A stretch of DNA of 33,157 nt, from positions 1 to 33,157 of the forward strand of contig SVQL01000008.1 of NCBI GenBank assembly GCA_015065365.1, given 5' to 3'. Source of the stretch: Oscillospiraceae bacterium (GTDB taxonomy: Bacteria > Bacillota > Clostridia > Oscillospirales > CAG-272). The notes under the pieces are model-generated. The model had not been told where the DNA came from. It did no database searches and saw only the letters and a program-made list of their open reading frames with translations. A program made the translations under genes and the position numbers. This document shows, piece after piece, positions 1-33,157 of the stretch (its first letter is position 1; the number at the start of each line of letters is the position of its first letter).

Positions 1-2882
1 CGGGAAACGACACCCTTGTTTCCGTGACGTCCTGCCATCTTATCTCCGACGGAGATCTTTCTCTTCTGCGCGATGTAAACGCGAACGGTCTTGTTTACGC
101 CCGTAGGAAGATCGTCGTTATTCTCGTGAGAGAATACCTTAACGTCAACGACGATACCCGACTCTCCGTGAGGAAGTCTCAAGGACGTATCTCTTACTTC
201 TCTTGCCTTTTCTCCGAAGATAGCGCGGAGAAGTCTTTCCTCGGCGGTAAGCTCGGTCTCTCCCTTAGGAGTGATCTTACCAACGAGAATGTCCCCAGCT
301 CTTACCTCAGTTCCCTTCTTAACGATACCCTCGGTATTGAGGTCCTTAAGTGCGTCCTCACCGACGTTGGGTATCTCGCGGGTTATCTCCTCCGGTCCGA
401 GCTTGGTGTCTCTTGCTTCGTGAGTGTATTCCTCAATGTGGAGAGAGGTGTAAACGTCCTCTCTTACAAGACGCTCGTTAAGAAGAACTGCGTCCTCGTA
501 GTTGTAGCCCTCCCACGTCATAAAGCCGATGAGAGCGTTCTTACCGAGAGAGATCTCTCCGTTTGAGGTTGCAGGGCCGTCAGCAATTACCTGTCCTGCC
601 TCGACGTAATCGCCGCGGCTGACTACGGGGCGCTGATTGAAGCACGTGCCCTGGTTGGTTTTCTTAAACTTGATAAGGTCATAAACGTCCTTGTGTCCGT
701 CCTCGCAAGCAATAACTATCTTGGTCGCCTCAACCTTCTCGACAGTACCCGCCGCCTTTGCGGTGATAACTACGCCGGAGTCGATAGCAGCCTTGTATTC
801 CATACCTGTTCCGACGATAGGAGAGTCGGTAACCATAAGCGGAACTGCCTGCTTCTGCATGTTAGATCCCATGAGCGCACGGGAGTTGTCGTCGTTCTCA
901 AGGAAGGGGATCATTGCCGTAGCAACGGAAACTACCATCTTGGGAGAAACGTCCATGAAATCGACCTCGTATGCCGATTTCTCAACGAACTCGCCCTTAT
1001 CTCTTGCCGTAACTCTTGCGTTTACGAACTTGCCGTTCTCGTCGATAGGCTCGTTTGCGGGAACGATAACGTAGTTATCCTCCTTGTCGGCAGTCATGTA
1101 TACCACCTCGTCGGTAACCGTTGCGGTTGCCTTGTCTATTCTGCGGAAGGGCGCCTCGATAAAGCCGTAGTCGTTTATGCGGGCGTAGGTCGTAAGGTAG
1201 GAGATAAGACCGATGTTAGGACCTTCGGGCGTTTCGATAGGACACATACGACCGTAGTGAGTGTAGTGAACGTCACGGACGTCGAAGGATGCTCTTTCTC
1301 TTGAAAGACCTCCCGGACCGAGCGCGGAGAGACGGCGCTTATGCGTAAGCTCTGCAAGCGGGTTGTTCTGGTCCATGAACTGTGAAAGCTGGGACGAGCC
1401 GAAGAACTCGCGAACTGCACTCGTAACGGGCTTTATGTTGATAAGCGCGGAGGGAGTAAGCTTCTCGTTATCCTGACTTATCATTCTTTCCTTTATGATC
1501 TTGTCCATACGGAGGAAGCCGCTGCGCAAGGACTGCTGAAGCTGCTCGCCTACCGAACGGATACGGCGGTTGCCGAGGTGGTCGATATCGTCAAGAGAGC
1601 CGATACCGTGAGTAAGACCGAGCAGGTAATTTACAGTTGCGTAAATGTCTGCGCGGGTTACGTACTTAGGACAGAGCTCTGCAATTCTCGCCTTTGCCTC
1701 TGCCTTGATAGCAGCCTCGTCGTCACCAAGTCGCTCAAGCATTTCGAGAATAACGGGTATAGATACCTTCTCATTTATGCCGCAATCCTTAAGATCGTAG
1801 CCGAGAACGCATTCGGGACGAACGGTAAAGTTAGAGAACACCTTAACGACGTCGCCGTTATCCATACGGAGCATTACCTCGTTTACGGCATTATCCTCAA
1901 CGAGATGCGCCTTTGCGTTATCCATGTATTCGCCTGCCGAAACGATAACCTCACCGGTCAGAGGGCTTACAACGTCCTCTGCGGCAACGTGTCCTCTGAT
2001 TCTGGAGTGAAGAGCCATCTTCTTGTCGAACTTGTAACGTCCAACGGCAGAAATATCGTATCTTCTGTTATCGAAGAAATAGTTATTTATAAGCTGCTGC
2101 GCAGACTCAACGTGTGCAGGCTCGCCGGGACGAAGCTTCTTGTATATTTCCTTGAGCGATTCGACGGTACAGTTAGTTCCGTTGTGTGCCGCCAACGCTT
2201 CACTCTCGTCCTTCTCAAGCGTCGTAACGAGAAGCGGCTCGTTTCCGAACATAGCGAAGATCTCGTCGCGACTCTCTATACCGAGCGCTCTTATGAACAT
2301 TGTAAGGGGAAGCTTGCGATTCTTATCTATTCTGACGTACATAACGCCCGATGCATCAACCTCGTACTCAAGCCATGCGCCTCTGTACGGAATTACCTGC
2401 GCGGTGTATATGTTATTACCCGCCTTATCGATAGTTTTGTCGTAGTACATACCGGGCGAACGGATTATCTGCGATACGATAACTCTTTCCGCTCCGTTGA
2501 TAACGAACGTTCCCGTTTCCGTCATTATGGGGAAATCTCCCATAAAGATGTCGGTCTGCTTGACCTCTCCCGTTTCCTTATTGGTAAGACGGACGTTAAC
2601 CTTAAGGGGAGCTGCATAGTTAGCATCTCTCTCCTTGCACTCCTCGACCGTGTACTTAGGCTTGGAATCGATAGAGTAGGATACGAACTCGATTACCAGC
2701 TTTTCCGAGTGGTCGGTGATGGGGGAAACGTCACGCAACACCTCCATAAGTCCCTCCTCAAGGAACCACTTGAAGGATTTAGTCTGAACCTCTACGAGAT
2801 TCGGAAGCTCACACGGGAATGAAGATTTTGAGAAGCTCATTCTCGTGTTCTGACCAAGCTTGTGTTCTTTTACGTTGACCAT
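1..2882 (-). CDS. rpoB: DNA-directed RNA polymerase subunit beta, 3' end beyond the window
   Basis: Catalytic beta subunit of RNA polymerase. The minus strand reads without interruption from ATG at 2882 ([11 protein letters not shown]) to the window edge, about 960 codons of a protein usually near 1200. Visible landmarks are the N-terminal stretch [14 protein letters not shown], the rifampicin pocket around residues 490-516 ([13 protein letters not shown], then [14 protein letters not shown]), the segment [16 protein letters not shown], and [16 protein letters not shown] at the truncated end. The rifampicin pocket has the usual sensitive-type residues. The start is preceded by GGAGTG at a suitable distance. 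The gene has its own consensus promoter, and the gene upstream is a PPIase rather than rplL, which is unusual. Identification is certain; only the C-terminal part is missing. Confidence 0.98.
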
Positions 2883-3053
2883 TTTTTACACTCCAATCAA
2901 AGTAATATTCCACCGTTGTGCGATGTGGAAGCTCGCCGCCATTACAACCACCTCAGACTAAGCTTCGCGCTTCATTATATATAAAATATAACACCCGACA
3001 AAGCATCAAAAAGGCAAAAGTGGACATAATAAGCAATTATAATGCAGTTTACA

Positions 3054-3082
3054 ATTATAGCACGTTTGTCAAGGCTTGTCAA
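3054..3082 (-). promoter_or_regulatory. sigma-A promoter of rpoB
   Basis: On the minus strand TTGACA (3082-3077), a 17 bp spacer and TATAAT (3059-3054), a perfect consensus. It lies about 170 bp before the rpoB start and downstream of the PPIase terminator, so rpoB starts its own transcript. The rest of 2883-3221 shows AT-rich leader sequence and no credible ORF. Confidence 0.8.
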
Positions 3083-3221
3083 GAGTTTTTCCAAAAAAAT
3101 TTTCCGTTTTTTATTTTTTATGCAAAAATATGCAAAATTACAGCAAAAATTCTTTTCGAGAGGGGTATTTAAGACCTGTTCTATCCTTCCCCGTCGATAT
3201 AACCAACCGCCACATTTCAAT

Positions 3222-3260
3222 AAAAAAAGCCGTCGTGCTGCATGCACGACGGCTTCTTTG
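3222..3260 (-). terminator. Rho-independent terminator of the PPIase gene
   Basis: A perfect 11 bp stem (3228-3238 with 3244-3254), a 5 nt loop, and seven U residues on the minus-strand transcript (3228-3222). It begins directly after the PPIase stop codon. Confidence 0.9.
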
Positions 3261-4070
3261 TCAGCCGACCGTATTCGTGTTATCGGTGGTATCGGTATTT
3301 TCCGTAGTGTCCGTAGAGACGTTCTGCGTTTCCTCAACGAATTTTATCGAGGTAATAACGACGTCCGTAAGGGGCTTGTCGTTGGCATCGGTGATAACGT
3401 TTGCGATCTTATTTACCACGTTCTGACCGAAAACGACGTATCCGAACGCGGCGTAATCTCCGTCGAGGTGCTCGGACGTCTTATGGCAGATAAAGAACTG
3501 CGACGAAGCAGAGTTGGGCTTGCCCGATCTTGCCATGGAAACGACTCCCGCAACGTGCGGCAGATTATTTTCAAAGCCGTTGGACTCAAATTCACCCACG
3601 ATATTCTTGTCCGAACCACCCGTTCCCGTACCGAGAGGGTCGCCTCCTTGAATCATAAAGTTTTCAATAACTCTATGAAATATAAGACCGTCGTAAAAGC
3701 CCTCGGAAACGAGGTTCTTGAAATTCTCAACGGTCGCGGGAGCAACGTCGGGATAAAGACGAATAAGAATCTTGCCGTAGCCCGCAACGTCTATTAAAAC
3801 GTAATCGGTCTGCTCCTCGCAATACTCAAACGTACTTATATCCTCATATTTCTGCATGTTTATCTCGTCAAACGTGGGAGCAACTCTGTTCGGGTCGTAC
3901 TCATACGTGGGCGCAGTCTCTGTGCTATGAGGCTTGTTGCCACCACCGTTTCCGCCTCCACCGCCGCCGGACGTGCTGTGCGTACCGTTATCGCAGGCGC
4001 TCAAGACAAGCAGACATAAAATTGCCGCAAGAATCAAGCAAAATATCTTCTTCATATTCACAATACTCAT
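3261..4070 (-). CDS. Cyclophilin-type peptidyl-prolyl cis-trans isomerase, lipoprotein
   Basis: Predicted extracytoplasmic foldase that isomerises X-Pro bonds. A signal peptide ends in a lipobox LVLSAC (Cys26), followed by a Gly/Asn/Ser-rich linker. The cyclophilin domain spans roughly residues 90-235 with the family motifs GLIFHRVIENFMIQGGDP, SMARSGKPNSASSQFFI and an AAFGYVVFG end. The C-terminus is a short Thr/Asp/Asn-rich tail. I chose ATG 4070 because GAGG lies 5 nt upstream. A GTG at 4076 would sit inside that ribosome binding site, and ATG 4055 (MKKIFCLI) is a weaker alternative without an obvious RBS. It is a single gene with its own promoter and terminator. Confidence 0.93.
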   Translation of the reverse strand: MSIVNMKKIFCLILAAILCLLVLSACDNGTHSTSGGGGGGNGGGNKPHSTETAPTYEYDPNRVAPTFDEINMQKYEDISTFEYCEEQTDYVLIDVAGYGKILIRLYPDVAPATVENFKNLVSEGFYDGLIFHRVIENFMIQGGDPLGTGTGGSDKNIVGEFESNGFENNLPHVAGVVSMARSGKPNSASSQFFICHKTSEHLDGDYAAFGYVVFGQNVVNKIANVITDANDKPLTDVVITSIKFVEETQNVSTDTTENTDTTDNTNTVG

Positions 4071-4117
4071 AAACACCTCAATTATTCCAAAAATGCTATC
4101 CGCTGAATTACAGTTAA

Positions 4118-4146
4118 ATTATAACAGAAAAATTCCGATTTGTCAA
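4118..4146 (-). promoter_or_regulatory. sigma-A promoter of the PPIase gene
   Basis: TTGACA (4146-4141), 17 bp, TATAAT (4123-4118) on the minus strand. It lies about 50 bp before the PPIase start. Confidence 0.8.
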
Positions 4147-4191
4147 CATATTTTCAAAGCCAAAATTCGGTTAAATACTCCAAAACGTAAA

Positions 4192-4227
4192 TAACCGCGT
4201 ACAGAGGTGAGAGTCTGTACACGGTTA
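4192..4227 (-). terminator. Hairpin terminator after rpsT
   Basis: A 14 bp stem with one mismatch (4192-4205 with 4214-4227), just past the rpsT stop at 4231. The U-tract is weak (ATTTACGTTTT), so termination may be partial. Confidence 0.6.
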
Positions 4228-4230
4228 AAA

Positions 4231-4491
4231 TTACATATTGTTAAGGGCCTTCGTAAACTGGCTCTTCTTACGGGCAGCGGCATTCTTGTGGATAATTCCA
4301 CGAGCGGCAGCCTGGTCAATCTTCTTAACAGCAGCCTTGTAGGTAGACTCAGCAGCAGCGGTATCACCTGCAGCGAGAGCTGCCTGATACTTCTTTATGT
4401 CGGTCTTGAGCTGTGTGCGGAAGATCTTGTTCTGCATGGTCTTCGTCTTGATAACGAGTACACGCTTCTTCGCGCTCTTGATATTCGGCAT
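4231..4491 (-). CDS. rpsT: 30S ribosomal protein S20
   Basis: An 86-residue, Lys/Ala-rich small-subunit protein that binds 16S rRNA. The N-terminus MPNIKSAKKRVL and the later HKNAAARKKSQ segment are diagnostic for S20, and the length is typical. A strong GGAGGTG lies 7 nt before the ATG. It is transcribed alone from its own promoter and ends at a hairpin. Confidence 0.97.
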   Translation of the reverse strand: MPNIKSAKKRVLVIKTKTMQNKIFRTQLKTDIKKYQAALAAGDTAAAESTYKAAVKKIDQAAARGIIHKNAAARKKSQFTKALNNM

Positions 4492-4582
4492 TGAATTTCA
4501 CCTCCGTCAGAATTTATGTTGGTAAAAGCCGAAACGGCGCGCATGAGAGGGTGCGCAACCAAATTCGTCCATACAGTCATAT

Positions 4583-4611
4583 ATTGTATCATACTTTTCC
4601 AATTATTGCAA
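4583..4611 (-). promoter_or_regulatory. sigma-A promoter of rpsT
   Basis: TTGCAA (4611-4606), 17 bp, TACAAT (4588-4583) on the minus strand, leaving a leader of about 85 nt before rpsT. Confidence 0.65.
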
Positions 4612-4692
4612 TACCTTTTTTGAAAAAAGTTTTATTTTTTTCAAAAATGTGATCGTTCACAGTACTTCCTGTCAATTATGTAATTTCAACAC

Positions 4693-4743
4693 AAAAAACA
4701 AGCCGAGGCACAAACGCAAAAGCTGCGAAAACACCTCGGCTTG
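4693..4743 (-). terminator. Terminator of the rpsF-ssb-rpsR operon
   Basis: A 10 bp stem (4734-4743 with 4699-4708) with a long loop, followed by six U residues (4698-4693) on the minus strand. It lies 16 nt past the rpsR stop. Confidence 0.85.
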
Positions 4744-4759
4744 ATTTATTCAGTTACTA

Positions 4760-5020
4760 TTAGTCGGTAACGTAAGGCAGAAGCGCAACCTGTCTTGCAC
4801 GCTTGATAGCGGTGTTAAGCTCGCGCTGGTGCTTGGAGCAGGTTCCGGAAATTCTTCTGGGAAGAATCTTTCCACGCTCACTGATGAACTTTCTGAGCTT
4901 TGCAGAATCCTTGTAGTCAATGAACTCTACATTATCTGCACAGAAAATGCAAACCTTTTTTCTTCTACGCACCATGGGTCTGGGCGTACGAACGGCTGCT
5001 TCGGTTTTATTCGTATCCAT
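4760..5020 (-). CDS. rpsR: 30S ribosomal protein S18
   Basis: An 86-residue partner of S6 in the platform of the 30S subunit. The core [20 protein letters not shown] and the ending [15 protein letters not shown] are typical. The protein carries a zinc-ribbon-like CIFC pair plus a later C and H (TCSKHQREL), the C+ form of S18. It is the third gene of rpsF-ssb-rpsR, and an AGGAGG lies before the ATG. Confidence 0.97.
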
Positions 5021-5059
5021 GATTGAATCCTCCTGTTAATATTTTGTTGATGTGTCAAC

Positions 5060-5524
5060 TCAGAACGGCAGGTCGTCGTCTGTGTTGTGCTCCTCAAAGT
5101 TAGGCGCTGCGCCTGCATTTGAAGAATAGGACGGAGCAGATCCGTATGCGTCGGTAGCGTAAGCTGCGCCCATGTCGCCGTTCTCATTTCTGGAATCAAC
5201 GAACATTGCATCGTCAACCACTACCTCTGTGGAATAACGCTTCTGTCCCTGCTGGTCGGTCCAGGTGCTTGTCTGAATGCTTCCCGTTACACATATCGCC
5301 GCGCCTTTTCTGAAGTACTTGGAGATAAACTCAGCAGTCTGTCTCCACGCTACGATAGTGATAAAATCGGTCTGCTGCTGCTCATTCTGATCAGCATTTC
5401 TGCGTCTGCGGTTGATAGCGAGATTGACTCTGACAACAGATACACCGGACGGTGTCTGCTTCAGCTCAGGCTCAGCTGTAAGACGTCCCGCAAGAACGAC
5501 CTTGTTGAGATTCAGATTCGACAT
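5060..5524 (-). CDS. ssb: Single-stranded DNA-binding protein
   Basis: Binds single-stranded DNA during replication and repair. The OB fold covers residues 1-110 (NKVVLAGRLTAEPELKQTPSG, then FITIVAWRQTAEFISKYF and KGAAICVTGSIQT). It is followed by a flexible Gly/Ser/Ala-rich linker and the conserved acidic tip DDDLPF that recruits partner proteins. At 154 residues the length is normal. It sits between rpsF and rpsR, the classical Firmicutes arrangement, with short spacers of 22 and 39 nt. Confidence 0.97.
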   Translation of the reverse strand: MSNLNLNKVVLAGRLTAEPELKQTPSGVSVVRVNLAINRRRRNADQNEQQQTDFITIVAWRQTAEFISKYFRKGAAICVTGSIQTSTWTDQQGQKRYSTEVVVDDAMFVDSRNENGDMGAAYATDAYGSAPSYSSNAGAAPNFEEHNTDDDLPF

Positions 5525-5546
5525 ATTAAACCTCCCTCAACCGTAA

Positions 5547-5936
5547 TTACTCAGCGTCAGTAGCTTCAGCCTCAGCACTTGCCTCAGCCGCGGTAGCTTC
5601 TTCTGCTGCTGCGAGCTTTGCTGCCTTCTTCTCGGCTGCATCGTAATCGAGCTTAACAATCATCGAACGCATAATAGTCTCGTCGATGTTGAAAAGACGA
5701 TCCATCTCGCTGGGGAACTCGGGCGCGGACTTGAAGGTTACTACAACGTAGTATCCCTCAGGCATATCGTTGATCGGATATGCAAGACGGCGCTTGCCCC
5801 ACTTTGCCACGTCTACGACCTCGGCGTTAGCCTCAACCAAAGACATGAACTTGTTCACGGTTGCGTTAGTAGCTTCGTCTCCGACAGTTACATCAACAAT
5901 GAACAGGCACTCGTAAGAATTGATTACCTTTTCCAT
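5547..5936 (-). CDS. rpsF: 30S ribosomal protein S6
   Basis: Small-subunit protein that forms a heterodimer with S18. It starts MEKVINSYECLFIVD and includes WGKRRLAYPINDMPEGYYVV, typical of S6. At 129 residues it is longer than the usual 95 or so, because of a C-terminal Ala/Glu/Lys tail of about 30 residues; such tails vary between lineages. GGGAGGTG precedes the ATG. It is first in its operon, with a structured leader upstream. Confidence 0.97.
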   Translation of the reverse strand: MEKVINSYECLFIVDVTVGDEATNATVNKFMSLVEANAEVVDVAKWGKRRLAYPINDMPEGYYVVVTFKSAPEFPSEMDRLFNIDETIMRSMIVKLDYDAAEKKAAKLAAAEEATAAEASAEAEATDAE

Positions 5937-6030
5937 TTTTTACACCTCCCTATGGACTTAAGACCGCAAGCATGAATAAGAATTTACCTGCGGTAAGGAG
6001 ACGGAATTTTTTACAAAACTCCGTACCGAA
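5937..6030 (-). promoter_or_regulatory. Candidate S6:S18 autoregulatory leader of rpsF
   Basis: The leader can form two elements: ACCGCA (5994-5989 on the minus strand) pairing with TGCGGT (5968-5963) around a loop of about 20 nt, and a 5 bp ACGGA/TCCGT stem (6024-6020 with 6005-6001). Many bacterial rpsF leaders carry a CCG-containing hairpin that binds the S6:S18 complex, and this hairpin is in the right place. The match was judged by eye only, not against the family model. Confidence 0.35.
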
Positions 6031-6035
6031 TTAAG

Positions 6036-6064
6036 ATTATACCATATATCAGTCCGTTTGTCAA
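6036..6064 (-). promoter_or_regulatory. sigma-A promoter of the rpsF operon
   Basis: A perfect TTGACA (6064-6059), 17 bp, TATAAT (6041-6036) on the minus strand. Confidence 0.82.
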
Positions 6065-6076
6065 CACTTTTTTAAC

Positions 6077-6111
6077 AAAAAAATATCGGCGAGCTTCCCC
6101 GCCGATATTTT
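6077..6111 (-). terminator. Terminator of the small lipoprotein gene
   Basis: A 12 bp perfect stem (6111-6100 with 6091-6080) continuing into U residues on the minus strand, nine bases after the stop at 6120. Confidence 0.88.
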
Positions 6112-6119
6112 AAAAGAAA

Positions 6120-6494
6120 TCAGTCAACGTCCTTTACGTACGTCTGACCGCCGATAACAATGTAATCGTCCTCGATCTCAAGAGTCTTGGTGCCACTCTT
6201 TGCGACAGCGCCCTCGTCCTCGAAATCAAAGGTGATCTCCATGTCGTCGTCCTTACCCTCGATCTTGTAAGTACCCTCGTAGGTGTTCTTGTTTACGTTT
6301 CCGATAACGGTAGACTTCTCAGTTACGGTAACCTTAGAGCCCTTGAACTCGTAAACCACCTGATACTCTGCAATACCAACGTCAACCTTGGACTCATACT
6401 CTCCCGAAAGCTTAGTGCCGAAGCAGGATGTAAGAGAGAGACAAAGCATGATCGCTACTATTGCGACTGCAAAAATTCTAACGGTTTTTTTCAT
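6120..6494 (-). CDS. Small predicted lipoprotein of unknown function
   Basis: A 124-residue protein with a signal peptide and lipobox SLTSC (Cys24), hence probably anchored to the outer face of the membrane. The mature part is a small beta-rich domain with repeated short strands (GEYESKVDVG, GTYKIEGKDDDMEITFDF, YIVIGGQTYVK), like the small lipocalin-like or DUF-type lipoproteins common in gut Clostridia. No catalytic motif is visible. GGAGGAAT precedes the ATG. It is monocistronic with its own consensus promoter and terminator. The function is not known. Confidence 0.85.
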   Translation of the reverse strand: MKKTVRIFAVAIVAIMLCLSLTSCFGTKLSGEYESKVDVGIAEYQVVYEFKGSKVTVTEKSTVIGNVNKNTYEGTYKIEGKDDDMEITFDFEDEGAVAKSGTKTLEIEDDYIVIGGQTYVKDVD

Positions 6495-6542
6495 AATATT
6501 CCTCCTTAAATTATTATATAATAAAAACCTTTACTACTGTGT

Positions 6543-6571
6543 ATTATATCACCGTATACGACATTTGTCAA
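6543..6571 (-). promoter_or_regulatory. sigma-A promoter of the small lipoprotein gene
   Basis: A perfect TTGACA (6571-6566), 17 bp, TATAAT (6548-6543) on the minus strand, immediately past the lnt stop codon. Confidence 0.82.
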
Positions 6572-6577
6572 GTATTT

Positions 6578-8191
6578 TTAACGTTTTTTATTTTTATAAA
6601 TAAACATTCCAATTTCACATGAAAGGATAGCTAAGAAGGCAACGGAAAGCATGAGTATAAAAGCGTTGCCTGTTAAAGTATATAATGTTTGGTGTGTATT
6701 AACGTGGAAATCCGCTACAAGAAGTCCGTCATCAAGCGGGGGGATACTGTCGATAACCTCACCCTTTGAATTGATTGCCGTAGTTAACCCCGTATTTGCC
6801 GCTCTCGCGACGTATCTTCCGTTTTCTATGGCGCGAAGCTGGGATTGAGCGTTATTCATATCGGGTGCGGCGGAGCTTGTAAACCACGAATCGTTGCTTG
6901 AGACGGTAATTATCTCGGCACCCGCCGCCGTAGCCTCAAGGCTGATTGCTTCATAAAGCTGGTCATAGCATATTATGCTTCCTATCTGTACCTTATCCGT
7001 ATCAAACACCTCGGATTTGTCTCCGATGCTCAAATCCTCGTCGTTTCTTACCATATCGGCAAGCGGCGGCGCTATAAACTCAAGAAAATCACGGAACGGA
7101 ACGAACTCTCCGAACGGAACGAGACGACGCTTGAGATAGACGTTGTCCTCTACCGTACCGTCGGGATTAAAGCAAATAACCGAATTGTAAAGCTCGCCGT
7201 TCTCTCCCCTCGTAAAAGCACCCACGAGCAGCGTAACGCCCGCGTCCTTTGCAAGAGATGCGCACTCCTTGCGCTTCAGCGAGCCCTCGTCAAGAACCCA
7301 CGGCATTGCCGTTTCAGGCCATACCACCACGTCAGCGCCCGCGTCAGCCGCCTTGTGAGTGTATTCCCAATAAACCGTCATCGTTTTGAGCGTACTCTCG
7401 TCCGACCACTTTTCATCCGACGAGATATTTCCCTGCACCATCGCGACCTTGACAGTCTCTTCCCCGTCAACCGGCACAAAGTACAGAAGTGCTCCCAAGC
7501 CGTACTGAAAGACGAGCATCGAGCATACGGCAGAGATCATTACTTTCCTCGCGCCAAGCGAGGAAAGATGAAGCAACAGATATGCCAAGCACATATTCAC
7601 CGCAACCAATACGAAGGTAACGAAATACGATCCAAAAAGAGATGCCGTCTGGAGCCCCGCGATATATTTCACCTGCCCGAGCGGCAGTCTTCCCCACGGA
7701 ACACCCCACCAGCCAAGCGTTTGCGACCATTCGTGTATCGCCCATATTCCCGCCGCGCAAAACGGGCGTAAATATTCAAAGCGAGTAAGTAAACGGGTTT
7801 TAAAAAGCATTCTTATGGCAACGAACGCAAGTCCGCCTATTGCCGCTTGAAAGCCTGAAAGCCCCAGACAGCCCGCCAAGCATACTATAATCGCCGCTAC
7901 GGGAGTCATTCCGTCAATAAAATCAAGCGGATACATATCCATAAACCAATGGAATATAACGGCAAAATAGCACCAAAAGAAGAAAAGCCCATATCCGTAC
8001 GTTCCTCTTGCACGAATACCGTCAGATGCAGCAGCATCAATAAGAAAGAGCCCGACGGGTATTAAGGTAAGCCATTGTAAAAATCCGATTTCGGGAAAAA
8101 CCACCGTAAGTCCCGTAAGAATTCCGCTGAGTCCGAGGAACAAAAACCTCTTCCACCTTCTGTCACATTTAAATATTTTAATACGTATCAC
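6578..8191 (-). CDS. lnt: Apolipoprotein N-acyltransferase
   Basis: Adds the third acyl chain to the N-terminal cysteine of lipoproteins at the outer face of the membrane. The N-terminal half (about residues 15-230) has six or more hydrophobic segments. The C-terminal half is a nitrilase-fold domain starting near VKVAMVQGNIS. The catalytic triad is visible: Glu in VVWPETAMPW, Lys in VYLKRRLVPFGEFVPF, Cys in IGSIICYDQLYE. A last hydrophobic segment precedes the basic end KNKKR. The start appears to be GTG at 8191, 6 nt after the upstream pseudouridine synthase stop. At 537 residues the length matches the family. The window encodes five likely lipoprotein substrates. Confidence 0.93.
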   Translation of the reverse strand: MIRIKIFKCDRRWKRFLFLGLSGILTGLTVVFPEIGFLQWLTLIPVGLFLIDAAASDGIRARGTYGYGLFFFWCYFAVIFHWFMDMYPLDFIDGMTPVAAIIVCLAGCLGLSGFQAAIGGLAFVAIRMLFKTRLLTRFEYLRPFCAAGIWAIHEWSQTLGWWGVPWGRLPLGQVKYIAGLQTASLFGSYFVTFVLVAVNMCLAYLLLHLSSLGARKVMISAVCSMLVFQYGLGALLYFVPVDGEETVKVAMVQGNISSDEKWSDESTLKTMTVYWEYTHKAADAGADVVVWPETAMPWVLDEGSLKRKECASLAKDAGVTLLVGAFTRGENGELYNSVICFNPDGTVEDNVYLKRRLVPFGEFVPFRDFLEFIAPPLADMVRNDEDLSIGDKSEVFDTDKVQIGSIICYDQLYEAISLEATAAGAEIITVSSNDSWFTSSAAPDMNNAQSQLRAIENGRYVARAANTGLTTAINSKGEVIDSIPPLDDGLLVADFHVNTHQTLYTLTGNAFILMLSVAFLAILSCEIGMFIYKNKKR

Positions 8192-8197
8192 CGTCCC

Positions 8198-9145
8198 TTA
8201 AACGAACCAAATATCCTTTTTATCAATCGCGAACGAGCGCCCCTCAAGATATGAAAGACTGTTTTTCTCCTTTGATTTGGGAAATTCAAGTCGGTAGGCG
8301 TAAAGCGCCTGATATTTAAAGCCGCGACGGCGGTCGTCCTTATTTATCCCGTATTTTCCGTCGCCGATGAGCGGACAGCCGATATGCGACATATGCGCTC
8401 TTATCTGGTGCGTGCGTCCCGTATAAAGGTCGATCTCAAGCAGACTTTCATCGCCTCGGCGTTCAAGAACTCTGTATCCCGTAACTATCTCCTTTGAGCC
8501 ACCAAAGGGTACGTCTCGCACCTCCACCGTGTTGTCCTTACTGTTTTTTCTCAAATGTGCCCGAAGAACGTCGCTTTTTTTAGGCGGCGCGCCGTGAACC
8601 AAGCAAAGATAATGCTTGCGCACCTCTCCTGCTTTTATTTTCGCATTCATATCGCGAAGCGCCGCTGCGTTCTTGGCGGCGATAACTATACCGCCCGTGT
8701 TTCTGTCAATTCTGTTGCAAAGCGACGGAGCAAACGACTGTTCCTCCCGGGGATCGTACTCACCTTTCGCAAGAAGATAAGCCTTAACGTGCATAATAAG
8801 CGTATTTTCTCCGCCTTCCTTGTCCTCGTGAACGAGCACGCCGGGGCGCTTGTTGAGCAGCATTATGTTTTCGTCCTCATAAACTATCTCAAGCTTCGGA
8901 GTAATACGCGCGAGCGCGCCGTCGTCCTTTTCGGGAGCATCAAAAAACTCATCGCGAATAAACAGCTGAACCTCGTCTCCCTCTTTCAGCACGTAGCTCT
9001 GCTCAGTGCGCTTGCGGTTTACCTTTATTTTTTTTGTTCTTATGCTTTTATACATCATAGACGTGGGAAGCCCCTTGACCGCCTTTGAAAGAAACTTGTC
9101 AAGCCTTTGCCCCGCATCATTTTGACCGATAACCAATATCTTCAT
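8198..9145 (-). CDS. RluA-family 23S rRNA pseudouridine synthase (RluC/RluD type)
   Basis: Converts uridine to pseudouridine in rRNA. It has an N-terminal S4-like RNA-binding domain (GQRLDKFLSKAVKGLP, to about residue 65) and a catalytic domain with PGVLVHEDKEG, the motif CNRIDRNTGGIV carrying the catalytic Asp (the usual HRLD is NRID here), and YTGRTHQIRAHMSHIG. At 315 residues the length is typical. It is first in a two-gene operon with lnt. The exact target uridines cannot be read from the sequence, so I give no rlu letter. Confidence 0.93.
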   Translation of the reverse strand: MKILVIGQNDAGQRLDKFLSKAVKGLPTSMMYKSIRTKKIKVNRKRTEQSYVLKEGDEVQLFIRDEFFDAPEKDDGALARITPKLEIVYEDENIMLLNKRPGVLVHEDKEGGENTLIMHVKAYLLAKGEYDPREEQSFAPSLCNRIDRNTGGIVIAAKNAAALRDMNAKIKAGEVRKHYLCLVHGAPPKKSDVLRAHLRKNSKDNTVEVRDVPFGGSKEIVTGYRVLERRGDESLLEIDLYTGRTHQIRAHMSHIGCPLIGDGKYGINKDDRRRGFKYQALYAYRLEFPKSKEKNSLSYLEGRSFAIDKKDIWFV

Positions 9146-9175
9146 ACATTTTCTCCGTCAACATAGACTAACTAA

Positions 9176-9204
9176 ATTATATATTATTTCTCGTCTTTTT
9201 TCAA
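9176..9204 (-). promoter_or_regulatory. Promoter of the pseudouridine synthase-lnt operon
   Basis: TTGAAA (9204-9199), 17 bp, TATAAT (9181-9176) on the minus strand, 30 bp before the start at 9145. Confidence 0.72.
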
Positions 9205-9240
9205 GAGATTTCTCAAATAATTTAAATTTCTCTCAATATA

Positions 9241-9269
9241 TTTACAAAACGGCGTTTTCGTGGTAAAAT
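9241..9269 (+). promoter_or_regulatory. Promoter of mtaB
   Basis: TTTACA (9241-9246), 17 bp, TAAAAT (9264-9269) on the plus strand, divergent from the promoter at 9176-9204 and 27 bp before the mtaB start. Confidence 0.65.
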
Positions 9270-9296
9270 AGGATATATATTTTTTGGGAGCGTAAT

Positions 9297-10610
9297 ATGG
9301 CATATAAGAACAAAACCGTGGGTATATATACCCTCGGCTGTAAGGTAAACCAATATGAGTCCGAAGCTATCTCCGAGGAGCTTGAGCGCCGCGGCTTCAG
9401 CATCGTCAGCCCTGCTTGCGTCTGTGATGCTTACGTAATAAATACGTGTACTGTAACTGCGGAATCCGACAGAAAGGCTCGTCAGTTCATTCGTAGGGCT
9501 ATCGGAAAAAATGCGAATGCTGCCGTCGTCGTAACGGGCTGCATGGCTCAAATTTCCGCAGATGAGATAGCGGCTATCGAGGGCGTTGACGCGGTTGTCG
9601 GCAACGCAGACAAAATGTCCTGCGCCGAAATTATCGAGCGCCTTTTTGCAAACGGAAAGAATGAAAAAACAGAAATTTTCATAACGGATATTAAAAGCAG
9701 TCCTTTTGAAAAAATGAGAATCGGGCATTTTGACCGCACACGCGCTTACGTAAAAATTGAGGACGGCTGCGAGAGCCGCTGCACCTACTGCATAATTCCT
9801 GACGCGCGCGGCGGTATTCGCTCAAAGCCCGTCGAGGACGTAATAAGCGAGGTCACCGCGCTTACTCGCGGCGGTTGCCGCGAAATAGTACTTACCGGTA
9901 TTGAAACAGGCTCCTACGGCAAAGACCTCGGCGGAATTGACCTTGCTGATCTGCTCTGCCGAATAGACAAAATCGAGGGCATTGGCAGAGTCCGGCTCGG
10001 CTCGCTCGATCCCTCTCTTATAAAAGAGGATTTTGTCAAGCGTATCGCAGAACTTGAGAGCCTCGCGCCCCATTTTCATCTTTCCCTGCAAAGCGGAAGC
10101 AACCGTATACTCGCGCTTATGAAGCGCAAATATAACGCCCGTCAAGCAATGGCGGCAATCGAGCTTTTGCGGAAGTACATACCGAACGTAAAGTTCACCA
10201 CGGATATTATCGTCGGCTTTCCGCAGGAAAGCGAGGAGAATTTTGGAGAGACTGTGGAATTTGTCAAGGCAGCGGGATTTCTGACCGCGCATATTTTCCC
10301 TTATTCCAAACGCAAGGGCACTCCCGCCGCAATTATGCAAGGGCAGATATCCAAGGACGAAAAAAGCCGCAGACTACATTTGCTTGAAGCCGTGGAGGCT
10401 GACGTAAGGCGCGGTATACTGGAGGCGGAAATAGAGCGCGGCAACGTAAAAGATGTCCTTTTCGAAACCTTTTCGGACGGTGTTGCTGTTGGACACACCG
10501 CAGACTTTTTGGAGGTACACGTTCCGTCCTCGCGCCCTCTCCACGCAGAAATATATCCCATTCGCTTTATATCCACGGACGGAAACGTTTTATTTGGAGA
10601 AATAGCTTGA
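9297..10610 (+). CDS. mtaB: tRNA (t6A37)-C2 methylthiotransferase MtaB
   Basis: A radical-SAM enzyme that converts t6A37 to ms2t6A37 in tRNAs reading ANN codons. The N-terminal methylthiotransferase domain has its three cluster cysteines in TLGCKVNQYESE (Cys15), INTCTVT and VVTGCMAQ. The radical-SAM cluster motif is CESRCTYC, about residues 157-164. A TRAM-like RNA-binding segment covers roughly 370-437. At 437 residues the length matches MtaB rather than MiaB, and GCKVNQYES is the MtaB form. GGGAG lies 6 nt before the ATG. Confidence 0.94.
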   Translation: MAYKNKTVGIYTLGCKVNQYESEAISEELERRGFSIVSPACVCDAYVINTCTVTAESDRKARQFIRRAIGKNANAAVVVTGCMAQISADEIAAIEGVDAVVGNADKMSCAEIIERLFANGKNEKTEIFITDIKSSPFEKMRIGHFDRTRAYVKIEDGCESRCTYCIIPDARGGIRSKPVEDVISEVTALTRGGCREIVLTGIETGSYGKDLGGIDLADLLCRIDKIEGIGRVRLGSLDPSLIKEDFVKRIAELESLAPHFHLSLQSGSNRILALMKRKYNARQAMAAIELLRKYIPNVKFTTDIIVGFPQESEENFGETVEFVKAAGFLTAHIFPYSKRKGTPAAIMQGQISKDEKSRRLHLLEAVEADVRRGILEAEIERGNVKDVLFETFSDGVAVGHTADFLEVHVPSSRPLHAEIYPIRFISTDGNVLFGEIA

Positions 10611-10676
10611 TTTAAAAACTGTAATTCCGTGCTTTTACGGCACAAAAAAATAAAAGAAAAAATTTCTAAAAAACTA

Positions 10677-10705
10677 TTGCATTTTTTTTTGAGTTATGGT
10701 ATAAT
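10677..10705 (+). promoter_or_regulatory. sigma-A promoter of rpmB
   Basis: TTGCAT (10677-10682), 17 bp, TATAAT (10700-10705) on the plus strand. Confidence 0.75.
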
Positions 10706-10739
10706 AACAAATGTTCTATGGATAAATCAAGAAAGTTAC

Positions 10740-10756
10740 ACGTGCTTTAAGCACGT
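10740..10756 (+). promoter_or_regulatory. Small hairpin in the rpmB leader next to the RBS
   Basis: ACGTGC (10740-10745) pairs perfectly with GCACGT (10751-10756) across a TTTAA loop, ending just before the GAGGAGGTG ribosome binding site of rpmB. It could tune translation or be incidental. Confidence 0.35.
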
Positions 10757-10771
10757 TGAGGAGGTGTCAAA

Positions 10772-10957
10772 ATGGCAAAGTGCAGTATTTGCGGAAAAGG
10801 AGTTGTTTTCGGTCAGGCCGTATCACACTCACATCGCAAGACCAACAGAACCTGGAAGCCCAACATCCGCAAGGTAAAAGCAATTGTTGACGGTACGCCT
10901 AAGACCGTTGCTGTTTGCTCCCGTTGCCTTCGTTCGGGTAAGGTAAACAGAGCGTGA
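10772..10957 (+). CDS. rpmB: 50S ribosomal protein L28
   Basis: A 61-residue large-subunit protein. The start MAKCSICGKGVVFG, the SHSHRKTNRTWKPN core and VCSRCLRSGKV are diagnostic. Two CxxC pairs make this the zinc-binding (C+) form. The very strong GAGGAGGTG binding site lies 7 nt before the ATG. It is monocistronic. Confidence 0.97.
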   Translation: MAKCSICGKGVVFGQAVSHSHRKTNRTWKPNIRKVKAIVDGTPKTVAVCSRCLRSGKVNRA

Positions 10958-10980
10958 GTTTTTATAACAGTCACGAATAG

Positions 10981-11040
10981 AAAAGCAGACTTATTTCCTT
11001 CGCCAAAGCGTTGGATACAGAGTCTGCTTTTTTGTTTTTT
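10981..11040 (+). terminator. Terminator of rpmB
   Basis: AAAAGCAGACT (10981-10991) pairs with AGTCTGCTTTT (11021-11031), with a smaller inner hairpin, and is followed by TTGTTTTTT. Confidence 0.82.
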
Positions 11041-11057
11041 CCGCGCAATGGATTTTA

Positions 11058-11086
11058 TTGACAAATTCCTATTTTTTTGATATAAT
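11058..11086 (+). promoter_or_regulatory. sigma-A promoter of the ABC/ApbE operon
   Basis: A perfect TTGACA (11058-11063), 17 bp, TATAAT (11081-11086), 32 bp before the permease start. Confidence 0.82.
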
Positions 11087-11118
11087 TTATATAGTGTATT
11101 TGATAATAAGGAGAAGTT

Positions 11119-14043
11119 ATGCTCTGGGAACTTTACGATGACATCAAAAGCTACATAAAGATGACCTTTATTCCCTCAATGCGGAATATTTTTTCGTCGA
11201 TAAGAAGCCTTATCAGCATGATTCTCGTTATGCTTGTTTTGCAGGTGCTCTTAAGTGTTATATGCATTGCTGGCATTGAAAATATAAAAAGACAAAACGA
11301 GACCTTGGATAAATTTCAAGCCGATATTGAGGCTGTTGCTGTCGAGGGTGCTGACGTTGGAGACAGCGCAGGCTCGCACGCCTTGTCCGACGCCTTTCAG
11401 ACTGCCAAGAACGGCACGTTCATTCTCATAGGTGCGCTCGGCTTGTGGGCGCTCTGCTCCCTTGCGGTTTACCAGCGAATAGCCTCCGCGTCGGCAGACC
11501 GTGACAGATACGTTTGGGGAATGTACGTCGTACACGGAGCAAAGAAAAAGAAGGTACGGGCTATGCTCAAATGTGAGCTGTTTGCTCCGCACCTCGTAGC
11601 AACCTTGCTCGGATATCCCATAGCGCTTCTCCTTTGCAATCTGCTTCTCGGCGGCGAATACCGCTTTTCGGTTATCCCCATTATTATAATCCTGCTGCTT
11701 TCGCTTATATGCATTCTCCTCGTGGTAGAGTACGAATGTCTGCTCATAAGAAACATGACTCCAACGTATATGCTTCGCGAGGAGGATTCTCCAAAAAGCA
11801 TTTCCTATCCACGCAAGCACAGCACTCTCGTAAAGGGATTTACCCCCTCGCGCTACGGAAGAAGCTCCTTTTCCCGAATGAGAAAATATTACGTTTCTCT
11901 TTCCGCCGTTGCCGCTATTCCCGCGCTCCTTTGGATATGTCTTTTAGTGTCCGCAAAGGGTGAAACGGGATTTTTGAAGCAGGATGTTGAGGAATTCACC
12001 ATAAAAAGCCAAATAGGTCTCTCCGAGGACGACCTCAAAGCAATACGAGAAAAGGCTCTTGAATTTTCCGATAAGATCACCTCTGTCGGAGCGTCCGCCT
12101 CCTACGACGCGTCGGGTATACATACCCACCTTCTCGCAGACAAATCCAAGCTCTCCGAGGACAGATACTCTCCGTATTTCACGACCACCTACGGTGACAA
12201 TCTTCTGACTCTTACGATGAACGATACCGCGTTTAAGCACTACACGGGCTATCAAACGGCAAGAGTCGCTCGCGGCACCGTGTCTATCGTATATCCTTCG
12301 AGCAAATCCGACTATGCCTTTGAAGAGGGCGACAGAATTTTTATCGCCGTATCAAAGCTTGACGGTAACGTGCGCGTGGTAGACTCAAATGCCACTGAAC
12401 TGCTCAAGTCCGATCTTACAAAAGAATACGATTACGTTGAGCTTGACGTAGCTTACGTTACCAAATGCGCCGAGGAAAGCTTATCGGGAAGCGGATTCTT
12501 GAACGTTAAGCAAACATATTTCGTTCTCAACGATCAGGATTATCTTGAGATAACCTCTATTATGAATTACAGCGCGAGCGTTTATGAATACGAATACACC
12601 TCCGCTATGGACGAAAAAGCAAGCTTTAATATAACCGTTCCCGCAGCTGAGCTCGGCGAGCTTCCTGCGGAAGGTGATTGCGTTCAGCTTTCGGGAACAT
12701 ATACCGCAAGGGTCACGCTCAAAAACGTCAATTCCATATATTTCAAGGAACCGACTACTCTTGAAAAGGATATTAACAATACCTTCAGATTCGCCTACAT
12801 AAATTCGGTAACGTCAGACGGCACGACCGTTACGCTCAACGTAACGCCGCAGGATACCTTCAGCTTCAAAACGCCCTTTGGTTCAACGGTAGCGAAAGTA
12901 GGGATTGGCACTCCGAAAATGACTACTCATGACGACGTTTACTTTATAAATACTGCGGGTGAGGATTTGATCTTCTCGAACGGAACCGTAGAAATCCACG
13001 ATTACATAAGGGTACACAGGTCATCGCGAGTCAGCGGCGCTGAAGCGGGATTTCACGCTATTCTTCCCCAACAAATCCTGAACGTAACCGAGGGCAGACT
13101 CCCACTTGAGGAGCTTTTCGCCAACGACGATTTCATTATTGCTGCCGCTGACAGCAATACACAGGCAACGCTCGGAATAGACGCGGGTAATGTTGAGCAA
13201 GGCGCGCTTACGCTCGTTCTTCCCTCGTCTGATAAGCATTATCTGAATATTGCCGAGGGCGATGAGCTACTTCTCGGTATAACGCTTGAGGACGTATTCG
13301 GCTACGATCCAAACGCAGAGTCTACGGAAAGCAAATACGATATACTCAATTCGCACGTGCACAACAATCAGTACGACTACGTTCCGCTTACGGTTACTAA
13401 AATAATATACAGTGATTCCGTTGAACGCGTGCACGTCTTTCTAAGTAGCAAGGATTTTTCAAGAGTAATCGCAAAGCACGGCGCTTATACGACCGTAACG
13501 GTATCTCTTGATGAAAGCACGGCCAGCGAGGAATACTCCGTCATACGCAACTGGCTTGGCGGATTCGTTTCAAATGACGTCAGACTGACAAGCGTTTCGT
13601 CCTCGGGCGCATATCTTGACCGCCTGCTTCGCGAGAACGCAGACTACTCGTCCGTAATACTTCTTATCAGTATACTTATCCCTATGATAATTCCGTTTGT
13701 ATGGTATTACCCCCTCTCTACCCTCTTTGACCGCAGACGCTCTGAAATAAAGGTTCTTGAGGCAATAGGCAAAACGAGAAAACAGATTTACGCAAGCTTT
13801 GCCGCCGAGGGTGCACTGCTGTGCGCTTGCGCCTTTTTGACAGTTCCCGTTCTGTGCGGTCCCGTTATGCTGATCTATAAGCTATCCTGCATATTCTTCC
13901 GCTTACCCATAGAATTTGAATATTCTTATCTGTCTCTTCCTATTCTCATAGTGGGCGGACTGGCTGTTGCGCTTTGCGCGGCTATCTGCTTCCTAGTCTG
14001 CTTGGCAGGCACTCTGCCTCGCAAAAAAACACGTAAAAATTAA
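11119..14043 (+). CDS. FtsX-like ABC transporter permease with a large ectodomain
   Basis: A membrane subunit of a type VII (MacB/LolCDE/FtsX-like) ABC system, 974 residues. Hydrophobic segments lie near residues 28-50, 95-115, 155-205 (a pair) and 255-280. A hydrophilic domain of about 570 residues follows, then three C-terminal segments (for example VILLISILIPMIIPFVWYY, GALLCACAFLTVPVL, LPILIVGGLAVALCAAICFL). The cytoplasmic link EIKVLEAIGKTRKQI is the FtsX-family coupling region. AAGGAGAAG precedes the ATG. The ATPase follows after 9 nt. The ectodomain is very long for the family and has no recognisable enzymatic motif. The substrate is unknown: such systems export peptides or lipoproteins, or transmit mechanical signals to envelope enzymes. 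Confidence 0.85.
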   Translation: MLWELYDDIKSYIKMTFIPSMRNIFSSIRSLISMILVMLVLQVLLSVICIAGIENIKRQNETLDKFQADIEAVAVEGADVGDSAGSHALSDAFQTAKNGTFILIGALGLWALCSLAVYQRIASASADRDRYVWGMYVVHGAKKKKVRAMLKCELFAPHLVATLLGYPIALLLCNLLLGGEYRFSVIPIIIILLLSLICILLVVEYECLLIRNMTPTYMLREEDSPKSISYPRKHSTLVKGFTPSRYGRSSFSRMRKYYVSLSAVAAIPALLWICLLVSAKGETGFLKQDVEEFTIKSQIGLSEDDLKAIREKALEFSDKITSVGASASYDASGIHTHLLADKSKLSEDRYSPYFTTTYGDNLLTLTMNDTAFKHYTGYQTARVARGTVSIVYPSSKSDYAFEEGDRIFIAVSKLDGNVRVVDSNATELLKSDLTKEYDYVELDVAYVTKCAEESLSGSGFLNVKQTYFVLNDQDYLEITSIMNYSASVYEYEYTSAMDEKASFNITVPAAELGELPAEGDCVQLSGTYTARVTLKNVNSIYFKEPTTLEKDINNTFRFAYINSVTSDGTTVTLNVTPQDTFSFKTPFGSTVAKVGIGTPKMTTHDDVYFINTAGEDLIFSNGTVEIHDYIRVHRSSRVSGAEAGFHAILPQQILNVTEGRLPLEELFANDDFIIAAADSNTQATLGIDAGNVEQGALTLVLPSSDKHYLNIAEGDELLLGITLEDVFGYDPNAESTESKYDILNSHVHNNQYDYVPLTVTKIIYSDSVERVHVFLSSKDFSRVIAKHGAYTTVTVSLDESTASEEYSVIRNWLGGFVSNDVRLTSVSSSGAYLDRLLRENADYSSVILLISILIPMIIPFVWYYPLSTLFDRRRSEIKVLEAIGKTRKQIYASFAAEGALLCACAFLTVPVLCGPVMLIYKLSCIFFRLPIEFEYSYLSLPILIVGGLAVALCAAICFLVCLAGTLPRKKTRKN

Positions 14044-14052
14044 GGAGAACGT

Positions 14053-14736
14053 ATGGCAATTCTTGAAGCTATTGACATAATAAAGCAATATAAGCGCGCG
14101 GGAAACACCGTCACTGCGCTCAATCGCGCATCTATAAGGGTTGACGAGGGAGAATTCGTAGCCATAACGGGAGTTTCAGGCTCGGGCAAAAGCACGTTTA
14201 TAAACATCTGCGCGGGACTCGACACTCCCAACGCAGGCTCGGTCATGCTCGGAGGTCGAATGATAACCTCACTCTCTCAAAACGAGCTTACCGAATACCG
14301 TGGAAAAACCGTGGGCTTCGTATTTCAGTCACACAAGCTGATTCCCCATCTGACCGCCTACGAAAACATACTTCTGCCGCTCAACGCCGCAAACAGAAAG
14401 CAGGAAAAGCACGAGGAGCGCTTTAAGCTGTTGGTCGATTCTCTCGGTATTCGCGACCGCCTTGCGCATCTCCCCTCGGAGCTTTCGGGCGGTCAGGCGC
14501 AAAGAGTGGCAATAGCGCGCGCTCTTATCCACTACCCCCGTATTCTCTTTGCTGACGAGCCTACGGGAAACCTCGACAGAAAGAATGCAGACGAGGTGGT
14601 TGACCTTTTGGTAAGTCTTAAAGACAGCCTCAAGCAGACTATGGTAGTCGTAACACATGATCCCAAAACTGCAGAGCGTGCCGACAGAATTTACAATATG
14701 GAAGACGGCTTCCTCGTTGAGGTGAAGCGCAAATGA
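14053..14736 (+). CDS. ABC transporter ATP-binding protein, LolD/MacB type
   Basis: Cytoplasmic ATPase that powers the neighbouring permease. It has all canonical motifs: Walker A GVSGSGKST (about residues 36-44), the Q-loop region GFVFQSHKLIPHLT, the signature LSGGQAQRVAIARAL, Walker B ILFADEPTGNLD and the H-loop VVVTHDP. At 227 residues it is a stand-alone nucleotide-binding subunit. GGAG lies before the ATG, and the stop overlaps the start of the next gene by 4 bp (ATGA), indicating translational coupling. Confidence 0.95.
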   Translation: MAILEAIDIIKQYKRAGNTVTALNRASIRVDEGEFVAITGVSGSGKSTFINICAGLDTPNAGSVMLGGRMITSLSQNELTEYRGKTVGFVFQSHKLIPHLTAYENILLPLNAANRKQEKHEERFKLLVDSLGIRDRLAHLPSELSGGQAQRVAIARALIHYPRILFADEPTGNLDRKNADEVVDLLVSLKDSLKQTMVVVTHDPKTAERADRIYNMEDGFLVEVKRK

Positions 14737-15431
14737 CGTACGCGGTTGTCGACTGTCGCATAACTCACGACGTTGAGTATGCGTTGCTTAACTACGCCGA
14801 CAAAATAATAAAGTTACCGCCGCACCCCGCGCTCGCGGCTCCCGTCGCATCGCACCCGGATATGCTTATTTGGTCGTTCGAACGTAAAATCGTCACGTAC
14901 GAAGATTATTTTTCGATTGCTCAAAATGAGCTTCTTGAGCTTTGCTCGCTCGGCTTTGAGCTTGTGACGGAGAAGGCTTGCCCCAACGCTGTGTATCCAC
15001 GCGACGTGCGCCTAAACTGCGCCGTAGTGGGAAATCATGCGCTTGCCAATCTCAAATATACGTCCGAGCGCATAAAAAACAGCTCTCTTGAGCTTTTGCA
15101 CACAAACCAAGGATATACAAAGTGCGCGACGGTTGTAGTCAATGATAACGCGATAATAACATCTGACCCGTCGGTTTTCAATGCCGCTATGCAGGCGGGT
15201 ATCGACGCACTTAAAATAAGCGAGGGGCACGTAAGGCTTGACGGCTATGATACGGGCTTTATCGGAGGTGCTACGGGCGTTACGGACAACGAAGTCCTCT
15301 TTACGGGCGCCCTTTCCTCACACCCCGACGCCGAAAGTATAAAAGAATTTTGCGCCCGCCACGGCAAGCGCGCCGTATCCCTATCACCCGCACCGCTTTA
15401 CGACTACGGGACCGTGTTTTTCTTTGATTAG
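14733..15431 (+). CDS. DUF6873-like protein, possible GME fold
   Basis: A 232-residue predicted cytoplasmic protein with no signal peptide or membrane segment. It resembles the DUF6873 family that genome annotation places in the GME (guanidino-group modifying enzyme-like) fold; I recognise it by overall pattern (VYPRDVRLNCAVVGNH, IISDPS-like ITSDPSVF, GFIGGATGV), not by a search. The GME-like repeat of short strand-loop motifs is plausible, but a full Cys/His/Asp catalytic set is not evident, so activity is uncertain. It is translationally coupled to the ABC ATPase by an ATGA overlap and precedes apbE by 23 nt. Confidence 0.65.
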   Translation: MTYAVVDCRITHDVEYALLNYADKIIKLPPHPALAAPVASHPDMLIWSFERKIVTYEDYFSIAQNELLELCSLGFELVTEKACPNAVYPRDVRLNCAVVGNHALANLKYTSERIKNSSLELLHTNQGYTKCATVVVNDNAIITSDPSVFNAAMQAGIDALKISEGHVRLDGYDTGFIGGATGVTDNEVLFTGALSSHPDAESIKEFCARHGKRAVSLSPAPLYDYGTVFFFD

Positions 15432-15454
15432 ATAATAAGCAAAAGGAGTCGAAT

Positions 15455-16480
15455 ATGAAAAAAGTACTTAAAAGAGCTATTTTGCTCTTACTTTGCGCGC
15501 TTATTGCCGTACCGCTCAGCGCATGCGATAAAAGGAGAAAAAAGTATACCGACTCCTATTTCGGCTATTTTGATTCCTTCGCTGAATTCACACTCTACAC
15601 CGACTCAGAGGAACACTTCGAGCATTACAGCGACATAGTTGAGCGCGAGCTAAAAAAATACCACGAAATGCTCGATGCTTACAACGGATACGATGGCAAA
15701 ATAAATATATATTCCCTCAATGAAGGCGCTGCCAATACGCCTATGAAGCCCGAGCCCGAGCTTTTCTTTTTCCTTGAAAAATCCAAGGAGCTTCACGAGC
15801 TGACGGACGGCTATACGTCAGTAACACTCGGTGCGGTAACGGCTATCTGGAAGGACGCAATAAAAAACGGCGTACCGCCAAATGAGGAAAGCTTGAGAAA
15901 TGTCTCGGAGCATACGGATATAAATGACTTGATTCTTGATAGTGATGAATGGACGGTCGCGTTTGCGGACGAACATCTTAAGCTTGACGCGGGCGCTTTG
16001 GGCAAGGGCTTTGCCGCTGACTGTATCGCGGATATTCTCTCTCTTGAGGGCTGTAAGGAACCGTTCATGCTTAATCTTGGCGGAACGCTTGCCGCAAGAG
16101 GTGAAAAGCCCGACGGCACACCATGGCTTGCGGGAATACAAGCCCCCGACGGCGGTGAGCTTGACGGCATTTCAATCAATCTCTCGCGCTTTGAGTACAC
16201 CACCAACGCCCTTTCCACAAGTGGCTCGTATCACCGCGGATTTGAATACGAGGGCGTTATCTATCACCATATAATAAACCCTTATACGCTGATGCCCGAA
16301 AATAATTTCACGTCGGTCAGCGTTAATTGCAGCTCTGCCGCAAGGGCAGACGCGCTATCCACCGCTCTATTTTCTATGTCACCAGAGCAAGGACAAGCTC
16401 TTGTGGAGTCCCTTGATGGCATCGAAGCCGTGTGGCTTTTGGCTGACGGCAGAGTGATAAAAAGCAACGGCATAGAATAA
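15455..16480 (+). CDS. apbE: FAD:protein FMN transferase, lipoprotein
   Basis: Transfers FMN from FAD to a Thr/Ser of target proteins outside the membrane. It has a signal peptide with lipobox VPLSAC (Cys24). ApbE signatures are DSFAEFTLYTD near the start, LDAGALGKGFAADCIAD, FMLNLGGTLAARG, YTTNALSTSGSYHRGF, HHIINPYTLMP and the metal-binding ARADALSTALFSM. At 341 residues it has the usual size. AAAAGGAG precedes the ATG. No FMN-binding-domain substrate is encoded in the window, so its target lies elsewhere in the genome. Confidence 0.95.
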   Translation: MKKVLKRAILLLLCALIAVPLSACDKRRKKYTDSYFGYFDSFAEFTLYTDSEEHFEHYSDIVERELKKYHEMLDAYNGYDGKINIYSLNEGAANTPMKPEPELFFFLEKSKELHELTDGYTSVTLGAVTAIWKDAIKNGVPPNEESLRNVSEHTDINDLILDSDEWTVAFADEHLKLDAGALGKGFAADCIADILSLEGCKEPFMLNLGGTLAARGEKPDGTPWLAGIQAPDGGELDGISINLSRFEYTTNALSTSGSYHRGFEYEGVIYHHIINPYTLMPENNFTSVSVNCSSAARADALSTALFSMSPEQGQALVESLDGIEAVWLLADGRVIKSNGIE

Positions 16481-16503
16481 CTAAAACGAAAAGGAGGAGA
16501 AAA

Positions 16504-16839
16504 ATGAATAAAAAAGATATAGTTCTCTTCCTGTGCATAGTTGTGTCATCAATTTTGACGTTTGCCGTTCTTTGGCTTGCTTTGGTGCCTCGCGGTGACG
16601 TCGCCGTAGTCAATGTGGACGGCGAGGAATACGCAAGGCTCCCACTTGACGAAAATACCGAGTTTTTGGTAAAAAGCGGGTATGGTGAAAATCTCGTGGT
16701 CGTAGAAGACGGAGAAGTATATATAAAGGAAGCGGATTGTCCTGATAAGGTGTGCGTAAGAACGGGCAAGGCAAACGCCATGAAAAGTGTCGTTTGCGCG
16801 CCGCACAGACTCGTCGTGACGGTGGAGGGAAAGTCATGA
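16504..16839 (+). CDS. NusG domain II membrane protein (EetA-like)
   Basis: A 111-residue protein with one N-terminal membrane anchor (DIVLFLCIVVSSILTFAVLW) and an extracytoplasmic NusG_II domain (VAVVNVDGEEYARLPL, VYIKEADCPDKVCVRTGK, VVCAPHRLVVTV). Cys residues in DCPDKVC and VCAPH are typical of the family. In Listeria a protein of this type (EetA) belongs to the flavin-based extracellular electron transfer locus together with an ApbE-type FmnB and EetB. AAGGAGGAG precedes the ATG. The stop overlaps the next start by 4 bp. Confidence 0.85.
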   Translation: MNKKDIVLFLCIVVSSILTFAVLWLALVPRGDVAVVNVDGEEYARLPLDENTEFLVKSGYGENLVVVEDGEVYIKEADCPDKVCVRTGKANAMKSVVCAPHRLVVTVEGKS

Positions 16840-17336
16840 AAAAAAAAGGAGCTGCAAAAACCGTAGCGCTTTGGGGCATGCTTATTGCTCTCGGACTTGT
16901 GTTCGGATATATCGAGCACCTCGTTCCCCTTCCAATCGGTATTTACGGCATAAAGCTGGGGCTTTCAAATCTTGTTACACTCGTAGCGCTCTATACACTT
17001 GGCGCGCACGCGGCAATTTATATAAATCTTATAAGAATATTTCTCTCGTCGCTGCTATTCGGCAACGCCGTGTCTCTCGCATATAGCCTTGCGGGTGGAC
17101 TTACCGCAGTAATAATAATGATCATAGCAAAAAAAATCTGGAAATTCGGAACGGTTGGCGTAAGTGTTCTCGGAGGGCTCACTCATAATCTTGCGCAGCT
17201 TGCAGTAGCCGTATTTATGGTAAACAACTTAAAAATAGCATTTTACCTGCCCGTACTGATCGCCGCAGGCGCAGTAACGGGATTTATCATAGGCACGTGT
17301 GCCATTCCAATCATAAAAAATCGGCAGAAGAGTTAA
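16836..17336 (+). CDS. Gx transporter / heptaprenyl diphosphate synthase component I-type membrane protein (EetB-like)
   Basis: A 166-residue polytopic membrane protein of the Hpre_diP_synt_I family. About five hydrophobic segments are visible, including ALGLVFGYIEHLVPLP and LAGGLTAVIIMIIAKK, and the motif GIKLGLSNLVTLVALY is typical. I chose ATG 16836 because GGAGGG lies 6 nt upstream and it overlaps the previous stop (ATGA). A longer frame from 16752 has no such support. The C-terminus TGFIIGTCAIPIIKN reappears in diverged form at 18690-18735. Despite the family name a direct role in prenyl synthesis is doubtful; EetB-like electron transfer or ECF-like transport is more likely. Confidence 0.85.
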   Translation: MKKKGAAKTVALWGMLIALGLVFGYIEHLVPLPIGIYGIKLGLSNLVTLVALYTLGAHAAIYINLIRIFLSSLLFGNAVSLAYSLAGGLTAVIIMIIAKKIWKFGTVGVSVLGGLTHNLAQLAVAVFMVNNLKIAFYLPVLIAAGAVTGFIIGTCAIPIIKNRQKS

Positions 17337-17355
17337 AGCTTCCGCCGATTTTTTT
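17315..17355 (+). terminator. Operon terminator overlapping the Gx-protein stop codon
   Basis: A 16 bp stem with one mismatch (17315-17330 with 17339-17354) and a run of Ts. The left arm encodes the last codons of the Gx protein. Confidence 0.9.
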
Positions 17356-17379
17356 GGAAGCACTGTTTTTGCAAACACA

Positions 17380-17416
17380 AAAGCGAAGGGCGTACCTGCT
17401 ATATCGCAGATACGCC
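17380..17416 (-). terminator. Probable terminator of the 17429-18277 gene
   Basis: An 11 bp stem with one G-U pair (17416-17406 with 17399-17389) just past the stop at 17429, followed by CTTCGCTTTTG on the minus strand. The U-tract is weak. Confidence 0.6.
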
Positions 17417-17428
17417 ACGCGTGGATTT

Positions 17429-18277
17429 TCAGCTATTCGTTAGTTGTTTTTTGCATCTGAACTTTGAAATAAAAGCACCAAGGCATAATGCAGCTACGGG
17501 AAGGATCGCCATAATAATAAGTGATAAAAAGTTCCCTCGGTCTATAAAATACTCACAGTATTCACTATAGGAAATTGGATACACAATTGTATTGAAAAGA
17601 TATGTTTTAAGAATCAAGTGCAAGATATACAGCAATGCTGTCGCCGAAACAGAGCAACACAAATTGAAAACTGCTGAAAATAAAACACATTTTGGGGTAA
17701 ACGCAACATTATTCAACCCATAAATGAAAGACCATAGGAGTATTGACAAAAACACCGGATATTGAATACCACCGGGAAGCGCCGACATATCGACCTTCAT
17801 TATTGCGGAAAGTATTATCTGATACATAAAAAGTGAAATTGTCGGGATAAAACAAATACACAGATTTTCTATAACTGTCCAAATACGCTTGGAAATAGCA
17901 TTTGATTTAGAGAAAAATCCAAATGTCGGAGCATACACAAGCGCAACTGCAACTGTAGTAACCAAGCAAGGAATTATAAAATAAGGCAAAACAAGCAAAA
18001 AGGATATCAAACTAAATTCGCCTATAATGATACAAATGGCACTTAAACTAACTAAAATCACCAATAAATTCCAAATTAAAAGCCAAAGAGCAACATTTCT
18101 TTTAGATAAAACAACACTTCTTACAAATGAGAATGTAAAAAATGCTGCCAGAACCATAAAAAGATAAAATGCAATACCATTGAATATAGTATTCATTTCA
18201 ATAAAAAGGAATATTGCATTAAGAGCAGTTCCCAAAACGATAGAAACAATTAATGCAGAAATATAAAAAACATACAT
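17429..18277 (-). CDS. Polytopic membrane protein of unknown function
   Basis: A 282-residue protein with about seven to eight hydrophobic segments (for example ISALIVSIVLGTALNAIFLF, LWLLIWNLLVILVSL, LVTTVAVALVYAPTFGFF) and a short basic C-terminus KFRCKKQL. No family motif is recognised. The codon use and base composition are AT-richer than the preceding operon, suggesting acquired DNA. It has its own consensus promoter. The ribosome binding site before ATG 18277 is weak (GAAGAAAAA), so the start is tentative. Confidence 0.75.
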   Translation of the reverse strand: MYVFYISALIVSIVLGTALNAIFLFIEMNTIFNGIAFYLFMVLAAFFTFSFVRSVVLSKRNVALWLLIWNLLVILVSLSAICIIIGEFSLISFLLVLPYFIIPCLVTTVAVALVYAPTFGFFSKSNAISKRIWTVIENLCICFIPTISLFMYQIILSAIMKVDMSALPGGIQYPVFLSILLWSFIYGLNNVAFTPKCVLFSAVFNLCCSVSATALLYILHLILKTYLFNTIVYPISYSEYCEYFIDRGNFLSLIIMAILPVAALCLGAFISKFRCKKQLTNS

Positions 18278-18357
18278 TTTTTCTTCATAAAAATTATCCT
18301 TAATATATTTTTTCTTCGAACTTAGAATTATTGTAATATCCGTATTTTGATACTGTC

Positions 18358-18386
18358 ATTATACCATAGTTTATAAACTTTGTCAA
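18358..18386 (-). promoter_or_regulatory. sigma-A promoter of the membrane protein gene
   Basis: A perfect TTGACA (18386-18381), 17 bp, TATAAT (18363-18358) on the minus strand, about 80 bp before the start codon. Confidence 0.8.
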
Positions 18387-18514
18387 ATATTTTAAAAAAC
18401 ACCGAAACCATACTGTCTAAAAAACAGTCGCTTGCATGGTTTTTTACAGTTGGTATGGAAAGCGGCACAATCGAAATGAGGGACTATTATAAGAGGATAA
18501 ATATTAAAATCATA

Positions 18515-18543
18515 TTGACAAAAGTCGACGTAGTGAGTATAAT
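18515..18543 (+). promoter_or_regulatory. Perfect consensus promoter in front of the xpt remnant
   Basis: TTGACA (18515-18520), 17 bp, TATAAT (18538-18543) on the plus strand. The only thing downstream before the tRNA is a gene fragment. Confidence 0.7.
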
Positions 18544-18551
18544 TTACGCAC

Positions 18552-18794
18552 AAAAATAAAAATCAGGTTATCGTTTTCAAAAAGGTTTTGTCCGCTGACG
18601 ATAAACTTCTTATAGTTGACGATTTTCTGGCAAACGGCTGCGCGCTTCAAGGACTGATTTCCATTGTCGAGGACGCAGGCGCGACAACCGGATTTTTGAT
18701 TGGTACTTGCGCACTTTTGATAATAAAAAATGAGTATATCGCGCGTACGCTTGGCATTAACAAAACGGACACACAAGGAAATTACACTAATTGA
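18552..18794 (+). pseudogene. Chimeric remnant: xanthine phosphoribosyltransferase core joined to a Gx-protein C-terminus
   Basis: The frame reads NQVIVFKKVLSADDKLLIVD and continues DFLANGCALQGLISIVEDAG, which aligns with the PRPP-binding core of Xpt (in B. subtilis [20 protein letters not shown]). After about 46 codons it changes at AGA to TGFLIGTCALLIIKN, closely matching TGFIIGTCAIPIIKN at the end of the EetB-like protein at 16836-17336. It then runs to a stop at 18794 without further homology that I recognise. An in-frame stop at 18540 cuts it off upstream. The Xpt N-terminal two thirds and the C-terminal part are missing, so no transferase activity is possible. Confidence 0.7.
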
Positions 18795-18871
18795 TTTCGA
18801 ATTGATTTTTAACATAAATGTATTGCAAAAGTAGCCCACTTCAATAAAAATAAATTTTTTTCAAAAAAGTC

Positions 18872-18900
18872 TTGACTTATCTAATTAAATATGCTATAAT
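18872..18900 (+). promoter_or_regulatory. Promoter of tRNA-Pro
   Basis: TTGACT (18872-18877), 17 bp, TATAAT (18895-18900), 18 bp upstream of the tRNA. Confidence 0.78.
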
Positions 18901-18917
18901 ATTCAAGTCGCAAAGAT

Positions 18918-18993
18918 CTGGGTGTGGCGCAGCTGGTAGCGCGCTACCTTGGGGTGGTAGAGGCCGCAAGTTCAAGTCTTGTCACTCAGACCA
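18918..18993 (+). tRNA. tRNA-Pro (anticodon GGG)
   Basis: A 76 nt cloverleaf: acceptor CTGGGTG with CACTCAG (one G-U pair), D arm GCGC/GCGC, anticodon arm CTACC-TTGGGGT-GGTAG with anticodon GGG at loop positions 3-5, T arm GCAAG-TTCAAGT-CTTGT, discriminator A and an encoded CCA. It reads CCC and CCU codons. It stands alone in an AT-rich, rearranged region, where tRNA genes often mark integration points. Confidence 0.93.
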
Positions 18994-18995
18994 AA

Positions 18996-19036
18996 TAAAG
19001 CCTTGAAAACATTGAGTTTTCAAGGCTTTATTTTTT
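18996..19036 (+). terminator. Terminator of tRNA-Pro
   Basis: A perfect 15 bp stem (18996-19010 with 19016-19030), a 5 nt loop and six Ts. Confidence 0.92.
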
Positions 19037-19041
19037 GCTTG

Positions 19042-19127
19042 TTACGCAGTTTTTCGAGGGGGTGTTACACAATTTGCTACGCAGATTGTGTAACACCCTG
19101 CTTTTTATTGTCTTTTACGTAACGCAG
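19042..19127. repeat. Inverted repeat with three short direct repeats
   Basis: A perfect 14 bp inverted repeat, GGGTGTTACACAAT (19060-19073) with its complement at 19085-19098, is followed by TGCTTTTTATTG. The octamer TTACGCAG or a close variant occurs at 19042, 19077 and 19120, so one copy lies in the loop and one on each side of the hairpin. It could be a second terminator or a recombination or element end. I cannot assign it to a known repeat family. Confidence 0.6.
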
Positions 19128-19169
19128 TCGTTTTTGTTTCAATTGGCAAAATAGTCTTTGAATAAATTT

Positions 19170-19212
19170 TTTTACAATAAAAGATGGCGCATACAATTTA
19201 GCACACGCCATC
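19170..19212 (-). terminator. Probable terminator of the DUF262 gene
   Basis: GATGGCG (19212-19206 on the minus strand) pairs with CGCCATC (19189-19183), then TTTTATTGTAAAAAAA. The stem is only 7 bp and the loop is long. Confidence 0.5.
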
Positions 19213-19223
19213 ATACATTACAA

Positions 19224-20258
19224 TCATTCTATTGTCAAAAAAATATGTAAATACTCTAGCATAATTTCACGTCGTCCATCAAGGGAAAATTTCTTATCTG
19301 CCCCCTGTTGCAAAAGTCTTGTAAATTCTATCATTTTGGGATCGGAATTTATTTTATCTTCTCTCCCCATCGCAATCTCTCTACTCAATTCAAAGTATTT
19401 AATAAATTTTTTCAATTTTCCCACTGGTATTTCATCTACAATGGAATACAACGTTACAATTAAACTCTTTTTCGAAAGTAGCTTGTCCTTATCATCAAAT
19501 TCATTTATAAAACAATTAATTTTTGACTTAACTCGCTCTAAAGCTTGTTGACATTCAATATCAAAATCTTTCTCGCTAGAAACAAATCTATCAACTGTTT
19601 TCTTTCCTAAATCTTCATACCCCATTTCTATCATTAAGAATTTTAAAGCCAAATCGAAATGTGCATATCGAGCATTTGTCATTCTTATCTTATCCGTAAA
19701 GAATGGAGATGTCATATACAGCGTTTTCATCTGCTGTGCCAAATTGCCACCAGATGCATTTCTTTTCTCTGCCGTATTAACTGCTACACCACTATTCAAC
19801 CTAATAAAGGTTTCATTTATAATATCCGGGCTATCTGTATCCATAAATACTATACACAATTCATATTCTAAAATTCTAGAAATTATAGAGGGAGCAACAT
19901 TGTCAATTTCAAAAAAAGTTTTCCCCGCAATATTGCTATATTTTTTATCTGCGTCATTTATAAAAACAAAGGGATCTGAAAGTGCCAGTTCATTCTTCAA
20001 AAAATCAAATATTGCTTCTAATCGTTGTTTTCCATCTATTACTGCATAGTTATAGCACAATGTATTATTGTTTTGTGGCATAAATTGAAAATAAATTTTT
20101 GGAATATCAAAACCATTAATAACACTATCAATCAATAATTGTTTTTGCTCCTTATTCCAAACTCTCCCCATTCTTTGATAGTTTGGAGAAAAATCAATAT
20201 ATTTTTCTTGAGCAAGAAGCCAACTAATGCTCTTATATTCTTGAAAAATTTTAAACAT
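19224..20258 (-). CDS. DUF262 (GmrSD N-type, ParB-like) domain protein
   Basis: A 344-residue protein. The DUF262 fold, related to ParB/sulfiredoxin-like nucleases and to GmrS, is seen at residues 20-180. It includes the family pattern PNYQRMGRVWNKEQKQLLID, FDIPKIYF and the nucleotide/nuclease motif AVIDGKQRLEAIFDF (DGxQR), then FIRLNSGVAVNTAEKRNA. The rest is helical with no HNH motif visible. DUF262 proteins act in GmrSD-type restriction and other anti-phage systems. The start overlaps the FRG-gene stop by one base (TAATG) with GGAGG just before, so the two are translated together. It is clearly AT-richer than the core genes. Confidence 0.82.
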   Translation of the reverse strand: MFKIFQEYKSISWLLAQEKYIDFSPNYQRMGRVWNKEQKQLLIDSVINGFDIPKIYFQFMPQNNNTLCYNYAVIDGKQRLEAIFDFLKNELALSDPFVFINDADKKYSNIAGKTFFEIDNVAPSIISRILEYELCIVFMDTDSPDIINETFIRLNSGVAVNTAEKRNASGGNLAQQMKTLYMTSPFFTDKIRMTNARYAHFDLALKFLMIEMGYEDLGKKTVDRFVSSEKDFDIECQQALERVKSKINCFINEFDDKDKLLSKKSLIVTLYSIVDEIPVGKLKKFIKYFELSREIAMGREDKINSDPKMIEFTRLLQQGADKKFSLDGRREIMLEYLHIFLTIE

Positions 20259-21340
20259 TATTTTCCTCCTTCATAGGTGCGTTTCAATTCTTTAGAAATC
20301 GAATCAAGTTCAGGGAAAAGTGAACTTTCAGTTATTCCTATGTAATATAAATCGTCTTTGATTTTGTTTATATTATCTTTAGGAATAACAATTTTAACAA
20401 GAAACTTTTCTGACTGCTCTAATGATTCCATGTCAAAAGATTCCTTGTTTGGAAAAAGAGTAAATACTCCCTTTTGAGCTATTATTCTTTCGGTGTTTTG
20501 CGGACCAATGATTGCAACTGGATGCGTTTTTTGTCTCACACTAGTAAAATACATTTTATAAAGGTCATCGCATTCGCAAATATTAGGAACTTTTTCGTGT
20601 TCATAAGATGGATAACTAATATGGGAGTTTAAAATTATTGGATTTAAGCACCATACAACAGCATTCTTATCTTCGTGTTTACTTTTTCTGTATTGTACCG
20701 CGAAAGCTAATGCAACTAAAGCATTTTCTGACCAATCTAAAAGTCGTGTTGGAGTTTCATGATGTTGCATTATAAACAACCACTCAGCTTCATTGGTTGG
20801 TATATGTTCTAAAAATCTTGCTGCTCTAGCTTTAAATTGGTGCAATAACGCTGCCTCGGTTTCCCATGTATATGGCTCTCTATAAACAGTCGGCATCAAT
20901 TTGTATTCTTCAGATGCGTGTCCCCTAAACCACAATTTTGTATGTTGCTCTTTAAGTGATGCAATTATATCCAGATATCCGTAATGGTTGCCGCCTGCTC
21001 TCTTACCGTTAACGAATACGTCGCTCTCGCTCATTACTCCGTCAAATTCAAGAAATACGCAACTGTTCTTATATTCTTCGGAAACGAAAAGCTCCTTTTT
21101 GTAAACTCCCGTTCCGACTATGGGCAAGCCGCCCGTTCTTCCCGTATGCTCAAGAGTTCCGTCCGCTCTGTATACGGGATCGTTATTTATATCAAAATCT
21201 CCCTCGATAGCGTAGTCGTGCGGTATGCGCACTGCCCTGCCGCCGTCAAAGCTCGCAATAGCCTCCTCGGGAGAAATATTTTCATCTTCAAATTTTTTGA
21301 AATAAAATCCGTCCGTTAAATTAGTGATTATTCTTTTCAT
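20258..21340 (-). CDS. FRG-domain protein fused in frame to a GH2 N-terminal fragment
   Basis: A 360-residue open frame of two unrelated parts. Residues 1 to about 121 match the N-terminal sugar-binding domain of family 2 glycoside hydrolases (VRIPHDYAIEGDFD, VGTGVYKKELFV, VFLEFDGVMSESDVFVNGK, GGNHYGY). From about residue 122 the sequence is an FRG-domain protein: LDIIASLKEQHTKLWFRGHA with the name-giving FRG, YKLMPTVYRE, then FIMQHHETPTRLLDWSENAL and VALAFAVQY. The FRG part appears nearly complete and AT-rich; the GH2 part has core-genome composition. AGG lies 9 nt before ATG 21340. FRG domains occur with nuclease or toxin-like partners, and here DUF262 follows with a TAATG overlap. The chimera could be a functional capture or a recombination artefact. 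Confidence 0.8.
   Translation of the reverse strand: MKRIITNLTDGFYFKKFEDENISPEEAIASFDGGRAVRIPHDYAIEGDFDINNDPVYRADGTLEHTGRTGGLPIVGTGVYKKELFVSEEYKNSCVFLEFDGVMSESDVFVNGKRAGGNHYGYLDIIASLKEQHTKLWFRGHASEEYKLMPTVYREPYTWETEAALLHQFKARAARFLEHIPTNEAEWLFIMQHHETPTRLLDWSENALVALAFAVQYRKSKHEDKNAVVWCLNPIILNSHISYPSYEHEKVPNICECDDLYKMYFTSVRQKTHPVAIIGPQNTERIIAQKGVFTLFPNKESFDMESLEQSEKFLVKIVIPKDNINKIKDDLYYIGITESSLFPELDSISKELKRTYEGGK
20978..21340 (-). pseudogene. 5' remnant of a family 2 glycoside hydrolase gene
   Basis: The first 121 codons of the chimeric frame are the start of a beta-galactosidase/beta-glucuronidase-like GH2 gene. The immunoglobulin-like middle domain and the TIM barrel with its catalytic Glu pair are absent from the window. 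The remnant sits directly downstream of the solute-binding lipoprotein gene on the same strand, which fits an original sugar-use locus. Confidence 0.75.
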
Positions 21341-21350
21341 ACATTACCTA

Positions 21351-21390
21351 AAAAATTCCTGCTGCTATTAGATTTAATAACAGCAGGAAT
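21351..21390 (-). terminator. Terminator of the solute-binding protein operon
   Basis: A 16 bp stem with one mismatch (21390-21375 with 21370-21355), followed by TTTTT on the minus strand. It separates the operon from the GH2::FRG frame by a few bases. Confidence 0.88.
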
Positions 21391-21416
21391 CAATTGAATA
21401 TTTGTGATAAATAGGA

Positions 21417-22874
21417 TTATTCTGAAATATAACTCAAAAATCTATTTAATTCTATAACAGCCTGATCCTCGTAAGCCGCGTACTGTGTCTTAAAGTTATT
21501 AACACCGCCAACTGACAAGGACGGGAACTGTCCGTAGTCAACGAATATCCACGTGTGGATAGCGCCCCAACCGAATACGACGCCAAGATCGTAAATAGGC
21601 TTTTCAATAGCTATTTCAAGCATTTCAAGAGCTTCCTCGTCAATGCTTCCCTTTATCTTACAGTTGATCTCAATGTAATTGGTATTCATCTCCTCAGAGC
21701 CTTCGTTAATAGCCTGCAAGCCAAAGGACGCAAACTCCTTATTTTCTGCCATTGCGGGAATTACGAAGAGAGCCGAAAAGTACGAATGGATATTAGAATA
21801 GTAGCTTTGCTGCTCACTATCGTATTTAGGATAAGGAAGGAATCCGTAGCTGAAGCCTGCGTCGGACTTAAGATTGTCAACAAATGAAAGCTCTCCGTCA
21901 AACATAAGGGCCTTCTCGTCAAGGAACAAGCTCTTAGACTCCTCGATAAGTCCGGATTTTACAGCAAAGAACGTACCGCCGTCACTTGCGTGAGTCATTG
22001 CAAGAACCTCGTCAATTACGTTGAGAGTTCTCTCGTTATCAATAACGAAATAAGGAGTATCGTTTGCATCCTTTCCAATAATATTGACCTCGCAAGCAGC
22101 AACGTAATGATAGAAGTTTCTGTTGTTCGAGCAGCTGAGACCGTAGGTCATGATCTCTCCCGTACCGCCGTCGGTAACGGTTCCTTCCGCTCTAAGCTTA
22201 GCCATCGCCTCAAGAGTCCAATCGCCACTTCTTACAAGCGCCACTGGATTGATGTCAGACTGCATATCTTCAAGCATTTCTCTGTTGTAGAATATAAGCT
22301 CTGTATTCATCTTCTCCTGAAGATTAACGTAGCCCGTTGTCATATAAAGCTTATTATTTATGCTAAGTGTTTCGTTTACGTAGCTGTTCCAGCAAGCCTT
22401 CTCAAAATAGAGATAAGGAAAAGCCTCGGAATCGTAAAGATTTGCCGCAGCGCATCCTGCTGCCATCATTGACTTAACCTCATGAACCTGCATAAATACA
22501 AGCTCGTAATTGGATTCTTGAGCAAAATACTCAATGTTGAGCGTGCTTGCAGGAGTATCTTCTCCTGTAAATACTACGTCTATACCGTACTGTTCCTTCA
22601 AGAGAAGATTTCTGGTATATACGTCGGAAGAAATAGGGTCGGTAGGAGCCTCGGCTTCTATACTTACCGTAGCGTACTGCTTTACAGAGCCATAAGCATT
22701 TCCGAGGACTCTGTATTCTCTATCCCACATAAGCTTGGGAAGCTCTCTGCCGTTATCAACCGGCTCGGTTGTCGCTGTGGTTTCCTCAGGGACCTCATCA
22801 ACCGTACAGCCCACAAGCGTAGTTGCAAGCATAAGAACAGCCAACAAAAGGCATATCAAAGATTTGATTTTCAT
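21417..22874 (-). CDS. Extracellular solute-binding lipoprotein
   Basis: A 485-residue lipoprotein (lipobox TTLVGC, Cys23, then a Thr/Glu/Pro linker) that looks like an ABC-importer solute-binding protein of the carbohydrate type: EYRVLGNAYGSVKQY at the first strand, LLLKEQYGIDVVF, NNKLYMTTGYVNLQEK, LIFYNREMLED, GDWTLEAMAKLR and the late YGFLPYPKYD. It would capture a sugar-type ligand outside the cell. No permease or ATPase genes accompany it here, which is unusual. It is last in the minus-strand operon, before a strong terminator. Confidence 0.85.
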   Translation of the reverse strand: MKIKSLICLLLAVLMLATTLVGCTVDEVPEETTATTEPVDNGRELPKLMWDREYRVLGNAYGSVKQYATVSIEAEAPTDPISSDVYTRNLLLKEQYGIDVVFTGEDTPASTLNIEYFAQESNYELVFMQVHEVKSMMAAGCAAANLYDSEAFPYLYFEKACWNSYVNETLSINNKLYMTTGYVNLQEKMNTELIFYNREMLEDMQSDINPVALVRSGDWTLEAMAKLRAEGTVTDGGTGEIMTYGLSCSNNRNFYHYVAACEVNIIGKDANDTPYFVIDNERTLNVIDEVLAMTHASDGGTFFAVKSGLIEESKSLFLDEKALMFDGELSFVDNLKSDAGFSYGFLPYPKYDSEQQSYYSNIHSYFSALFVIPAMAENKEFASFGLQAINEGSEEMNTNYIEINCKIKGSIDEEALEMLEIAIEKPIYDLGVVFGWGAIHTWIFVDYGQFPSLSVGGVNNFKTQYAAYEDQAVIELNRFLSYISE

Positions 22875-22904
22875 AAATTACCTCTCTTTTTAGTTTTATA
22901 AATT

Positions 22905-24392
22905 TCACTCGCCAAAAAGCTCGTTTAATTTTTTTAGTGTTTCCTCGACAAGAATCTCACCGCCGTCAGCATCCGTTACGCAGTCAAATATACTTGCAGA
23001 ATATCCCTTATTTCCCTGTCCCTTGCATGTCGGAAGGTATCCGCCGCCTTCCATACCGGGAACTGCCGCGAGCTGTACGATAAAGGTCTGCTCCGCAGGG
23101 CTTCTCGCCTGAATTCTCTGCTCGTAGTCCATAAACAACTCGAAGCGATTGGTTGTGAAAGCAATGTCTCCAAGTCTTATTACGTGACATTCCATCGGGA
23201 AGGTGTTTTCTTTTTGATAAGACTCGTATTTATTTATTATTCCGGCATATCTTGATATACCCGAAAGCTTTACGGTCTTTTTCTTGAAATCGTTGTACCA
23301 CTCGCCGTTTTGCTTGGGAACGACCTTTTTTGCCTCCTCCAAGCCAACTAATGCGCTTTGATACTGCTCCTCACTTATCTTGATCTTGCTTAACTGCATA
23401 TCAAAAGTGCTGTGCTTTATAACCGTTTTGGTTTTAATATCAGCAGAAGCCCAAGACTCTATTTCGGCAAGACCTGCGACGATCCTTTCGGCAATATCGC
23501 GGCGTCTGCCCATATCGAGCTCGGTATCCTCGCCGTATTTAAGCTTATAGCGACGCGCCTCAGCGGCGTTATAGTGCAAAAGTCTTGGCGAGATGTCACC
23601 CGCTGCCGCGCACTGCGGAAGCACGTAAATGTCACCGAACTTCTCCTTAACAGCAACTCTTACCTCATGCCAATAGTCTGCCGAAAGCACACTCCTTGAC
23701 TCGGAGCACTGCGACGGACAAGGAACGTTTGCAACTATTCCCGTCAGCTTTCCGCTCTCGTCGTAGGTAAACATGGCGTTAAGAAAGCTTTCTGTTCCGG
23801 ACTCGTAGCCGAGGAAATCCTCGTCGTTCGTATTTCCGTACATCATACAATAGCCGTTTACTGAGTGCAAGGAGTCCTGAACTGCACCGGCTCCCGTATC
23901 GCGGGAATAAACTACTCGCCTGCTATGACCTACGGTTGCAAAGCCGTAACCGTAAGCAAAGCCGCCATCGGCTCTCGTGTCGTAGGACTCGATTATTGCC
24001 TCAACCGTTTTGTCAACAATAAAAGCTTTCACTTGGTTTCCGCCCATAATATCGCCCGCTTCCTTTGGAAGAAGCTCTTCTTGCTTTGAAGAATTAAGCT
24101 CTGGAGTAGTGTGCGAGTGCGTTGCGGATATTACAATTTTTTCCACGTTAATATCGGAACGCATTGAGGATATTTTCTCTCTTACAAAATCGAGAATTCC
24201 ACCGCGACATACTACCATGTCCATTGTTACAAATATTACGCAATCTTTTCCGTTATCAATCGTAAGAGCCGTAACCGTTATGGGATCCATAACCCCCTCG
24301 GAAATTCTCATATACATCTGACCGCCTATAAAGCAAGGGCGAGGAGGAACGATACTTCTCGTTCCCCAACCGATTTTAATTTGTTGTTCCAT
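22905..24392 (-). CDS. Neutral/alkaline ceramidase-family hydrolase (N-terminal domain type)
   Basis: A 495-residue predicted zinc amidohydrolase without signal peptide, similar to the neutral ceramidase N-terminal domain family. The motif ISATHSHTTPE provides the His pair expected for zinc binding, and NVPCPSQCSESRSVLSADYW, LPQCAAAGDISPRL and GGGYLPTCKGQGNKGYSAS are in family positions. The true substrate may not be ceramide, since bacterial homologues are often found in sugar loci. I chose ATG 24392 because GAGGGA lies 9 nt upstream; an in-frame ATG at 24407 would be five residues longer. The start lies inside the PHP gene's 3' end (17 bp overlap), so the two are translationally coupled. 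Confidence 0.8.
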   Translation of the reverse strand: MEQQIKIGWGTRSIVPPRPCFIGGQMYMRISEGVMDPITVTALTIDNGKDCVIFVTMDMVVCRGGILDFVREKISSMRSDINVEKIVISATHSHTTPELNSSKQEELLPKEAGDIMGGNQVKAFIVDKTVEAIIESYDTRADGGFAYGYGFATVGHSRRVVYSRDTGAGAVQDSLHSVNGYCMMYGNTNDEDFLGYESGTESFLNAMFTYDESGKLTGIVANVPCPSQCSESRSVLSADYWHEVRVAVKEKFGDIYVLPQCAAAGDISPRLLHYNAAEARRYKLKYGEDTELDMGRRRDIAERIVAGLAEIESWASADIKTKTVIKHSTFDMQLSKIKISEEQYQSALVGLEEAKKVVPKQNGEWYNDFKKKTVKLSGISRYAGIINKYESYQKENTFPMECHVIRLGDIAFTTNRFELFMDYEQRIQARSPAEQTFIVQLAAVPGMEGGGYLPTCKGQGNKGYSASIFDCVTDADGGEILVEETLKKLNELFGE

Positions 24393-25419
24393 CAAAATTT
24401 CCCTCATTACTTAAAATTTTAGAAAAGAAAAATGCATTGCTATAAGCGCATTTATTTTTCTTATCGTAAACAACGAACCTCATATAATCCATTTTTTCAG
24501 GATAAAAGCTAAAGCTTGCAAAGGTAATAGTATCTCCCTTCTTTTCGGCAGCCTTGGTTTTGCATTTTCCATCTGTAATCATAGCAATTCTCACGGCATC
24601 GGACGTTGCAATATATACTCTGCCGTCCTCTATATAAAGATCTTTTATTTCAGGACCTTCAGAAGCATAAAAATCTCCATTAAGCAGCGCTTTTGAAATT
24701 GAACTATAAGTAAGCTTTTCAGCTTTTATCATTGTAAAAGCGCCGAAAGAATCGCAACCGGGACTGTCAATCGGTGCATAATTATGATTATCGTCCGCCG
24801 CAATACAGTATATCTTTTCACCACCGCGAAGCATTTCGTCGTAAACTTTTCCATTATGATCGTCATATCCGTCAACAACACATCCGTAATTCACTATTTC
24901 CATAGCATTCATACCGTGATAATTGCGGTATTCGTCCAAAGTTTCCAATGACCATGTCGGATGATTGTAGGTAACGAAAAAGCCTTCCTCTACTCCCCGC
25001 TTTATAATGTCAGAAATAACGTTTGGTGAGTATTCAGGATCGATATAGTCGCTGTCCTTATCTAAAACATAAGCATCGGGATTTTTTTCAAAGAACTTGC
25101 TTTTATAGAAAATTTTCTGAACTGATTTGTTCTCATCAAGCGAAACAAAGCATACGTGGCAAAGCTTTGTTCTTCTGTGGCCGTCTTGTGGCGGACAAAA
25201 TTCCAATTCATATCCGTTTAGTGGTAAGAAGGTATCGTCGCGAAGATCATTATGTGTAATAAAAACATCGTGATCAGTAAAAGCAACTATTGAATATCCT
25301 TGATATTTATAGTGTTCTTTTACTTCCTCAGGTGTCCACTTCCCATCCGAAATGTTAGTATGGCAGTGCAGGTTTGCTTTGTAAAATTCACCTTGTGCCG
25401 GCAAAAGATATTTCCTCAT
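24376..25419 (-). CDS. PHP-domain metal-dependent phosphoesterase
   Basis: A 347-residue protein with the PHP motifs I (NLHCHTNISDGKWTPEEV: His18, His20, Asp25), II (FTDHD), III (TYNHPTWS) and IV (AADDNHN). They form the multi-metal site that hydrolyses phosphoesters. The C-terminal 100 or so residues are a beta-rich extension (GPEIKDLYIEDGRVYIAT) as in PHP proteins with an accessory domain. No signal peptide is seen. It is second last but one in the operon, between the EEP lipoprotein (18 nt) and the ceramidase-like gene (overlapping). The physiological substrate is unknown. Confidence 0.87.
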   Translation of the reverse strand: MRKYLLPAQGEFYKANLHCHTNISDGKWTPEEVKEHYKYQGYSIVAFTDHDVFITHNDLRDDTFLPLNGYELEFCPPQDGHRRTKLCHVCFVSLDENKSVQKIFYKSKFFEKNPDAYVLDKDSDYIDPEYSPNVISDIIKRGVEEGFFVTYNHPTWSLETLDEYRNYHGMNAMEIVNYGCVVDGYDDHNGKVYDEMLRGGEKIYCIAADDNHNYAPIDSPGCDSFGAFTMIKAEKLTYSSISKALLNGDFYASEGPEIKDLYIEDGRVYIATSDAVRIAMITDGKCKTKAAEKKGDTITFASFSFYPEKMDYMRFVVYDKKNKCAYSNAFFFSKILSNEGNFDGTTN

Positions 25420-25437
25420 TTTTATAACGCCTTCTGC

Positions 25438-27105
25438 TTATTTTTGCAGTTCGGGAGTAAGACAAAGCCTAACTATAACGGGATTGTGGTCAGAAGGATT
25501 TTCATCCTTCAGATCGTCAACCTTGTAATAAGACATCAAAGCACCTCTGTCGTTAACGAATATATAGTCGATAACGTGAGAGTGTCCCGGGAAGGTATTC
25601 GCGGCCTCTATTACTTCCGCAGCGTCGGAGCTGTTCGTATAGCCTGCGTTAATAAGAGTCTTTATCGTTGACTCGGTATATTCGCAGTTAAAGTCTCCGC
25701 CCATTATAACCGTAGCGGTAGGCTCGTCAGCAAGATACGCGTTTACACGCTCAAGTATCAGATTTATCTCTTTTGTTCTCAATTGAGCGCCGGTAATATT
25801 CTCCGCGTCTTTAGCCAACAAATTAAGGTGCACGCAAACGGCAAGGATCTTCTTGCCCGATGATATTTGCTCAAGGCTTGAAAATTCCGTAAGCTTTACG
25901 TATCCTCCGCCCTCAAACTGAGATAGCACGTCAGGCGTTTCCGAATGCCAAAAATACGTTGATTGGTTATGCTTTATAGTCGCCTTCTTGTAGTATACGA
26001 TATTGTGAACGGTATGAGGGATAGATATATCTTCTCTGAACGTCGTTGCAAGCTCGTACTCTGATCCGAGCACCTCTAACATTCTGGGACCGACACTCTT
26101 AAGGTCAGCCTCCTGAAGCAAGAGGATATCGGGCTTGTATTCCACGAAAACAGCCTCGTATCTGTCAGCGGTTACTCCACCTATTTTATTTCCGTCCTGT
26201 CCTTGAACGTTCCAGTTCAAAACGGTCAGCTCCTCGTCAACAAAGGCTCCCGTTATGCTCACGTCAAGCGCCGGCTCGGAAAGCGCGGTGATTCTGTTGG
26301 TAAGTGCCAGAGCCGTCTTGTATACTGCCTGCGAGGTGCTTCCGCCTACGGTTATATTTCCATTGCTAAGCATTTCGCAAAGCAAGCTGTTTTCATCGGT
26401 ATCGGTAATATCAACCGTAATCGTCAATCCCTGCGCCTCGTCAGCCTTTACGACTGAGAGATAGCGTCCGCATTTATCGGCAATAGCGTCGCGGATAAAC
26501 TCAGCAAGATATTGCATACCGTAAACGTCGTCATTGTACGCAACGGTAAATTCCTTAATATCCTTACCGCCTACGGTGATAGTTTCAAGCTGGTATTCTC
26601 CAACGAAGGTATAGTCGGAGTCGTTCGTGTAAAAAGCACCCTCCGCCACGTCCGTCGAAAGAACCTTGCTTATAAATTCATCAATAGCGGTTACGGTCAT
26701 TTCGTCGTTAACGCCGCCAATAACCAGCTTTTTGTTTACAGCCTTCCAGCCGTAATCACGTGATTTAAGAGACTCGATAAAGCTCTTACTTTCTTCTCTG
26801 TTGGTAACGCCGATTAGAATTTCGGTTTCCTTGATTGCGAGAGCGTCAACGCCCTCCTTGAAGAAATCGTCCTTTGCCGTAAGAACGACACCGAACTTAT
26901 CCTTTAGCGCAACCGAAAGCTCACCAACCTTGTCCTTAAGCTCGTCTCCGGCATCCTCTCCGTATACTATTACGTAATCGGAGAGCGTATCCCTTGACAA
27001 AACGATGGGCTCGGCATCCTCCTCCTGCGTGTTGCAGGAGGAAAATGCCATAGCTACCATTGTCAAGGCACACAGAATACAAATTATTTTTTTAATCGTT
27101 TTCAT
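25438..27105 (-). CDS. Lipoprotein with C-terminal endonuclease/exonuclease/phosphatase (EEP) domain
   Basis: A 555-residue lipoprotein (lipobox AFSSC, Cys24). Residues 40-290 resemble the N-terminal accessory domain of large glycoside hydrolases (YVIVYGEDAGDELKDKVGEL, ILIGVTNREES, WKAVNKKLVIGG). From about residue 295 an EEP fold has its catalytic motifs: LTVLNWNVQG, ILLLQEADL, VIMGGDFNCEY, HVIDYIFVND and SDHNPVIV. EEP enzymes cleave phosphodiester or phosphomonoester bonds, including sphingomyelinases and nucleases. I chose ATG 27105 (MKTIKKII), with GAAGGG 5 nt upstream; the longer frame would need a TTG. The protein is probably on the cell surface. Confidence 0.85.
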   Translation of the reverse strand: MKTIKKIICILCALTMVAMAFSSCNTQEEDAEPIVLSRDTLSDYVIVYGEDAGDELKDKVGELSVALKDKFGVVLTAKDDFFKEGVDALAIKETEILIGVTNREESKSFIESLKSRDYGWKAVNKKLVIGGVNDEMTVTAIDEFISKVLSTDVAEGAFYTNDSDYTFVGEYQLETITVGGKDIKEFTVAYNDDVYGMQYLAEFIRDAIADKCGRYLSVVKADEAQGLTITVDITDTDENSLLCEMLSNGNITVGGSTSQAVYKTALALTNRITALSEPALDVSITGAFVDEELTVLNWNVQGQDGNKIGGVTADRYEAVFVEYKPDILLLQEADLKSVGPRMLEVLGSEYELATTFREDISIPHTVHNIVYYKKATIKHNQSTYFWHSETPDVLSQFEGGGYVKLTEFSSLEQISSGKKILAVCVHLNLLAKDAENITGAQLRTKEINLILERVNAYLADEPTATVIMGGDFNCEYTESTIKTLINAGYTNSSDAAEVIEAANTFPGHSHVIDYIFVNDRGALMSYYKVDDLKDENPSDHNPVIVRLCLTPELQK

Positions 27106-27147
27106 AGTACCCTTCAATTAGGTTAAATTATGTTAATTTACGTTAAA

Positions 27148-29943
27148 TCAGTCTTCTTTTCTCTTGCGAGCGAAGGAGAGTGCAGCACCTGTAATTGCAA
27201 CTACTGCAACTGCGCCCATTCCGATAGAGCCGCCGCATCCTGCTTTTCCTTCTGCTACTGCTGCGTCGGTCTCGGGAGCATTCGTCTCGGGAGCGCTCGT
27301 GTCGGGAGTGGGGTTGGGCTTGGGATTATTGTTAGGATTGTTATTATTGTTGTTGTTCTCTTCCTTGGGCTCTTCCTTGGGCTCGGTTCCCTTTTCGTAA
27401 ACTACAAGCTCTTTGACGTTCCACATAAGGAAGTCGTGAGTAGTTCTGCCGTACTCAATAGTAAGCATTACGTATCTTACGGCATCCTGATTTACCTCAA
27501 TGTCGTGATAAAGAATTTCGGCTTCCTTGTCATACTTATATACGGGACCGTAGCCGGTGACCATTTCCTCAAAGCTCTGGCAATGAGTCCAGTTAATACC
27601 GTCAGCACTCGTGTATACGGAGTAATCCTTACTGATGCAAGTAGGATCTCCGTTTACCCACCAACGCAATACGCTTACGTCGTAGGTCTTATCCTCGTCG
27701 TCGTTGGAAAGGTCCATAATGATGTAGTCGTAGAAATCGTTGTCGCTTGCTTCGCCGTCGTAAGCTACCATCTTACCGTCAACCATACTCTTTACGTAAG
27801 TAAGCTCGGTTCCGCCGGGCTTCAAATGATCTTTGTACTGGGAATTGTATCTCCATACGGAACCACTGCTAACATCACCGTCATACATCTTGGTAGCGCA
27901 AAGCTCCTTGTCAGCGTCAGCGCTAACGAGAGCATCGTAGGATCTCCAAGGCATCTCTACGGACTGAATACCGATACCCATCTGGGTAGGTCCTGCGGGC
28001 TCCTCTTCGCCGCCGTCAGGGGTCTCGGGAGCAGCCTGCTCTGCGTCGTTGAAGGTTACTTCTCTAACGAGAGTTCTAACGTCTCCAAAGCTCTTTTCGG
28101 AAATTGCTATTGCAACGTAGCCTGCGGTAACGTCGTTCATATCAAAGTTTATACCGTAGTAGGTATCAGTACCAACAGTCTGCGTATAATAAGCAAGATC
28201 TGCGTTTGCGCCTTCAGCTAAGCCGGTACCGTTTACTCTGGATACGCCGTCAACGTAGGTATAGGTCGTACCGTCTGCGGAATAGTAAATATCGAAAGCA
28301 GCCGTTATAAAGGAGTTATCAGTTTTATCATTACTACCCCAAACGGTCATGTTATTAAGAACAGCTGCGTCCTTAAACTTAAGAACGATAACGTCGAGAT
28401 AGGATCTGCCTGCAAGCAAGCCCTTTGTAACTACAAACTTCTTCTGTACGAACTTTACGGAAGGATTGTAATCCTCGGAAAGATCTCCGGAGCAAGCGCT
28501 GGTAGAATGATCGCCATCAATTGCCGCGGTAAGAGGATCGCTCGCGCCATAGCTTACCTTGGTTTCAAAAGCATCGTAATACTTTGCCTTTGTTCTCATT
28601 CCGAGATTGGTAATTTCAGCTACTTCAACTGCAGCACCGCCGTTAAACGTAACCTCATGCAAGAATACTCTGTCCTGAAGAACTGCGGTCTCCTCAACTG
28701 CGATTGCAATATGAGTTGCGTTTGCGCCGTCGTTTCCGTTAACCTTGAACTTGATTCCGTAGTAGGTAGTATCTTCAACGGTCTTTGTCTCGGAAGCGAG
28801 GTCAGCGTTTGCGCCCTCGTGTCCCATACCGTCGCCGCACATATCGTCAGCGCGACCAACGTATTCGTAGTTCGTGCCGTCGTTGGAATAGAATACGGTA
28901 AACTTGTTGTTCATAAAGGCTGAAGACTTCTTATCCTCGTTACCCCAAATGGTTATGTCGTTGATAAGAGTAGAAGCCTCAAGCTTGAGGATAATAACTT
29001 CCTTGTAGCTTTCGTTTTGATTTACAAAGTTGCCATTATTAAACACGGTGGACATAACGTGGTCGCTACCAAGGTTGGTCGAATACGTAGAATTTGCGAA
29101 ATCTCCATCAAAAATGTTGGAAAAATCAGGATCATCCGTATAAGCGATATCAACCGCGCCCTCAGCCTTATCGTGCTTGGTTCTCTTTCCAAGGCTCGAA
29201 GCGGATTCAATCACTGCTACTGTGTTTGTAACAGGCGTATTATTAACTTCAACGATTCCCGTTGCGGTAATTTCCCAAACGACTATCTTTTCATTTCCTG
29301 TCGTGGTTCTGGGTTCAGTAACGGCAATAGCAACGTACTTTGCCTCGATGCCGTTCATAGCCATTTCGTTCTTGTAAATTTTTCCTGTCAAGCTTGCATC
29401 GTCACTGGTGATACCGTAGCTGCCTACCTCGCCGGGGAATGTGCTTGCATCCACGGGAGTATGCGCATTGTCTGCGTCAGCAATAGCTACGTCGCTGTTT
29501 ACGAACGTAGTACCGTCAACGGAGTACCAGATCTCGTATGCTTGGTTATCAAGCCAACCGCCTGCTTTACTGTTAGGCGACCAAACGGTAAGAGTTGTAA
29601 GCTTAGTCAACTGATCAAGCTCGGCTACGATTATACCGTAATAATCTCCGCCATCTTTGTAATCTATTGCTCCGTTATTGAAATAAGCGCGCTTGGCAAC
29701 ATCGTTGCTTGATGTTGTAGAATAGTACTTTCCATCATCAAGCTTACCATCAATCGCGTTAGCTCCGGTAAAAGTAACTTTTTCGCCGCCGCTATCCTGC
29801 GCATTAAGAGTAACGGATTTGAATTCAACTGCTGTCGCAGTTTCCTCCGCCGATACTGTCAGCAGTGTAAAAGGTATCGCCAACGCTATCATCAACACTG
29901 CAAGAAAGAGTGATAACGCTTTTTTCATGTTACTGTTTTTCAT
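27148..29943 (-). CDS. Large secreted surface protein with four discoidin-like domains and a GCGG-type C-terminal tail
   Basis: A 931-residue secreted protein with an N-terminal signal peptide ending near TVSAEETA. Four repeats of about 190 residues resemble F5/8-type C (discoidin) carbohydrate-binding domains. Each has a variant of an AIDGD-type motif: IDGKLDDGKYYSTT, IFDGDFANSTYSTN, AIDGDHSTSACSGD and MYDGDVSSGSVWRY. The repeats end near residue 870, followed by a Pro/Asn/Thr linker. The C-terminus is AGCGGSIGMGAVAVVAITGA with a hydrophobic segment and ARKRKED. It has a sorting-signal architecture but no LPXTG. AAAGGAGAT precedes the ATG. It is first in the operon and would bind glycans at the cell surface. 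Confidence 0.85.
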   Translation of the reverse strand: MKNSNMKKALSLFLAVLMIALAIPFTLLTVSAEETATAVEFKSVTLNAQDSGGEKVTFTGANAIDGKLDDGKYYSTTSSNDVAKRAYFNNGAIDYKDGGDYYGIIVAELDQLTKLTTLTVWSPNSKAGGWLDNQAYEIWYSVDGTTFVNSDVAIADADNAHTPVDASTFPGEVGSYGITSDDASLTGKIYKNEMAMNGIEAKYVAIAVTEPRTTTGNEKIVVWEITATGIVEVNNTPVTNTVAVIESASSLGKRTKHDKAEGAVDIAYTDDPDFSNIFDGDFANSTYSTNLGSDHVMSTVFNNGNFVNQNESYKEVIILKLEASTLINDITIWGNEDKKSSAFMNNKFTVFYSNDGTNYEYVGRADDMCGDGMGHEGANADLASETKTVEDTTYYGIKFKVNGNDGANATHIAIAVEETAVLQDRVFLHEVTFNGGAAVEVAEITNLGMRTKAKYYDAFETKVSYGASDPLTAAIDGDHSTSACSGDLSEDYNPSVKFVQKKFVVTKGLLAGRSYLDVIVLKFKDAAVLNNMTVWGSNDKTDNSFITAAFDIYYSADGTTYTYVDGVSRVNGTGLAEGANADLAYYTQTVGTDTYYGINFDMNDVTAGYVAIAISEKSFGDVRTLVREVTFNDAEQAAPETPDGGEEEPAGPTQMGIGIQSVEMPWRSYDALVSADADKELCATKMYDGDVSSGSVWRYNSQYKDHLKPGGTELTYVKSMVDGKMVAYDGEASDNDFYDYIIMDLSNDDEDKTYDVSVLRWWVNGDPTCISKDYSVYTSADGINWTHCQSFEEMVTGYGPVYKYDKEAEILYHDIEVNQDAVRYVMLTIEYGRTTHDFLMWNVKELVVYEKGTEPKEEPKEENNNNNNNPNNNPKPNPTPDTSAPETNAPETDAAVAEGKAGCGGSIGMGAVAVVAITGAALSFARKRKED

Positions 29944-29970
29944 GATAAATCTCCTTTTTTTGTTTTTTTA

Positions 29971-30000
29971 TTGACACAACTCACGCCGTTGTGTTATAAT
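29971..30000 (+). promoter_or_regulatory. Promoter of the AraC regulator
   Basis: TTGACA (29971-29976), 18 bp, TATAAT (29995-30000), 34 bp before ATG 30035. No clear promoter for the divergent operon (gene at 29943) could be picked out in this intergenic region. Confidence 0.75.
29974..29994. promoter_or_regulatory. Palindrome in the divergent promoter region, possible operator
   Basis: ACACAAC (29974-29980) and its complement GTTGTGT (29988-29994) flank 7 bp and fill most of the spacer between the -35 and -10 boxes. ACTCAC (29979-29984) and GTGAGT (30010-30015) form a second inverted pair around the -10 box. The site is well placed for autoregulation. Confidence 0.45.
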
Positions 30001-30034
30001 CTAGATACAGTGAGTAATTTTTTGAGAGGTTTTT

Positions 30035-30826
30035 ATGATCTATTCCTTTGAGCACCGCCCCGAGTCCATTGCCACGTCGCATCCGCGTTGCCGTACTGCC
30101 GAATACCCCCTGCTTATTCATAAGCAGATTGAGATAATATACGTTATAAAGGGTAGTGCTACGTACGTTATCGACGGCAAGGAAGGCACGCTTTCCGCAG
30201 GTGACGTGTCAGTGGTATTCCCTTACGTCTCACATTCATACAGCTTTGTCGAGTCGGAATACGTTATGCTGTTTTTCCAACCCGAAATCTGCGCGGAATA
30301 TGAGCAGTATATAAAGGAATCCAAACCCGAAGAGCCGATACTGCATGGCTGCAACGAGAAGCTTTGCGAGCTTGTATGGAGCGCGTTCGAAGCGCACAAA
30401 TCTCAAACCGAGCTTGGTATAAAGCTTTCCAAAAGCTACATAAACGCGCTGATGGGTGAGCTGTTATCCGTCCTATCATTTGGAAAGCATTCTGTCGAGG
30501 ACCAAAACACTCTCAATAAGCTTCTCATATATTGCACCGAAAACTTCAGGCAATCGGATATCAGCGTCACGACGCTCTCAAGGGAAATAGGCATATCCCC
30601 AAAATATTGCTCCCATATCATAAATTCACTTATGAATACGAATTTCAGACAGTATATAAATTCCCTTCGAATGTTCGAGGCGGCAAGGCTTCTCGCAAAC
30701 ACGAGTCAGCCGATAACCAATATCGCGCTTGACGTGGGCTACGACAACCAAAGCACCTTTAACCGTATATTCCTTGAAACCTACGGTATGACACCGAAAG
30801 AATACAGATTGTCAAAAAGGAAATAA
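30035..30826 (+). CDS. AraC-family transcriptional regulator
   Basis: A 263-residue regulator. The N-terminal cupin ligand-binding domain (about residues 20-105) includes EIIYVIKGSATYVIDGKE and VVFPYVSHSYSF. The C-terminal pair of helix-turn-helix motifs spans residues 160-262 (ISVTTLSREIGISPKYCSHI, ITNIALDVGYDNQSTFNRIF, GMTPKEYR). It is divergently transcribed from the discoidin/EEP/PHP/ceramidase/solute-binding operon, so it most likely senses a sugar and controls that operon. GAGAGG precedes the ATG. Confidence 0.94.
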   Translation: MIYSFEHRPESIATSHPRCRTAEYPLLIHKQIEIIYVIKGSATYVIDGKEGTLSAGDVSVVFPYVSHSYSFVESEYVMLFFQPEICAEYEQYIKESKPEEPILHGCNEKLCELVWSAFEAHKSQTELGIKLSKSYINALMGELLSVLSFGKHSVEDQNTLNKLLIYCTENFRQSDISVTTLSREIGISPKYCSHIINSLMNTNFRQYINSLRMFEAARLLANTSQPITNIALDVGYDNQSTFNRIFLETYGMTPKEYRLSKRK

Positions 30827-30837
30827 TTATTTTTCAC

Positions 30838-30875
30838 AAGCAAGGGCTTATCAAAGCCCTTGCTTATTGCTTTTT
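30838..30875 (+). terminator. Terminator of the AraC gene
   Basis: A perfect 12 bp stem (30838-30849 with 30854-30865), a 4 nt loop, then ATTGCTTTTT. It lies between two convergent genes and may act on both. Confidence 0.85.
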
Positions 30876-30878
30876 AAC

Positions 30879-31019
30879 TCAATGAAAATCCAAGTCGCTC
30901 CAGTTGCGTGTAGCGAATACGCTACCTTCGTCGCCGCCGTTAGTCAAGGAGTTGGTAATTACGTCCTTTATATCAACCGTTGTCATTTTGATTACAGGTG
31001 TAGTATAAATATTTTTCAT
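30879..31019 (-). CDS. Small 46-residue protein of unknown function
   Basis: Starts MKNIYTTPVIKMTTVDIKDV and ends with the charged, Gly-rich tail NGGDEGSVFATRNWSDLDFH. ATG 31019 has GGAGA at 8 nt, so it is preferred over the longer frame from 31085, which has no binding site. The pattern (a Lys-start, a short strand-like segment ending in ITNS, then an Asn/Gly-rich tail) resembles short peptides found beside secreted proteins in gut Clostridia. There is no signal peptide or Cys. It is last in a minus-strand operon, 19 nt after the EEP gene. The function is unknown; a peptide precursor is one possibility. Confidence 0.6.
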   Translation of the reverse strand: MKNIYTTPVIKMTTVDIKDVITNSLTNGGDEGSVFATRNWSDLDFH

Positions 31020-31038
31020 TATTATCTCTCCGTTCCTA

Positions 31039-32091
31039 TTAGTTAAGCACGAGTTCTGCGTATACCGCATTGTGGTCGGACGCATTAGATGCCTGGCCGC
31101 CCGTCAATACCTGATAATTCTTTGCGTTAAAGTTAGTGGTATAGATATAGTCTATAATTTTGGGTGTTTTAGGGAAAGTTGCCGTCGTATCGACGTTTTC
31201 TCCATTTGCACTTACGTTTGCATCGGTATAGAAAATATCAGTGAAATCAGGATTCTGGAAGCGTCCCTTATGTCCCGTCGAACTGCCGTCTCCATAAAGA
31301 TCTTTGTTTTGAATATTAAGGTCGCCTGCCACTATTCGATAATCAACGTCCTCGTAATTATCACGAATATGCATAAGGAGCGTGCCAATTTGATCACTAT
31401 AATTAGTTTCAGAAATATGAGTAGCTGCTGCGACTATCTCTCTGTTATCCGAAATTCTCTTAAATTTAGCAATTACGGCATCGCGCTTCCATACAGCATC
31501 AAACTCCCCGGCTTTTCCATATCCAAGCTCCAAATACTCGGAGTTAAGCAACGTGAATTTTTCTGTATTATAGAGAATAACGTTTGTAGATTCTTCTGCC
31601 GTAAACTCAACGATTCCGTAACTTACGTCGCACTTTTCCGTAAGATCGGACATAGCGATATTGTAATTTGAGGTTTCATAATTATGTGCTTCGCCAAGAA
31701 GAACTATATCGGGATCAACCGTGTTGATCTGCGCCGCAATATAGTTAAGTCTTGCAGATGCAACCTTGTCATTCACCTGACCGTTGTTTATATTGTAGGT
31801 CATGGTCTTAACGGTGTCCCCAGTATCAAGAGTTACCTCACCGTCAATAAAGCTGAAGCTACCTACTTCGCCGTATACCTTTACATCCGATCCCTGGGGG
31901 ATGAAATAAGGAGTAACGTCTATATCAACCTCTCCGTTCTGAGGAATACCATCAAGAGCAAGAGCATAGATCAGCTTACCGTCAAAGCTTACGGACTCGC
32001 CGTCAGCATAGATGGAAGTGTAAACGGTATCTGTTCCGTCGGTGAAGGTTGCGTTTTCTATTAACAAGAAGTTTCTTCGACTATTGCCCAC
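31039..32091 (-). CDS. EEP-fold protein lacking a signal peptide, apparently 5'-truncated
   Basis: A 350-residue frame. About 85 N-terminal residues form a beta-rich segment (TDTVYTSIYADGESVSFDGK, YGEVGSFSFIDGEV). From about residue 92 an EEP fold follows: TMTYNINNG, IVLLGEAHNYE, RIVAGDLNIQN, IIDYIYTTN, ASDHNAVYAELV. It has no signal peptide although its relatives are secreted. The only start is a GTG at 32091 inside the preceding gene, with no good binding site. Its first residues (GNSRRNFLLI) are simply the other frame of the upstream gene, so the true N-terminus has probably been lost. Confidence 0.75.
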   Translation of the reverse strand: MGNSRRNFLLIENATFTDGTDTVYTSIYADGESVSFDGKLIYALALDGIPQNGEVDIDVTPYFIPQGSDVKVYGEVGSFSFIDGEVTLDTGDTVKTMTYNINNGQVNDKVASARLNYIAAQINTVDPDIVLLGEAHNYETSNYNIAMSDLTEKCDVSYGIVEFTAEESTNVILYNTEKFTLLNSEYLELGYGKAGEFDAVWKRDAVIAKFKRISDNREIVAAATHISETNYSDQIGTLLMHIRDNYEDVDYRIVAGDLNIQNKDLYGDGSSTGHKGRFQNPDFTDIFYTDANVSANGENVDTTATFPKTPKIIDYIYTTNFNAKNYQVLTGGQASNASDHNAVYAELVLN

Positions 32092-33086
32092 TCACCAAAG
32101 TTGTGAGTAAGAGCAGTTAATGTCTCATTTTCAACGTAGTCGCATTTTGAACAAGTTCTAGTTTGCGCTCCGTCATTGTGGCATGTTGGCTCTTTAGTAA
32201 CATTCCAATCCCCTAAAGTATGAGCAATCATCGGAATGTTTTCCGATACGGGTTCACTACACACTTCACAAGTAGAATGACGTTTTCCTTCGCTACTACA
32301 TGTAGCTTCCTTATCTATAATCCAAGCATCACAGTTATGACCATTAGCAGGAATCGTTTGTGTATCAAGCAATTTGCCACAAATAGAACAATTCTTTTCT
32401 TGCACTCCCGTATCTGTGCAAGTAGGATCCTTCACAGTTTTAAATGAACCAGAACAATCATGCTTCTCTTGAACAGTAAGACTGTAATTGGCACCAGAAT
32501 AGTAGTCATCTGTAATGCGAATATAGTATGTTCCGCTTGGCACAGACACATACTCGCTTGATGATGAGGTTACATTGGCTTTACAATTAAAGGACAATAC
32601 TTTTGTTACCGCAGAAGAATCATATAGATTGATAACCCAATAAGTACGGCTTGAATCTAACGATGAATAGTTCAAAACAACTGCAATTTCACATTGAGAT
32701 GAAACTGTAAACTTGTACCAGTCAGTATCTCCATCGGTTGACAATGCTCCGTTTATTGATGAGTTAACATTCATGCTAATATAATAAGTTCCCGCACTTA
32801 CTCCAAAAGTGTTCGTAATTTTATTGCTATTACCTGTCACACCAAAGTAAGAACTGTTTCCGTCAACAAAATTTACTCCGGTGGAGTCATACAAGCGAAT
32901 TTGCCAATATGTCCGTGTGCTGTCTACAAGATCGTGCTGAAAATCCACATAAAAATAGCCATCCTGAGGAATGGTAAGTTTATACCAATCCACGTCGCCG
33001 TCAGTTGAAAAACTACCATTGTATGTCTTGTTTACTTTTCTTCCGGTATAATCACCAGCAATTACTTCATTCTTTACTTTAGCCAT
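32061..33086 (-). CDS. PPC-domain protein with CxxC repeats, apparently 3'-truncated
   Basis: A 341-residue frame with two pre-peptidase C-terminal (PPC)-like beta-sandwich domains (DGDVDWYKLTIPQDGYFYVD and DGDTDWYKFTVSS, both with the DVDWY/DTDWY motif). Three CxxC repeats of about 45 residues follow (PTCTDTGVQEKNCSICG, ATCSSEGKRHSTCEVCS, PTCHNDGAQTRTCSKCD). A fourth repeat breaks off at VEETSC. Such repeats occur in surface proteins. No signal peptide is visible at MAKVKNEVIAGDYTG, and the binding site (GAGGGCGG) lies 12 nt away. The sequence is AT-richer than its neighbours. Confidence 0.75.
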   Translation of the reverse strand: MAKVKNEVIAGDYTGRKVNKTYNGSFSTDGDVDWYKLTIPQDGYFYVDFQHDLVDSTRTYWQIRLYDSTGVNFVDGNSSYFGVTGNSNKITNTFGVSAGTYYISMNVNSSINGALSTDGDTDWYKFTVSSQCEIAVVLNYSSLDSSRTYWVINLYDSSAVTKVLSFNCKANVTSSSSEYVSVPSGTYYIRITDDYYSGANYSLTVQEKHDCSGSFKTVKDPTCTDTGVQEKNCSICGKLLDTQTIPANGHNCDAWIIDKEATCSSEGKRHSTCEVCSEPVSENIPMIAHTLGDWNVTKEPTCHNDGAQTRTCSKCDYVENETLTALTHNFGEWAIVEETSC

Positions 33087-33157
33087 TTATTTTATCTACC
33101 GCCCTCTCGTATGTTCTCGCGATGTGCCTTGCGATTTTTCGGCTTTACTTAGGTCAA

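Follow-up and report, generated by a model that had tools for sequence, protein, structure and literature searches.

Organization of the locus

The DNA analyzed here, referred to as the window, is a stretch of 33,157 nucleotides (contig SVQL01000008.1) from an Oscillospiraceae bacterium. On its minus strand lies an open frame that begins as a GH2 glycoside hydrolase gene, continues as an FRG gene and is followed by a gene for a DUF262 protein (Table 1). Pfam searches placed Glyco_hydro_2_N (PF02837) at residues 29-128 of the fused frame (E 2e-9, profile positions 26-117 of 169) and FRG (PF08867) at residues 135-221 (E 5e-23, 82.2 bits against a curated cut-off of 25), and the domain switch falls at residues 121-123. 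With both domains present and no stop between them, these results bear out an initial sequence-only reading in which GH2 residues up to about 121 and FRG residues from 122 onward share a single open frame. The completeness that this reading gave to the two domains holds only in part: the FRG core is intact, but the GH2 domain is truncated, breaking off near position 117 of the 169 in its profile, and the FRG protein has lost its native N-terminus. The DUF262 start and the FRG stop share one base, and the FRG-DUF262 pair is, as had been proposed, now headed by the GH2 start codon.

Table 1. Coordinates of the features at the fusion locus.
Feature	Position	Strand	Basis or remark
Second chimeric open frame, 83 residues	18543-18791	+	2.2 kb from the GH2/FRG fusion
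tRNA-Pro (GGG)	18918-18993	+	convergent with the module
Terminator-like hairpin	19183-19212	-	just past the DUF262 stop
DUF262 (GmrSD_N) partner, 344 aa	19224-20258	-	PF03235, E 1.5e-18, 68.1 bits versus 33.2
Fused GH2/FRG open frame, 360 aa	20258-21340	-	no internal stop
FRG protein without native N-terminus (about 13 residues), core intact	20258-20971	-	PF08867, PADLOC, alignment A2
Join, Tyr122-Leu123 (TAT CTG), assignable to either parent	20972-20977	-	alignments of relatives
GH2 glycoside hydrolase 5' stub, residues 1-121, own start codon kept	20978-21340	-	Pfam PF02837, relatives, alignment
Terminator-like hairpin, 17 bp and T run	21354-21391	-	ends 13 bases ahead of the fused ATG

The pair also differs from its surroundings in base composition. 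GC content is 0.34 in the FRG part and 0.30 in the DUF262 gene, compared with 0.45 in the stub, 0.48 at positions 1-17336 and 0.44 at positions 21341-33157; AT-richness extends beyond the module, the segment 17337-19223 also having a GC content of 0.34. The related pair of Colidextribacter sp. OB.20 (see below) likewise has a GC content of 0.34 in a locus that is otherwise at 0.52, and the low GC content of both pairs suggests that the FRG-DUF262 module was probably acquired horizontally. Within the fused frame, GC3 is 0.47 over the GH2 portion and drops to 0.25 over the FRG portion, with the best change point after codon 167 (a score reached by 2 of 2000 shuffles), 46 codons beyond the join. 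The earlier suggestion that GH2 identity, FRG identity and base composition all change at one point thus holds only approximately.

From position 17336 downward the window contains ordinary chromosomal genes. Within the same AT-rich stretch as the module, a low-GC gene on the minus strand (17429-18277) encodes a 282-aa protein without a Pfam or PADLOC match, and a 19-pair inverted repeat (GGGTGTTACACAATTTGC...; 19059-19099, minus-strand fold of -26.5 kcal/mol), surrounded by TACGCAG-like words, lies between the tRNA-Pro gene and the module. Pfam gave no carbohydrate role for the genes upstream of the GH2 stub. Flank synteny was not detected within the genus: the gene upstream of GH2 reaches only about 28-33% identity to its best relatives, and in the five best genomes (G019, G007, G001, G018 and G002) the left-flank transporter was on another contig (three genomes) or was not found (two).

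The two parents and their join

Homology searches, made in part with the two halves of the fused protein separately as the sequence-only reading had advised, led to two different kinds of gene, with GH2 relatives continuing past the join and FRG relatives matching only from residue 122. The closest GH2 hydrolases, three proteins from the same bacterial family (L009-L011; stub identity 51-55% in the search alignment), are encoded by open frames of 787-799 aa that run on beyond the break point, whereas the stub ends at about residue 121. Pfam found no GH2 catalytic barrel in the fused frame and, without a catalytic domain or the end of its sugar-binding domain, the stub is probably a dead remnant. 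The remainder of the GH2 gene was not found in the organism's own assembly (90% complete), where the 492 residues of L010 that follow the join region matched, at 33% and 31% identity, only a further two genes (frames of 1045 and 585 aa), both of which have GH2 catalytic matches. A search for relatives with an intact GH2 gene at this locus, also advised earlier, returned no close one among 30 genomes of the genus, the next-best stub match being 28-31% identical. The identity of the stub to the three GH2 relatives (0.49, 0.57 and 0.48) is as high as that among the relatives themselves (0.50, 0.42 and 0.45), indicating that there has been little time for decay; the undecayed state of the stub thus suggests that the fusion is probably young.

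On the FRG side, one scan of genome contigs yielded five named relatives (L058-L062), all of which matched the fused protein starting only at residue 122. Their own initiator Met lies 13, 15, 15, 11 and 22 residues, respectively, ahead of the point corresponding to residue 122, and the natural length of the protein in L058-L061 is 247-259 aa. Judged by L058, about 13 residues of the native N-terminus have been lost in the window and replaced by GH2 sequence. The FRG core has eleven invariant columns across the 20 sequences of alignment A2, and in PADLOC the FRG part (residues 118-357) matched 13 PDC-S15 models, with a best E of 2e-57. A search of solved structures by sequence returned nothing convincing (best E 0.55).

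The sequence-only reading had named one refuting condition that could be checked here, namely FRG proteins that ordinarily contain a GH2-like segment; this possibility was rejected, since none was found among the relatives, in alignment A1 or in 394 genomes of the order. Alignment A1 combined the window protein and three GH2 relatives with 28 FRG relatives out of 30 distinct ones (L039, which is cut by a contig end, and the distant L054 were left out, L008 is the same gene as L007, and L078-L081 were not included). Four of its members carry GH2_N; judged from the totals (29 + 3 = 32), these are the window protein and the three GH2 relatives, so that the GH2 domain is apparently present in none of the 28 other FRG proteins. 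When the whole fused protein was searched against the 394 genomes (E up to 1e-10, with at most five candidates scored per genome), 10 genomes had a match, including the window's own; the nine others matched on the GH2 side (four, two of which extend 11 residues past the join) or the FRG side (five), and none matched both domains. Within the family, the GH2 part was found in 33 and the FRG part in 24 of 295 genomes, the window's own being counted in both. Two FRG proteins of 426 aa (L007, 982-2262; L048, 940-2220) carry a long N-terminal part and match the FRG profile only from residue 156.

At the join, the window encodes ..GGNHYGYLDIIASLK.. (including NHYGYLDII), the GH2 relatives have ..GRNHWGYLSFSVDIT.. 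(L009, including NHWGYLS), ..GGCHFGYLSYEVDIT.. (L010, including CHFGYLS) and ..GSNHFGYRSFEVDIT.. (L011), and the closest FRG relative, L058, has ..SEYLEKIISLK.. at this point. Tyr-Leu is therefore found as GYL in two GH2 relatives (L009 and L010) and as EYL in L058, and since Tyr122-Leu123 could come from either parent, the join was placed at these two codons. The dipeptide is not universal: L011 has Tyr-Arg and L013 Tyr-Thr, and L059-L062 have Phe-Leu, Phe-Leu, Phe-Phe and Tyr-Ile, respectively. Neither parent sequence was found. The sequence-only reading had taken a repeated GGATAT at the switch as fitting microhomology-mediated joining. When two sequences join by microhomology, however, the word they share ends up in the product once, not twice, and GGATAT occurs 40 times in the window, counting both strands, so we rejected it as the joining word. 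The Tyr-Leu codon pair may be a better, if unproven, candidate for such a word.

The FRG-DUF262 pair and its expression signals

The DUF262 protein matched the PADLOC model NsnA (99 bits) above PD-T4-2_A (60 bits, E 5e-17). A DUF262 gene directly follows the FRG gene in four of the five named relatives, which come from a Clostridia genome (L058), two Bacteroidota genera (L059 and L060) and L061, and the same order occurs on a plasmid of Hymenobacter volaticus (L085). No DUF262 gene was detected at L062 by the profile used. As this profile derives from only five close sequences and the flanks of the remaining FRG loci are short, its silence at those loci is weak evidence. Among phage records, 10 matched FRG and 67 matched DUF262, and among plasmid records the counts were 143 and 61; all matches were below 60% identity, and one of these records, the Hymenobacter plasmid, was inspected for gene order. 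In addition, scans of viral contigs found no relative of either protein. Our literature searches returned no paper naming both "FRG domain" and "DUF262".

The nearest documented counterpart is the Colidextribacter sp. OB.20 pair (L058), in which the FRG protein is 69% identical over residues 122-356 and an overlapping DUF262 gene lies directly downstream. There, in contrast to the window, FRG is a stand-alone gene of 249 aa that has kept a start codon of its own and is preceded, at 40 bases, by a promoter-like site, and a terminator-like site follows DUF262; in that locus, promoter-like sites are not above chance (11 versus 8.5 in shuffles) and terminator-like sites number 4 versus 1.2. The L058 pair has six tRNA genes on one side and a phage integrase gene on the other, and the window pair lies beside tRNA-Pro. 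PDC-S15, a PADLOC candidate consisting of FRG proteins that we compared through its models only, shares the FRG part but differs from the window, where FRG is preceded by a GH2 stub and has a DUF262 gene as its neighbour. The GmrSD and BrxU type IV restriction systems and PD-T4-2 share the DUF262 domain, in which the window has IDGKQR compared with the motif (I/V)DGQQR given in a review (PMC10952713). In the same review DUF262 is treated as an NTPase of several defence systems, and PD-T4-2 is tabulated with a HEPN partner. The DUF1524 nuclease domain, which in GmrSD systems belongs to the same or a neighbouring protein, gave no Pfam match (E cut-off 0.01) to the window's DUF262 protein, FRG protein or eight other scanned proteins, and Pfam gave no HEPN match, the neighbour of DUF262 being FRG. 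Frg has been placed in the ADP-ribosyltransferase superfamily, with the suggestion that it might act as an NADase (PMC9503650). On the basis of the family models and this literature, the FRG-DUF262 pair is probably a two-gene phage-defence module, in which sensing or NTP hydrolysis by the DUF262 protein would likely gate the FRG effector.

Promoters and terminators were sought by consensus matching, which gave 22 promoter-like sites in the window compared with 13.3 in shuffles, and four terminator-like sites compared with 3.9. Since terminator-like sites overall are no commoner than in shuffles, the case for the hairpin ahead of the fused gene rests on its fold energy (21391-21354; -23.4 kcal/mol, z -7.1, with none of 200 shuffles as good). 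Its position just upstream of the fused ATG implies that read-through from upstream genes should be weak, and the scan found no promoter match on the strand of the fused gene from the hairpin up to position 20400. An AGG six bases ahead of the fused ATG is a plausible ribosome site. At the other end, the hairpin past DUF262 is possibly the 3' end of the module transcript. We would thus expect the fused protein to be made at most weakly, through read-through past the upstream hairpin or from an internal start at Met103.

Origin of the fusion

We consider it likely that a recent, accidental fusion truncated the GH2 gene and beheaded a probable, formerly autonomous defence module. In the order of events that we infer, the FRG-DUF262 module would have adjoined the GH2 gene, at the end of a same-strand gene run and next to tRNA-Pro. 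More recently, either a deletion or an illegitimate join at one end would have removed the last ~670 codons of GH2 and, in the same event, the FRG promoter, its ribosome site and its first ~13 codons, joining the two frames perhaps at the Tyr-Leu codon pair common to both. The product would be a chimeric open frame in which the FRG core and the overlapping DUF262 partner are intact and the GH2 part is dead. We rejected a simple insertion into the GH2 gene: it would have left the GH2 3' end downstream, and this part was found neither there nor elsewhere in the assembly, so that a deletion or one-ended join fits better.

A second chimeric open frame lies nearby (Table 1). Over residues 1-50 it shares 88% identity with G000:C125, an intact phosphoribosyltransferase-type gene of 199 aa in the organism's own assembly. 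A further 13 such genes in the genus match it, and 12 of these matches also end at residues 48-50; residues 16-59 gave a sub-threshold phosphoribosyltransferase match in Pfam (E 8e-4), and from its sequence we take this front part to derive from a xanthine phosphoribosyltransferase. The rest matches the heptaprenyl-synthase-I-type (PF07456) transporter-like gene whose end lies at 17336, both in the organism's own genome and in four others. The tail is 72% identical to 17264-17321 over 58 bases (none of 200 codon shuffles scored as well), and the two copies share the word CGCAGGCGC at the switch. A perfect 12/12 sigma-70 consensus (TTGACA, 17, TATAAT) at the start of the remnant (18515-18543, plus strand) may have arisen by chance as coding sequence decayed, or may be a live promoter. 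That gene scraps have been fused in frame twice within 2.5 kb suggests a spot prone to illegitimate joining, although a sceptic could read the pair as a hint of chimerism.

Indeed, the join rests on one draft assembly of 129 contigs (90.2% complete, 5.62% contaminated), the domain switch is sharp and the fusion occurs in one genome only, all of which would also be expected if the assembler, or template switching during library preparation, had brought together unrelated loci and no fusion existed in the organism. Assemblers need overlaps of tens of bases to join sequences. The parents here can share only about 6 bases, too little for an assembler, and we therefore judge chimerism unlikely. In addition, the window contains the 12-base junction word just once, the two parts are joined in frame without a stop, and beyond the module the sequence continues into a tRNA gene and then the ordinary chromosomal genes described above.

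Selection could instead have kept the fusion if the GH2 leader placed expression of the pair under regulation or supplied a useful N-terminal part, as in the earlier proposal that a mobile module may have captured a metabolic locus. The in-frame join, the undecayed stub, the overlapping DUF262 start and the AGG ahead of the ATG all accord with such a role, but one join in three is in frame by chance, the sugar-binding domain is cut and no second example was found. Moreover, with a hairpin 13 bases upstream and no promoter match after it, promoter capture as in the earlier proposal is not supported, and we regard a functional capture as quite improbable.

Slightly less probable again is that the upstream frame is irrelevant and that translation begins at the in-frame Met103, giving an FRG protein of 258 aa, near the natural length. 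This codon lies 19 residues ahead of Tyr122, within the 11-22 residues at which natural FRG proteins start ahead of the same point, and no other ATG, GTG or TTG codon occurs between residues 96 and 135. However, the GGAG preceding it is just 2 bases from the ATG, a spacing too short for efficient ribosome binding, and the stub contains no promoter match on this strand. We give least credence to the idea that the defence pair, standing behind the start, leader and stub of a carbohydrate enzyme, has its level set by that gene's regulation, as a hybrid gene soon after its birth at a spot that repeatedly joins scraps in frame.

The fusion looks like a recent one-off recombination accident rather than a new kind of system. 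As such, it offers a clean and probably young illegitimate-recombination chimera of a probable defence module, likely of horizontal origin, and a metabolic gene, in which both parent kinds are still recognizable, and cases of this sort show how domain fusions begin and how defence modules decay or become re-wired.
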